A stretch of DNA of 54,943 nucleotides from Chitinophagaceae bacterium (lineage in GTDB: Bacteria; Bacteroidota; Bacteroidia; Chitinophagales; Chitinophagaceae): the NCBI GenBank assembly GCA_903642275.1, contig CAHJWK010000017.1, forward strand, positions 1 to 54,943, given 5' to 3'. The stretch's first letter is position 1. Every line of letters begins with the position of its first letter. Positions 1 through 54,943 of the stretch are shown piece by piece. The notes below the pieces were generated by a model, which made no database searches, had not been told where the DNA came from, and saw nothing but the letters and a program-made list of their open reading frames with translations. A program made the position numbers and the translations under genes.

Positions 1-2654
1 CTTGTTGATGAACCTGTAATCGTAAGCTTTTGTTGTTGTATAATTTTATCTTCCTGCTGCGACACATATTTAAAACTGTTGCCATCCTGTTGTATCACGG
101 TATGCCATTCTTTTTTTACAACAGCCACCTGCACAGCCGCGTTTTGCACAGCTTCATTTTTATCAAGCGCAATCAAACCAATTTTTACAGGCACTCTTGT
201 ACCCACGTATTCATTCGCCGTTTTTATACCGATGAAAACCGGTTGCATGTACACCGTAAAATCCTGGTAGCGATGCACAGGTCTGCCCGTTTCATCAAAC
301 ACGGTTGCCATAAGATTACCTTTTAAAACGCCGGTGTTGGCAATATCAGTTGGAATGGAAAAATCTTCGGTAGCTGCGCCGTTTGCATTTACTTTTCCAT
401 TGCGTTCATCCGTATTAAAACTGAAATTATTGGTAACCGTAAAATCGTAATCACTATAATTTTTTGTGGTGAAAACATCTTTGCTCAGATTCATTTCGCA
501 TTGATAATTGCGGTTAGCTGCAGGCGTTCCAAATAAATTATCCGCCTGTATCAAACTATGAATGCTATCGCCGGGATGAAACTCCTGTTTATTGATATTG
601 AAGTTCACTTTAATTCGGTCAGGCATAAATTCTTCAATGCTGATATCATACGTATTCAACAACACATCATTGCCTGTTAAAACTTGTAAAGTATAAGTGC
701 CGGTTAACGCCGTTGATGGCATGTTGAATATGGTTTCGGTTGAACCTTCTTCATTCAGAATTTTGCGCATCGTTGCAAACTCTTTTCCATTCGGCATAAT
801 GAGCTTTAACTTAACCGGCACTTCGCCCGGATTGTTCCATTGCTCATCTCTTATCACAGTACTTACATGAATGGTTTCGCCGGGGCGATATAAATTTCGC
901 TCAGCATATATCATCGCATTCAACCCGGTTTTATTAGGTGTGCGACCACCAACATTAAAACGCGATGTTTCAATTAAACTATTATTCAGCCATACAAAAC
1001 TGAACTCGCTGTTTTTCTTTGCGGTAACCATTCCCACATCAAAGCCAGGTGAATGTTTACTGATGTCATTAAACACCGCGACGCCGCTGCTGTTGGTGGT
1101 TGCCGCATATAATTTTTGATTGTTGGTGCTGATGAATGAAACATCAACGCCGCTCATGTTGGTTGCATCTTTTATAGAGTTGGCAAACACATACATGTTA
1201 TTATTATCTTCTTTTACGATGAGCCCAATGTCAGACAAGGAAAGCACTTTTGATTCCTGTATCCAGTAATGTTGTTTTGATGCAACCGTGATAACATAAA
1301 TGCCGTTGTAATCTTTTATCTTATCTGTAAAATCAAGATGCAGGATTGAAGCAGCATTTAGCTTTGGAAGCTTTGACGTATTATAATCCTGTTTAAATAT
1401 TGTATCACCCAAATTCTCTGTTTCATAATATTGATAATCGCCGCTGTTGTAATCATTATCATTGCCATTGTTATCATTGCTTTCTTCATAACCGTAACCA
1501 TAGTTCTTGTCTTTCCGCAAAAAGTTTTCAAGGTTATTTTCATATACTTTTATAACGGTTACCTGTACTTGCGGAATGTTCACAATATTCAGCGCAAGAT
1601 TTTTATAACCCTGTGAAGAAAGATACATGCCTTTTTGATTGATGAATGTAACCGATGGCTTGAGTTTGCCAAAGAACACAGAACCTAAATAATCCGTTTT
1701 CATCTTGCCACCAAATGCACCTTCCAAACTTGACGCAACCGTAAGTTGGTAAGTTTGCGTTGGTGAAAATTTTGCGCTTGTAATGGTGAAGCCTGCATCG
1801 CTAACACTCACTTCAAATGGCACCTGCGGCTCAATGGTTATTTTGTTTCTAAGATGTTCTTCAGCCACTGGTTCAGATGTGTTTACGGTTACCGTTCCTT
1901 CAGTTCCGTTGTGTTGCGCAACAATGTTTGTAACCGACAGATTGAACCTTGATGGAATTGCCGCCGTTAAGCTTGTATCGTTTGCAGAAATATATTTACT
2001 GTGATTAACTGCGATGCCTTTTTGCATTCCTATTTTCAGCGGCGTTTCATCTTTTGAATCATTCACCGGCATAAACTGCAGCGACAATGTTTTGCCTGCA
2101 CCTGCATTTGCAGTCATCACACTTATTTCATTGCCATTCGTGCTGAGTTTTAAATGTGAAGCGGCATCATTCAGCTTTACTTCGTAATTAAAATTCATGT
2201 CCAGCTGCACCATTACGTTGGCAGTGTTTTTTCCTCTTGTATAAGAAATATGCATGTTGGTTATGCGCAAAGGCGCTGTATGAAAATAAAAGACTTCATC
2301 GTTCAACGGATATTTCTTTATGCATCGGTTTAAAACATTCGAAGTAAGCTTCGCCGTGTATTCTGTTCCTGGCTGAAAGCCATCCGCAGGAGAGAATGTA
2401 AGCTCACTTGAACTGTTCCATTTAAATGCGCCTTTTACTGTTGGATTGAATTGAATATAATCTGTGCTGTCCCACGATTGCAGCAAACTATCAGGATAAA
2501 TATCTTTATTAAATGCAAACACCAGGTTTTGCTGCTGCTCAATCTCGCCATCAAAATTTATATGAGTAACACTCAGCTGATTTTTTTTTGTGGTGCAGGT
2601 AATGCATAAAATACAGCCCGTTATAAGCAGCAGTCGTTTGATAGTTAAATTCAT
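1..2654 (-). CDS. Alpha-2-macroglobulin family lipoprotein (3' part outside window)
   Basis: About 884 codons are open from an ATG at 2652-2654 to the left edge, so the C-terminal part is missing. The N-terminus is MNLTIKRLLLITGC, a short signal with a lipobox-like ITGC, which suggests a lipoprotein at Cys14. Early residues contain an MG-like pattern (PADGFQPGTEYTAKL). Near residue 583 is ERNLYRPGETIHV, the YRPGE element typical of bacterial alpha-2-macroglobulins (YfaS-like). An acidic Tyr/Asn-rich stretch lies near residues 385-412. Known family members are large envelope proteins proposed to trap attacking proteases, often next to a PBP1C-type transglycosylase. The thioester CxEQ, if present, would lie outside the window, so it cannot be said whether this copy is a trapping or thioester-less form. 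No gene is visible immediately upstream. Confidence 0.82.
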   Translation of the reverse strand, partial: MNLTIKRLLLITGCILCITCTTKKNQLSVTHINFDGEIEQQQNLVFAFNKDIYPDSLLQSWDSTDYIQFNPTVKGAFKWNSSSELTFSPADGFQPGTEYTAKLTSNVLNRCIKKYPLNDEVFYFHTAPLRITNMHISYTRGKNTANVMVQLDMNFNYEVKLNDAASHLKLSTNGNEISVMTANAGAGKTLSLQFMPVNDSKDETPLKIGMQKGIAVNHSKYISANDTSLTAAIPSRFNLSVTNIVAQHNGTEGTVTVNTSEPVAEEHLRNKITIEPQVPFEVSVSDAGFTITSAKFSPTQTYQLTVASSLEGAFGGKMKTDYLGSVFFGKLKPSVTFINQKGMYLSSQGYKNLALNIVNIPQVQVTVIKVYENNLENFLRKDKNYGYGYEESNDNNGNDNDYNSGDYQYYETENLGDTIFKQDYNTSKLPKLNAASILHLDFTDKIKDYNGIYVITVASKQHYWIQESKVLSLSDIGLIVKEDNNNMYVFANSIKDATNMSGVDVSFISTNNQKLYAATTNSSGVAVFNDISKHSPGFDVGMVTAKKNSEFSFVWLNNSLIETSRFNVGGRTPNKTGLNAMIYAERNLYRPGETIHVSTVIRDEQWNNPGEVPVKLKLIMPNGKEFATMRKILNEEGSTETIFNMPSTALTGTYTLQVLTGNDVLLNTYDISIEEFMPDRIKVNFNINKQEFHPGDSIHSLIQADNLFGTPAANRNYQCEMNLSKDVFTTKNYSDYDFTVTNNFSFNTDERNGKVNANGAATEDFSIPTDIANTGVLKGNLMATVFDETGRPVHRYQDFTVYMQPVFIGIKTANEYVGTRVPVKIGLIALDKNEAVQNAAVQVAVVKKEWHTVIQQDGNSFKYVSQQEDKIIQQQKLTITGSST

Positions 2655-3337
2655 AAAACAGTATGAATAGTATAATTAATTTACAGACTTATTTAAGCAG
2701 AATTAAAATGTAATGCATAGGGCCATAAAATGATCTATCTGGTTAAAAATAATAAAAATGAGCCACTTATAATATTTTAGACTATTGGTAAGAAACACAA
2801 AGCAATTAAACTGCTTTTTAAATTTCAAATGAAAATAAACCGAAACTACCGAGTATATTTCGGTAATTCCGGATTTAAAAATAACTGTCAAGAATCTATG
2901 AAAGTTTAAAAAGATCTATTAAAAAAAGGTGCAAGTAATAAAACTTAAATGCCTTATTAAAATGTGGTATGTGCAAAATTTTCAATAACAACTAATCGAA
3001 ACTTCGTGCAATAGTTACGGTCAATTGAACAAAGGCACAATAGTCTTTACAATGTATCGGATTATAAAATATAAAATGATAAAGTCAGCTGAGATTATGT
3101 TAGAATAGCAAGGAATTAATGATAAATAATAAAATAGTTCTGCGAAATACTCTCATAAATTAATCATTATTTTACTGATTGAAGCGAATTATAAAGCCAA
3201 CGTAGAAACAATTTATCCGATTTGTATTTATCTTTACTTAAACTAAAGTTTTTTGTGTAATGCAAATATAGTTTTGAGTAAATCGTGTACTTAACGGGCT
3301 TATCAAACTTTAACTAATTGATTTTTAAGAATATAGA

Positions 3338-3366
3338 AGGGTGGTTTGAATCCCTAACTCTCCGCA
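3338..3366 (+). repeat. Partial tRNA-Ser-like 3' end (possible attachment-site scar)
   Basis: The segment contains a T-loop-like GGTTTGAATCCC followed by CTCTCCGCA. This is the arrangement of the T arm and 3' acceptor strand of bacterial tRNA-Ser genes. The T stem has mismatches, and there is no matching 5' half (no GGAGAG or GCCGAGTGG-like segment) in the preceding 300 bases, so it is not a working tRNA gene. Such 3' fragments are typically left at integration sites of tRNA-targeting elements. No integrase is visible in the window. Confidence 0.45.
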
Positions 3367-3372
3367 AAAATC

Positions 3373-3404
3373 AAAAGCCTGTAATAATTAAGATTGTAGG
3401 CTTT
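3373..3404 (-). terminator. Hairpin downstream of mlaD, probable terminator
   Basis: AAAGCCT at 3374-3380 pairs with AGGCTTT at 3398-3404, with further imperfect pairing inside (GTAAT with ATTGT) and a short AT loop. Read on the minus strand, the hairpin lies about 37 bases after the mlaD stop and is followed by TTTTGATTTTT, fitting an intrinsic terminator for the mlaEFD operon. It is also placed where the terminator of the neighbouring tRNA-like fragment would be on the plus strand. Confidence 0.55.
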
Positions 3405-3440
3405 GTTATAAATAAAGAATTAAATAAATTAACTACGAGC

Positions 3441-4424
3441 TTAGTTTGCATTCTTCTTTTTAAAATAATGCCTTAATAAAAAATTATGCTGTGCTGCTTC
3501 AAGATCTTCATCTAATTTCTGGCTGCTGCTTTCCAGGTTTTTAATTGTTTGTTTTATTGATGCGGCTGTTTCTTCATCATTTAATAAAACACCGATAGCA
3601 TTATTTTTACTATGCAAACTGTCACTTAAAGTTTTTAAATTATCAGTTATTGCGCCTGCATTTAATGTAACGGCATGCAATTGGGATACAGAATTCCTTA
3701 AATCTTTATACATGCTTGTATCAGCAATAAGATCATGTACAAAATAACCGGGCGCATTTAATTTATCAGTTAAACTATTCAGGTTTGCAAGCACAGCTTT
3801 GCTTTTTGAAGATGCAGCTTCGAAGTTGCTCATTGTACTTTGCAATTCGTTTACTGAAACAGCAATCTTGTTAGATAAATCTTTATTATTCAACAAAGAG
3901 CCCAATACACCTGTTCCGCTATCAATTTTGTTGGTGATGCTTTTAAAACTGCCTGTAATGGCAAGCAGGTTTTTATTATTTGCCTGCAGTGTTGAAAGCA
4001 TATCTTCTGTGCTAACAGCTTTCTGGGCAACAAGAAAATCATTGTTTGCAACCTGCGGCACTGATTGTGTACCACCAAGTATTACAACAATCTTGTTACC
4101 AATCAACCCATCAGAACTAATTCTTGTTAATGCATCTTTGCGAATCATTGGTTCCAAAGATTTTTGCAACACCATCGAAACCTGCACACGTGTATCTGCT
4201 AAAAAATTTATCTTTTTCACTGTTCCCACCTTTACACCAGAAAGCCAAACATTGTTGCCTTCCTGCAATCCATTTACATCATTAAATATTGTGTTTACAG
4301 TAAAGCCTTTTACAAAAGATTTCTTTTGTTTGCCCAGCGAAAAAACACCTATCACAAGTATGGCAAGCCCTAAAATAATAAATATGCCTACAATTACAGA
4401 ACGACTATTTCTTTTAGATTTCAT
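3441..4424 (-). CDS. mlaD: MlaD-like MCE-domain lipid-binding protein
   Basis: This is the periplasmic substrate-binding subunit of an MCE/Mla ABC phospholipid transporter, anchored in the inner membrane. A single transmembrane helix spans about residues 10-31. The MCE domain follows at about 39-118 with the conserved pattern VNGLQEGNNVWLSGVKVGTV (50-69). The remainder (about 130-315) is predicted to be long helical segments, as in MCE proteins that form a hydrophobic tunnel. The start overlaps nothing and lies 11 bases after the ATPase gene, so it is the last gene of a three-gene operon. The length of 327 residues is normal for the Bacteroidota form, which is longer than E. coli MlaD. No separate MlaB or MlaC gene is seen next to it. 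Confidence 0.9.
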   Translation of the reverse strand: MKSKRNSRSVIVGIFIILGLAILVIGVFSLGKQKKSFVKGFTVNTIFNDVNGLQEGNNVWLSGVKVGTVKKINFLADTRVQVSMVLQKSLEPMIRKDALTRISSDGLIGNKIVVILGGTQSVPQVANNDFLVAQKAVSTEDMLSTLQANNKNLLAITGSFKSITNKIDSGTGVLGSLLNNKDLSNKIAVSVNELQSTMSNFEAASSKSKAVLANLNSLTDKLNAPGYFVHDLIADTSMYKDLRNSVSQLHAVTLNAGAITDNLKTLSDSLHSKNNAIGVLLNDEETAASIKQTIKNLESSSQKLDEDLEAAQHNFLLRHYFKKKNAN

Positions 4425-4435
4425 ATGCTTACCGA

Positions 4436-5227
4436 TTAAAGATTATGCGTTTTATACTTTGCTTCATCTGCAGTAAAATTATAATTATAAAAACTTTCTA
4501 CTCTTGCATCAGGATGGGCAAACACTTCTTCAAAACTGCCCTGTATTAAAAATTTTCCATCCAGCAACATTGCTAAACGGTTACCTGTTGAACGGGCACA
4601 TGTAAGGTCATGTGTTATAACAATTGCGCTGGTATTAAATTTTTCCTGTACACGGTTAATAAGATTATTTATTTCCATACTGGTAATTGGGTCAAGGCCT
4701 GCAGTCGGCTCATCATATAACATAATTTCTGGCTTAAGAATAAGTGTACGTGCAATGCCAATACGTTTACGCTGACCGCCAGATAATTCAGCAGGCATTT
4801 GATTGATTGCCTGTAATAAGCCAACATCTTCCAGTACTTCTTCAACACTTATATTTATTTCTGTACGGCTAAGATTGCGTTTGTTTCTTATTAGAGGAAA
4901 CTCGAGGTTTTCACGTATCGTCATGCTATCATATAAAGCACTGCTTTGAAAAGAAAAACCAATGCGCAATCGCAACCAGTTCCATTGTTTCGCGCTCAGT
5001 TCATTTATATCACTGCCTAAAATATTTACAATACCATCGTCTGGCTTCAATAACCCTGAGATAATTTTAATCAACACAGATTTACCCGTTCCTGAACGTC
5101 CAAGCACTACTACATTTTCACCTTCAAAAACATCAAGGTCAATACCGTTAAGCACAACAAGACTGCCAAAAGATTTACGTAAGTCTTTTATATGTATAAC
5201 TGAATTATCGTAATTAATAACTGGCAT
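4436..5227 (-). CDS. mlaF: MlaF-like ABC transporter ATP-binding protein
   Basis: This is the cytoplasmic ATPase of the MCE/Mla lipid transporter. Walker A is GRSGTGKS (43-50), the Q-loop glutamine is in FSFQSS (about 94), the signature is LSGGQRKRIGIAR (148-160), Walker B is EIMLYDEP with the catalytic Glu173, and the switch His is in ITHD (206). All motifs are intact, so it should be active. It sits 14 bases after mlaE and 11 bases before mlaD, consistent with co-transcription. Its 263 residues match the family length. Transport direction (retrograde or anterograde) cannot be read from the sequence. Confidence 0.93.
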   Translation of the reverse strand: MPVINYDNSVIHIKDLRKSFGSLVVLNGIDLDVFEGENVVVLGRSGTGKSVLIKIISGLLKPDDGIVNILGSDINELSAKQWNWLRLRIGFSFQSSALYDSMTIRENLEFPLIRNKRNLSRTEINISVEEVLEDVGLLQAINQMPAELSGGQRKRIGIARTLILKPEIMLYDEPTAGLDPITSMEINNLINRVQEKFNTSAIVITHDLTCARSTGNRLAMLLDGKFLIQGSFEEVFAHPDARVESFYNYNFTADEAKYKTHNL

Positions 5228-5241
5228 CTTTAAATTTCACG

Positions 5242-6045
5242 TTACCTTATTGCATTTACAAATTGCACTACAATCATTTCTTCAATAAATATTAAAAACA
5301 TTGAAACCACTACGGCGGAATTTGCTGCTTTGCCAACGCCCTGTGTTCCGTTTTGTGCATGATAACCCTGATAACAGCCTGTAATACCAATAGTGAAACC
5401 ATACAAAAGCGACTTGAAAACAGATGAAAAAATATCTAAAAAAGATATAGTAGTAAAAGCATTTTCAAAGAAGGCGCGAAAACTTGTTTTCTCGTTTGCA
5501 TATATATTTATAAACGAACCCATCATACCTACAAAAGCTGAATACATCATTAATATAGGTTGCATTAAAGTAATGCTAAGCACACGGCTTACTACTAAAA
5601 ATTTAAAAGGATTACTGGCTGAAACTTCCATTGCATCAATCTGTTCTGTTACTTTCATAGAACCAAGTTCCGCACCCATATTTGAACCCACTTTACCCGC
5701 AGTTATCAGGGCTGTAACCAACGGAGCAAGTGCACGTATTACAGCAATAGAAATAAGTGATGGCAACCAGGAACTCGCACCAAAGGTTGCTAATGAAGGC
5801 CTGGATTGTTTTGTAAAAACAATACCGGTTATAAAACCCGTAAGTGAAATTAATGGTAATGATTTATAACCAACCTCAAAGCATTGTCTCATAATTTCAC
5901 TACTCTCATATGGAGGCGTAAAAGCTTCTTTAAAAAAGCGTGCTATAAATTTATAAACACTATAAGTGTTGGTAAAAAAACCGTCAACTCCTCTTGAGAT
6001 AAGATACTTTTTTGCAGGTTTGCTGCCTGCATCGTTTGAATTCAT
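5242..6045 (-). CDS. mlaE: MlaE-like ABC transporter permease
   Basis: This is the inner-membrane permease of the MCE/Mla lipid transporter. It has the family's hallmark AGKVGSNMGAELGSMKVTEQ segment (116-135) followed by IDAME, with several hydrophobic helices before and after. Length is 267 residues, normal for MlaE. It is the first gene of mlaE-mlaF-mlaD on the minus strand, with 14 bases to mlaF. The 58-base gap to the preceding permease gene (6104-7405, same strand) leaves open whether a promoter lies between them. Confidence 0.92.
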   Translation of the reverse strand: MNSNDAGSKPAKKYLISRGVDGFFTNTYSVYKFIARFFKEAFTPPYESSEIMRQCFEVGYKSLPLISLTGFITGIVFTKQSRPSLATFGASSWLPSLISIAVIRALAPLVTALITAGKVGSNMGAELGSMKVTEQIDAMEVSASNPFKFLVVSRVLSITLMQPILMMYSAFVGMMGSFINIYANEKTSFRAFFENAFTTISFLDIFSSVFKSLLYGFTIGITGCYQGYHAQNGTQGVGKAANSAVVVSMFLIFIEEMIVVQFVNAIR

Positions 6046-6103
6046 GCTTGTAATAAGTTATACGTAATATAAAAACTATTTTAATGCCATCTTTTTAAAA
6101 AAA

Positions 6104-7405
6104 TTATTTCACGGCAATATCGTTATTAAAATCAGCAACAGGTTTATCAAACAGGTAAATAATAAATCCAACCAGTAAAATACCAATACCAATTGAACTT
6201 TCAACCGGCCTGTCAATGAAAGTAAAAATCAATATCCACGTATTAAACAAAAGAAAAATTATTTGCAGCCAGGGTTTAAAAGGTGTTTTAAATGTGCCTG
6301 GTGAACGGTACTTTATAAACAGGCTTGTTGCCACAGTTAATGAAGCCATCAGTTGCAAAACAAATCCTGCATATAATAATAATTTTTCAAACGAACCGGA
6401 AAGCATAAGCACAAGGCTTATGGCAACATGCGCCCAAACAGCTTTAACCGGTATGCCATTTTGGTTTGATGTGCCAAGCGCTTTCCATAAATTATATTCT
6501 TTCGCCATGGCATGTGTAACACGCGGGCCAACCCATAAATAAGAACTGATGGTTGCTATTAATTGTATGGCGATAAAGATGCTTATCCATTTGCCGCCTG
6601 TTAAGCCAAGCAGGTTTGTAAACGAAATAAAAGTTACTTCTTCTTTGTTTTGTAATTGCTGTACGGATGCATTTTTCAGCAAAACATATTGAAACAAAAC
6701 ATACACCACCGATACAAATAAAGTGCTTGCAATTAAAGCATACGGCAGGTTACGCAGCGGTTTGTTTATTTCAGCGGCTACGTAAGCAGCAGCGTTCCAG
6801 CCGGTGTAAGCAAAACTTACATACACCATGCTCACAGCAAAACCGGGTTTTAATAATTCATGTTTCCAGGTATTAGTAAGATTGATTGAATTGATATGCT
6901 GACCGGGTAATATCAATCCAATAAATATCAATATAACAATAAATAAAACTTTTATAAGCGTGGTATAATTTTGAAAGCGGCTGCTGCTTTTAATGGTGAA
7001 ACTGTGCATGCAGCCGATGATTATAATGATACCTGCAGCCAGCCATAAATTATTCTGCAAACCAAATGGTGCCAGGTATTTTGTAAAAGCCATTGTGGCT
7101 AAAGCAACCGGCGCAGAGAAGCCAACAATCAAACCTGCCCATGCAGAAAGATAACCGAGCATTGGGTTAAAAAGGCGTGATAGATAAATGTAATCGCCGC
7201 CGCTTTCTTTAAAATTAGTACCTAATTCGGCGTAAGCAAAAGCGCCAAATAACGCAAACAATCCGCCCAGGCACCAAAGCAATAATATGCTCCAGGTGTT
7301 TTGTATGGATGAAAGCTGGAAGCCGACACTTGTAAAAACGCCGGTGCCAATCATGTTGGCAATAACAATGGAAATGGCTGTGATAAGACCGATTTTCTTT
7401 TTCAA
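6104..7405 (-). CDS. APC-superfamily amino acid permease
   Basis: This is a membrane transporter of the amino acid-polyamine-organocation superfamily with about 12 hydrophobic helices over 433 residues. The N-terminal IANMIGTGVFTSVGF (15-29) is the conserved unwound part of helix 1 that binds the substrate amino group and carboxylate. Substrate cannot be assigned. The start used is TTG (7403-7405): no ATG exists in this frame upstream before a stop. An ATG at 7408-7410 is in another frame and runs straight into TGA, which overlaps the TTG (TTGA). The 42-bp tandem repeats lie immediately upstream, between this gene and the amidase. Confidence 0.85.
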   Translation of the reverse strand: MKKKIGLITAISIVIANMIGTGVFTSVGFQLSSIQNTWSILLLWCLGGLFALFGAFAYAELGTNFKESGGDYIYLSRLFNPMLGYLSAWAGLIVGFSAPVALATMAFTKYLAPFGLQNNLWLAAGIIIIIGCMHSFTIKSSSRFQNYTTLIKVLFIVILIFIGLILPGQHINSINLTNTWKHELLKPGFAVSMVYVSFAYTGWNAAAYVAAEINKPLRNLPYALIASTLFVSVVYVLFQYVLLKNASVQQLQNKEEVTFISFTNLLGLTGGKWISIFIAIQLIATISSYLWVGPRVTHAMAKEYNLWKALGTSNQNGIPVKAVWAHVAISLVLMLSGSFEKLLLYAGFVLQLMASLTVATSLFIKYRSPGTFKTPFKPWLQIIFLLFNTWILIFTFIDRPVESSIGIGILLVGFIIYLFDKPVADFNNDIAVK

Positions 7406-7461
7406 TTCATTAAAAATATTATTGAAAGCTGAGATTTTTTAATTTGACAGAAAGAAAGGGA

Positions 7462-7629
7462 TTTGATACGTTCGGATATTCCTGATTGACTTAAAATATG
7501 TGTTTTGATACGTTCGGATATTCCTAATTGACTTAAAACAAGTGTTTTGATACGTTCGGATATTCCCGATTGACCTGAAACATGTGTTTTGATACGTTCG
7601 GATATTCCTGATTGACCTAAATTACTTTT
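7462..7629. repeat. Four-copy 42-bp tandem repeat
   Basis: Units begin at 7462, 7504, 7546 and 7588, exactly 42 bases apart. The first 21 bases of each unit are identical and include GATACGTTCGGATATTCC. The remaining half differs at a few positions, and the last unit degenerates near its end. The units abut with no unique spacers. GGATATTCC inside the core is nearly palindromic. The array fills most of the gap between the amidase stop and the permease start. Because 42 is divisible by three, two minus-strand frames stay open throughout; one reads a 14-residue repeat GISERIKTHVLSQS. Confidence 0.92.
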
Positions 7630-9260
7630 TACATCAACAAGTCTTGTTTAAATGCAGGCGGCTTACGCATTTTTGAAGCCTGCTCATATGCATAAGCAAG
7701 CGAAATTATTTCCGGCTCTTTATACGCTGTTGAAAAGAATGAAATACCAACCGGTAAATCATGCACAAAACCCATCGGCACCGTTATATGCGGGAAACCG
7801 GAAATTGCAGCCGGTATTGAAAAAGAAAAACCGGTATCATAATCCCCATTAATCAAATCAATACAACAGGCCGGCCCATTGGTTATGCCGCATAAAGCAT
7901 CCAGTTTGTTATCGTTCATGATATCATTGATAATTTTTCGGGATGATATTGTTGCTGCAAGTGCATCCGTATATTCTTTGCTTGTTAGATCGCCTTTTTC
8001 ATTTGCTTCAATCAATGTTTCCTGTTTAAAATATGGCATTGCCTGCGCTTCATTCAGTTTATTAAAATCAATCACATCTTTTAAAGTTTTCATTTTGCTG
8101 TTGGCAGATGCGAGGTAACGGTTAACACCATCTTTAAATTCATACAGCAAAACAGCAAACTCTTCATCACCCACATTTTTTATATCATGAACGGCTTTCA
8201 TCAGATCAACTTCAACAATCACAGCACCTTTGTCTTTCATTTTTTGTACGGCATCATTATATAAGGCAACAACACCTTCATGGCCTTTTAAGTGCGATTT
8301 TTCAATGCCGATGCGCTTATTATTTAAACCATTTTCTTTTAAAAATGGTGCATAGTCTTTGTAAGATTTTTCGCTGCTGCCGGCAGTTACTTTATCATTT
8401 CCATCAACGCCTGTTAATGCGCCTAACAATATTGCCGCGTCTGTTACAGTTCTTGCAATCGGACCAGCCGTATCCTGCGTTGCTGAAATAGGAATGATGC
8501 CGCTTCTGCTCCACAAACCAACCGTTGGTTTTATGCCCACAACACCATTAACGGATGATGGCGAAACGATGGAGCCATCTGTTTCTGTGCCGATGCTTAT
8601 TGCACAAAGATTGGCTGCGGTTGCCGCGCCTGAACCGGCACTTGAGCCAGATGGATTACGGTCAAGAATGTAAGGGCATTTTGTTTGCCCTCCCCTGCTG
8701 CTCCACCCGCTGGTTGATCTTGATGAACGAAAGTTTGCCCACTCACTTAAATTTGTTTTGCCTAATAATACAGCGCCTGCTTCTCTTAATTTTTTAATGA
8801 TGAATGCATCTTCACCGGCAATGTTTCCGCTTAATGCCAACACACCTGCGGTAGTCATCATTTTATCACCGGTATTGATGTTATCTTTTATTAAAACAGG
8901 AATGCCATGAAGCTGGCTGCGCACTTTGCCCTGCTTCCTTTCTGCATCCATTGCTTTGGCAATAGTTAATGCGTCAGGGTTAATTTCGATAACAGCGTTT
9001 AAGCGTTGATTGCTTTTATCAATTGTTTGAATGCGTTGTAAATATTTGTTTGTTATATCAACAGAAGTTAAAGAGCCGCTTTGCATTTTTTGGTTAAGCA
9101 GATCAATGGTGGTTTCATTCAAATCAAAATCATCAGCATAAAAATTCTTACTTGTGTTATGTATGTTGATTGAAGTGTTGGCTGATGCTGATAGCAACAA
9201 TCCTGCAAGAGAACTATTACGCAGAAAATTTCTTCTTTTCATGAATCTGTTTTGATTCAT
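7629..9260 (-). CDS. Tat-exported amidase (amidase signature family)
   Basis: This hydrolyses a carboxamide; the natural substrate is unknown. The amidase-signature Ser-cisSer-Lys triad is visible: Lys125 in GIPVLIKDN, cis-Ser near 206 in NPSGSSAGSG, and nucleophile Ser230 in GTETDGSIVSPSS. The N-terminus MKRRNFLRNSSLAGLLLSA (from Met7) has a twin-arginine motif followed by a hydrophobic stretch, so export in folded form is likely. The second Met (7) may be the true start. Length is 543 residues, typical for the family. Despite resemblance to GatA, the export signal and absence of gatB/gatC argue against a tRNA amidotransferase role. It is followed by the 42-bp repeats. Confidence 0.88.
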   Translation of the reverse strand: MNQNRFMKRRNFLRNSSLAGLLLSASANTSINIHNTSKNFYADDFDLNETTIDLLNQKMQSGSLTSVDITNKYLQRIQTIDKSNQRLNAVIEINPDALTIAKAMDAERKQGKVRSQLHGIPVLIKDNINTGDKMMTTAGVLALSGNIAGEDAFIIKKLREAGAVLLGKTNLSEWANFRSSRSTSGWSSRGGQTKCPYILDRNPSGSSAGSGAATAANLCAISIGTETDGSIVSPSSVNGVVGIKPTVGLWSRSGIIPISATQDTAGPIARTVTDAAILLGALTGVDGNDKVTAGSSEKSYKDYAPFLKENGLNNKRIGIEKSHLKGHEGVVALYNDAVQKMKDKGAVIVEVDLMKAVHDIKNVGDEEFAVLLYEFKDGVNRYLASANSKMKTLKDVIDFNKLNEAQAMPYFKQETLIEANEKGDLTSKEYTDALAATISSRKIINDIMNDNKLDALCGITNGPACCIDLINGDYDTGFSFSIPAAISGFPHITVPMGFVHDLPVGISFFSTAYKEPEIISLAYAYEQASKMRKPPAFKQDLLM

Positions 9261-9307
9261 GCATATTACTTCAATTTATTTATTTCATCTTATAAGATTG
9301 AACTCAA

Positions 9308-9326
9308 CAAAAGAAATAATTCTTTG
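9308..9326 (-). terminator. Weak hairpin after the last acyltransferase gene
   Basis: AAAGAA (9310-9315) pairs with TTCTTT (9320-9325) around a four-base loop just beyond the stop of the last gene of the minus-strand polysaccharide operon. The stem is short and AT-only, and the T-run is poor, so this is a tentative terminator. Confidence 0.25.
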
Positions 9327-9330
9327 AATT

Positions 9331-10491
9331 TTAGTTGATAACTTTTAATACCTGTTCAGATTGTTTGATTGAAGAAGGAGTTGTTGAATTGGCTTCTTTC
9401 AATTCGGCTTTTGGCTTTTTTCTTTTGTAAGTAAACAGGAACCATAATGCGTGATTATGAATAAACAAATTATAAATCATTACAGGCAAAATTGCGCCGG
9501 TTACAATGCAAAAACCTAAAATGATGAAAGGATTATGAATTGCTAAAACATGCGTAAGAAATATTCTTGTAAAAGCAGCAATCATCACATGCATTACATA
9601 TATGTTTATGGAATGATAACCTAATATGCGCAGCCATGAAGCAGCATTCCACACTTGCAGCCTGAATGAAAATACAAGCATGGTAAAGCAACCTGTAAGC
9701 GCAATAATAAGAAACTCGGCACGCATGGTTGCGGTGGTTTGATAATACATGTGATTGCCGAGATAAAACATTTGCGCAGCAACAAAAAAAGGTATAGCAA
9801 TTAAAAGTGTAAGTGGTTTCTTAAAAAAATCCTGTGCCTTATCATGAAAAAATAATTGTGAAATAGTATCGCCGATTGCAAAGAATATATAAAATTCCAT
9901 CCAGTCAGACAGCATGCTTATATTTTGAAGGTAAGGTGATAAGAAATAAAATCCTAAAGCAATCAACAATAAAGCCCACCACTTTTCAATGATGTGCTTT
10001 TTTATCAATACATACACAACAGTTGCATTAAATAATGCGGGCAAATACCAGAACTGGTCAAGGTTGCGTGGCTGATAAAATATGTATGTATAATCAATAA
10101 AGCTGCGGTTAGAATTTGTAAAGCCTGATAAAACAATCTGCAATGTTACTTGTATAATTACCCAAACAAAATATGGATATATCAATGTTTCAAACTTAGA
10201 ACCTATATAACGTTGCACAGACCTTTTCTGCAAGCTTAAACTGGCAAAAATTCCTGAAAGCATAAAGAACAATGGCATTCTAAAACTAAAGAAAATAAGA
10301 TTAGCATTTTCAAGATAAGCAGGCGCTTTAATACCGCTGCTTTGTATGCCAAGCAATGAGTGCCTGTACACCACCAGTATGATTGCAATACCTTTTAAAT
10401 AATCAACCCAATACAGCCGGCTTTTTTTTAGTGCCGGAAGATTAAAGGCTCTTGATATAAAAGATTGTTTTTTAACCGGTAAGTTTTCCAT
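9331..10491 (-). CDS. Membrane acyltransferase (acyltransferase 3 family)
   Basis: This is a polytopic membrane acyltransferase that probably adds acetyl or another acyl group to a sugar of the polymer. The N-terminal region has YWVDYLKGIAIILVVYRHSL, with Asp30 and His44 in the positions typical of the family, and RMPLFFMLSGIF follows around residue 71. About ten hydrophobic segments cover 386 residues. The C-terminal tail is a charged, Lys-rich cytoplasmic stretch. Its start lies inside the end of the preceding acyltransferase gene (20-base overlap), implying translational coupling. It is the last gene of the long minus-strand polysaccharide operon. A weak hairpin (9308-9326) follows. Confidence 0.85.
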   Translation of the reverse strand: MENLPVKKQSFISRAFNLPALKKSRLYWVDYLKGIAIILVVYRHSLLGIQSSGIKAPAYLENANLIFFSFRMPLFFMLSGIFASLSLQKRSVQRYIGSKFETLIYPYFVWVIIQVTLQIVLSGFTNSNRSFIDYTYIFYQPRNLDQFWYLPALFNATVVYVLIKKHIIEKWWALLLIALGFYFLSPYLQNISMLSDWMEFYIFFAIGDTISQLFFHDKAQDFFKKPLTLLIAIPFFVAAQMFYLGNHMYYQTTATMRAEFLIIALTGCFTMLVFSFRLQVWNAASWLRILGYHSINIYVMHVMIAAFTRIFLTHVLAIHNPFIILGFCIVTGAILPVMIYNLFIHNHALWFLFTYKRKKPKAELKEANSTTPSSIKQSEQVLKVIN

Positions 10492-11677
10492 CGGGAATTT
10501 CTTTTAGAACAGGTATTGAATTTTGTATTGGCGGCTCGTAAGGCACTTTATCTTTTGGCTCCAGACTAAGCTTATCTTTTAAGATTAAGAATTTTGACTC
10601 GAACAAACGGAAACTTATTTCTGCAACGATATATACAATCAACACATATAAAGGAAACAAAGCTGTTTTCAACAATAAATTATTTGTATGAAATAAATGA
10701 TGATAGAAATACACTACAATTACCCAGTGAAATACATACATGCCATACGACACACGACCAATTCTTACTACCCAGTTTGTTTCTAGTTTATTGCAAAGCC
10801 ATTTTACAAATGCAGTTTTATTATCGCTTACCAGCAACAATATAAAAGATGCAAACAAACAATTCAGCAAAGTGTAAGGCCACACATGGTCGTATAAATT
10901 TGTTTGCCCATGATGATAACCAAAATCAGTAATGTATGGATTGCCATCTTTTACATAGATATAATTGATTAACCCGGCAACAAAAACGATGATAAGGCTT
11001 GCGAAAAAAATGAGTTGCGGCTTTTTTATTTTCTTATCCAATGCAAGAACAGGTATAATACCACCCATAAAAAATGCATCAAGATGGCTAAATGTATTCC
11101 AGTAAACTGAACTGGCTACAACATTATCAACAATCCCTTTACTTTGATACCATAAACCCAAACCATAACGAATTAATGGGCCGCCAATGATAATTGCAAT
11201 CATCAGGTTTCTTGTAAATTTTGGCTTGCATAAAAGTATAATGAAGGGAAAGAAAATATAAAATTGTTCTTCTACTGAAAGCGACCAAAGGAATGTAAAC
11301 ACAGGCCCGATTATTTCAGGTAAATAGAGGCTGTAATTAAATGTATAAGTGAGCAGGTAAGGCAGGTATTCAGGCACCGTTGCAGGTGAATGAAATATTA
11401 CATACGATAAAACAAGAAAAGCAATATAGCCAAAATACAAAGGAAAAATACGTAAGGCTCTCCTTATCCAGAATTTTTTAAACTTGTATGCAGTTGGTGT
11501 TTGCGCAAATTTTTCGCGCCATAAAATACCGATGATAAGATAACCGGACAGCACAAAGAACAACTGAACACCCATCCAACCAAAGCGTGTGATTTCTGCA
11601 TGAAACGTCATTACCAATACAATAGCAATGGCACGCACACCATCTAAGCTTTTGATATAATTTTTATTGGCATTCAT
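10472..11677 (-). CDS. OafA-like O-acyltransferase (acyltransferase 3 family)
   Basis: This is a membrane O-acyltransferase, likely modifying polysaccharide repeat units or a lipid-linked sugar. IKSLDGVRAIAIVLVMTFHAE (Asp12, His26) and GWMGVQLFFVLSGYLIIG (33-50) are hallmark motifs of the OafA/NodX family, and WSLSVEEQFYIFFP appears further on. It has about ten hydrophobic helices in 401 residues. The gene begins 2 bases after the GT-C gene and overlaps the next acyltransferase gene by 20 bases. Two different acyltransferases in tandem suggest two acylation sites, or sequential action. Confidence 0.88.
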   Translation of the reverse strand: MNANKNYIKSLDGVRAIAIVLVMTFHAEITRFGWMGVQLFFVLSGYLIIGILWREKFAQTPTAYKFKKFWIRRALRIFPLYFGYIAFLVLSYVIFHSPATVPEYLPYLLTYTFNYSLYLPEIIGPVFTFLWSLSVEEQFYIFFPFIILLCKPKFTRNLMIAIIIGGPLIRYGLGLWYQSKGIVDNVVASSVYWNTFSHLDAFFMGGIIPVLALDKKIKKPQLIFFASLIIVFVAGLINYIYVKDGNPYITDFGYHHGQTNLYDHVWPYTLLNCLFASFILLLVSDNKTAFVKWLCNKLETNWVVRIGRVSYGMYVFHWVIVVYFYHHLFHTNNLLLKTALFPLYVLIVYIVAEISFRLFESKFLILKDKLSLEPKDKVPYEPPIQNSIPVLKEIPDGKLTG

Positions 11678-11679
11678 TA

Positions 11680-13293
11680 TCAGTAATAATCAAATTTTAC
11701 ATCTGCCGGCAACTGTTTCTGATAGTTAATAAGATTTGTTTTTAATTTTGCTGTATACCGGGCTTTCAATGCGTAAAAACTCACAATGCTATCTCCGCAG
11801 ATAACATTATTATTTATTTTCCATGTTGCAATTTTTTGCCAGTTACTCAATAGCGCTTTATTAAACCAGCTATCATACACCACCGCAACCTTTACATTTT
11901 TTTTATTAGCCAGGTTATTTAAAAACGCCGGGGTGCTATAATTATTTCTTTTGCTGCGCGCAACATCAATATCAGCCAAACCCCACATATCAAAAACACC
12001 GCCTTGTTTAAAATAAGCGACGGCGCCAATATCATTTAAAGCCACTGCGTCTTTATTATAATATTGTTTAATGAAGTTGCCCATCTGGTATTGCTGTTCA
12101 TAAATATTAATGCATGCCTGCTTTGCTTTTGTAAATGCAGCAGCGCTTCTTAGTATTAATGGAAATAATAAAATCAATGTAACAAAAATCACAGCAGGGA
12201 AAACAATTTTATTTGTCGATGAAAAAAACAATCTGCCGTATTTATAAACAATTAATGAAACAATTACTGTTGAAGATAAAACCAGGTATGCTTCATAACG
12301 ATAAAACCAACCTGTTGCAGCAAACGTGAGCTGCAGCAATACGCAAACTGTAAGAATTAAAATTACTTGTGTATAACCACTTTTATCACCTAAAAATTTT
12401 CTAAATAACAAATAAGTAAGCGGCAGAATTAACAGCAAACGCTGTGTTGCCAAAGATGTAATTCCGTTTTTTGCAAGTGTTAATTTATCAACCAGGATAT
12501 TATTTATTGAACTTATAAAACCACCTGAAGAAACTTCAACAGGCGTTGCTTTTAATAAAACTGAATTAGGAAAAAAATAGCTGCCTTTTGAAACTGAATA
12601 AAAACCAAAAATTATAATTGGTAAAACGGATATAAATCCCAATGCAAATACAGAGACGATTTTTTTATTAAACAGTAATATGCAACAAACAATGGCTACA
12701 AGAAATAAACCTTCATATCGTATCGCACAACATAAAAACCCGGTTATATAAAGACCAAGAGGCAGCTTGTGTGAAGCATCACTTATTGCCGCATTGTACC
12801 AATCATAAAAAATAAAAATAAACAGGAAAGAAAACAGGCACTGTAATGTATGCTCCATTCCGCTAATGATTTGCGCAGGCAATGGTGTAAAAAAAATCAC
12901 TAGTAATATAATAATAAACTGCCAGGTGTAAACAACCTTTTCCTTTTGCAATCTTCTTTGAATAACGATAATTAATATAATGCCTGTAATGATGTTTATA
13001 ACAAAAGGCATTAAAACATTTATTGAAAACAGCTTAAACAAAACAGCTAATAAAATACTATATAAAATAGATGAGGATGCAGCAGAAAATTGTTGTGGGT
13101 TAATTCCCCACGTACCAGTTTGTGCAAGATTTTTTGCAATTGACATGTGTATGTACGTATCATCTAAAGGATAACTTAGCACACCATGTGTGAACTGCAT
13201 CAAACTATGTTCAGTAAAAAAAACCGGAACAAACAATGCACTTAATGCAAGAATAACAACAAGAAAGCCTTTCAGCTTAAAATTGTTTTGCAT
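11680..13293 (-). CDS. GT-C family membrane glycosyltransferase
   Basis: This is a predicted polytopic glycosyltransferase using a lipid-phosphate-linked sugar at the outer face of the inner membrane. After the first helix the sequence reads SYPLDDTYIHMSIAKNL, with an acidic pair at residues 44-45 in the first external loop as in GT-C enzymes. GINPQQFSAASSSILYSI follows, resembling the GExxxGxTS region of AftB-like enzymes but more diverged. About 10-11 helices are followed by a C-terminal soluble part from about residue 390, with NDIGAVAYFKQGGVFDMWGL, a segment also common in such enzymes. It lies 8 bases after the TolC-like gene and 2 bases before the acyltransferase gene. Substrate is unknown; the lipid-linked furanose made by the 48-51 kb operon is a candidate. 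Confidence 0.72.
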   Translation of the reverse strand: MQNNFKLKGFLVVILALSALFVPVFFTEHSLMQFTHGVLSYPLDDTYIHMSIAKNLAQTGTWGINPQQFSAASSSILYSILLAVLFKLFSINVLMPFVINIITGIILIIVIQRRLQKEKVVYTWQFIIILLVIFFTPLPAQIISGMEHTLQCLFSFLFIFIFYDWYNAAISDASHKLPLGLYITGFLCCAIRYEGLFLVAIVCCILLFNKKIVSVFALGFISVLPIIIFGFYSVSKGSYFFPNSVLLKATPVEVSSGGFISSINNILVDKLTLAKNGITSLATQRLLLILPLTYLLFRKFLGDKSGYTQVILILTVCVLLQLTFAATGWFYRYEAYLVLSSTVIVSLIVYKYGRLFFSSTNKIVFPAVIFVTLILLFPLILRSAAAFTKAKQACINIYEQQYQMGNFIKQYYNKDAVALNDIGAVAYFKQGGVFDMWGLADIDVARSKRNNYSTPAFLNNLANKKNVKVAVVYDSWFNKALLSNWQKIATWKINNNVICGDSIVSFYALKARYTAKLKTNLINYQKQLPADVKFDYY

Positions 13294-13301
13294 GTAAAAT
13301 A

Positions 13302-14090
13302 TTATTTAAAAATATCTTCCATGTGCCTGCCTATTAGCCTCTCAATCTCAACCTTTATAAGGTCTTGCTGTAACTGCAGGTTTATTGTTTTAACAACATC
13401 ATCATTGTATTTTGCCGATGCATCATTATAGGCTTCAAGTGTTACAGTTCCATCACTAAACTTTTGCTGTACAGCCAAAAAGTTAGTCTGTGCATCATCA
13501 TTAATCTGGCTTTGAATTGACAATAGTTTTCCGTACGCTTTATATTGCGTATAATCACTTAATATGTTTGCTTTGATTGTTTGCCGCAAATCAAGTTCCT
13601 GGTCTTTTACAATTTTCGCATTTTCGCGTGTAATTTTTATGTCACTGTTATTTGAAAAAATCAGGCCCAACGGAACAGTTACTCCAAAAAAATACTTCGG
13701 ATATACATAAGCAGTTTGTGTATTGGTTTTGCCGGCAAAGGTTTGATCATTATAATTAAGTGATAAACTTAATAAGTTGAGCCATGCTTTTCTTTGCTTT
13801 TCTAATTGAAGGTTTGTAATATTTCTTTGTGATGCAGCTTCATCAAGCTTTGGTTGTTGTAAAGCCAATTCTACCAGCCGGTTTTCTGTAATTGAATCGG
13901 TTGCCCTTTCATTCTTTGTGTAATTCTCAGGCAGGTATTGCTGATTATTGTTTGATTTAAACTGAATTGTATCTGTCTTTAAATTATCAGGCAATGTATC
14001 TGTTCGTGTAGTTTGTGCATGCAGCTTAAAAGTAAATGCAAGCAATATCAATATCAAAAATTTCCCATCAGTGCGTTTTAGTTTTTTCAT
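13302..14090 (-). CDS. Half-size TolC-like outer membrane efflux protein
   Basis: The frame is open from an ATG at 14132, but the start at 14090 (Met15) is preferred. From there the protein begins MKKLKRTDGKFLILILLAFTFKLHAQ, a proper signal peptide, and it then leaves 28 bases after the polymerase gene instead of overlapping it. The mature part has TolC/OEP helices: ENRLVELALQQPKLDEA, long coiled-coil stretches, and beta-like YFFGVTVPLGLIF. At about 262 residues it holds roughly one OEP repeat, while TolC-type proteins have two and about 430-490 residues. It may work as an outer-membrane partner for the Wzc-like protein or be a shortened variant. No Wza gene is seen in the window. Confidence 0.65.
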   Translation of the reverse strand: MKKLKRTDGKFLILILLAFTFKLHAQTTRTDTLPDNLKTDTIQFKSNNNQQYLPENYTKNERATDSITENRLVELALQQPKLDEAASQRNITNLQLEKQRKAWLNLLSLSLNYNDQTFAGKTNTQTAYVYPKYFFGVTVPLGLIFSNNSDIKITRENAKIVKDQELDLRQTIKANILSDYTQYKAYGKLLSIQSQINDDAQTNFLAVQQKFSDGTVTLEAYNDASAKYNDDVVKTINLQLQQDLIKVEIERLIGRHMEDIFK

Positions 14091-14118
14091 GTTTTTATAA
14101 TAAGGATAAATAAATAAT

Positions 14119-15612
14119 TTAATAGTTTTCATGCGGATTTATCCTTTGCTCTTTATCAAAATATCTCAATCTAAGTGTTAGTGCAATTAATGGATAATAA
14201 ACAACGGTATCTGTAATCTGACCAATTGCATCCTGAGCAAAATAAGCTATATAAAATGAAAAGATGCTTCCGGCGCAGGCGGCATAAAGAACTTTAGTAT
14301 TGTCGTTATTTGTTTCAAAATATCCTCTTATCATGTTTTTCATAACTGTAAAATACAGAACACAAATTATGATGAGACCAATCCACCCGGTTTCCAAAGC
14401 AATTTTTAAATAACCGCTATCCGGCGGAAAACCTGCGAGGTAACTTGAAGGATTATACAACGTTCCCAAAGCGCCTGTGGTACATAAACCACCACCAATG
14501 GGATGCGTATAAATATATGGCTGAATAAACGCACGGTTTGTTTCTCTCACTTTATATGATTCATCATCTGAACCCTGGAAAGTAGTTCTGAAACGGTTGA
14601 TAGTTGAATTACCATAAATAGGCGCATACATAATAAATATATAAGCAAGCACTAAAACAACCGCAAAAATTTTTGTTGTTTTTTTGTTGAGTGTAAGTAA
14701 TATAAACATCACAAAACCGGCAGCAGCCATAGCATTTGCTGTTCTTGTACCTGAGTAAGCCATGCCTAAAAACATAAAAATCAGGCCTCCTATTAATACA
14801 GCTTTGGTTCTTTTATTTTTTTCGTGTATTGCAATTATTGAAAATAAAATACCACATGATGCCATGATAATGCCAAACGCTGTAGGATCAGACATGGTAG
14901 AAAATTTCCTGAAATCACCATCAATAAAAATTAATCCGAAACGTATTTCATCAGCCATAACCCATTCCCTCTCTTTATCAAATAACCCATGCCATTGTTG
15001 TATGCACGCATAAATTGCGCAAATGGCACAAAGAATAAATAATGTTGTAAGAAATCTTTTGATGGCTGGTTTATTATCCAGCACTTTATAGGCGATGAAC
15101 AGCAAAAATAATGTATCAAGATATTTTCTAAAGGTTTGATACCAGCCTGAAAATGAATGGCCGTATGGATTAAACATTTCAATAATCAGGTAAAACAAAA
15201 TCACCAAAACAGCAATTACTACTGGTGTATGTATGAACTGATTTAGTGTAGTTTTTAAATTAACGCGCCTGACAAATAAACTAAAAAGTGTTGCCACAAT
15301 CAGTACATCTGATATAACACCGGTTGGTAAATCAGCATAAAAAAATCTCATAAATGCAGCTGCAAAAAATGAGTAAATCATGTTGACATATAAACCGGCT
15401 TCTGTATTTACAAAACATAAAATTAGAATGGAAACGCCTATTAAACCGCCTGCCAAACCTATACCCATTATTGTTTGTTGCGCAAAGAGGTAACCAAACA
15501 ATATTGCCGCAAGCGGGAATAAAATATAACCCACCCAATTGTTTAGTTTCTGGTCAATAAAATTTGTGTACCAAAACTTTTCTATGCCTGATATAACAGC
15601 ACTGCGGGGCAT
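14119..15612 (-). CDS. O-antigen ligase/polymerase-like protein (Wzy/WaaL type)
   Basis: This is a polytopic inner-membrane protein of 497 residues with about 12 helices. It has the large loop and C-terminal motif of the Wzy_C/O-antigen ligase family: HPIGGGLCTTGALG, then PPDSGYLKIALETGWIGLIIICVLYF. Such proteins polymerise undecaprenyl-linked repeat units or ligate the chain to an acceptor. Its place between the Wzc-like kinase/small peptide and the TolC-like gene supports a polymerase role in the Wzx/Wzy route, for which flippases are encoded at 35.6-38.4 kb. The ATG (15610-15612) directly abuts the TAA of the small peptide gene (15613-15615). Confidence 0.85.
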   Translation of the reverse strand: MPRSAVISGIEKFWYTNFIDQKLNNWVGYILFPLAAILFGYLFAQQTIMGIGLAGGLIGVSILILCFVNTEAGLYVNMIYSFFAAAFMRFFYADLPTGVISDVLIVATLFSLFVRRVNLKTTLNQFIHTPVVIAVLVILFYLIIEMFNPYGHSFSGWYQTFRKYLDTLFLLFIAYKVLDNKPAIKRFLTTLFILCAICAIYACIQQWHGLFDKEREWVMADEIRFGLIFIDGDFRKFSTMSDPTAFGIIMASCGILFSIIAIHEKNKRTKAVLIGGLIFMFLGMAYSGTRTANAMAAAGFVMFILLTLNKKTTKIFAVVLVLAYIFIMYAPIYGNSTINRFRTTFQGSDDESYKVRETNRAFIQPYIYTHPIGGGLCTTGALGTLYNPSSYLAGFPPDSGYLKIALETGWIGLIIICVLYFTVMKNMIRGYFETNNDNTKVLYAACAGSIFSFYIAYFAQDAIGQITDTVVYYPLIALTLRLRYFDKEQRINPHENY

Positions 15613-15720
15613 TTAGAAAAAAAGGATTTTTAAAAATATGCAAAACAGTATTGCTGCAACTGCAAGTGTTACAAGTTTTTCATGTAATGAAATTTTCTTC
15701 CCTGATTTTAAATTATACAT
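15613..15720 (-). CDS. 35-residue single-pass membrane peptide
   Basis: An ATG at 15718-15720 overlaps the end of the Wzc-like gene (ATGTATAA, 8 bases shared), and the frame ends in TAA directly before the ATG of the Wzy-like gene. The peptide starts MYNLKSGKKISLHEKLVTLA and ends with a hydrophobic helix VAAILFCIFLKILFF. The head is basic and the C-terminal half is one membrane helix. The exact packing (8-base overlap upstream, zero gap downstream) argues for a translated gene and not a chance frame. Function is unknown. By position it could help the co-polymerase contact the polymerase. Confidence 0.6.
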   Translation of the reverse strand: MYNLKSGKKISLHEKLVTLAVAAILFCIFLKILFF

Positions 15721-17890
15721 CATTTAAATTTTCTAACTCAACCATATTTAACACAGAACCGGTAAACTTACCGTTAAGGCCTTTAAAAAAATTAATTGAT
15801 TCTTTATCTATCTGTTTAATAATATGCCTTGCAGAGAATATTGCTACCACGCCATCAACGTATTGTGTTAACTCCCGGCTGTCTGAAAAATCGTTTAGCG
15901 GCGGCCCTTCTAAAAAAACATAATCATACACTTCTGTAAGTTTTTGCAAATGCATTAGTAAATGTTTTGTAGGCAAAATTTCAGAAGGTGTATAATCGCC
16001 GCCGCCACAACCAATAACAAATACACCCTGGTGTACACCAACGGCAGCATTTTTAACATCCTGCAAAAGCAGCTCACTTTTATCCTGAGCTACAATTTGT
16101 TCCAATACCGGTGTTCCATGTAGCTGAACGGTAAGATCATTGTTACAGAAATTAGTATCAACAATTAAAATTTTCTTTTTACTTAAACTAAAACTGTAAG
16201 ACAAAGCCTGTATCAATGTTGTTTTGCCCTGGCCTTTTTTAGTGCTCGTAAAAAGAAAAACCTTTTTACCACTGTACTCAATCTCATAACGCAGCTTGCG
16301 TAAAGATTCCCTGAACACGTTATTCCTGTTTTTCTCTTCATGATTTTCAGGTGCTGAAGTATTTGCTATAACATCTGTAAGCATTTTGTTTTTAAGGTTC
16401 ATAAAATTCACCATGCTCAACAACTTCAGGTTAACTACCCGTGAAAATATAAATGGTGTTTTAATAGATGAATCGAGGTAAGTAAGAAAAATAATTACCA
16501 GCACAGAAACAACAAATACAGCACCGCCTGCCATACCAACAACAATAAATCTTTTTGATGGCAGTGGTTCAATAGCAGGCTGACCAACTAATATCTGATG
16601 AAAGTTATTGATTGACGCGTTATTAATATCCATTGCCGTAGAATATTTTTCCTGTGCATTGGCATATTCTTTTTCAGCAATGTCTGCATCTTTTGATGCT
16701 ATTTGTGCATTGGCACTTTTGTTAGATTGGGATTGCATTTCTCCCTGCAATGTGGTTATTTGTGTTTGCAAATAATTTATCTGAACATTGGAAGCCTGTA
16801 TTTCTATTTCATCATTATTTTTCTTTGCAAGCAATGCGCTCAAATCAATTGTAGAATTCTTACTCCTGTTTACACTTAATAATTTTGTCTGATATTGATC
16901 TCTTAGTTTATTATATTGATTCAAAGCATTTTGATCTGCATTGCCACTTTGTATATATTGACTGTACGCAATGTTCATCTGATTTCTTATGGCTACCAGG
17001 TCTGCATTACTATTTGATTGATCTGTAGTACCTACAGCTGCAAGCTGACCGTTTACCTGTTGCAATTCAAGTGTAGCCCTTGTATTTTTAGCTCTCTCAT
17101 CAGACAACTGAGCCTGCAGAGTTGCAACCTGATCATATATAGTGCTGCTTTGCACATCATTTGATAAACCGCCGGTAGATTTTACAACAGCATTTTTTTG
17201 TTCACGGTCTTCCTTCTTTCGTTCAAGCATATTCTGAAGCGTATCTATTGACACTTCATTTCTTTCTGTACGAATAAATTTGTAATAACGTACAAAATCC
17301 TGGAAAACCGTATTTACCATAAATGCAGAAAGCTCCGGATTCTCAGAAGAAAAATTAATCTGGATATAATCAGTTCGTTCTACCCTGTATATATTCAGGT
17401 TTTGCATGATTGAATTATAATCATATTTATACAGCTTTATAAACTCAAGCAATTTTTTTTCGTTTGGTTTATAAGATGTAAGAATACTCATAGAATCAAG
17501 CTTATGCCGTAACAGCGTTTTAGCTTCTTCTTTATTTATTTCCCAATAAACCGGTGATTGTTTCTGATCATTTGTAAGCGTTCGAAAAGGCTGCTCCGGA
17601 TTTTCTAAATCATGCAGCATTGTGCTATAAGATAAAAGGCTGATAACTGTTGGAGATGTAAACGTAACAACTACATTGTTGAACTTGGTATCCGTTTCAT
17701 AAAAATTACTTTCCTGGTTCAGCTTAACAATATCATTAGTTGTAAACCCGGTTGATACCTGTGATATTGAAAGATATTCCTTTTTCTCGTTTCTTGTTAG
17801 GAACCAGGCAATAGCGGCAGCGATTATTGTTGAGCCAATTATTATCCACTTTCGTTTTGATAAGACCCTCAACAGGTATACAAAGTCCAT
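15713..17890 (-). CDS. Wzc-like polysaccharide co-polymerase with C-terminal BY-kinase domain
   Basis: This inner-membrane protein controls chain length and couples polymerisation to export. A Wzz domain begins at MDFVYLLRVLSKRKWIIIG with helix 1 at 14-30. A long periplasmic coiled coil (about 210-430) leads to helix 2 at about 448-471. The cytoplasmic ATPase domain has Walker A STKKGQGKTT (549-558), Walker A' ILIVDTN (574-580) and a Walker B-like YVFLEGPP (657-664). In that last motif Glu661 stands where most family members have Asp (DTPP). The C-terminus (FTGSVLNMVELENLNDV) has no tyrosine cluster, so classical autophosphorylation on a Tyr tail is not expected. It follows the giant secreted protein gene by 20 bases and overlaps the small peptide gene. 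Confidence 0.87.
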   Translation of the reverse strand: MDFVYLLRVLSKRKWIIIGSTIIAAAIAWFLTRNEKKEYLSISQVSTGFTTNDIVKLNQESNFYETDTKFNNVVVTFTSPTVISLLSYSTMLHDLENPEQPFRTLTNDQKQSPVYWEINKEEAKTLLRHKLDSMSILTSYKPNEKKLLEFIKLYKYDYNSIMQNLNIYRVERTDYIQINFSSENPELSAFMVNTVFQDFVRYYKFIRTERNEVSIDTLQNMLERKKEDREQKNAVVKSTGGLSNDVQSSTIYDQVATLQAQLSDERAKNTRATLELQQVNGQLAAVGTTDQSNSNADLVAIRNQMNIAYSQYIQSGNADQNALNQYNKLRDQYQTKLLSVNRSKNSTIDLSALLAKKNNDEIEIQASNVQINYLQTQITTLQGEMQSQSNKSANAQIASKDADIAEKEYANAQEKYSTAMDINNASINNFHQILVGQPAIEPLPSKRFIVVGMAGGAVFVVSVLVIIFLTYLDSSIKTPFIFSRVVNLKLLSMVNFMNLKNKMLTDVIANTSAPENHEEKNRNNVFRESLRKLRYEIEYSGKKVFLFTSTKKGQGKTTLIQALSYSFSLSKKKILIVDTNFCNNDLTVQLHGTPVLEQIVAQDKSELLLQDVKNAAVGVHQGVFVIGCGGGDYTPSEILPTKHLLMHLQKLTEVYDYVFLEGPPLNDFSDSRELTQYVDGVVAIFSARHIIKQIDKESINFFKGLNGKFTGSVLNMVELENLNDV

Positions 17891-17910
17891 AATTAGTTTT
17901 AAATAAGATA

Positions 17911-20900
17911 TTATTGTTTTACGACCTTCAAGATTTTAACCTGCCCTCCGTTCTCTGAAATTAATCTAACAACATAAACGCCGGTAGCAGCAAAATTAGG
18001 TTGAATTTTCAAAGTATTTTCTCCTTTAATCAAATTATAGAATTTATTTACATATACAAGCTTGCCTGCCATTGTGTACATTTCTACATTCACATTTTCA
18101 TTCTGGTTTGCGTTTACATACAGGTTATAATTGTTTATAAACGGATTTGGATAGGCTTTTATTTGTATGTCTTTAAAATTTTGCTGTAAGCCTTGTTTTT
18201 TTGCTGCGTTATCTGTACGTGCAACTGCGATACTTTGCAAAGCAGGTGCAACAGGTATTGCCAGTGAAGCGGCATCAAAACCCTGTATTACAACCGCACC
18301 AATAAGTGCTGATATAGCTGTTGCTGTGCCTGGCGCTACAATAATATTTACTTCGCCATTTGAATCGGGAACCACATCATACATGGTTACTGTGCCTTTT
18401 GTGTTTAATGATGCATCCAGTAAAACGGTTTTGTCATTAATTGTATAAGCTGAATTAATGTCTCCCGTAACCTGTGCGCTTCCTGTAAATGTGAAATTGT
18501 ATTTCATGTTTACATTTAATCCGGTAAGATTTAATACGCCTGACTGACCTGGAAAAACAATATAGCTTTCCGCCAAAACAGAATCAGGATAAACACCTGA
18601 ATTATTGCCTGTATTCATGCCTTGATTATAATCACCTGCAAATTCGGTTTCATCAGTCATGCTCAAACTGGTCTGATGATCTGTTTCATCATAAAAATTA
18701 TTGAACATTAAACCAACCTGCGGCGGTGCATCGGTATTGTTCCATGGAGAATGTGCCAGCTTAGCAGCAGTAAAGTTTACATATACAGCATAAGCTAACG
18801 TATGCCCAACTATTACATTTGAGAAATTAGAACTTACCGAACCGGTAACAGCTTTAACCGTATAATAGTAAGATTTGTTTGCTGTTAAGTTTAAGTCTTT
18901 ATAACTTACCGTATTGGCTGCAACGGTTTTTAATAAAGCATACGTACTGTTGCTGTCATCTGCACGCCATATCTGGAAACCAGTTTCATTGTAACTTCTA
19001 TCCTGCCATTGCAGGCTTACTGCATTGCGCTTAGTGTCAGTAATACGTAAATCTGCTGGTGATAGAATACTTGCTGAAGCATCATAAGACTGAATAACAA
19101 GTGAACTTATAAATGCATAATCGGCACCACTGCCTTTTGCAACAGTTATAGCAACCTGTCCGTTTGCATCAGCAGAAATATTGTTTATCTGCACTGTTTT
19201 ATCAATATTATAAGTGCCATCAACAGAAACCGTTTGACCGTTTATGGTAAAATTGGTTAAACATTTCAATCCATCTTCATGACTATTAAAAAAAACAAAA
19301 TTGTATTTTTTGGTTGTTGAAAGGCCATTAATCCTGAGGGTTCTTACAGCAGTTGTGCTTTCATACTCTCCTGCCCGCAATACTACTTCAGGGTAAACAG
19401 TTCTGCCATTTCCAGGCCGCATACCCGTTGAAATAACACCCTGGAAACCGTTTACAAACGTTAAGCTGATGCCTGTTGCAACATTATCCTGGTCAACAAT
19501 ACCTGTAGCAGTTGCACCCGTTGATGGATATGTGGTGATATTATTCCAGGGTTTGCCTGCGTTTGTGTTTCCGTCAGAAAAATTAAGATATACAGATGAG
19601 GTTTGCGCATCTGTTACAGTTATATCAAAACTTCTGGATGCAGAAGAATCACTATTATCTTTTGCTGTAACGGTTATACCTGAATAATAACCGATTGTTC
19701 CGCTTGTTGGCTGAATAACAAACTTGCCCGTACCATTACCGTTATCTGTAAAAGTTACAAATGGTGGCAGTTGTGATGCTTTTAAAGTAACATGGTCAGC
19801 CGCATCATCGGTTGCGCTAACGTTAACTGTTAACTGCTGGTTGTTTTTTATAACAATGTTATTAATAGACGCAATAGCAGGCGCCTTATCAACTACAAAC
19901 ACACCAAGAACATTTGAGAATGCTGAGTTACCATACTTATTAGAAGCCTGCAGCTTATAATAATATTGTGTGTTACCATTTACCGTTATATCTGTATATG
20001 TATTTACATTAGCTGCTGTAGTATCTATTTTTGTATAAGTTCCTGACAAGCTGGTTGACCTGAATATTTTATAGGATGATTCATTGTAAGCTATATCCTG
20101 CCAGCTTAACTTAACACCATTACTTTGGGTTTGTGCCGAAATAAGCTGAGGCGTTAATGGTGCTGTTCCATCATCATAAACAGAATTTAAAACCAGTGCA
20201 TTAATATACCCTATAGATGCATTTGACGCCTTACCCATTTTGAAAACAATTGAGCCTGTTACATCCGGTTTAACGTTATAAATAGTTACGGTATTTTTTG
20301 TATTGTTTTGTACATACAAAGAAACTGTTGTTCCGCCTATAGTAAAAGTCGTGTTGCCGTTATCAGTTATTCCTGTACCTGAATATACGCTGCCTGCATA
20401 AAAAGTAAGATTGTATTTAAGCGCTGTATCAAGCCCGCTTAATTTAGCTGCTACACTATCCGGGCCACCGAATATACCAAAATAATAATAATCTTTAAGC
20501 ACAGCATCAGGATAAACTCCTGAATTATTGCCGGTTTGCGGACCGCCATTATACGCAGCCCACCATGTTGTTTGTAATGTAAGGCTTACATTAGTTGTGC
20601 TGTTTGAAGCATCTTTAAGATTATTGGTAGTTGTAGTTGTAATATTATTCCACGGTGTGCCAATTGTATCATTGTACATAAACCTTGCAAAGATTGTTTT
20701 AGCCGGATTTTTATCGTTTACTGTAAGGCTAAATTGTCTTACAGCAGTTCCTCCATTGCCATCATTTGCAGTTATATCAACAAGGTAACTTCCGGAAGAA
20801 GAATAGCTGGTGCGCAAATGCAATGTTGCAGTATTGCTGCTGCTTTGCGTTAAAAAAGAATTTGCAGGCGCACCGGTAACAGACCATGTTAGATTATCGT

Positions 20901-23900
20901 TATTCTGGTCATGACCTGTTAAGCTTACGTTTAAGCTATCGGTTTCAGTAATTGTATAGTTTGCTATGCTGTCAATTATAGGATCGTAATTACCACTTAC
21001 AGTTAGTGTGAATGCAGTCGTATCCTTTCCATTATTTCCATCATTTACAATAATTTGAGTGTTGTGGGCACCTGTTTGAGCCGAGGTAGGGTTTAGTGTA
21101 AGCGTCGCTGTTTGTTTATCACCATTATTAATAAGTGTTGCAAAGGCAGGTTTATTTAATATTGAATAAATAAGTTTATCACCATTTACATCTGCAGCGC
21201 TAACCTGGATTGCAGTTGCTATTCCATAACGTACACTTCTGCTGGCAATATCAGTTATAACAGGAGCATCGTCTTTAGTCTTACCGGAAACAGTTGGTGA
21301 TTTGGCTAAAGTGCCACCAACACCAAGTACAGTTATTTTATAAAAATAAGTAAGATGAGCAAACAACCCTGAATCAAGATAGTTTGTACTGTTTATTGGT
21401 AAAGATGTGGTAAGCTTATAATGTAACGTATCGCTTAATGATCTGTATATACTGTAGCCGGTTTCGTTTGTTGCATTATCTGTCCATGAAAGCGAAATAG
21501 CTGAAGATGATTTCACTGTTACTTTTACATTGGTTGCAATAGCAGGTGGAGCGGGCAATGCAGATGTAGTAGCAGATTTTTGCGTAGCTAATGCAGAACC
21601 GCCATATTGATTTATTGATTTAATCTTATAATAATAAGTAGTTGATGGCAATAAAGCTGAATCATTAAATAACGTTGCATTTGCACTGGTTGTACCAACT
21701 ATCACATAAATACCTGAAGCACTTTCAGACCTATATATTTCGAAGCCTGTTTCATTATTACTATTGTCTGTCCAGCTTAATTTTATTCTTGCATAATCCA
21801 ATGGGGCGGCTGCAAAATTTGTTGGTGCAGCAGGTGCAGTACCAGCGGATGTGTAAGTATCATTAAAATACTGGTCAGCAATCTGGTGGCGATTATTATC
21901 TCCGAAAAGCGCAGTGCAGGTCCAGTAAAGTTGCATAACCTCGCCGCCACCCTGTTCGAAAAATGCAGCCGAAATAGGGTAAATACCGGGCTGCAGCATA
22001 ACTGTTCCGGAAACATATTGTCCACCATGCAAGCCATCATTATTAATAAGCGGCGATGCAGTTGCATCATATTTTCCAAGCCAAATTTTACTACCATCAT
22101 CCGAGTATGTTTCAAATTTATAAGTGCCTGCAATAGGAACTTTAATGAATCCCTGCCATACAAAACCAAACTGGTCATCCCTGTTTCTTACGCTTATATC
22201 AATGTTTGCTGTGTTACCTGTTTTTACAGGTGTGAGTGCGTTAAAATCGGGTAAGGTATTCCAGCTTCCTTCATAATATTTATAACTAAATCCCTGCAAA
22301 ATTGTGGCTGCGCTAACCTGGTTACTTTGTGTTGATGTATTGCCGCTTACATCCCTTGCTTTCACATAGAAGTAATATTGTTGTAAAGATTTTAAGCCCG
22401 TAACAATAAATGACTTTTGTGTTGTAGAATTTGTTTTTATTCCGTTTACAAAAACATCATAGGCAACAACACCTACATTATCCGTTGAAGAATCCCAGCC
22501 AAGTGTAACAGAATTATTTGTTGTTGAAAGAGCAATTAAATTCGCCGGAGCAGTTGGCGGAGTTTTATCAGATTGAGTTGAGGCTGATGCTTCATTTGAA
22601 ATTGCTGCAGCACCATTATTATTTATTGCTCTTACTATATAAAAATATTTTATGTTCGGTGTTAATCCGCCATCCGTGAAAGTAAGGGTATCCGCAGGCA
22701 CCTGGCCTATGAACTGGTATGAAGCGCCCTGTATAGTTGAACGGTAGATTTCAAAAGCTGTTTCATTAAAAGCCGGTGAAGGATTATTGGCCCAATCTAA
22801 TTCAATCTTTGTATTAGAAAGTGTAAGCGCAGTTAGGTTCTTCGCCGGTTCAGGCGCATTTGTACCATTAGCATTTATAATATGGAAAGCCGGCGAATAA
22901 ATACTGGAACAACCATATTGTTCAGTTACAGAAACAACATAATCGCCAGCTTGTGTTACCTTAAAAATTCTATCTGTACTTATTATACTACTATTGCCAA
23001 CTTTTTTCCAGGCATAAGAAACATAACCATTATCAGGCACTTGCAGGTTTACATAATTTTTACCATCCGGTGCAGGAATAGCAGTACTCATTAAGCCATT
23101 TACAGTAATAGGAGGCGTAACTGTTGGCGCTTTTATTTTTATGTGTGCAGGTGTGCGTGACCAATTAGACCAAACAGTACCACGTCTTACTTTTGCTGAA
23201 TATGTTCCGGTATCTTTTACATTTATGCTATCTGCTGTTGCCCCACTAATAATTACTCCATTGTTACTCCATAGATATTCATCAAAGCCTGGGGGTAAAC
23301 CAATAGTTACATTAATTGCATCACCGGCACAAAATTCTGTACGTCCGTATAAGGTCCAAGGATTGGATGCATATCCTCTAAGCAAAAATGGCCAGAAATC
23401 AGGTTCCTGCCAAACCCTATCCCATGTACCATGACCAAGATCAGGATATTCAGTATATGTGAAATTTCCACCGGCGGCAAGTATATAATTTCTCACCTGT
23501 TGAGAAGTATAGGGGGCTGGCGAACCATCAAGACCACCCTGAAACAACCACATGGGCGTAAATTTTATAGTATTAACTAATGTGCTGTTTTCATAAGTAA
23601 TAGATGAAGACGACATAGGCACAGAAGCGCATATATAAGTTGGATGATCTATCAGCATGCCCCATGTTGCCTGCCCGCCATCTGACAAACCATTATTGCT
23701 TATCCAAAAAGGGTCTAATTTATTATTTGCAACCATGTAATCAATAATCTCGGTTATAGCTGTGTAAGAATGAGGATCCCAGTAATTCAGGCTTTGCATG
23801 CAAAGAATATAGCCATCGTATTTGCCATTATCTACAGCATCCCTGAACACATCGCCACCATGATATAACTGGTATTCGTTATCATATATAGTTCCTGTTT

Positions 23901-24216
23901 CGCCAAGGCCATGAAAGAATACCATCATAGGATATTTCTTACCATCGTTAGCAGTTGGATTATATGTTTTCGGAAATTTTAAACGGAAAGCATATCCTTT
24001 ATATATATATGCTTTGTAAGAACTTGTATTCCACGATAACCTTACTGTTCTTACCCATTTACCAATTTGCCCGTACGCAGGCTGTGTTGGAGGAGTACTT
24101 GAATTATATGTAACAACAGGATCTGTAGGGTCTAAAACAGATTGTGAGAAAACAATACTGCTGTTAATTGCACATGATAAAATAAGGGTAAAAATGTAAA
24201 ACTTTTGCATATACAT
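17911..24216 (-). CDS. Giant T9SS-secreted multidomain esterase-like protein (2101 aa)
   Basis: A signal peptide (1-25) is followed by an alpha/beta-hydrolase/esterase domain (about 60-290) with nucleophile Ser178 in NNGLSDGGQATWG, a likely acidic residue Asp230 and His262 in LGHGTWDRVW. Next come Ig-like segments (about 300-450), FN3 domains (about 455-640), a PA14 domain (about 641-785), more FN3 (about 795-985) and cadherin/Ig-like repeats (about 985-1165). The rest contains three copies of a roughly 170-residue module marked by PWNN, GVYPD/VYPE and a central YNF/YNL core, separated by FN3 and cadherin-like domains. The C-terminal IKAYPNPFINNYNLYVNAN to KILKVVKQ is a type A T9SS sorting domain, so surface attachment or release is expected. 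It heads the operon with the Wzc/Wzy genes, which suggests it deacylates, binds or anchors the polymer. The actual substrate is unknown. Confidence 0.85.
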   Translation of the reverse strand: MYMQKFYIFTLILSCAINSSIVFSQSVLDPTDPVVTYNSSTPPTQPAYGQIGKWVRTVRLSWNTSSYKAYIYKGYAFRLKFPKTYNPTANDGKKYPMMVFFHGLGETGTIYDNEYQLYHGGDVFRDAVDNGKYDGYILCMQSLNYWDPHSYTAITEIIDYMVANNKLDPFWISNNGLSDGGQATWGMLIDHPTYICASVPMSSSSITYENSTLVNTIKFTPMWLFQGGLDGSPAPYTSQQVRNYILAAGGNFTYTEYPDLGHGTWDRVWQEPDFWPFLLRGYASNPWTLYGRTEFCAGDAINVTIGLPPGFDEYLWSNNGVIISGATADSINVKDTGTYSAKVRRGTVWSNWSRTPAHIKIKAPTVTPPITVNGLMSTAIPAPDGKNYVNLQVPDNGYVSYAWKKVGNSSIISTDRIFKVTQAGDYVVSVTEQYGCSSIYSPAFHIINANGTNAPEPAKNLTALTLSNTKIELDWANNPSPAFNETAFEIYRSTIQGASYQFIGQVPADTLTFTDGGLTPNIKYFYIVRAINNNGAAAISNEASASTQSDKTPPTAPANLIALSTTNNSVTLGWDSSTDNVGVVAYDVFVNGIKTNSTTQKSFIVTGLKSLQQYYFYVKARDVSGNTSTQSNQVSAATILQGFSYKYYEGSWNTLPDFNALTPVKTGNTANIDISVRNRDDQFGFVWQGFIKVPIAGTYKFETYSDDGSKIWLGKYDATASPLINNDGLHGGQYVSGTVMLQPGIYPISAAFFEQGGGEVMQLYWTCTALFGDNNRHQIADQYFNDTYTSAGTAPAAPTNFAAAPLDYARIKLSWTDNSNNETGFEIYRSESASGIYVIVGTTSANATLFNDSALLPSTTYYYKIKSINQYGGSALATQKSATTSALPAPPAIATNVKVTVKSSSAISLSWTDNATNETGYSIYRSLSDTLHYKLTTSLPINSTNYLDSGLFAHLTYFYKITVLGVGGTLAKSPTVSGKTKDDAPVITDIASRSVRYGIATAIQVSAADVNGDKLIYSILNKPAFATLINNGDKQTATLTLNPTSAQTGAHNTQIIVNDGNNGKDTTAFTLTVSGNYDPIIDSIANYTITETDSLNVSLTGHDQNNDNLTWSVTGAPANSFLTQSSSNTATLHLRTSYSSSGSYLVDITANDGNGGTAVRQFSLTVNDKNPAKTIFARFMYNDTIGTPWNNITTTTTNNLKDASNSTTNVSLTLQTTWWAAYNGGPQTGNNSGVYPDAVLKDYYYFGIFGGPDSVAAKLSGLDTALKYNLTFYAGSVYSGTGITDNGNTTFTIGGTTVSLYVQNNTKNTVTIYNVKPDVTGSIVFKMGKASNASIGYINALVLNSVYDDGTAPLTPQLISAQTQSNGVKLSWQDIAYNESSYKIFRSTSLSGTYTKIDTTAANVNTYTDITVNGNTQYYYKLQASNKYGNSAFSNVLGVFVVDKAPAIASINNIVIKNNQQLTVNVSATDDAADHVTLKASQLPPFVTFTDNGNGTGKFVIQPTSGTIGYYSGITVTAKDNSDSSASRSFDITVTDAQTSSVYLNFSDGNTNAGKPWNNITTYPSTGATATGIVDQDNVATGISLTFVNGFQGVISTGMRPGNGRTVYPEVVLRAGEYESTTAVRTLRINGLSTTKKYNFVFFNSHEDGLKCLTNFTINGQTVSVDGTYNIDKTVQINNISADANGQVAITVAKGSGADYAFISSLVIQSYDASASILSPADLRITDTKRNAVSLQWQDRSYNETGFQIWRADDSNSTYALLKTVAANTVSYKDLNLTANKSYYYTVKAVTGSVSSNFSNVIVGHTLAYAVYVNFTAAKLAHSPWNNTDAPPQVGLMFNNFYDETDHQTSLSMTDETEFAGDYNQGMNTGNNSGVYPDSVLAESYIVFPGQSGVLNLTGLNVNMKYNFTFTGSAQVTGDINSAYTINDKTVLLDASLNTKGTVTMYDVVPDSNGEVNIIVAPGTATAISALIGAVVIQGFDAASLAIPVAPALQSIAVARTDNAAKKQGLQQNFKDIQIKAYPNPFINNYNLYVNANQNENVNVEMYTMAGKLVYVNKFYNLIKGENTLKIQPNFAATGVYVVRLISENGGQVKILKVVKQ

Positions 24217-24275
24217 CTTGTTTTATAGGATAATAAAAAATAAGCCGGTGAGCGTTGTTAATCAAATAATTATTA

Positions 24276-24294
24276 TGTATTCTTTGTGAATACA
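24276..24294. promoter_or_regulatory. 7-bp inverted repeat upstream of the giant protein gene
   Basis: TGTATTC (24276-24282) and GAATACA (24288-24294) form a perfect inverted repeat around TTTGT. It lies 60-78 bases upstream of the start of the long minus-strand operon. Position and symmetry fit a regulator-binding site; no regulator can be named. Confidence 0.35.
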
Positions 24295-24335
24295 AACTTG
24301 CTATAGTACTGTTTCAATAACGATACGAGTCAATT

Positions 24336-24343
24336 CAAAATTA
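24336..24343 (-). promoter_or_regulatory. Bacteroidota -7 element (TAATTTTG) before the long operon
   Basis: On the minus strand the sequence reads TAATTTTG, an exact match to the Bacteroidota -7 consensus TAnnTTTG, 120 bases upstream of the giant protein start. No clear TTG at the -33 position is seen. In AT-rich DNA such a match can arise by chance. Confidence 0.35.
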
Positions 24344-24367
24344 CTTATATAATGGTTAGATTAAAAA

Positions 24368-25552
24368 CTATACGCTAAATGTTTCGGATGGTCGTTGTAC
24401 TTTTTCCCACACTGCCGATTGTTTTTTAGAAATATATCGAAAAAAACCGAGTATCACAGAGTAATTCATAAAACTAAAGTAACCAAAATTTTTTAAAAAA
24501 TTAATTTTAGATTCAGATGATATAAACTGCGATAAATAAGCAGTCGTATAAAAAAATATCTGGAGAACAAATATGCCTGAAAAGAATAAATCTTTTTGAG
24601 TTACTGCTAATACACCATTTGAAGTGAATAGGAATATAAGACAAAGCGGGCTTAGCGTCCAGCGTAAAACCCGGTGTGATATGTACAAAAAAGTAAGCCG
24701 CGGATGTTTCCAGAAATATAACAATGGTAACAACATATACATAGCCTGAAAACCGCCGGCTGCAATTCTTACTTTTCGCTTTTTTTCTTCTTTAATGGAT
24801 ATAGAGGGCAACTCGCTGGCATACGCTTTAGGTTCATACATTATTCTAAATCCCTGTTGCGCGGCTTTTAAGGATACAATAAAATCGTCCAGTATTACTG
24901 AGTCTGGTAGTGGTTGATACAAGTTTCTTCTTATTGAAAATAATTCACCTGCCGCTCCTACGACTGAGTAAAATTCGGAATCTATTTTCTTTAAAAAAGA
25001 TTCATATTTCCAATATAAACCTTCTCTACTGCCAACTCCCTCAACATCATTTATTGTTGATAATACTTTCTTTTCTCCCGCCACGCCCCCAACTTTTTCA
25101 GAGATGTAGTGAGACGCTATATAGCTAACAGCATCTTTATTTAAAAAAGCATTTGCATCGCTCATTATTAATATATCATTATTTGCGGCTGCAATTGCCC
25201 TGTTAAGAGCAGCCGATTTACCTTTTCGTTCAGAATTATGTAGTATTTTTATCTGAGGATAATTTTCAATAATGGATACCGTTTTATCAGTTGAACCATC
25301 GGTGATAAAAATAAATTCGATCTTTGACAAGGGATATTCCTGCTGAATAGAATTAATAATTTTTTTACCTATTACTGTTTGTTCATTATACGCAGCTACA
25401 ATAAATGAAACAGAAGGTTTGAAAGAAACAACAGCAAATTGTGCAGACTTTCGCTTTAATTTATTTATTAAATAAACAATTATAGCATAACCAATATAAT
25501 TATAGATTATAATTAATATTGATGTGTTAAAAAGAATTTTCCAAAAAAGCAT
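24368..25552 (-). CDS. Membrane GT2 glycosyltransferase
   Basis: This is a processive- or polyprenyl-type GT2 enzyme. An N-terminal membrane helix (about 5-30) precedes the GT-A domain with VSFIVAAYNEQTVIG, ITDGSTDKTV, the metal-binding MSDANAFL and the catalytic-base region VILDDFIVSLKAAQQGFRI. KKRKVRIAAGGFQ takes the place of the QxxRW motif. Three or four C-terminal helices follow (about 270-375), the layout of hyaluronan/cellulose-synthase-like GT2 proteins. Length is 394 residues. It is transcribed divergently from the response-regulator operon and lies 151 bases upstream of the giant protein gene, so it could be the first gene of that operon or a separate unit. Confidence 0.85.
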   Translation of the reverse strand: MLFWKILFNTSILIIIYNYIGYAIIVYLINKLKRKSAQFAVVSFKPSVSFIVAAYNEQTVIGKKIINSIQQEYPLSKIEFIFITDGSTDKTVSIIENYPQIKILHNSERKGKSAALNRAIAAANNDILIMSDANAFLNKDAVSYIASHYISEKVGGVAGEKKVLSTINDVEGVGSREGLYWKYESFLKKIDSEFYSVVGAAGELFSIRRNLYQPLPDSVILDDFIVSLKAAQQGFRIMYEPKAYASELPSISIKEEKKRKVRIAAGGFQAMYMLLPLLYFWKHPRLTFLYISHRVLRWTLSPLCLIFLFTSNGVLAVTQKDLFFSGIFVLQIFFYTTAYLSQFISSESKINFLKNFGYFSFMNYSVILGFFRYISKKQSAVWEKVQRPSETFSV

Positions 25553-25574
25553 ATTGGTATAATAATTAGACTAT

Positions 25575-25582
25575 CAAATTTA
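25575..25582 (-). promoter_or_regulatory. Bacteroidota -7 element (TAAATTTG) before the GT2 gene
   Basis: The minus strand reads TAAATTTG, an exact TAnnTTTG match, 22 bases upstream of the GT2 start. This would give a leader of roughly 15 bases. No good -33 TTG is present. The 172-base divergent region also must contain the promoter for the plus-strand operon, which I cannot place with confidence. Confidence 0.4.
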
Positions 25583-25724
25583 CGCATTTACATCAGCCGT
25601 TTATTATTTGCGTTTACGAGCATTTTTTTTACGTTTACCAACTTGCAGCTTTTGCTGATTTTTGAGTATCTTAATTTTATGTCCTAATCAAAAAACTATT
25701 TAAAATCCTGAAAAAACAAAACGT

Positions 25725-26111
25725 ATGAAACATAAAATGCTACTCGTAGATGATGATAAGGTAATGCTTCAACTGCTAAAAAAAATATTTGAAAAAGAAT
25801 ATATTGTTTTTACAGCAAGTGATGGTGCAGAAGCTTTACATTACTTATACCACGGTGTTAAGCCTGACGTTATTGTAAGCGACCTGATGATGGAAAATAT
25901 TAACGGCTATGAATTTGTAAAATTGCTTTCAACCAGTGTTGCATTTAATAAAATTCCTGTTGTAATTTTATCAAGTATGGCAGAATCTGAAGCGACACGC
26001 ATGTTTCCTTCAGTAAAATCAATAACCAAACCATTTGATCCTTTAAAACTTTTAAGCTATATTAACACCCGCGTATTAAGTGCAGATGCACAGGTGTTTT
26101 CCAAAAACTAA
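25725..26111 (+). CDS. Stand-alone response regulator receiver (CheY-like)
   Basis: This is a single REC domain of 128 residues without an output domain. Acidic residues Asp9-Asp10-Asp11, phospho-acceptor Asp53 (VIVSDLMM), switch Ser83 (VVILSSMAE) and Lys102 (SITKPFD) are all present, so phosphorylation is likely. It is the first gene of the plus-strand glycan operon, with 5 bases to the sugar-transferase gene, which itself carries a receiver-like domain. A role in switching the initiating transferase by partner-domain contact is plausible. No histidine kinase gene is in the window. Confidence 0.88.
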   Translation: MKHKMLLVDDDKVMLQLLKKIFEKEYIVFTASDGAEALHYLYHGVKPDVIVSDLMMENINGYEFVKLLSTSVAFNKIPVVILSSMAESEATRMFPSVKSITKPFDPLKLLSYINTRVLSADAQVFSKN

Positions 26112-26116
26112 AAACT

Positions 26117-27259
26117 ATGCGACAAATTACCAATATCCCAGACGAACAACAAACCAATAATCAACAGGTTAATACTGATGCTGAACTCCTTAGCATCAGC
26201 CTCAGTAAAGCATTTAATATGAAAATTTTGATGGTTGGTTGCGATGAAGCAACCAAAGCTAAATTTATTGATGGCGGTTTTGAAATAGCTTGTGTTCGCA
26301 ACATTCATGAAGCAAAAAAAAGCATTCACAATATTCCCGATGGAAGCCTGTTTTTTGACGCCGTTATCTGTGATGCACTGATAGGTAAAAAAAGCATTCT
26401 TCATTTTGCCGGCTATTTATCTTCTACAAAAGTTTTAAATACTATTCCGTTTATTCTTTTTGTAAGCGATAACCAGTTTGATTCTGATATATGTACACAA
26501 TCACAAGGTATTGATGACCTTATTTCCATAGAAACACCTTTAAGCGATCTTTCTGATAAAATCTGGATATTAAAAAAGTATAAAACTTTACAAAGTTCCA
26601 TGCCTTATTCCATTTCTTCTGAAGAAACATCAGGTTTAAACAGGCAATTTGTATTAAAAAGAATTATTGATATTATTATTTCAGGCCTTGCACTTATTAT
26701 TTTATCTCCTCTAATTATTATTATCGCTATCTGTATAAAAGTAGAATCAAAAGGCCCGGTTTTTTATAAGTCCCTGCGTGCCGGTACCGGTTATAAAGTA
26801 TTTACTTTTTTCAAGTTTAGAACAATGGTTGTTAATGCAGAAGATATGGTAAAAGACCTTAAGCATTTGAATGAGTATAAAGGTTACAAAAGCAGTTATT
26901 TTTTTAAGATAAAAGATGATCCGCGGGTAACAAAGGTTGGCCAGTTTTTGCGTAAAACCAGTCTTGATGAAATACCGCAACTGATTAATGTGCTTATCGG
27001 CGATATGAGCCTGGTTGGCAACAGACCACTTCCACTTTACGAAGCTTCAGCTATTACAGTTGATAAATCTGCCAAAAGATTTTTAGCACCTGCAGGTATT
27101 ACTGGTTTATGGCAGGTAAAAGGCAGGTCAAATGCAGATTTATCTGTTGATGAAAGAATAAACATGGATCTTGATTATGCCGACAAGCAATCTCTTTTGC
27201 TGGATATGAAAATTCTACTTAAGACACCAAAAGAGTTAATATTAAAGAATAATGTTTAA
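26117..27259 (+). CDS. Initiating sugar-phosphate transferase with N-terminal pseudo-receiver domain
   Basis: This transfers a hexose-1-phosphate from a nucleotide sugar to undecaprenyl phosphate, the first step of repeat-unit assembly at the inner membrane. Residues about 35-155 resemble a REC domain ([27 protein letters not shown] with Asp86, FILFVSDNQ). The usual Lys is absent (SIETPLSD), so it is probably a degenerate receiver. The membrane helix is at about 184-207, followed by the WcaJ/WbaP catalytic region: [46 protein letters not shown] and [12 protein letters not shown], ending with [12 protein letters not shown]. Standard members have either a CoA-binding-like or no N-terminal domain. 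The gene overlaps the next GT2 gene by 8 bases. Confidence 0.88.
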
Positions 27260-28460
27260 TCAAGTTTTACTTATCCTTTTTTCTATAGTATTTATTTATT
27301 GTAGTATTTCAGTAATATATTTATTTGTGTTTTCTGTTGCTTCAAAATTCTATAAAAAAACTATTCCGGCAGCTACTTATCTTCCACTAAAAAAAATTGC
27401 TGTATTAGTTCCGGCTTATAAAGAAGATGAAATTATCATATCAACAGCGCAAAATTTATTAAGCCAGGATTATCCATCCGAATTATTTGATGTTTATATT
27501 ATAGCAGATTCGTTTAAAAATATAACAATTGAAAAGCTAAGTACACTGCCTGTTCACGTTGTAAAAGTTGCTTTCAAAAATAGTTCTAAAACAAAATCGC
27601 TTAATGAATGTTTCAGGCAAATAAAAGATCAATATGATGTTGCTTTAATATGTGATGCCGATAATATGTTGGGTAAAGGTTTTTTAAAAAATATTAATAG
27701 CGCTTTTCTCAGCGGTGCGCAAGCCGTTCAGGGAAGAAGGGTAGCAAAAAATAATGATACCCCTTTCGCTTTGCTTGATGGTTGCAGTGAAGCAATTAAT
27801 AATAATATTTTTCGTAAAGGCGCAAACGCATTGGGTTTATCGTCTTCAGTAATAGGCTCGGGTATGGCATTTGATTTTGAAGTGCTCCGCGATGCATTAG
27901 CTAATATTTCTGCCATCAGCGGTTTTGATAAGCCTTTGCAGTTAAAGATTGTTCAATCAGGTACAAAAATTACATACCTTGATGATGCGTTAATTTTTGA
28001 TGAGAAGATTGATAACTCTGACGCTTTTAAGCAACAGCGTAAAAGATGGTTATTAAGCCAGTTTATTTATTTAAAAGAATATTTTTTTAGAGGGTTTAGC
28101 TACCTGTTAAAGGGCAACATTAGTTATTTTAATCTTGCTGTTGCCAACAATATTGTACCGCCAAGGGCTTTCCTGATTGCAGGTTTACCAATATTATGCG
28201 TAGTCACTTTTTTTATTAACCCATTAGTTTCTACTGTATCAGGTTTAATGTTAGTTGCATATATAGCAAGCCTAATAATTGCGTTACCAAAAGAATTAAA
28301 AAATAAATCTCTGCTTAGCGCATTAATACAATTGCCTAAGGCAATATCCTTAATGATTTTTAATATATTCAGGCTTAAAAAAGCTAAACAGGTTTTTATA
28401 CATACAGTTCATACAAAGAGCGAGATAACAAATCCGCTATATAAAATACATGGAGAATAA
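27252..28460 (+). CDS. Membrane GT2 glycosyltransferase (cellulose synthase-like)
   Basis: N-terminal helix, then a GT-A domain with VPAYKEDEII, ICDADNM (metal-binding), GSGMAF, GFDKPLQLKIVQ and KQQRKRWLLSQF (QxxRW motif), followed by C-terminal helices. The combination marks a GT2 enzyme of the bcsA/NodC-like type that adds beta-linked sugars. Length is 402 residues. It overlaps the preceding sugar-transferase gene by 8 bases and the following GT2 gene by 11 bases, so translation is coupled. The sugar cannot be told from sequence. Confidence 0.85.
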   Translation: MFNQVLLILFSIVFIYCSISVIYLFVFSVASKFYKKTIPAATYLPLKKIAVLVPAYKEDEIIISTAQNLLSQDYPSELFDVYIIADSFKNITIEKLSTLPVHVVKVAFKNSSKTKSLNECFRQIKDQYDVALICDADNMLGKGFLKNINSAFLSGAQAVQGRRVAKNNDTPFALLDGCSEAINNNIFRKGANALGLSSSVIGSGMAFDFEVLRDALANISAISGFDKPLQLKIVQSGTKITYLDDALIFDEKIDNSDAFKQQRKRWLLSQFIYLKEYFFRGFSYLLKGNISYFNLAVANNIVPPRAFLIAGLPILCVVTFFINPLVSTVSGLMLVAYIASLIIALPKELKNKSLLSALIQLPKAISLMIFNIFRLKKAKQVFIHTVHTKSEITNPLYKIHGE

Positions 28461-29367
28461 AAAGCCACTTATATCAATTGTCACAATTAATTATAACAAC
28501 ACAGACGACACATGCGACTTTCTTGAGTCGGTGCTTTGTCTTGATTATGATAATCTGGAAGTGATAGTTGTTGATAATGCTTCAAAAGAAAATCCATCAG
28601 AAAAACTTAAAGCGGTATACCCTGCTATAAATATTATATTAAGCGAAAAGAATCTTGGATTTGCAGGCGGAAATAATCTTGGTGTAAAACAGGCGAAAGG
28701 TGATTACTTATTTTTTGTGAATAATGATACAGTGATGATGCCTGATATAATGGAAGGCTTGATTGAGGTGTTTGATAAATATGCTGATGCAGGTGTTGCC
28801 TGTCCTAAGTTTCACTATTATGATTCACCGGGCACCATTGAATTTGCCGGCTATAATAAGGTTAACAATTTCAGCGGAAGAAACAGCATGGTTGGATGTA
28901 AAAAGAAAGACCATGGACAATATGAAGAAATTAAAGCCACGCATTATGCACATGGTGGCGGCATGATGGTTTCAAAAAAAGTGATTGAAGAAGTTGGACC
29001 AATGCCCGAAATCTATTTTTTATATTATGAAGAGTTTGACTGGTGCGAACAAATAAAGAACAAAGGTTTTAAAATTTATTATCAGCCAAAATCTTTAATC
29101 TATCACAAAGAGTCAATGAGCGTGGGCAAGAAAAGCACTTTAAAAACGTTTTATTTAAACAGGAACAGGATATTGTTTATGCGCAGGAATGTAAAAGGTT
29201 TAGCCTTTTTTGGTTTTGCACTTTATTATACGCTAATAACAATCCCGAAAAACACGTTCACCCTTTTGTACAAGAAAGAACCACAGCATTTGAAAGCTTT
29301 CTGGAAAGGTTATCTATGGAATCTTTCAAACAATAACATAAAAAAACTTGGCTCATGTGCGGTATAG
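28450..29367 (+). CDS. GT2 glycosyltransferase, rhamnosyltransferase-like (WbbL type)
   Basis: This is a soluble or peripheral GT2 enzyme of 305 residues. Motifs are SIVTINYNNTDDT, VVDNASKENP, NLGFAGGNNLGVKQAKGDY, FFVNNDTVMM (DxD-like NND), GGGMMVSKKV and EEFDWCEQIKNKGFKI, the pattern of WbbL-type rhamnosyltransferases. Rhamnose is a guess based on family resemblance, since no rml genes are in the window. The gene overlaps both neighbours (11 bases upstream, 13 bases downstream). Confidence 0.82.
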   Translation: MENKKPLISIVTINYNNTDDTCDFLESVLCLDYDNLEVIVVDNASKENPSEKLKAVYPAINIILSEKNLGFAGGNNLGVKQAKGDYLFFVNNDTVMMPDIMEGLIEVFDKYADAGVACPKFHYYDSPGTIEFAGYNKVNNFSGRNSMVGCKKKDHGQYEEIKATHYAHGGGMMVSKKVIEEVGPMPEIYFLYYEEFDWCEQIKNKGFKIYYQPKSLIYHKESMSVGKKSTLKTFYLNRNRILFMRRNVKGLAFFGFALYYTLITIPKNTFTLLYKKEPQHLKAFWKGYLWNLSNNNIKKLGSCAV

Positions 29368-31259
29368 CAGGCTTTTGTGATTTTAGTAAGCGAACAGATT
29401 CTTCTGTTCTTAAAAACATGACGGACTCATTAATCCATCGTGGGCCGAATGATTCAGGTTATGAAGTGTTTGATACACCAAACGCCTACATTGGTTTAGG
29501 GCAAAGAAGATTGTCAATAATTGATCTTTCAAGCGGTGGCCATCAGCCAATGCATTTCGAAAAACTTAGTATTATTTTCAATGGGGAAATATATAATTAC
29601 CAGGACATAAAGGATGAGCTGGTAAAGCAGGGTTATACGTTTACGTCCGGTTCAGATACAGAAGTGATATTGAAAGGATATCATTGCTGGGGAGATGCTG
29701 TTGTGCATAAATTCATCGGAATGTTTGTGTATGTAATTTTAGATGAAGAAAAGCAGGAGCTTACCGTTTGCAGAGATAGAGCCGGCGTAAAACCCTTGTA
29801 TTATTACTGGGATGATAACGTGTTTTTATTTGCATCAGAACTAAAGGCTTTGCATGAGCATCCGATGTTCATTAAAGAGATTGATGTAAATAGCCTTTCA
29901 TTGTTTTTGCAGTATAGTTATATACCTGCACCTTATTCTATTTTCAAAAAAACATTCAAATTAAATCCGGGTCATTATTTTAAATTATCGCTCAATACAA
30001 AAAAAATTACAGAGACTAAGTATTGGGATGTGTGTGATTTTTATGACAAGCCTGAAATGAAAATTTCTGAACAAGATGCCATTGATGAAGTGGAACGTTT
30101 GCTTATCTCCTCTTATAATTATCGCATGGTAGCTGATGTTCCCGTGGGTTTATTTTTAAGTGGCGGATATGACAGCACAAGTGTCGCTGCCATTTTGCAA
30201 ACAGGCAGAACAGAAAAAATAAAATCATTTACTATTGGTTATAAAGAGGCTGCGTTTAATGAGGCACCTGAGGCAAAAAAAATTGCCGAGTATTTAGGAA
30301 CAGATCATCATGAATGGTATGTAACCGCTTCAGATGCTGCAGATGTTTTTCATCATCTTCCTGAAATTTACGATGAGCCTTTTGCAGATAATTCTGTTGT
30401 GCCTACAGCATTGGTTAGCCAGCTTGCAAGCAAGCATGTAAAAGTATCTCTTTCAGCAGATGGTGGTGATGAAGTCTTTGCCGGTTATAATAAATTTAAC
30501 CTGTCAATAAAATACACGCAGTCTGTACCCTATTTTATGCAGGCTGCATTTAGCAATGTGATGGATCTCATCAATCCTGAAAACATACCTTACTTCAGCA
30601 GCAAATACAATTTTGCTACGCGCTATGAAAAAATGAAAAAGATCTGGGCAGATAAATCTCCTCTTACTGCATTAAAATATATAAGCCAATATATAACAGA
30701 AGATGAAGCGAAAAAATTTATCGCTTCAAATTATGAACGTTATAAAACCAACTTTGATAGTGCCAATAATTTTTCTTCTGATGTGGATGTATTAAATAAA
30801 ATGTTGGCTGTTGATTATAAAACTTTCCTGGCAGACAATAATCTTGTTAAGGTTGACCGGGCAACGATGTCTGTTGGCCTTGAAGGCCGTGAGCCAATGC
30901 TTGACCATCGCATTATAGAATTTGTATCACAGTTGCCTGCTGACCTTAAAATAAGAAATAAAACAAACAAGTATATCCTGAAAAAGATTGTTCATAAATA
31001 TGTACCGAAGGAATTAATGGATAGGCCAAAAATGCCCTTCATTGCTCCTTTAACCATATGGTTTAAAGATGAATTAAAAGTAAAAATTCATCATTATTTA
31101 AGTGAAGAAAAGTTGAAAGAAACCGGTGTGTTCAACAGCACGCCTGTCATTAAATTAACTACAGATTATTTACAGGGCAAACAGGTAAATTATCAGAAAG
31201 TCTGGAACATTTTGGTATTTCAGTTATGGTACGATAAATGGTTTACTAAAGCTGCATGA
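29355..31259 (+). CDS. asnB: Asparagine synthase (glutamine-hydrolysing)-like, polysaccharide cluster type
   Basis: MCGIAGF exposes Cys2 as the glutaminase nucleophile, followed by HRGPNDSG and FNGEIYNYQDI (class II amidotransferase domain). The C-terminal synthetase domain has the PP-loop VGLFLSGGYDSTSVAA and SADGGDEVFAGYNKF. Length is 634 residues. In glycan loci, AsnB-like enzymes often amidate a sugar carboxylate (uronic acid) and do not make asparagine; that use is inferred here from its position between glycosyltransferase genes with overlaps of 13 and 4 bases. Confidence 0.9.
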   Translation: MCGIAGFCDFSKRTDSSVLKNMTDSLIHRGPNDSGYEVFDTPNAYIGLGQRRLSIIDLSSGGHQPMHFEKLSIIFNGEIYNYQDIKDELVKQGYTFTSGSDTEVILKGYHCWGDAVVHKFIGMFVYVILDEEKQELTVCRDRAGVKPLYYYWDDNVFLFASELKALHEHPMFIKEIDVNSLSLFLQYSYIPAPYSIFKKTFKLNPGHYFKLSLNTKKITETKYWDVCDFYDKPEMKISEQDAIDEVERLLISSYNYRMVADVPVGLFLSGGYDSTSVAAILQTGRTEKIKSFTIGYKEAAFNEAPEAKKIAEYLGTDHHEWYVTASDAADVFHHLPEIYDEPFADNSVVPTALVSQLASKHVKVSLSADGGDEVFAGYNKFNLSIKYTQSVPYFMQAAFSNVMDLINPENIPYFSSKYNFATRYEKMKKIWADKSPLTALKYISQYITEDEAKKFIASNYERYKTNFDSANNFSSDVDVLNKMLAVDYKTFLADNNLVKVDRATMSVGLEGREPMLDHRIIEFVSQLPADLKIRNKTNKYILKKIVHKYVPKELMDRPKMPFIAPLTIWFKDELKVKIHHYLSEEKLKETGVFNSTPVIKLTTDYLQGKQVNYQKVWNILVFQLWYDKWFTKAA

Positions 31260-32395
31260 TTATGCAAGGCTCAAAAAAAATAAGAGTGTTGCAAGCAATA
31301 AGGCAGGGCAAAGTTGGCGGTGGAGAAACGCACATTTTTGATCTTGTAAAACATTTGGATAAAGATTGCTTTCAGCCGGTTGTATTATCTTTTACTGATG
31401 GAGAAATGATTGATAAGTTAAACGATATTGGTATTGAGAACAAAGTAATTTATTCTGAAAAAGCTTTTGATTTCAGTACGTGGAAAGAAGTTAAAAAGCT
31501 GATGCAGGATAAATGCATTGATCTGGTTCATATACATGGAACAAGAGCGACCAGTAATGTGTATTGGGCTGCAAAAAAACTTGGTTTGCCAACTGTTTAT
31601 ACTATTCATGGCTGGTCTTTTCATGATAATCAATCGCCATTAGTAAAAAAGGCAAGAGTGCTTTTTGAAAAATGGATAACTAATAAAACAAACCGTAATA
31701 TTTCTGTTTCTGTTTCCAACCAACAAACCGGGCATCAATATATATCCGGCTTTACGTCAGATGTTATTCATAATGGAATTGATTTGGCGAAGTTTAATCC
31801 TGACTCGGCTGAAAGTAAAAATTTACGTAACGAGTTAGGCATTGCAAATGATGCTTTTGTTATTTGTTCGATTGGTAGAATAACTGCGCAGAAAGATCCG
31901 ATGAATCTGATTAAAGCTTTTAAAGAAATTTCATTACAACATCCAAGAACAATATTGCTAATGGTTGGTGATGGTGATTTAAAAGAAAAAGCAATTGCAT
32001 TGGTTAAAGAACTTGGTTTGGAAAAATCAGTAGTATTTCAAAAATCAAGAGCAGATGTTGCTGATATTTTATATTCATCAGATATATTTTGCTTACCATC
32101 ATTATGGGAAGGTTTTCCAATTGCTTTACTTGAAGCTATGGCAATGCGTAAACCTGTTATTGCAACAGAAGTAGATGGTTCAATGGAGATAATTCAGCAT
32201 AAGAAAAATGGTTTACTTATTAAACCAGAAAATATTACGATGCTGGTTAATGCAGTTGTAGAATTAATAAATGATGAACAATTTAGAAACAGGTTGGCAA
32301 GCGAAGCACATCAAACTATAATCAATGAATTTGATGTAAAAAAGATGACAAAAAAAATTGAAGACGTTTATAACAATATCCTGCATAAAAATTAA
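31256..32395 (+). CDS. GT4 glycosyltransferase
   Basis: This is a GT-B fold, retaining glycosyltransferase of 379 residues. N-terminal KVGGGETHIFDLVKHL is a typical acceptor-side loop. The donor site has CSIGRITAQKDPMNLI, a GDGDLKEK turn and the EGFPIALLEAMAMRKPVIA segment, with the two glutamates of the EX7E motif. It begins with ATGA overlapping the asparagine synthase stop and lies 5 bases before the methyltransferase gene. Donor and acceptor are unknown. Confidence 0.88.
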   Translation: MIMQGSKKIRVLQAIRQGKVGGGETHIFDLVKHLDKDCFQPVVLSFTDGEMIDKLNDIGIENKVIYSEKAFDFSTWKEVKKLMQDKCIDLVHIHGTRATSNVYWAAKKLGLPTVYTIHGWSFHDNQSPLVKKARVLFEKWITNKTNRNISVSVSNQQTGHQYISGFTSDVIHNGIDLAKFNPDSAESKNLRNELGIANDAFVICSIGRITAQKDPMNLIKAFKEISLQHPRTILLMVGDGDLKEKAIALVKELGLEKSVVFQKSRADVADILYSSDIFCLPSLWEGFPIALLEAMAMRKPVIATEVDGSMEIIQHKKNGLLIKPENITMLVNAVVELINDEQFRNRLASEAHQTIINEFDVKKMTKKIEDVYNNILHKN

Positions 32396-32400
32396 TATCC

Positions 32401-33183
32401 ATGGAAAACAATACAACAACTTACGAATATGACAGGCTTGCAGACAGAAAGCGGCTTGATTTTATAACAAATTTTCTCCAGGCATCTTTACCTAAAGGAG
32501 CAACAATTCTGGATGTTGGTTGCGGCAACGGTGTTATAAGCAGGCATCTTGGAAAATTTGGCTTTAATGTTACCGGCATTGATGTTAGTGACAAAACAAT
32601 TGAAAAAGCAAATGCTTTGAACACTTTAAGCAATGTAACGTTTGTTAAAAAAAGTGCCGAAGAATTAATGATGACTGGTGAACAATATGATGCCATTATT
32701 TGCAGTGAAGTTTTAGAACATCTTGATCATCCTGAAGCATTACTGGAAGTACTTAATAAAACACTTGCAGGCAATGGCAAACTAATTATTACTGTACCCA
32801 ATGGTAAAGGCCCAAGGGAAAGCCTTGTTACTAAACCTGTTTTAAAACTTAGAAATAAAAATAACTGGTTGTGGAAGCTGGTTGTCAAGATTAAACAAAT
32901 GCTTGGCTATAGCGGTACAACCACGCAATCTGCTGCAGATAATTTAGATCATGTACAGTTTTTTTCCAAGAGAGATATTCAGCAATTATCTGCAAAAAAT
33001 AATCTAAAGATTACAAAGTTTGGCAAAGCAAATTTTGTAGAAGATGTATTTCCTTTTTCATTTTTCGCAAAGCGTATTAAGTGGCTTCAAAAAATTGATT
33101 GTAAAATAGCAGATATTTTACCATACAATTTTACAGGGGGATTCTTTTTTGTGTGCGAAAAAATTAATAACACGTCCAAATGA
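32401..33183 (+). CDS. SAM-dependent methyltransferase (UbiG-like class I)
   Basis: The Rossmann-fold motif I is ILDVGCGNGVISRHL, followed by VTGIDVSDKTIEKA (motif II acidic residue), YDAIICSEVLEHLDHPEALL and LIITVPNGKGP. These place it in the Methyltransf_11/23 group, which methylates O or N atoms of small molecules or sugars. Length is 260 residues. It shares ATGA with the following GT4 gene. In this context it most likely methylates a sugar of the repeat unit or a terminal residue; a capping role is possible but not shown. Confidence 0.85.
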   Translation: MENNTTTYEYDRLADRKRLDFITNFLQASLPKGATILDVGCGNGVISRHLGKFGFNVTGIDVSDKTIEKANALNTLSNVTFVKKSAEELMMTGEQYDAIICSEVLEHLDHPEALLEVLNKTLAGNGKLIITVPNGKGPRESLVTKPVLKLRNKNNWLWKLVVKIKQMLGYSGTTTQSAADNLDHVQFFSKRDIQQLSAKNNLKITKFGKANFVEDVFPFSFFAKRIKWLQKIDCKIADILPYNFTGGFFFVCEKINNTSK

Positions 33184-34364
33184 AAATAGCTTATTTATCT
33201 ATTAGTGATCCGCTGAATAAGAAGGCATGGTCAGGCAATGTCTATCACATTGCTAAAGCATTGCAGGATTATGGACATGAAGTAGATTTTTTTGGTCCTA
33301 TACATTTACCCTCACTGCTTGATAAATTTTTAAGAGGATTTGCAAAATTTAACCGAGTAATATTTAAAAGAGAATATTTAGCTAAATGCAATCTCATGTT
33401 AAGCTGGTATGCAGGCAAGCATTTTACAAAACAATTAAAAGATAAAAATTACGATTGCATCTGTGTGCCTTCAGAGTCTTCAGCAATTGCATTTATTAAA
33501 ACCAAAACACCTATTTTTTTTATTACAGATACAACTTTTAAACTTATTACCCATTATTATAACGAGTTCAAAAAAATTCCTTTTATATCAAAGCTTGAAG
33601 GAAATATTATTGAAAGAAAAACATTGAGGAAAAGCAATTCGGTTATTTATACTTCTATCTGGGCTGCTGAATCTGCCGTAAATGATTACAATGTGCCCTC
33701 AGAGCATATTTTAATAACACCAACAGGCGCTAACATTGATAAAATTCCAGACCAAAGCTTTATATATAAAAAGCTTGAAAACAAAGAACTCACACTTTTA
33801 TTTTTAGCTACTGAATGGGATAGAAAAGGTGGCGATATTGCTTTTGAAACATTAAAGTTTCTGCAGTATTCGCACGGCATTAAAGCTAAACTTATTATAT
33901 GCGGATGTGAACCGCCTGCGCAATATAAAAGCCCGCTGATGGAAGTAATTCCCTTCTTAAATAAAAACAAAAGAGAAGAAGCTGAAAAATTAAATGAATT
34001 ATTATGCAAAGCTCATTTTCTTATTTTGCCTACAAGAGCAGATTGCTCTTTAATTGCAGCCTGTGAAGCAAATGCATTTGGTGTTCCGGCAATTACAACT
34101 GAAACAGGTGGTGTACCTGAAATTGTTAAAGATGGTATAAACGGATATTGTTTACCATATAGCGCAAATGGCAATACTTATGCAGCATTAATCGCAGAAC
34201 TATATATTGATCAGCCAAAATATATTGATTTAATTGTCTCAAGCAGGCAACGCTTTGAACAATATCTTAACTGGAATAAGTGGGCAGAAGGCTTTGGCGA
34301 ATTATTTGAAAAAAATACAGAGCTATCCATTCCCTTTGACAATACATATCAAAAAGTTGTTTAA
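33180..34364 (+). CDS. GT4 glycosyltransferase
   Basis: This is a GT-B enzyme of 394 residues, more diverged than the GT4 upstream. Its N-terminus MKIAYLSISDPLNKKAWSGN resembles acceptor-binding loops. Donor-side features are LFLATEWDRKGGDIAFE, KLIICGCEPP and the EX7E-like region DCSLIAACEANAFGVPAITT followed by GGVPEIVKDGINGY. It is the last gene of the plus-strand operon and overlaps the methyltransferase by 4 bases. A gap of 191 bases follows before the next gene. Confidence 0.83.
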   Translation: MKIAYLSISDPLNKKAWSGNVYHIAKALQDYGHEVDFFGPIHLPSLLDKFLRGFAKFNRVIFKREYLAKCNLMLSWYAGKHFTKQLKDKNYDCICVPSESSAIAFIKTKTPIFFITDTTFKLITHYYNEFKKIPFISKLEGNIIERKTLRKSNSVIYTSIWAAESAVNDYNVPSEHILITPTGANIDKIPDQSFIYKKLENKELTLLFLATEWDRKGGDIAFETLKFLQYSHGIKAKLIICGCEPPAQYKSPLMEVIPFLNKNKREEAEKLNELLCKAHFLILPTRADCSLIAACEANAFGVPAITTETGGVPEIVKDGINGYCLPYSANGNTYAALIAELYIDQPKYIDLIVSSRQRFEQYLNWNKWAEGFGELFEKNTELSIPFDNTYQKVV

Positions 34365-34442
34365 CACTACTTACTGTATCGGCATTTTTTAAGATTGATT
34401 TTCCCTGAAACAGATACATAATGCTGCCTTGCATATAAACCT

Positions 34443-34450
34443 TAAATTTG
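34443..34450 (+). promoter_or_regulatory. Bacteroidota -7 element (TAAATTTG) before the FemAB-like gene
   Basis: An exact TAnnTTTG match lies 105 bases before the FemAB-like gene, in the 191-base gap after the GT4 gene. The nearest TTG is only 11 bases upstream, too close for the usual -33 spacing. A GCAGC/GCTGC hairpin (34487-34499) lies between the element and the gene. Confidence 0.3.
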
Positions 34451-34555
34451 GCTCTTTGGTACTCTTTAAAAATTTTGAGAATGGAAGCAGCTTAGCTGCA
34501 AGTTGTTTAGGCATGATTTTTTAGTGTACCCCACCATCATACAAACAACTTATTA

Positions 34556-35644
34556 ATGCATTGGGAAATAATTAAGAAAGCTGAAATAGAATCATGGAAT
34601 GAAAAACTTAAGCAAACCGATGCAAGTTCATTTCAGTACCCTTATTATTTAACCGGAGAATATTCTTCTTCATTTTACAATAGCCTTTTTATAAGATATA
34701 TGCATGGTGATAAAGAGCTTGCTTATGCAGGAATAGTTGAAATAGGAATTTTTCCATTTAAAGTAGGCGTAATTGATGACGGACCTGTTATATTAGAAGA
34801 AAATTTTGATTTGCAAATGATGCTTGAAAATTTAAAAAAATTTTCTGAGAAGAAACGTTATATGCATTTGCAAATAAGACCTGTTGATGATGCATTTGAA
34901 AATTTACTGAAAAATGATGCAAAATTTGAAGATGAATTGTTTTTCCCTTTCCATAGAAAAGAAGATGCCGAATGGAATATTTATAATCAGCCCGAGGATA
35001 AATTATTAGCCAGTTTTAAAGTACAATGCCGCCGAAAAATTGTGTTGGCGGGCAGAGTGCCATTTGAATTTATTAAACTAACAAGTGAGTCTCATTTAAG
35101 AGATGTAAAAAATCTTTTTCAAAAAGCTGGAAAAACAAAAGGATACAAGTATATTTCTTTCCCTGCTTTGCTTAGAACATATAAAAATGGAAAGAAGTAT
35201 AATTTATGCGATTTATATGGCGTGTATTTGAATAATGAACTGATAAATGCTGTTCTTATTATAAAGGATGCACGAAGCTTTTTTCATTTTACTAGTGCAA
35301 TGCTGGTGAAAGGATATAAGCAAAATGAATCACCTCCCGCTAAACTTCATCTTTTTATAATGCAGGATTGTTTTTACAATGAACATAAAAGTTTTTATAA
35401 CATTAGTTATGGAGGTACAGACAACCTGGTAAGATTTAAAGAATATTTTAATCCTGTTGAGATAAAAAAACCGCCTTACTATACGTTTATTATTCGAAAA
35501 AGAGCTATCTCCTTTTTTCAAAAAACCACGCCTGACAAAGTTGTTCAAATACGTGCAGCTATTAAGAATATACGACAACAATTAAACTCATCGAAAGCCA
35601 CTTCCCTTACATTTATTTTTAGTGCTTTGTCATTTTATCTTTGA
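34556..35644 (+). CDS. FemAB/GNAT-like acyl transferase (peptidoglycan-bridge type)
   Basis: The 362-residue protein has a FemAB-type layout, with MHWEIIKKAEIESWNEKLKQ at the start, repeated GNAT-like halves and DLYGVYLNNELINAVLIIKDARSFFHFTSAML near 220-255, followed by ISYGGTDNLVRFKEYFNP. The YGGTD...FKxxF ending is typical of FemX/FemAB-like and polysaccharide-locus GNAT proteins, which move aminoacyl or acyl groups from a thioester or tRNA. In glycan loci these are thought to N-acylate amino sugars. The catalytic residue is not obvious. It converges with the flippase gene at 35650 with only 5 bases between. Confidence 0.68.
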   Translation: MHWEIIKKAEIESWNEKLKQTDASSFQYPYYLTGEYSSSFYNSLFIRYMHGDKELAYAGIVEIGIFPFKVGVIDDGPVILEENFDLQMMLENLKKFSEKKRYMHLQIRPVDDAFENLLKNDAKFEDELFFPFHRKEDAEWNIYNQPEDKLLASFKVQCRRKIVLAGRVPFEFIKLTSESHLRDVKNLFQKAGKTKGYKYISFPALLRTYKNGKKYNLCDLYGVYLNNELINAVLIIKDARSFFHFTSAMLVKGYKQNESPPAKLHLFIMQDCFYNEHKSFYNISYGGTDNLVRFKEYFNPVEIKKPPYYTFIIRKRAISFFQKTTPDKVVQIRAAIKNIRQQLNSSKATSLTFIFSALSFYL

Positions 35645-35649
35645 TAAAA

Positions 35650-36999
35650 TTATGACTTTTTACCACTTAGGATTTTTACCGCTTCTGCATAAACAATTTT
35701 ATAAGAGTTAATTATGTGACTACCTACATTTGAAAGATTAATATCAATTAGTTTTTTCATAGTAAAATACCATATTAAGGCATTAATAACACACGTAATA
35801 AAAGTGCCGATAGCTGCTCCATAGAAACCAAAAATTGTTAAGCATAAATAGTTTAAGCCAAGGTTCATAAGCAAGCTTAAAACATCAAGTTTAAAAACAT
35901 ATTTTGCTTTACCTATTGAATTTAGAGTATTGGCTGCCTGATTTTGCATGGGATTTATTAAGTTAATAATCATATACAACTGTAAAATAGGAACCGCTGC
36001 TACATACTGTGAACCTGCAATTACTGTTATAACAAATTTTGGAAAGATGATAATAAATATTACAATGGGTAAAGTAAAAGAAAGTAGAATGCCGGAGATA
36101 CGTTCGTAGAGGTACTTAACCTTTTCACTACCTTCTTCTACTAAAGCCCGGACTGTTTTTGGAAAAATTATTTGGGCGGCAGCGTAAGATGGTATATCTA
36201 TGAAACCATTTATACGCAAGGCAACATTATAATATGATACATAATAACTCGACATAAATGTGGCTGTCATCAACTGGTCAAAATTTATAAAGATGTTTGA
36301 AATAAGGCCGGAACCAAAAATGTATTTTCCGTAACCCAAAATTTTATTAATCCATTCCTTCTGTATATTAAACTGATAGAGCAAATATTTTTTGGTATAT
36401 ATAAATAATACAATTGCTCCCAAGAAAACACTTACAGATTGATAAATTGCCAGGTATTGTAATGAAAAATCTTTATGCAGAAAAAGGCTTGTAATAATTA
36501 ATATAAAGAAAATAAACTGGCGTACCAGGTAGCCTGCAGATACTCCTTTAAAATCAAGAAAAGATTGTTGTATGGCTTCAAAGTGAGAAAAGAAAACCAT
36601 GCATATTAAACCAGGAATAAACCATTTAAGCATGACACTTAAATTTTCGCTGGCATGAAGTAACATGCTCAACCAACCAGAAAAAAAAAGAATAAAAATT
36701 ATAAATAACAAGCTGATGACAGTATTTATAATAAAAGAAGCAGATGCGATTGCTGACTTTTGATATTCATCGGAACTTGAATTTACATACATGATATGTG
36801 CATTCTTCAATAAACCACTTTTTGTAGCTTCAAAAAGTGTGGTTACGGTTAAAAATAATGCCCACGTTCCCATTTCAGCTTTCGTTAGTACTCTTACCAG
36901 TACCATAAAATTCGTTAATCCAAAAATTACAAGAGAAAACCGCTGAAGGACGGAAAAAAAGGCTGACCGTATCCAGTATGAAGAGAGATATTTACGCAA
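35650..36999 (-). CDS. Wzx-like polysaccharide flippase (MOP superfamily), copy 1
   Basis: This is an inner-membrane protein of 449 residues with about 12-14 helices, predicted to move lipid-linked repeat units across the membrane. The start SYWIRSAFFSVLQRFSLVIF, the LVRVLTKAEMGTWALFLT segment and the C-terminal helices fit the polysaccharide-synthesis MOP family. It is a paralogue of the next gene upstream: the N-terminal pattern YWI(R/K)S(A/G)FFS(V/L)LQ...VR(V/I)L...GTWALF is shared. The two genes are separated by 53 bases. Confidence 0.87.
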   Translation of the reverse strand: MRKYLSSYWIRSAFFSVLQRFSLVIFGLTNFMVLVRVLTKAEMGTWALFLTVTTLFEATKSGLLKNAHIMYVNSSSDEYQKSAIASASFIINTVISLLFIIFILFFSGWLSMLLHASENLSVMLKWFIPGLICMVFFSHFEAIQQSFLDFKGVSAGYLVRQFIFFILIITSLFLHKDFSLQYLAIYQSVSVFLGAIVLFIYTKKYLLYQFNIQKEWINKILGYGKYIFGSGLISNIFINFDQLMTATFMSSYYVSYYNVALRINGFIDIPSYAAAQIIFPKTVRALVEEGSEKVKYLYERISGILLSFTLPIVIFIIIFPKFVITVIAGSQYVAAVPILQLYMIINLINPMQNQAANTLNSIGKAKYVFKLDVLSLLMNLGLNYLCLTIFGFYGAAIGTFITCVINALIWYFTMKKLIDINLSNVGSHIINSYKIVYAEAVKILSGKKS

Positions 37000-37052
37000 A
37001 ATACCGGAGTTTATTTTTTTTAAATTGATGTAAACTCAATGATTACTACCAA

Positions 37053-38408
37053 CTAATTAGTTTGAGTCTTTACCAGGAATAGTTTGAGTTTTTGATAAAG
37101 TTCAGGATAAAATTCAACGGCATATTTAAAAGTATGCAATAAGTTTACTTTCAGTTCTTTTCTTAAAATAATCTGCCCAATAATAAAACCAATAATGGTG
37201 GCTGATAAAGTAGCATAAGCTGCACCAAGCACTCCAAACCTGTGAATAAAAAGATAGTTTAACCCTACATTAATCATAGCTGAAATAAAGACAATAAAAA
37301 AAGTTAAGCGCGTTCTTCCCATTGAATCAAGTAATACACCAAACTGCCTTCCATACGGTACAAATAAACAATAAAATACGGTTACCTTTAAAATAGGAAC
37401 TGCATCTATATATTTTTTGCCTGCAATAAAATGAATTGAAATTGCAGGAAAAAACAACAGGAATAATAAACCCGGAAGTAATATAGCGAGCAGTGTACCA
37501 ACTGATTTTTCATAAAGATACTTTACAGCGGCAGGCCCTTCATTGCCAACGCGTTTCGCGCTTTGGGGAAATACAATGGCTGCAATAGCTCCGGTAGGTA
37601 CGTCAACAAGGTTTGTAATTCGTACAGCAATATTATAGATACCCGCAGCAGCTGCCGATAAATAAGAGCCTAACATCATCTGATCTATACTGCTGAAAAT
37701 TGTAGAACTAACAGAAGTACCAAATGCAAATTTTCCATAGTTGAATAATTTTTTCATCCAACCGGACTGTATCTTAAATGAAATCTGCAGATATTCTTTT
37801 ACAAAAAACCACGATGCAACCATGCATGCTATAACACTTGCTATTTGAACATATACTAAATTAATAAGCAGGATGTGTATATGATGAACGGAGCAAATAA
37901 AAATGTATAGAAAAAAAAGTCCCTGACGTATAAAAGTGGTTACAAAGATGCCATTGAACTGAAGATGCGCCTGCATAATAAACTGGAATTGCGTTACCAC
38001 GCCGGAAATCAAGTACACAAAACTATACAGGTAGAACATTTTTTCAAGCTGTGGAGAATGCCAGCTAAAGCTGATATAATGCGCAAGTAACAGGTTAAGA
38101 AGTATGCATGCAGCTGTAAGTATGCCACTGTTTGCAAATGATGCTGAAATTATTTTATTGTGTTCTTCAACAGGCGATAAGGAAAGGAATCGTATAAGCG
38201 CATTTTGTACAAGACCGTTCCTAATATTTTCAAGTATCGCGGTTGTGGTCATGAACAGCGCCCATGTTCCAAAATCGTTTGTGCTGGGTAATATTCTAAC
38301 TAAAATATAAAAACTGCCAAACCCAAAAATTACATTGAAGAAATTTTGCAGTAGTGAGAAGAAACCTGATTTAATCCAGTAATGATCTTTTATTTCAATC
38401 TTACTCAT
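37053..38408 (-). CDS. Wzx-like polysaccharide flippase (MOP superfamily), copy 2
   Basis: This is a 451-residue MOP-type flippase with about 14 hydrophobic helices. DHYWIKSGFFSLLQNFFNVI and GTWALFMTTTAIL near the N-terminus are typical, as is IDQMMLGSYLSAAAAGIYN in the middle, a segment shared with copy 1 (FDQLMTATFMSSYYVSYYN). It follows the 38418 gene by 9 bases and precedes copy 1 in the same direction. Two Wzx proteins may serve two different lipid-linked substrates. Confidence 0.87.
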   Translation of the reverse strand: MSKIEIKDHYWIKSGFFSLLQNFFNVIFGFGSFYILVRILPSTNDFGTWALFMTTTAILENIRNGLVQNALIRFLSLSPVEEHNKIISASFANSGILTAACILLNLLLAHYISFSWHSPQLEKMFYLYSFVYLISGVVTQFQFIMQAHLQFNGIFVTTFIRQGLFFLYIFICSVHHIHILLINLVYVQIASVIACMVASWFFVKEYLQISFKIQSGWMKKLFNYGKFAFGTSVSSTIFSSIDQMMLGSYLSAAAAGIYNIAVRITNLVDVPTGAIAAIVFPQSAKRVGNEGPAAVKYLYEKSVGTLLAILLPGLLFLLFFPAISIHFIAGKKYIDAVPILKVTVFYCLFVPYGRQFGVLLDSMGRTRLTFFIVFISAMINVGLNYLFIHRFGVLGAAYATLSATIIGFIIGQIILRKELKVNLLHTFKYAVEFYPELYQKLKLFLVKTQTN

Positions 38409-38417
38409 TTAACTAAT

Positions 38418-39374
38418 TTAATTGCGCACATAATGTTGCTCAATAAAGCCTTTTACTTCTTCGTCAGTTTTCGCATGTAAAATTTTTGCTCCTGAAAGTT
38501 TGGGATACAATTTTTGATAACAGTTAAAATGATGCTCCGGTCCTTTTTTTGAAAGAATTAAATTAACGCCTTTAAAGTAACTTGCTAAAGTGCCGGTTCC
38601 TCCATGTGTTGATATAAAATAATCTGCGTTGGCATATACCATTAACTGCAAGTGATTAAAGTTTTCAGCTCCACTTTTATTTTCTGTAAATAAATCTTCC
38701 ATCAATAAAACTTCCGGATGGTTTTGTTTCAGCCATTCAAACTCATGCAAATCATAAAAATCGCTATCATCCACTGAAATATTTATTGTTCGTGGGCGGT
38801 TATAAATAAGTGTATATGATTGCTTTAGTTTTTCAATCATGAAATCTAATAATTCTATACTGAAAAAACTTATTGGCGTCCCTTCCCATTCCGAATTGTA
38901 CCTATTAGCAATGATAAGAATGGGATTGTTATAAACATAAATATCGTTTTTATAAGTTTCTTTTAAAGGCACCTGCGCCCATTTGCGTATATTATAATTC
39001 TGACTGTATAATATTCTTGGTATTTCATAATTATAATTGCCTTCGTTAGTGCGTCTGGCAATTGCTTCTTCATGATTTGGTGAAAAAAAATAAAACTGTT
39101 TGCTAAACTTAGTAGAGTTTGTGCTTTTAAGCGTTCCATTTTTATAATGCCAGTAAGCAAAAGGCAATACAAATTGAAGTTCAGGTGCAAACTCGCCGGA
39201 AAAAGAAATTTCTTTATATGGTTTTTTAAATACGTAATCCCTGAAAAAGTATTTCAACTGAACCAATTGACAATAATAAGTATGCCTGTAAAAATAACGT
39301 ACGTTCTCAGGCAATCTTCCATAGCGTAAAAGCACTGCCAGGCTTAAAAGTTTATTTATTATTTTAAAAAGCAT
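38418..39374 (-). CDS. Probable GT-B-like glycosyltransferase of unrecognised family
   Basis: I do not recognise the family with certainty. The 318-residue protein has no membrane helix beyond a weak N-terminal hydrophobic patch. In the C-terminal half ADYFISTHGGTGTLASYFKG followed by VNLILSKKGPEH recalls the nucleotide-binding helix and loop of GT-B enzymes, and YNRPRTINISVDDSDFYD the end of the N-terminal half. Many Tyr and Asn residues occur near the N-terminus. It is co-oriented with the two flippases (9 bases to copy 2), which supports a role in repeat-unit assembly or export. Alternatives are a deacetylase-like or polysaccharide-modifying protein. Confidence 0.5.
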   Translation of the reverse strand: MLFKIINKLLSLAVLLRYGRLPENVRYFYRHTYYCQLVQLKYFFRDYVFKKPYKEISFSGEFAPELQFVLPFAYWHYKNGTLKSTNSTKFSKQFYFFSPNHEEAIARRTNEGNYNYEIPRILYSQNYNIRKWAQVPLKETYKNDIYVYNNPILIIANRYNSEWEGTPISFFSIELLDFMIEKLKQSYTLIYNRPRTINISVDDSDFYDLHEFEWLKQNHPEVLLMEDLFTENKSGAENFNHLQLMVYANADYFISTHGGTGTLASYFKGVNLILSKKGPEHHFNCYQKLYPKLSGAKILHAKTDEEVKGFIEQHYVRN

Positions 39375-39402
39375 TTAGTTTTCGTTTCTCTGCTAAAACG
39401 TA

Positions 39403-39410
39403 CAAAACTA
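39403..39410 (-). promoter_or_regulatory. Bacteroidota -7 element (TAGTTTTG) before the 38418 gene
   Basis: On the minus strand TAGTTTTG matches TAnnTTTG exactly and lies 28 bases upstream of the start of the 38418-39374 gene, in a 96-base gap. A -33 TTG is not evident. Confidence 0.3.
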
Positions 39411-39470
39411 AAAAAATGTATATAGTCTTATTTGTTATTAAGTTAGTTGAAGTACTTTATAAAAATTGCT

Positions 39471-41123
39471 TTAACCTTTTCGTAAAGGTATTAAATCAGG
39501 ATATTGTTTAAGATTTTTTACTTTATAAAAGCTTTTGAAATAAGATACTACTGTATCGTAACCAATATAAATTCTTTTTACAGCAATGCCATAGTCAAGT
39601 ATTCCTGGATAAAAATCATACTCGTACAATAAAGCGTATGAATCGAATAGTTCAGAACGCATTTTTGTATAATCAGTATGCGGTAACCAGATAACATCAG
39701 GTTTGTTTTTTTCGATTGAATATAACAATGATTTTTTTTGAAAGATATCATTGTTGTTTAATTGCGAAAGATCGATAATACGCATACTAATATTATCACT
39801 TGCTATAAAACCATCCTCACTTGCTGCTACAACTGTGGTAACGGGAAGTTTTTTCAATAAACTATCAAAAATTAATATTGAAGGCCACCATTCAATTTCA
39901 GGTAATGCATTGGCAGCAAAAAGATTATTATACAGAGAATATTTTTTTGCCTCTTTTGCAGCATGTGTATACAATCTTGTATAATAAGCATCACTGCAAT
40001 AACCAAATATTCTTATAACAGCAATAAAAGATAACAGCAATAAAATTCTATTTTTAAATTCTGTTATCGTTAAAACATCTGGATCTTTATTTAGTGAAAA
40101 TGAATAGGTAAGACTTACTGACAATCCTAAAATAAAAAAAGGAACAAACGGCAAATAATATCTTGAAGCCATACCCATTACCTGCACCACCGTATAAAAA
40201 TATCCATAAGTAAGCAACAACGGAAACCAATAAACAAATGCTTTTTTAATTGCAGGTTTTTTTATAAAGAGTATAAAAATTATTATCAATGCAAAAAAAT
40301 AAATAAAAATATCGTAGAGATATTGTGTAACATTCCATTTATAAATTCCCAGGTAGCCATCGTATAAACCAAATGATTTTATATAGAAAGGAAGGGGAAT
40401 AATATAGCCAAAGTATAAGTATTTAGTAACCGTATCAATCGCCATACAAACAAAGATTATGGAATAAACGATGATAAAAGGCTTTAGCTTACCCGCTTTT
40501 TTCCATAAAAATAATGCCGGGAAAACAATCATACAAATACCATTATCAGGCCGTATAAAAAAAATAAAATAAGATGATAACGCTGCTAAAAAAAGAAATA
40601 AAAGCGATTGCTTTCTATTGTACTGAAGAAATAAAAAAATCATAAAAGAATCACCAAATAAAGACATGGTGGTATCCATCCCGCTAAAGAGATTATTAAT
40701 AAACACAGGCATAAATAATATTAGCAGGGTAATAAGTTGAGGCCAATAAACTTTCTTAAGCACAGAATTATTTGTAACAATCTTTAAAGATTTGTACATA
40801 TATACCAGTGCAAGTATTCCCCAGAAAAAAGAAGAAAACTTTAAAACAATTTCATCACCCGCAAATGATTTGGGAAAAATTGATTCTATAAAAGTTACAA
40901 AAAGCATATAGCCAATGCTTGTACAGCCATAAGTTCTTTCACCTGCATTCCATCCAAAATTATGGTTAACAAGAAAGTTTTTTGCATACCGGGTAAACAT
41001 ATATGCATCATCAAAACTAAGTGGCAGCAATGCCGCTTTGTAAATGAAATACAACACTATTAGCAGCATCAGGCCAAAAAAAAATTTTACAATAATGTTT
41101 TGGTACGAATAACTTAAGGTCAT
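39471..41123 (-). CDS. AftB-like GT-C glycosyltransferase
   Basis: This is a polytopic membrane enzyme of 550 residues with about 11 helices and a C-terminal soluble part. The first external loop reads LSFDDAYMFTRYAKNFL (acidic pair 38-39), then FGWNAGERTYGCTSIGYML (61-69 is GERTYGCTS). This DD...GERxxGxTS pattern is characteristic of AftB-type arabinofuranosyltransferases and related GT-C enzymes that use polyprenyl-phospho sugars. With the UbiA/DprE1/DprE2-like genes at 48-51 kb it is a candidate pentofuranosyltransferase. It runs divergently from the plus-strand esterase gene. Confidence 0.75.
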   Translation of the reverse strand: MTLSYSYQNIIVKFFFGLMLLIVLYFIYKAALLPLSFDDAYMFTRYAKNFLVNHNFGWNAGERTYGCTSIGYMLFVTFIESIFPKSFAGDEIVLKFSSFFWGILALVYMYKSLKIVTNNSVLKKVYWPQLITLLILFMPVFINNLFSGMDTTMSLFGDSFMIFLFLQYNRKQSLLFLFLAALSSYFIFFIRPDNGICMIVFPALFLWKKAGKLKPFIIVYSIIFVCMAIDTVTKYLYFGYIIPLPFYIKSFGLYDGYLGIYKWNVTQYLYDIFIYFFALIIIFILFIKKPAIKKAFVYWFPLLLTYGYFYTVVQVMGMASRYYLPFVPFFILGLSVSLTYSFSLNKDPDVLTITEFKNRILLLLSFIAVIRIFGYCSDAYYTRLYTHAAKEAKKYSLYNNLFAANALPEIEWWPSILIFDSLLKKLPVTTVVAASEDGFIASDNISMRIIDLSQLNNNDIFQKKSLLYSIEKNKPDVIWLPHTDYTKMRSELFDSYALLYEYDFYPGILDYGIAVKRIYIGYDTVVSYFKSFYKVKNLKQYPDLIPLRKG

Positions 41124-41152
41124 CGGATTAATGTTGAATAATAGGTACTAAA

Positions 41153-41160
41153 CAAATATA
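41153..41160 (-). promoter_or_regulatory. Bacteroidota -7 element (TATATTTG) before the GT-C gene
   Basis: The minus strand reads TATATTTG, an exact TAnnTTTG match, about 30 bases upstream of the GT-C start at 41123. No clear -33 TTG is present. The rest of the 41124-41329 gap shows no gene. Confidence 0.35.
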
Positions 41161-41329
41161 TACTTTAATTAATAAGATTTTTTGTATTAAACGCTGCAAT
41201 CACAGCTTGAATAAGTGGAGATATATTGCAGTAAAGTGTACTTTGATAAGCGACAATAAAATTATTAATCAGCAGCAGCGCAGCTTAGGGTTTATGGTTA
41301 ATTTTAATAAACCATTTATTAATCAAACA

Positions 41330-42192
41330 ATGATTACTTTATCTTTCACCTCTGCTAAAACTAAATTAATATCAAAAAATTTTTATCAATTTTATTTATA
41401 GTTTGGGCATATACAGCATTCACACAATACGGAAATCAGCATTCAATAGTTATTCCCATTTCTGACACCCGAAATGCAGTTGCCCTGGTACATCTGCCGG
41501 ATGATTATAAAACAGATACTATTACCAAACATCCACTTATGGTTGGATTAGTGGGTGTGGGAGAATATGGAACGTCTCCAAAAAAACTTACGCAGGCAGG
41601 ATTAGGAGAAGCAATATATAAAGGCACCTGGGATGGTAATGCGATTAACCCACTAACAGGTATTAAAGAAAAATTTACAGCAGTGTCTATATTACCTGCA
41701 AGTGCTGACGCGCCTATAGATTTTTCGCAAATAAATTATGTGCTAACATGGTTATATGCACACTACAGGATAGATACTAACTGTGTTGCTTTAACAGGTT
41801 TAAGCCGTGGTGGTGGTACAACAGTGTATTACCCTTCACATATTTCCTATGTTAATTATACTGATCATTACATTCATGAATATAGTAAACCAAGTCACAT
41901 GTTAGCAGCTATAATACCAATGAGCGCTGAAAATAATCAAAACGATCCGGTAGATTCTTTAGTAAGCGACAGTGTGCATGTATGGGGTTTTGGTAGCAGT
42001 GAAGATATACATGGCATAAGCACACACATGTTTGTTGATCACGTAAATATTAAAGCACTACTTGCAAGATTTACTGAATACAAAGGCGGCCATTGTTGCT
42101 GGGAACAATTTTATAATGCCTCTTATAAAGAAATTATTAATGGCTTACCCATGAACATTTATCAGTTCGTTCTTTATCATCGCAGGCACTAA
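41330..42192 (+). CDS. Secreted esterase-like hydrolase with a -1 frameshift in its signal peptide
   Basis: The hydrolase frame has no start upstream of ATG 41539, yet the frame is open from 41365 and reads KKFLSILFIVWAYTAFTQYG then HLPDDYK, clearly a signal peptide and the mature N-terminus. An ATG at 41330 in the +1 frame (MITLSFTSAKTKLISK) joins it if the reader slips back one base at A AAA AAT (41374-41380). So the 5' end is either a recent one-base loss in an A-run, a sequencing error, or a programmed -1 shift. The catalytic motif is TGLSRGGGTT (Ser89 from ATG 41539), with a likely His in KGGHCCW. It is related to the esterase domain of the giant protein and to the first half of the 44037 protein. 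Function: polysaccharide or other ester hydrolysis, inferred. Confidence 0.65.
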
Positions 42193-42316
42193 ATGAAAGC
42201 GATGTTTGCTTAGTAATTAAATGATAAAACTTTTATGGTTATTGCATTACCTCTTATTATTTTTTAAATTCAGAATAAAAAGCAATTTTTGATGTTTATT
42301 TAAGCAACTGTTTCCA

Positions 42317-44011
42317 ATGCGTTACCATTTAACTGCTTTTTTTAAACATTTTTTTATTTTTTCAATAGTTATCTTTTGTGTAACACTCGTTGAATTTTTT
42401 TATTTAGGGAAGCCCTTAACAGGAATTGATGATGCAAATATTTTTTTAAACTATGCGCATCATTTCTCAAATGGAGAAGGTTTTGTTTACAATACGCACG
42501 GTGAAAGAGTAGAAGGCTTTACATCTATGCTTTGGGTATTAATATGTGCAGCGTTCTTTCTCTTATCTGCGCATCCTGAATTTATTCTGCTTATTATATG
42601 TTTCTTACTTACCGTTACAACCGTAACATTCGCTTATGAAGAAGTAAGCAAAGATGTGAAACAGCTAAACGAATCTTTTTATAAAAAGCATTTTTTATGG
42701 CTGTACACCGTTTTTCTAATATGTATCGGCCCTCTATATTTTGCCTGGTCAGTGTTAAGCTTAATGGAAAATGCCTTATGGAATTTTCTTTTTACAACCC
42801 TTGTTATTTCAATTCTTCAATACAGTAAAACAAATATTTCTTTACTCAAAAAAACAATAGTTTGTTTATTAGCCATTTTACTGGTACTTACAAGGCCGGA
42901 AGCATATGCATGGAATATTTTATTTTTTTTCCTGTTTATAATTATAACCATAAAAAATAAAAGAAGCGTTCTTTTTTCATTAGCTTATTTAATTCTTTCC
43001 ATAACTGCCATACTTTTTATGGCAAATTTTCGAATACACTATTTTGGTTATCCTTTACCCAATACATATTATGCTAAGGTATCTCCTGATAAATTTTATA
43101 ACATTAAGGAAGGTTTGATTTATGCAATAAATTTTATTACCGATTCTCACCCTGTAATAATTCTTTTTATAACTGCTTTACTTGTTGTAACGGTAAGTTT
43201 ACTTCTAAACAAAAAATTTAAGCTGCAAAGCCCGACTGAAATCGGAATTTTAATAATTACTCTGATAATATGCATTTCGTTGTGTTTGCCGCTTACTACA
43301 GGTGGAGATCATTTTGCAGGCTTCCGGTTTTACCAGGATATTATATTATTATCTGTGTGGGCAATACCTGCCATGCTTATTATACACAGAGATGCAGTTT
43401 TTAACAGGTTTAAATATGCAATTCTATCCTGGCAGCTTATTGCAATTATTTTTTTTGTATTTATTGGCAGCGGAACGCTTTTTAATTTGAAACATCCTTT
43501 GCAAACACAATTAAATTATGAATTTGATTTTGCAAATACTGAACGCATTATGGGTGAAGACATGAATGACGTTTGGCGGGATTCTGCGCAGCGCCCTTCA
43601 GTGGGTGTTATTTTTGCAGGTGGCTTTGCATTGAAATATAATGGAACTACAATTGACTTAATGGGTCTAAACAATACTTTGATGGGTCATAGCAGCGGAG
43701 ATAGAATCGGAATAAAAAATCATGCAGCGTTTAATAAGTTAGTTTTTTATAAGTTAAATCCGGATATAATTCTTCCTGAACAGGTAACAAGCGATAAACA
43801 AGCTTATATTGAATATGTACAGTTGTTAAGTGAAGAGAATTTTTTTAATAAAGCCATGAAAAATATTTTTAATGATCTTGCTTTTCAGCAGAATTATTAT
43901 CCTGTTACAATCACAAATAAATTAAACAGAAATAAAATTTTCTTGTTTGCCAACAAAGATTTTTATCAAGAACTACAGAAAAATAATTTATTGCAACTCA
44001 AAAACCTATAA
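42317..44011 (+). CDS. AftB-like GT-C glycosyltransferase
   Basis: This is a polytopic membrane enzyme of 564 residues. The first external loop is LTGIDDANIFLNYAHHF (acidic pair 38-39) followed by GEGFVYNTHGERVEGFTSML (GERVEGFTS at 62-70). That is close to the GERVEGYTSPLW region I know from mycobacterial AftB and similar pentofuranosyltransferases. A C-terminal soluble domain (about 400-564) follows 10-11 helices, with RPSVGVIFAGGFALKYNG and IDLMGLNNTLMG. It lies 124 bases after the esterase gene and 25 bases before the lipoprotein gene. Substrate is inferred to be a lipid-linked furanose. Confidence 0.78.
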   Translation: MRYHLTAFFKHFFIFSIVIFCVTLVEFFYLGKPLTGIDDANIFLNYAHHFSNGEGFVYNTHGERVEGFTSMLWVLICAAFFLLSAHPEFILLIICFLLTVTTVTFAYEEVSKDVKQLNESFYKKHFLWLYTVFLICIGPLYFAWSVLSLMENALWNFLFTTLVISILQYSKTNISLLKKTIVCLLAILLVLTRPEAYAWNILFFFLFIIITIKNKRSVLFSLAYLILSITAILFMANFRIHYFGYPLPNTYYAKVSPDKFYNIKEGLIYAINFITDSHPVIILFITALLVVTVSLLLNKKFKLQSPTEIGILIITLIICISLCLPLTTGGDHFAGFRFYQDIILLSVWAIPAMLIIHRDAVFNRFKYAILSWQLIAIIFFVFIGSGTLFNLKHPLQTQLNYEFDFANTERIMGEDMNDVWRDSAQRPSVGVIFAGGFALKYNGTTIDLMGLNNTLMGHSSGDRIGIKNHAAFNKLVFYKLNPDIILPEQVTSDKQAYIEYVQLLSEENFFNKAMKNIFNDLAFQQNYYPVTITNKLNRNKIFLFANKDFYQELQKNNLLQLKNL

Positions 44012-44036
44012 AAATTTATTATTTAATATTTAAACT

Positions 44037-46028
44037 TTGAATCACTTAATATTTATAAAAAAGTTTTTCTCTACAACCATATTTATTAAAGTATCAAAAT
44101 TTATTATTGCTTTCATTTTTACAATACTTTTTTACAGCTGTTTCCAGCAATCAGCAACAGGCAATCAGGATATCATCACAATACCTGTTAATACTAAGGG
44201 CAGTTTAACACAAGGATTATTATATCTGCCAGAAAATTATAAAAAAAGTTTAGTGCGCTACCCGCTTATTATTAATTTGAATGAAGAAGCGCAGAACGGT
44301 GCAACTGTAAAAGATATACTTTCCTATGGCTTGCCGGCAACCATTGCGAAAGGAATACATCCTAAAATAGTATCGGAAGGAAGAATTTACGAGTTCGTTG
44401 TTTTTTCTCCGCAAGTTTCTAAAAAATTATACAGGAATAATGAACTTGGATATATACTTTCTTACCTGATAAAAAAGTACACAATAGATACTGCAAAAAT
44501 TTATGTAACTGGAACCGGTATATACACTTCTACCATAACTGCAGATTCAGTATTTACAAAAAAAATTGCAGCGGTTGTTGCAGTAAATCCTATTACTTTA
44601 AATTTTTCACAGAATAAGAATGCACAAAATATTATCAAACAATATCCAGTACCCTTATTAAACATCTACAGTGCAAGTGATACAAAGATTATAAGTGAAG
44701 CAAAATTTAACGCATCTGCTAATGCTGTTAACCTGGCTGTAAAATATAAATCTATTGGAGTTGTAAATGTTAAGCATGCAATAGAAGATATTGCCTTTAA
44801 TCCTGCATCAACATTTGGTTCTTTTGGAATTAATATTTATCAATGGATGCTTCAGCATTCTAAAAATTCTTTAGATAAGCCTGCGGAAACTGTTACATCA
44901 AATTGCAAAGGCAAAAAAATTTATATCGTAAAAAATTCTGATAATAACGTTTACATTGATGGTAGATCATTTAGTTATAATGCAGGTGATACGTTTGTTT
45001 TAAAAGCGTCTCAAAATCCGTATGCATATTTTGAGCTGGCATATTTCACGAGAGGTACAGACAGTTGTCCGCTTGTTATTATAAACGAAGGAGGAAGAGT
45101 TAAATTAACTACTGGTTTTAGCTTTACCGGCTGTCGCCATCTTAAAATTACAGGCACAGGCACAGGCACAGCAGATAGGTACGGCTTTTATATTTCACAG
45201 GATCAGGGTTATGGTGTTGGTATAAGTGCACAGGGCCGTTCATCAAACATAGAAATAGAACATCTTGAAATTTACAATAAAAATTATGGCGTTTGGCTTA
45301 AGCATGAGGCAGATTGTACTGACAGCTTGCAGTTTCCGAATTGGATTTTGCATGATGTAAGCATTCATGATAATTACATTCATCATATGCTCCAGGAAGG
45401 TATGTACTTGGGCTCTACCGATCCCAATGGTATAAGAACAATTGAGTGTGATGGTAAGCCTTTGTCACCCAAACCGATGCGGCTTGGTAACATTCATATC
45501 TATAACAATATTATTGATAGCACCTGGAGAGGTGGAATACAGTTGAGCGGTGCTGACAGCGGATACAACGAAATAAATAATAACACTATCACCAATTGCG
45601 GCTTTGAATATAATGGGGAGCAGGGGAATGGAATTATTATAGGCGGATATTCACATGCCGATATTAATGATAATTATGTAAGAACAACTTTTGGCGCAGG
45701 TATTTTTTCACTGGGTGCCGGGCTTGTAAAAATTCATGATAACATGATAGATAGCAGCGGTTTTTTGGGTGGAAAAGGCAAAGGTTCCAGTAATATTATG
45801 GTTGACACACGCCCTACGAATTTTCCATCCCCCGGACAGCCTAATCCAGTACTTACAAAATTTTATATCTGGAATAATAAGTTAGGTGCAAACACTGATT
45901 ACAACATTCGTATTTATAAAACTTTTAATACTTACAAATCCGGAAACATCATTTATAATAATAATGGCAACACCTCAATTGCTATTGGAATTAAATGGAC
46001 ACAAAACCCAACCGGACTAAAAAAATAA
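44037..46028 (+). CDS. Lipoprotein: inactive esterase-like domain fused to a parallel beta-helix
   Basis: The start is a TTG (44037-44039); an in-frame TAA at 44031 excludes longer forms. A membrane-spanning signal ends in ILFYSC with Cys35 as probable lipid site. Residues about 45-275 match the esterase at 41.5 kb (LLYLPENYKK, IIYVTG-like turn), but the nucleophile elbow TGLSRGG is replaced by TGTGIYT (Gly161 at the Ser position), so hydrolysis is unlikely. Residues about 295-655 form a right-handed beta-helix with repeats such as IHDNYIHHMLQEGMYLGST and NEINNNTITNCGFEYNG. The protein ends without a T9SS domain. The beta-helix half is about 50 percent alike, by eye, to the 46285 protein. A polymer-binding or lyase role is possible. 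Confidence 0.75.
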   Translation: MNHLIFIKKFFSTTIFIKVSKFIIAFIFTILFYSCFQQSATGNQDIITIPVNTKGSLTQGLLYLPENYKKSLVRYPLIINLNEEAQNGATVKDILSYGLPATIAKGIHPKIVSEGRIYEFVVFSPQVSKKLYRNNELGYILSYLIKKYTIDTAKIYVTGTGIYTSTITADSVFTKKIAAVVAVNPITLNFSQNKNAQNIIKQYPVPLLNIYSASDTKIISEAKFNASANAVNLAVKYKSIGVVNVKHAIEDIAFNPASTFGSFGINIYQWMLQHSKNSLDKPAETVTSNCKGKKIYIVKNSDNNVYIDGRSFSYNAGDTFVLKASQNPYAYFELAYFTRGTDSCPLVIINEGGRVKLTTGFSFTGCRHLKITGTGTGTADRYGFYISQDQGYGVGISAQGRSSNIEIEHLEIYNKNYGVWLKHEADCTDSLQFPNWILHDVSIHDNYIHHMLQEGMYLGSTDPNGIRTIECDGKPLSPKPMRLGNIHIYNNIIDSTWRGGIQLSGADSGYNEINNNTITNCGFEYNGEQGNGIIIGGYSHADINDNYVRTTFGAGIFSLGAGLVKIHDNMIDSSGFLGGKGKGSSNIMVDTRPTNFPSPGQPNPVLTKFYIWNNKLGANTDYNIRIYKTFNTYKSGNIIYNNNGNTSIAIGIKWTQNPTGLKK

Positions 46029-46087
46029 TTCCATTTAATTCAATTATTCCTGAAACAGATAATAATTTATTAAATAATAATAAACTA

Positions 46088-46126
46088 AAAAATCATGTAT
46101 AATTATCTCCCCTTGGCATGATTTTT
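46088..46126. terminator. Hairpin between the two beta-helix genes
   Basis: AAAAATCATG (46088-46097) and CATGATTTTT (46117-46126) are perfect inverted repeats around a 19-base loop, 60 bases after the stop of the lipoprotein gene. The T-run is within the stem, so termination on either strand is possible. The rest of the 46029-46284 gap shows no gene. Confidence 0.45.
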
Positions 46127-46284
46127 CGTTAGCATTCGAAGTTATTATCGACTACTTTTTAGCAACAACTTTTATTTTACATTGATTATTTAAAGGGTTT
46201 CCTATTGATACTCTCTGTATATATCATTGGCGATTGAGTTAGTTGATAAATCAAATTCCTATTTAAAACCATAAAAATTCCGTA

Positions 46285-47889
46285 ATGAAGAAAGTTCTAC
46301 TCTTAGCGCTGTGCGCTTTAATCGGCATGTGCAGTTATCAACAAACAAATGCCGGTAACAAAAAAAGTTTTCAAAAAGTAAATTTAAACCAATTGGTTAC
46401 AGAGGGTGTGCCTTATGTCGGCAAGAGAATTTACATCACGAAGTCCTCTGGTAATAATACAATTGGCGTGGATGGGTTTAATGGCTTTCAGTATCATGCA
46501 GGAGATACGATTGTATTAACTGCAGCTCAGAATCCTTATAGCTGGGCTTTCTTTACAGGCTTAGATTCCGTTACAATTATTAATGAAGGCGGGCAGGTAG
46601 TTTTAAACTGGTTTGATAATGGTGCTATTACAGGCGGTTTTCAAATTGATGACTGCAAGCATCTGCATATTACAGGAACAGGCACGCCTGGAATAAAGTA
46701 CGGTTTTTTAATTACAACTCCTGCCAACAGGGGCGTTGGAGTGGATGTTCATGGGCGCTCTGCATGGGTAGAAATTGATCACTGCGAAATGTATAATAAA
46801 AACGCAGGATTATGGATAAAAGAAGAACAAGCTGATAATGGTTGCCAGGATAGCCTTTCTTTTCCAAACTGGGTTCTTCATGATTTTAAAATTCACGATT
46901 TATATATTCATAACACTTCTGCTGAAGGCATGTATTTAGGTTCAACTGCGCCTAATGGATTTGAAGGCTCTCAGCATCCATCAGTTTATTGCAGTAATGG
47001 AAGAGGTGATAGTTTGTTACCAATGCGTTTAGGTAATTTTCATATCTATAATAATATTTTTGATAGTATAAGCCGTGGCGCTATTCAAATAAGTGATGCT
47101 GACAGCGGAGAAAGCGAAATAAATAATAATCAAATTTCAAATATAGGTTATGAATATAATAATCAACAGGCGAATGGAATTGTTTTGGGAGGTTACACAC
47201 AGGCTTATGTGCATGATAATGTTATATGGAATACTTATGCAAGTGGTATTTTCTCACTTGGTGCAGGCCTGGTAAAAATTAAAAGAAATAAAGTTAATTA
47301 TACTGGTTTTTTAGACGGTCATACATCAAGCGGTTTCGCTAATATTGAAGTAGATACCCGGAATACTACTAATCCTTCGCCTGGCAAACCCAATCCTGAA
47401 TTCTTAACTTTCATTGTGAAGGATAACCAGTTGGGCAGCAATACAGATTGTCATATAAGAGTATATAACACTTACTTAACTTATAATACAGATAACTTAA
47501 TTTGTAACAATACAATAATTCATACTCCAAATGCTGCTACCTATGCGGTGGCATCAGGTATTGTTTATACTACATGCTCAAGTCAAACAAGTACAATTGC
47601 ATTTAATGAAAATACTGCCAATGCAAGCGCTTCAATTCTTAATTCATCTTATCTTTTCCCCAATCCTGCACGTGATTTTGTTAACATTAGGTTGAATAAC
47701 AAAACAACCGGGAAAATTGAATTAAATGTTTATAGTGCGACAGGTGGTTTGTTGCAATCCAAGACTGTAAATAAAAACAGTGATTTATTATTAGAAACGA
47801 TTAATGTAAAATCTTTGAGCGCGGGTTTATATACTTTGCAAATATTGAGTGATGAAACGAAAGCGTATTTGAAGTTTATCAAGCAATAA
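46285..47889 (+). CDS. Secreted parallel beta-helix protein with T9SS sorting domain
   Basis: A signal peptide (MKKVLLLALCALIGMCSYQQ, cleavage near TNA-GN) leads to a right-handed parallel beta-helix (about 45-430). NHIYNN- and NEINNN-type repeats, GEGMYLGST-like loops and FSLGAGLVKI are shared with the 44037 protein. The C-terminal part from about residue 452 (SSYLFPNPARDFVNIRL to AYLKFIKQ) is a type A T9SS sorting domain, so it is exported to the cell surface. Such beta-helices occur in polysaccharide lyases and epimerases, but I see no catalytic motif that would decide this. It is the last gene of the plus-strand group and is followed by a terminator. Confidence 0.83.
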   Translation: MKKVLLLALCALIGMCSYQQTNAGNKKSFQKVNLNQLVTEGVPYVGKRIYITKSSGNNTIGVDGFNGFQYHAGDTIVLTAAQNPYSWAFFTGLDSVTIINEGGQVVLNWFDNGAITGGFQIDDCKHLHITGTGTPGIKYGFLITTPANRGVGVDVHGRSAWVEIDHCEMYNKNAGLWIKEEQADNGCQDSLSFPNWVLHDFKIHDLYIHNTSAEGMYLGSTAPNGFEGSQHPSVYCSNGRGDSLLPMRLGNFHIYNNIFDSISRGAIQISDADSGESEINNNQISNIGYEYNNQQANGIVLGGYTQAYVHDNVIWNTYASGIFSLGAGLVKIKRNKVNYTGFLDGHTSSGFANIEVDTRNTTNPSPGKPNPEFLTFIVKDNQLGSNTDCHIRVYNTYLTYNTDNLICNNTIIHTPNAATYAVASGIVYTTCSSQTSTIAFNENTANASASILNSSYLFPNPARDFVNIRLNNKTTGKIELNVYSATGGLLQSKTVNKNSDLLLETINVKSLSAGLYTLQILSDETKAYLKFIKQ

Positions 47890-47915
47890 CAAGGAACCGA
47901 GATAATATTAAAAAG

Positions 47916-47940
47916 AAAGGGAGCTTATAATGCTCCTTTT
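47916..47940. terminator. Bidirectional intrinsic terminator
   Basis: AAAGGGAGC (47916-47924) pairs with GCTCC plus TTTT (47932-47940) around TTATAAT, followed by further T residues; the stem is GGAGC/GCTCC with A-T extensions. It lies between the convergent ends of the beta-helix gene (47889, plus) and the HAD gene (47958, minus), with A/T-runs on both sides, so it can serve both. Confidence 0.8.
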
Positions 47941-47957
47941 TTTCATTACAATTATAA

Positions 47958-48578
47958 TTAATAAGCTTTTTTACGGAATGGTTTATAAAATTTATGGGTT
48001 GATAAAGCAAGCATCGGTAAATCACCTTTTGTATCGCCATAAGCATAAATATCAGAGTAACTGTTAAGCTGGTAGTTGTTTGAAATGTGATTAACTTTTT
48101 CCTGTCCGTAACAATTACGACCAGAAATTTTACCTGTTAATTTATTATTTTTTATTTCAAGGCAGGTTGCAATACAATCTATATTATATTGATCACACCA
48201 AGGCTTTACCCAATTAACAGGAGATGCAGAAACCACAACAACTTTTGTCTTGTTTTCAATATGATCTCTTATTGCCCTTAATGCTTCTTTTCTTAATAAT
48301 GATGGTAATTTATTCTTTGTAAAATCTTCGCAAATTGTATTAAAGTTTGGTAGTAACATGCCTTTAAAAAAATAGCGCAGCATTATTTCTTTTGCCTTGT
48401 GATTTGATAACCACTTAAGTTTATAAGCAATAATTACAGGAGATAAAATAATTAATCCGGTGTAATAAGCAAATTTACCCTTAGCAAATTTTATAATCTC
48501 TGCAAGCGTATCTTTTGATGTAATTGTTCCATCAAAATCAAAAAAAGCAATTGAAGGTTTTGAATTAATGTTATTCAT
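47958..48578 (-). CDS. HAD-family phosphatase of the lipid-linked pentofuranose operon
   Basis: This is a HAD-IB-type hydrolase of 206 residues. Motif I is AFFDFDGTIT (Asp14 nucleophile, Asp16), then VVVVSASPVNWVK (motif II Ser) and the C-terminal YAYGDTKGDLPMLALS (motif IV acidic residues). Substrate by context: removal of the 5-phosphate from polyprenyl-phosphoryl-5-phosphoribose. In mycobacteria a PAP2-type protein (Rv3807c) does this; HAD proteins are found in this place in other bacteria. That assignment is inference from the operon: it follows the DprE2-like gene by 2 bases and is the last gene before a terminator. Confidence 0.75.
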   Translation of the reverse strand: MNNINSKPSIAFFDFDGTITSKDTLAEIIKFAKGKFAYYTGLIILSPVIIAYKLKWLSNHKAKEIMLRYFFKGMLLPNFNTICEDFTKNKLPSLLRKEALRAIRDHIENKTKVVVVSASPVNWVKPWCDQYNIDCIATCLEIKNNKLTGKISGRNCYGQEKVNHISNNYQLNSYSDIYAYGDTKGDLPMLALSTHKFYKPFRKKAY

Positions 48579-48580
48579 AT

Positions 48581-49312
48581 TTATAGCCTAAGCTTTTTAA
48601 AAAAGCCTTCAGGAATAGTTTTAATAGTAAGCATAATCCAGCGCCACATCCATTTTACATAAATCACATTTTTTTTATTTTTTATAGCTGAAGCAACGGC
48701 ATCAGCAACCACTTCCGGTGTTGCAGTTAGTAATGGTGGAAGTTTTAAGTCAGCTGTCATTTTTGTATAAACAAACCCAGGCAGCACTGTTATTACATTC
48801 ACACCATATTGATGCATGCTGTTTCTTAATCCGGATAAATAAGCAGTGAAACCTGCTTTTGCGCTGCCGTATATATAATTACTTTGCCTGCCTCTTTCGC
48901 CTGCAACAGAACTCACTCCCACTATGACGCCGCTCTTTTTTTCAGCATAGTAATTTGCAACAATATTTAAAATTGATACAGCACCAGTATAATTACTGTT
49001 AATAATCTTTGCTGATTCCTGCCACTCCTGTCCTGCAACTTTATTATCACTCATATAACCAAAAACGCAGATAGTTATATCTGGTTTAACCGGTAACGAT
49101 TCAAAGAAAGATAAATGCAAATTAAAATCTGTTGCATCAAACTCATGAACAGTACAGTCAATGTTATAGCGCACTTTTAAATCAGATTGCAACGGAGCAA
49201 GCCTTGCTGCATTTCTTGAAGCAAGCTGAATATTATTTCCCTGCGCTGCCATTTTTCTTGCAATGGCAACAGCCATATCAGAAGTGGCGCCTAACAATAA
49301 AACAGTTGACAT
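48581..49312 (-). CDS. dprE2: DprE2-like short-chain reductase (polyprenyl-P-2-ketoribose reductase)
   Basis: This is a Rossmann-fold short-chain dehydrogenase of 243 residues. It has the nucleotide-binding turn VLLLGATSDMAVAIARKMA, SRNAARL (cofactor ribose side), VGVSSVAG with the catalytic Ser, and YIYGSAKAG (Tyr and Lys of YxxxK), then VLPGFVYTKMT. The C-terminal basic/hydrophobic end (VKWMWRWIMLTIKTIPEGFF) is the same kind of membrane-touching tail that DprE2 proteins carry. In mycobacteria DprE2 reduces the 2-keto intermediate made by DprE1 to the arabino epimer using NADH. It follows the DprE1-like gene by 2 bases and precedes the HAD gene by 2 bases, which supports the role. Confidence 0.82.
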   Translation of the reverse strand: MSTVLLLGATSDMAVAIARKMAAQGNNIQLASRNAARLAPLQSDLKVRYNIDCTVHEFDATDFNLHLSFFESLPVKPDITICVFGYMSDNKVAGQEWQESAKIINSNYTGAVSILNIVANYYAEKKSGVIVGVSSVAGERGRQSNYIYGSAKAGFTAYLSGLRNSMHQYGVNVITVLPGFVYTKMTADLKLPPLLTATPEVVADAVASAIKNKKNVIYVKWMWRWIMLTIKTIPEGFFKKLRL

Positions 49313-49314
49313 AA

Positions 49315-50649
49315 TTAAAGCTGTGGTGTTAATAACCGGTCTGATTGAACAGAGCGGATTTTTCTTTTCGGATTGTATTGGTCCACAATTTTCTTAAAAT
49401 CATTAAGACGTGGGTAACCAGCCTGCAAAACTTCCGGTTTCATGCGGGCGTCTTTACTCATGTATAAACGTCCGCCATATTTTAAAACGATGTTATCCAG
49501 TTCATCCAAAAATTCAAACAAGCCATCCCTCACAGGAAAATCGAGCGCCAGTGTATATCCTTCTGTTGGAAATGAAATCATACTTTCCTGCTTTCCAAAA
49601 ACCTTTAGCACTGCAAGAAAAGAGCCGAGACCTGCATCACTTATACGATGCAAGATTTCAATCAGGCCTTGCTTCGATTCAAGTGGTAATACGAATTGAT
49701 ATTGAATAAAACCTTTTTTTCCATAACCACGATTCCAGTTAAGAATTGCATCTAACGGATAAAAAAAAGGTTCATAACTAACTACATTTTTTATTTCTCT
49801 TTTAAAATTTTTGCCATAATATAAAAAGTTGAAAAGCTTAACTGTAAAACTATTCAACACCCATGAAGGCAGGTTAATTGGAAACGGAATACTTTTTTTT
49901 GCAGGCAACTTTAGCGGATCAATTTTAAATTTTTCAGGCAATTCATCAACTTTTGCATGTTCACCTAAAATAAGAATGCTTCTTCCAAAGTGTTCACCTT
50001 TTTTTAAACAATCAATCCATGCAACCGAATATGTATAATGACTGTATTCATCAAACAAACGAATAACCTCATCAAGATTTTGCGCCTTAATTTGTTTTTG
50101 TTTGATGTATGAAGTTTCAATTTTCTTCAACCTGAATTTTATTCTTATTATTAAGCCGGTTAAACCCATTCCGCCGCAGGTTGCTTCAAACAAATCAGCA
50201 TGTTGTATTGATGAACAAATGATAGTACTGCCATCAGACAATATCAATTCCATCTCAACAATATGATTTGAAAATGATCCATCAACGTGATGATTTTTAC
50301 CATGAACATCACTGCCAACAGCGCCACCAACTGTTATAAATTTTGTGCCTGGAGTAACAGGAAGAAACCAGCCTTTTGGAACAATAAACTCCAAAATTTT
50401 ATCAAATGTAAGACCACTTTGACATTCCAATACACCATTCTTTGTATCGAATGAAAGCACCTTATCATATTTAAGTGTGCTGATTGTTTGTTCAGATAAA
50501 GATGCATCACCATAACAGCGGCCATTACCTCTTGGAATAAAATGATCGCTTTCTTTAACCAGTTTTTGTAACTGATCATCAAAACTAAAAAGTTGTTCAT
50601 CACTTTCCATTACCGGGTAATTACCCCAGTTCGCAATCTTTTTTTTCAC
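49315..50649 (-). CDS. dprE1: DprE1-like FAD-dependent polyprenyl-P-ribose 2-oxidase
   Basis: This is a vanillyl-alcohol-oxidase-type FAD enzyme of 444 residues. IPRGNGRCYGDAS (FAD binding), PVTPGTKFITVGGAVGSDVH followed by GKNHHVDGS (His at about 120) and the C-terminal GGRLYMSKDAR (Lys399, matching catalytic Lys418 of mycobacterial DprE1) are characteristic. From family knowledge, mycobacterial Cys387, the benzothiazinone target, lies 31 residues before Lys418. Here the residue at the same spacing is Ala368 in YTLALDFPVRDG. The enzyme would oxidise C2 of polyprenyl-phosphoryl-ribose. It is 10 bases after the UbiA gene and 2 bases before the DprE2 gene. Confidence 0.88.
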   Translation of the reverse strand: MKKKIANWGNYPVMESDEQLFSFDDQLQKLVKESDHFIPRGNGRCYGDASLSEQTISTLKYDKVLSFDTKNGVLECQSGLTFDKILEFIVPKGWFLPVTPGTKFITVGGAVGSDVHGKNHHVDGSFSNHIVEMELILSDGSTIICSSIQHADLFEATCGGMGLTGLIIRIKFRLKKIETSYIKQKQIKAQNLDEVIRLFDEYSHYTYSVAWIDCLKKGEHFGRSILILGEHAKVDELPEKFKIDPLKLPAKKSIPFPINLPSWVLNSFTVKLFNFLYYGKNFKREIKNVVSYEPFFYPLDAILNWNRGYGKKGFIQYQFVLPLESKQGLIEILHRISDAGLGSFLAVLKVFGKQESMISFPTEGYTLALDFPVRDGLFEFLDELDNIVLKYGGRLYMSKDARMKPEVLQAGYPRLNDFKKIVDQYNPKRKIRSVQSDRLLTPQL

Positions 50650-50659
50650 GCTAAACTGT

Positions 50660-51589
50660 TTACTTAAAAATAGAAATATCAGGAGTATAAATAATTACAT
50701 AAAAACTTAAAACCCAAAGTAACAATGTTATTTGCAGAAACCTGTCTTTATATAAAAGCTTTGTAGGTGAACCGGTGTTATTTTCAACAAATGTTATCTG
50801 TAGGTAACGAAGCAAACCAGCAATAACAAATAGCGCAGTATAATATAAACGATATGTTTTCCAGCGCTCCATCACCTCAGGCGAAATTGTATAAATTAAA
50901 TATGCTACAATTATGATAGCTGCAAGCAAAGACATAACAACATTCATAAATTCAAGATTATACCCTTTGATTGATTTACGCATATCCTGACCTGATTGTA
51001 ATTTAATAAGCAGGTCATCTCTTCTTTTTGCAGCAGCCATAAAAAATGCAAGCAGGAAAAACATGATCATTAACCATTGAGATACTGCGATAGATGTAAT
51101 AACACCACCTGCTTTTACACGCAATACAAACCCGACAGATAAAAGAATGATATCAAGTATTGAAATATTTTTTAAACCAAGTGAGTAACCAAGATTTATA
51201 AAGAAGTAAATAAATAAAACAAAGATGAATTTTGGCATCAATAATAATGATATGCCAACACCGGCAATAAAACAGAGTATACACATCACTATTCCAGCTT
51301 GTTTTGATATTACACCTGAGGCAAGTGGCCGTTTACATTTTTCAGGATGTATTTTGTCTGACTCGATGTCTTTATAATCATTTAAAATATAAATACAGCT
51401 TGCCATTAAGCTGAATGCTAAAAAACCAATGCCTGTATTTAATAATTTTTCAATGTTGAAAATTTCTCCGCCAAAAAATAATGGCAGGAACAAGAACAGG
51501 TTTTTAATCCAGTGATGCGGCCGCATTAATTTTATATACGGCAATGGTGACTGCACCCTACTTTTATGTAATTGGCCTGAAATAAGCAT
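50660..51589 (-). CDS. UbiA-family polyprenyl-phosphate phosphoribosyltransferase-like
   Basis: This is a polytopic UbiA prenyltransferase-fold protein of 309 residues with about nine helices. RPHHWIKNLFLFLPLFFGGE precedes the metal site NDYKDIESD (Asn70, Asp71, Asp74, Asp78), followed by HPEKCKRPLASG, typical of the mycobacterial DPPR synthase group (Rv3806c). The second region AAAKRRDDLLIKLQSG replaces the usual DxxxD and also fits this group. The reaction would be PRPP plus polyprenyl phosphate to polyprenyl-phosphoryl-5-phosphoribose at the inner membrane. Gene order UbiA, DprE1, DprE2, HAD with 10, 2 and 2 bases between them supports this over a menaquinone or heme role. Confidence 0.83.
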   Translation of the reverse strand: MLISGQLHKSRVQSPLPYIKLMRPHHWIKNLFLFLPLFFGGEIFNIEKLLNTGIGFLAFSLMASCIYILNDYKDIESDKIHPEKCKRPLASGVISKQAGIVMCILCFIAGVGISLLLMPKFIFVLFIYFFINLGYSLGLKNISILDIILLSVGFVLRVKAGGVITSIAVSQWLMIMFFLLAFFMAAAKRRDDLLIKLQSGQDMRKSIKGYNLEFMNVVMSLLAAIIIVAYLIYTISPEVMERWKTYRLYYTALFVIAGLLRYLQITFVENNTGSPTKLLYKDRFLQITLLLWVLSFYVIIYTPDISIFK

Positions 51590-51618
51590 TTGATTTAGTT
51601 TGATGAATGATATTGGAT

Positions 51619-52284
51619 TTATATAACATCGCTTTTATAAACGATATTAAAATATTCTTTTTTCGCGCCGGTTATTTTTTCCCAACTATCCGTTTCAGGA
51701 TTATACTGTTTAATAATTTTTGCAGGATTACCCGCAACAATTGTAAAAGGTGGAACATCTTTCGTAACCACGCTCCCACCCGCAACTACTGCATGTTTGC
51801 CAATAGTAACGCCGGAAGTAATTACAACGTTGGTTCCAATCCAGCAATCATCTTCAATGACTACTTCTGCAACATTGCATTTCTGGTCACGAATAGGTGT
51901 ATGTACATCTACATAGCCATGATTCAAACCTGATATACCAACATGTTGTGCTGTGATAACATTGTTGCCGATTGTTACAGGACCAGTTAAAACACTGCCA
52001 ATACCAATCATGCAATTGTTGCCGATTGTTACATCTCCCATGCCATTATTAATGCAGCTAAAACTTTCAATGATTGTTTTATAACCGATGGAAAATTTTC
52101 TGAAAGGCATTACATCAATTCTTGTGTATCGTCTGATTTTTGCGCCTTTACCTTTCTTATGCATGAATGGATTTAAAATATTTCTTACCCACCATCTTGG
52201 CCGTGCAGAACCTACAGGCATTAAAAGATTAAGTGTAAAATTTTTTAACCGCGGATTGCTTTGTATTTTTTCTTCTAATTTCAA
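51619..52284 (-). CDS. Hexapeptide-repeat O-acetyltransferase (WbbJ/WcaF-like)
   Basis: This is a left-handed beta-helix acyltransferase of 221 residues. Repeated [ILV]GxxxxI units such as VTIGNNCMIGIGSVLTGPVT, IEDDCWIGTNVVITSGVTIG and KHAVVAGGSVVTKDVPPFTI are followed by VAGNPAKIIKQYNPE. A likely catalytic His lies in AQHVGISGLNHGYV. These enzymes acetylate sugar hydroxyls with acetyl-CoA. The gene overlaps the preceding glycosyltransferase by 4 bases, and 29 bases separate it from the UbiA-like gene. The acceptor is unknown. Confidence 0.86.
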   Translation of the reverse strand: MKLEEKIQSNPRLKNFTLNLLMPVGSARPRWWVRNILNPFMHKKGKGAKIRRYTRIDVMPFRKFSIGYKTIIESFSCINNGMGDVTIGNNCMIGIGSVLTGPVTIGNNVITAQHVGISGLNHGYVDVHTPIRDQKCNVAEVVIEDDCWIGTNVVITSGVTIGKHAVVAGGSVVTKDVPPFTIVAGNPAKIIKQYNPETDSWEKITGAKKEYFNIVYKSDVI

Positions 52285-53519
52285 TTTGATAAAGTTTTAT
52301 TGATTGCAGCATAAATTCTTTCAACGGCTTTTTCCCAAGTATGGGATTCAGCCAATTGAATTCTCTCCTCTTTTAACGTATCACTATCAGTGACCAATGC
52401 TTCTGCAATTGCTTTTGGATAATCTGCTGGCTTTTCAGGCAGAAATACATTTCCACGAAACATTTCCATTGCATTAGTTCTTGTTGCAACAACAGGTTTA
52501 CCCATTGCCAGGTATTCATCAATCTTTAAAGGATAGTTTACGATAGTTATATCATTAATTGCCTGCGGATTAATACATACATCAATCGCCTGCATATAAG
52601 AAGGCAAAGCGCTTACTGGCTTTTTGCCTAAGAAATATATATTTGAAAAATCATTAAGCTGATCTTTCTCTTTAAATAAATCATAAGGACCAACTAAAGC
52701 AATGCTATAGTCAGGGAAAGCTTTTGCTATTGTCTTAATTATTTCAACATCTATGCGTAATGATGTAAGTACACCAACATAACCAATGATTGGACGGTGA
52801 AGATTTTTCATATCCTCCGGCACATCAAGCTTCTTTCTTCCATCGAATAGTTCAATGTTGCAACCCATGCCGAAATAATGCGAGTTAATACTATGCTTTA
52901 GTGAATAATCAGTAAGTGATGTTGAATTTGCAACAGTAAGATCAGATTTTGCAATAAGTTCTGCTTCAAGCTGCACACCATGTTTCTTCCAGTAATCAAC
53001 ACCTAACAAATTATCACGGTTACAATAGATGTAAAGTTTTGGTTTTAAAAATTCTTTTAAATAAAATGATCTGAATATATCATTATCATTAAAAATTATA
53101 AAGTCTTTAAACTTCAACCTCTCAATCGCCACTTTAATATCTGCAGCAAATTTTTTATTATTTCTTTTATTGATGATTGAAAAAATGCTTGTTGAAGGTA
53201 TCCAATTTATGGATTCTATTTTAGTGGTTGGATAATAGTTCCAGATGTTGTTTTCAACCTCAAAAAGTGTTTCACTTTTGTTGTTTATAATGTCAAGATG
53301 CTGTTTGATATTGATATCATCTTTACTATACAAAAGTGTTTTTCTGTCAAGCGGAGCATTCACATACAAAACTCTGTTATGCCTTGCAAATTCATGTGCA
53401 ATATTTTTACAGGTGCTGCCAATATCAGTGTACCATTGTTGAGAGCTGACAATAATAATATCAGCACCATTAATAACAGGTGATTTTTTAATTGGTTTTC
53501 CTGGAGCTTGTACTTGCAT
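52281..53519 (-). CDS. GT-B glycosyltransferase (GT4-like)
   Basis: This 412-residue protein has ADIIIVSSQQWYTDIGSTCK at the N-terminus and a donor side with RPIIGYVGVLTSLRIDVEII, SIALVGPYDLF, LGKKPVSALPSYMQAIDVCI and NYPLKIDEYLAMGKPVVATR, in which the second glutamate of the EX7E motif is recognisable. This group is often annotated as glycosyltransferase family 1 in exopolysaccharide loci. It is second in the 54356-47958 operon: 21 bases after the oxygenase gene and overlapping the acetyltransferase gene by 4 bases. Confidence 0.85.
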   Translation of the reverse strand: MQVQAPGKPIKKSPVINGADIIIVSSQQWYTDIGSTCKNIAHEFARHNRVLYVNAPLDRKTLLYSKDDINIKQHLDIINNKSETLFEVENNIWNYYPTTKIESINWIPSTSIFSIINKRNNKKFAADIKVAIERLKFKDFIIFNDNDIFRSFYLKEFLKPKLYIYCNRDNLLGVDYWKKHGVQLEAELIAKSDLTVANSTSLTDYSLKHSINSHYFGMGCNIELFDGRKKLDVPEDMKNLHRPIIGYVGVLTSLRIDVEIIKTIAKAFPDYSIALVGPYDLFKEKDQLNDFSNIYFLGKKPVSALPSYMQAIDVCINPQAINDITIVNYPLKIDEYLAMGKPVVATRTNAMEMFRGNVFLPEKPADYPKAIAEALVTDSDTLKEERIQLAESHTWEKAVERIYAAINKTLSN

Positions 53520-53540
53520 GATAATACTAAAACAGCGGCA

Positions 53541-54356
53541 TTAATTTTTTGCCTTATTTAAACCATGTAACAATATTGGTGGCGTAACCAACCTAACTGT
53601 TTCTTTTAAAGTGTTTAAAATTTTTGATTTTTTATCTTCTTTCCTGTATTTGAAAAGTGTGTTATGATCAGCTTCGCTTACTGATTGTTCTTCAACAGGC
53701 CTTCCATTTGTATAATAATATAAAGCGAGTGATTTTCTTGATCTGCCTTCAGGGCAATGTACAGTATTTGGATTGCCATGATAAGAAGTGCTTGTGGTTG
53801 AGAACATCGCCATACGGTTAAAAACGGGCAAAATAGATTTGCGGCAATCTTTCATATCAACATCCCACAACTCAAACTGTCCTCCATATTCTTCTTTCCA
53901 ATCTTCATTTAAATATATAAGTACATTAAGCCTTCTGTCTAATTTTGTTCTTGGATGTTTATTAAAATCAGCGTGAATTTTTAACATGCCGCCCGGTTGA
54001 ATCTGATGCATTCCGCCACCGTCATAATTAGGATCAGGAATAAGATTATCTATACCTGTTAGTTCTGTGAGAAATTCAAGAAATGGTTGAGAATTTAAGT
54101 AATGCATAAACTCTTTTGTTTTTTCACCAAAACGGTATTCACCTTTTGAGGCGAGCTTAACCTGGTTCGCATCATTGTATTTTAAATCAGGATTTTTAGA
54201 CATGTCGGGAAACTCTCCAAGCACATCTTTCAACATCTGTTCATTAAAAAAATTATCGAAGTAAATGCTTGGAAAAGGGTCGGCTGTTGCATAAGCCGTT
54301 TTATATTCGTTGCCAAAATTTTTTAGTTCTTCAGTGGATTTGTTTATAAAGTTCAT
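53541..54356 (-). CDS. 2-oxoglutarate/Fe(II)-dependent oxygenase (prolyl hydroxylase-like)
   Basis: This is a jelly-roll oxygenase of 271 residues. The iron triad is His128-x-Asp130 (KIHADFN) and His193 (SYHGNPN); Arg205 or Arg207 (EGRSRKSLALYYY) would bind 2-oxoglutarate. LNVLIYLNEDWKEEYGGQFE is typical of the Tpa1/prolyl 4-hydroxylase-like group. Proteins like this occur in polysaccharide loci, where the target may be a sugar or a protein side chain; the substrate is unknown here. It is the first gene of the operon carrying the pentofuranose genes and lies 155 bases from a divergent GT-C gene. Confidence 0.85.
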   Translation of the reverse strand: MNFINKSTEELKNFGNEYKTAYATADPFPSIYFDNFFNEQMLKDVLGEFPDMSKNPDLKYNDANQVKLASKGEYRFGEKTKEFMHYLNSQPFLEFLTELTGIDNLIPDPNYDGGGMHQIQPGGMLKIHADFNKHPRTKLDRRLNVLIYLNEDWKEEYGGQFELWDVDMKDCRKSILPVFNRMAMFSTTSTSYHGNPNTVHCPEGRSRKSLALYYYTNGRPVEEQSVSEADHNTLFKYRKEDKKSKILNTLKETVRLVTPPILLHGLNKAKN

Positions 54357-54511
54357 TGTAATTTATTTTAATTAAATGCGTTTTACGATACTAAATTAGC
54401 ACTGATTACACTTCTGAACAAACGAGTTTAGTAAACATTTAAATTAATCTGCTGTTCGTTGGGTTTTTTTGGTTAAACGAAAGGGATAATTGAAATAAAA
54501 AACTTTTACGG

Positions 54512-54943
54512 TGATAATAAAATCTAATTCCTCTAAGCATTTCTGGCTGGGCAAAGCTGATATTTTCATCATTCTTGCATTTTGTTCTTTGCCTCTGTTC
54601 TTAAGCTTTCCTTATCGCGTGAACATTTTTCTATCATGGGAAGGTGCTTACAGGTTATATCTCGGCGAAGTTCCATACAAAGATTTTGGCTTGCCCATGG
54701 GTCTTATGTTCTGGGTAATGCCAGCCTTATTTTTTAAAATTTTTGGGCCTTATTTTTTAAGTCTTATAAAAGCGCAGGTATTATTAAACCTGCTTTGTTG
54801 CTTTTCCCTACGCGGAATTTTACAGAAACTTAAACTTGATAATGCACTGCGCATAATTGTAATACTTGTGCTTTGTTTATCTTATATATTAATAAACTTC
54901 TGGCCATGGTATAACAACACTGATATCATTTACGAGATTGCAG
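54512..54943 (+). CDS. GT-C family membrane glycosyltransferase (N-terminal part only)
   Basis: A GTG at 54512-54514 follows an in-frame TAA at 54497 and opens a frame that runs off the window (144 codons). It reads IIKSNSSKHFWLGKADIFII with a first helix, then FLSWEGAYRLYLGEVPYKDF, GLPMGLMFWVMPALFF and further helices. The external-loop acidic position (WEGAY) and YKDFGLPMG resemble PMT/ArnT-like GT-C enzymes. It is divergent from the oxygenase gene. Start choice is moderate: no ATG is near the N-terminus. Confidence 0.68.

Follow-up and report, generated by a model that had tools for sequence, protein, structure and literature searches.

We report that four adjacent genes in the window (the whole 54,943-nucleotide stretch of DNA analyzed here) very probably make a polyprenyl-phosphate-linked D-arabinofuranose donor, which would be used on the surface polysaccharide of the locus. 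The quartet, UbiA-DprE1-DprE2-HAD, occupies positions 47958-51589, and the ORF listing agrees with the tight minus-strand packing described in the first-pass annotation, with gaps of 10, 2, and 2 bases. As a four-gene unit, the genes and their gaps stand, but the run is longer than had been proposed. Because three further closely spaced genes on the same strand precede UbiA (separated by 21 bases and a 4-base overlap, then 29 bases to UbiA), the run comprises seven genes, with the cassette at its end:

53541..54356, minus strand: 2OG-Fe(II) oxygenase (PF13640), first gene of the run
52281..53519, minus strand: GT4-type glycosyltransferase (PF13692), same run
51619..52284, minus strand: hexapeptide acyltransferase (PF00132/PF14602), same run, 29 bases before UbiA
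50660..51589, minus strand: predicted UbiA-fold polyprenyl-phosphate 5-phosphoribosyltransferase (PRPP to polyprenyl-P-ribose-5-P), 309 aa
49315..50649, minus strand: DprE1-like FAD oxidase, predicted 2-oxidation, 444 aa, GTG start
48581..49312, minus strand: DprE2-like SDR reductase, predicted 2-reduction, 243 aa
47958..48578, minus strand: HAD-IB phosphatase, predicted polyprenyl-P-ribose-5-phosphate 5-phosphatase, 206 aa

By phmmer, relatives of the GT4-type glycosyltransferase lie near the cassette in 5 other loci of 162, and the oxygenase has one relative, in locus L122.

In the proposed pathway, the UbiA protein would convert PRPP to polyprenyl-P-ribose-5-P, the HAD protein would take off the 5-phosphate, the DprE1-like protein would oxidize C2 of the lipid-linked ribofuranose, and the DprE2-like protein would reduce the resulting 2-keto sugar, giving the arabino epimer. 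Next, the donor would be flipped across the membrane, with two MOP proteins as candidate flippases, and outside the membrane a GT-C enzyme (the protein encoded at 54511, of a family that we call c4, or the AftB-related proteins) may use it to decorate the surface polysaccharide of the locus. Family membership, active-site residues, and gene order come from the sequence; the substrates, product, order of steps, flipping, and acceptor we infer. The route from PRPP to polyprenyl-phosphoryl-D-arabinofuranose claimed in the first-pass annotation gains support from family assignments, active sites, and the conserved order of the genes, all as predicted from sequence. The genes outside the seven-gene run that enter this scheme are:

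54511..54943, plus strand: c4 GT-C-fold membrane protein, N-terminal 144 aa, 225.8 bits to the family HMM
42317..44011, plus strand: AftB-related GT-C protein (profile A1, match to AftB 9dlf, E 6.8e-8)
39471..41123, minus strand: AftB-related GT-C protein, same three-protein profile A1
37053..38408, minus strand: MOP/Wzx-type flippase that may export the donor or a repeat unit (PF13440 84.9 bits, MatE 32.2 bits)
35650..36999, minus strand: MOP/Wzx-type flippase that may export the donor or a repeat unit (PF13440 70.6 bits)
11680..13293, minus strand: AftB-related GT-C protein, same profile A1; the least like the 42317..44011 protein (21% identity)

The top PDB match of the UbiA protein is the Mycobacterium tuberculosis decaprenyl-phosphate phosphoribosyltransferase (8j8j, E 5.9e-42), compared with E 6.7e-7 for chlorophyll synthase. 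The protein keeps Rv3806c R22, K28, Y70, N73, D74, D77, D81, K87, R90, Y138, and K143, the numbers of the Asn and Asp residues being read off the alignment to Rv3806c, and these 11 positions are likewise kept in all 71 rows of the UbiA alignment. The accessible text of PMC10994848 names R22, K87, R90, K143, Y138, K28, Y70, and Y157 of Rv3806c as residues that bind the pyrophosphate or 5'-phosphate; seven of these eight are kept, all but Y157, which is Phe in the window protein and in 67 of the 71 rows. Grouping with menaquinone or heme enzymes had been raised as a test of the assignment, and the protein does not group in this way; the 8j8j match and the retained PRPP contacts contradict a quinone or heme enzyme. 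Among NCBIfam models, NF008978 is reached (208.8 bits, cut-off 207) and NF008977 (228.1 versus 234) and NF008976 (179.6 versus 474) are not.

The HAD protein passes TIGR01490 (127.1 bits, cut-off 98.3), and its DxD motif is present in 54/54 rows; its single PDB sequence match is weak, to an uncharacterized protein (E 0.0029). In other genomes, some of them without DprE1, the HAD gene is paired with or fused to UbiA. Among 14 loci inspected, the two genes are neighbors in L196, L198, and L199, whose three genomes have no DprE1 match, and in L206 and L207, whose two genomes have one at a distance from the pair, and because such pairs occur without or apart from DprE1, HAD appears to go with UbiA. 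TIGR01490 membership, the DxD motif, and this linkage support the predicted role of the HAD protein in 5-dephosphorylation. The hint that a HAD enzyme in place of PAP2 is new is not supported, since a HAD phosphoribose phosphatase domain joined to UbiA is described in the accessible text of PMC11127046 and such fusions occur in 29 of 83 loci here.

The DprE1-like protein has 4aut as its top PDB match (E 3.7e-88). It scores below the cut-off of NCBIfam NF053785 (431.7 versus 500 bits), which none of 59 DprE1 relatives passes. We compared 23 positions with M. smegmatis DprE1, among them K418 and other pocket residues; part of this list comes from PMC4366402. Eighteen are identical, including the equivalents of K134, K367, and K418; five differ (S228V, Y314F, G321L, N385T, and C387A), and at three of the five most of 81 rows depart from the mycobacterial residue as well. 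Natural DprE1 sequences with Ala where the benzothiazinone-binding Cys sits therefore exist. For the DprE2-like protein, the top PDB match is 21gq_C (annotated DprE2 reductase, E 9.5e-34), followed by another SDR at 2.4e-15. The protein falls below the NF053786 cut-off (199 versus 250 bits) and exceeds that of NF005489 (323.2 versus 267), and its Ser-Tyr-Lys triad (S135, Y148, and K152) is kept in 75/75 rows. Against the donor pathway, both proteins fall below NCBIfam equivalog cut-offs and DprE1 differs at five tested positions. In the DprE1 tree, the window sequence falls within Chitinophagaceae, which argues against the cassette having been imported recently from mycobacteria, although the branch leading to the M. 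smegmatis fragment is very long and its placement is unsure.

The pathway had been described as uncommon outside mycobacteria, a view that our survey contradicts: DprE1 homologs are found in several phyla, and 82 of the 395 Bacteroidota genomes sampled carry them. Of 80 named loci, 52 show the order UbiA-DprE1-DprE2-HAD, and in 44 of these no gap exceeds 200 bases, so that the cassette is not a chance arrangement. UbiA is present in 81/82 genomes with DprE1 versus 57/313 without, in statistics that ignore relatedness. The four-gene set is not universal: of 83 loci, 18 have a short UbiA near DprE1 but no HAD found on that strand within 5 kb, and for another 19 the same range yielded no UbiA at all. 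In genome G253, c4, UbiA, DprE2, and HAD stay together and DprE1 lies on another contig. Overall, the gene set is common in the phylum, not exotic: a pathway known chiefly as a target of tuberculosis drugs is a common compact cassette in a large environmental phylum. These data predict that Chitinophaga, Chryseobacterium, and their relatives make glycans with D-arabinofuranose, or at least with a D-pentofuranose, which none of the open-access papers found in our searches reports.

The chemistry of the cassette, including the HAD phosphatase, is already published for Citrobacter, as the accessible text of PMC11127046 describes; the arabinose branch has been published for mycobacteria and for Pseudomonas. 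The mycobacterial decaprenylphosphoryl-arabinose pathway (Rv3806c, Rv3807c, and DprE1/DprE2) shares a homologous phosphoribosyltransferase, DprE1, DprE2, and the same expected chemistry with the window, which also has AftB-related GT-C genes. The phosphatases differ, HAD-IB here versus Rv3807c, which the available text of PMC11127046 calls unrelated to HAD phosphatases; unlike the mycobacterial genes, the four in the window form one cassette, and DprE1 position 387 is Ala. In Citrobacter youngae O1/O2, as far as the same source is accessible, UbiA and a HAD phosphoribose phosphatase, joined in one protein rather than encoded separately as in the window, yield lipid-linked ribofuranose in vitro, and epimerization, flipping, and GT-C transfer onto the surface polysaccharide follow (PMC11127046). 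There a GalE-like SDR serves as the O2 epimerase, for xylofuranose, and the GT-C belongs to GT136. The same paper reports DprE1/E2 homologs in candidate systems of Araf-containing glycans and says that the Pseudomonas system, like the window cassette, has a separate phosphatase. D-Araf pilin glycosylation in Pseudomonas PA7/Pa5196 (PSPA7_6245-6251) and Azorhizobium noeCHOP are non-mycobacterial arabinose routes with mycobacteria-like genes, according to the accessible parts of PMC12369383 and PMC2443382. Their acceptors are pilin and Nod factor, respectively, whereas the surroundings of the window cassette look like an exopolysaccharide locus. The three-component pentofuranose system includes, in the accessible description, a dedicated MATE-family flippase. 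In the window, both MOP/Wzx genes lie ~10-12 kb from the cassette and none is inside the seven-gene run; in the cluster list for 27 named loci, read for genes near the cassette, we saw no flippase conserved among the relatives of the window.

Two other readings of the cassette must be weighed. That UbiA is an ordinary prenyltransferase of the quinone, heme, or chlorophyll type in a chance neighborhood we regard as extremely unlikely; weaker UbiA-superfamily matches to such families exist, but they are far outscored by 8j8j, the PRPP contacts K28, Y70, K87, R90, and K143 are invariant in the alignment, and UbiA accompanies DprE1 almost without exception. It is improbable, though less so, that the product remains ribofuranose or the 2-keto sugar, or is another epimer, giving a glycan with ribofuranose or another D-pentofuranose. 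UbiA-HAD pairs without DprE1/E2 exist even within the same family (L196, from genome G391), an accessory epimerase decides which sugar is made (accessible text of PMC11127046), and the five DprE1 differences point the same way. Against this, DprE1 and DprE2 are both present and adjacent with their tested catalytic residues kept, and the DprE2-like protein matches mycobacterial DprE2 far better than other solved SDRs. We therefore favor the arabinofuranose donor.

Which GT-C enzyme would use this donor is less clear. The c4 gene, cut by the contig end, is divergent from the seven-gene run. The c4 family has no Pfam or NCBIfam match; its profile found no GT-C by sequence, the sole match being to a sulfotransferase (E 0.046, disregarded), so the assignment was left to a fold search, which predicts a GT-C fold. 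The family occurs in 7/395 genomes, all seven with DprE1 and UbiA, and is often divergent from UbiA. By genetic linkage and predicted fold, this otherwise unmatched family may be a user of the pentofuranose donor. That c4 is a new GT-C arabinofuranosyltransferase family dedicated to polyprenyl-phosphoryl-D-arabinofuranose, and that Chitinophagaceae and Cytophagales relatives use it for an undescribed D-arabinofuranose surface glycan, has in our judgment close to an even chance.

The AftB-likeness of the GT-C genes noted at first pass is supported by profile A1; the genes are within the window as claimed, but elsewhere than the seven-gene run. The 42317-44011 protein alone has no PDB match by phmmer at E up to 10, AftB being reached by the three-protein profile only, and its single-sequence model (mean pLDDT 41.3) is too poor to use. 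AftB (9dlf) residues 39-297 match the profile with the catalytic DD kept; the N-terminal part alone aligns, at 35 bits. Read by eye, the DD is present in all three window proteins, the equivalents of T91 are T/T/S and those of E172 are E/D/E, and each has an Arg for R221, that of the third protein in a different A1 column. It is a serious possibility, though somewhat short of even, that c4 alone uses the donor, with different polyprenyl-linked sugars serving the AftB-related proteins of the window: c4 is present in 16/27 clustered named loci, and individual searches with the three AftB-related proteins turned up just two relatives across the flanks of 162 loci. Set against this are the donor-contact residues of AftB, which appear largely retained, the co-occurrence of AftB-related genes with UbiA in 37/38 genomes, and the AftB-related gene that adjoins UbiA in L205.

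The four-gene cassette on the minus strand (47958-51589) is real, was for the most part correctly interpreted by the first-pass annotation, and is common across its phylum. An ORF listing of the window exactly matches the four tightly packed reading frames described there, together with their strand and gaps. The genes are as follows, with selected features of the surroundings.

50660-51589, minus strand: UbiA-type phosphoribosyltransferase
49315-50649, minus strand: DprE1
48581-49312, minus strand: DprE2
47958-48578, minus strand: HAD phosphatase
26117-27259: phosphoglycosyltransferase (best NCBIfam model, score under its cut-off)
15713-17890: Wzc-type autokinase (best NCBIfam model, score under its cut-off)
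35650-36999: MOP flippase
37053-38408: MOP flippase

A phosphoglycosyltransferase, a Wzc-type autokinase, MOP flippases, and several glycosyltransferases give the cassette's surroundings the appearance of an exopolysaccharide locus. Upstream of UbiA on the same strand are three further genes, assigned by Pfam as a 2OG-Fe(II) oxygenase, a GT4 glycosyltransferase, and a hexapeptide acyltransferase. The window spans contig 17 of its 4.29-Mb, 213-contig assembly entirely.

Searches of Pfam, NCBIfam, and PDB sequences indicate that the UbiA is of the decaprenyl-phosphate phosphoribosyltransferase type and that the other three proteins are DprE1, DprE2, and a HAD-IB phosphatase. DprE1 and DprE2 score below their NCBIfam equivalog cut-offs (431.7 versus 500 bits and 199 versus 250 bits), UbiA reaches the cut-off for only one of three NCBIfam models, and the PDB sequence search found no close relative of the HAD protein among solved structures. 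Since the DprE1 cut-off is reached by 0/59 relatives and by 1/14 control genomes, we infer that it is tuned to actinobacterial enzymes.

The alignment maps the window UbiA onto Mycobacterium tuberculosis Rv3806c with identity at R22, K28, Y70, K87, R90, Y138, and K143, which together with Y157 contact PRPP (PMC10994848), and at N73, D74, D77, D81, and K208; the Asn/Asp motif numbering is our own, read off this alignment. Tyr157 is replaced by Phe, a residue also found at this position in some mycobacteria (PMC10994848). Conservation was followed in ORFs scoring above 60 bits from 80 named loci, plus the window. Over 71 UbiA rows (the window plus 70 relatives), every mapped position is invariant except Y157 (Phe in 67) and K208 (Lys in 49). 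For DprE1, 23 positions were mapped through the M. smegmatis structure 4aut as the M. tuberculosis number plus 7, an offset given for C387 and K418 in PMC4366402. The window and M. smegmatis agree at 18 of the 23, the differences being S228V, Y314F, G321L, N385T, and C387A. Nine of 12 positions followed over 81 rows are invariant, with Phe at 314 in 78 rows and Thr at 385 in 68. The DprE2 triad is S147, Y160, and K164 (PMC4366402); S135, Y148, and K152 occur in 75/75 rows. The HAD DxD motif is present in 54/54 rows and the GDxxxD aspartates in 53/54, the remaining row being gapped there.

Benzothiazinone binding in mycobacterial DprE1 involves C387 and K418 (PMC4366402). Because the window DprE1 carries Ala in place of Cys387, as do 78/81 rows, benzothiazinone insensitivity would be expected.

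Judged from sequence, the cassette would make a lipid-linked pentofuranose, with D-arabinofuranose as the most likely sugar. Its chemistry is already known: a UbiA-HAD protein makes lipid-linked ribofuranose, a Pseudomonas syringae protein has this domain C-terminally, and DprE1/DprE2 homologs occur in candidate arabinofuranose-glycan systems (PMC11127046). The UbiA plus HAD arrangement is thus known from that paper, the main text of which contains no word beginning "bacteroid". Among the papers listed by literature searches, chiefly open-access and in one search 20 of 158, none describes the pathway in Bacteroidota. This analysis adds a Bacteroidota cassette whose HAD is a separate gene, its extension to a run of seven genes, and a linked GT-C family.

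A DprE1 homolog is present in 82 of 395 genomes sampled from the phylum (E ≤1e-20) and a UbiA homolog in 138 (E ≤1e-15). UbiA accompanies DprE1 in 81/82 genomes (the exception is G157) versus 57/313 others, a comparison that ignores kinship. Within the window's genus, 6/8 genomes, its own included, have DprE1 above 420 bits; the other two, 63 and 66% complete, give weak matches only. We surveyed 83 DprE1 loci, including the window, for same-strand genes within 5 kb, some loci ending at contig edges. UbiA, DprE2, and HAD are all separate genes near DprE1 in 12; HAD is fused to UbiA in 29; five carry a long UbiA that lacks the DxDGT motif; 18 have a short UbiA and no HAD detected in that range; and 19 have no UbiA there, three of them with HAD. 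Among the 80 named loci (the best 80 of 570 relatives), 52 keep the order UbiA-DprE1-DprE2-HAD, 44 of these with every gap ≤200 bases. Cassette loci in this set come chiefly from Chitinophagaceae and from Weeksellaceae (for example, Chryseobacterium); looser forms occur in Campylobacterota (L182, L188, L192), in a Methylococcaceae bin, and in Desulfamplus. A Cloacimonadota bin encodes DprE1 and DprE2 in a single 832-aa ORF (L137:6560-9058), which supports the two working as a unit.

Pairs of UbiA and HAD apart from DprE1, together with the fusions, tie the phosphatase to the predicted UbiA step in these lineages. Among 14 loci examined, the two are adjacent in three genomes without a DprE1 match (L196, L198, L199) and form a pair separate from DprE1-DprE2 in L206 and L207; in most remaining DprE1-less loci of the 14, HAD is not beside UbiA. 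At six loci (L200-L205), a gene resembling methylmalonyl-CoA mutase by eye lies beside or near UbiA; four of the six genomes lack a DprE1 match, and G271 and G306 have one. A 134-aa membrane protein between UbiA and DprE1 (L113:10672-11076), GtrA-like by eye, recurs in seven loci and is a possible flippase there; the window's gene run has no counterpart.

A profile of the window's three AftB-related proteins (42317-44011, plus; 39471-41123 and 11680-13293, minus) has AftB (9dlf) as its sole PDB match (E 6.8e-8, residues 39-297), with the catalytic aspartate D62 (PMC12041299) aligning with their conserved DD. In a survey whose first pass was limited to three scored candidates in each genome, the profile matches 38/395 genomes (E ≤1e-15). 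Because UbiA is found in 37 of the 38 but DprE1 in only 22, with UbiA in 15 of the 16 lacking DprE1, these genes associate with the polyprenyl-phosphate-pentofuranose step rather than with arabinose specifically. Counting against the association, 60/82 DprE1 genomes have no AftB-related gene at E ≤1e-15.

The linked GT-C-fold family, c4, is represented by an incomplete window gene (54511-54943, plus) and by members in 21/162 other loci, some sharing a genome. It occurs in 16/27 clustered named loci, directly adjoining UbiA on the opposite strand in 12, and in 7/395 genomes from two families, with DprE1 and UbiA present in 7/7. Pfam gave no above-threshold match for three members (a single chance-level one, GldL_N, E 0.014), and NCBIfam none for four. 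A structure model from 22 sequences (pLDDT 80.6, pTM 0.85) has only GT-C enzymes, including AftD, ArnT, AftA, and AftB, as its 23 best PDB matches, seven with E ≤0.001 and all 23 with modest TM-scores of 0.29 to 0.50 by query length. Invariant residues among the 22 are W48, E49, G50, A51, R53, and D63. Another c4 gene in the same assembly (G000:C103:1-1512, L210), its 5' end cut by the contig start, matches the end of the window at 87% identity across 304 bases and may be a paralog or strain variant.

Among the best 80 of 570 relatives, the nearest named DprE1 proteins are mostly from Chitinophagaceae (82 to 74% identity), so the host probably belongs to this family. The window protein also clusters with Chitinophagaceae in a tree that combines these 80 with the window sequence and a fragment from M. 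smegmatis. On this tree the Bacteroidota label requires four changes, at least three of them forced by well-supported branches, so gene transfer or paralogy may have occurred. Recent import of the cassette from mycobacteria is not indicated by this tree.

Large secreted esterase-like proteins, to which the window protein at 17911-24216 was likened by eye only, lie near the cassette in 9/27 clustered loci; one (L114:7243-9159) combines PKD domains with a T9SS sorting tail.
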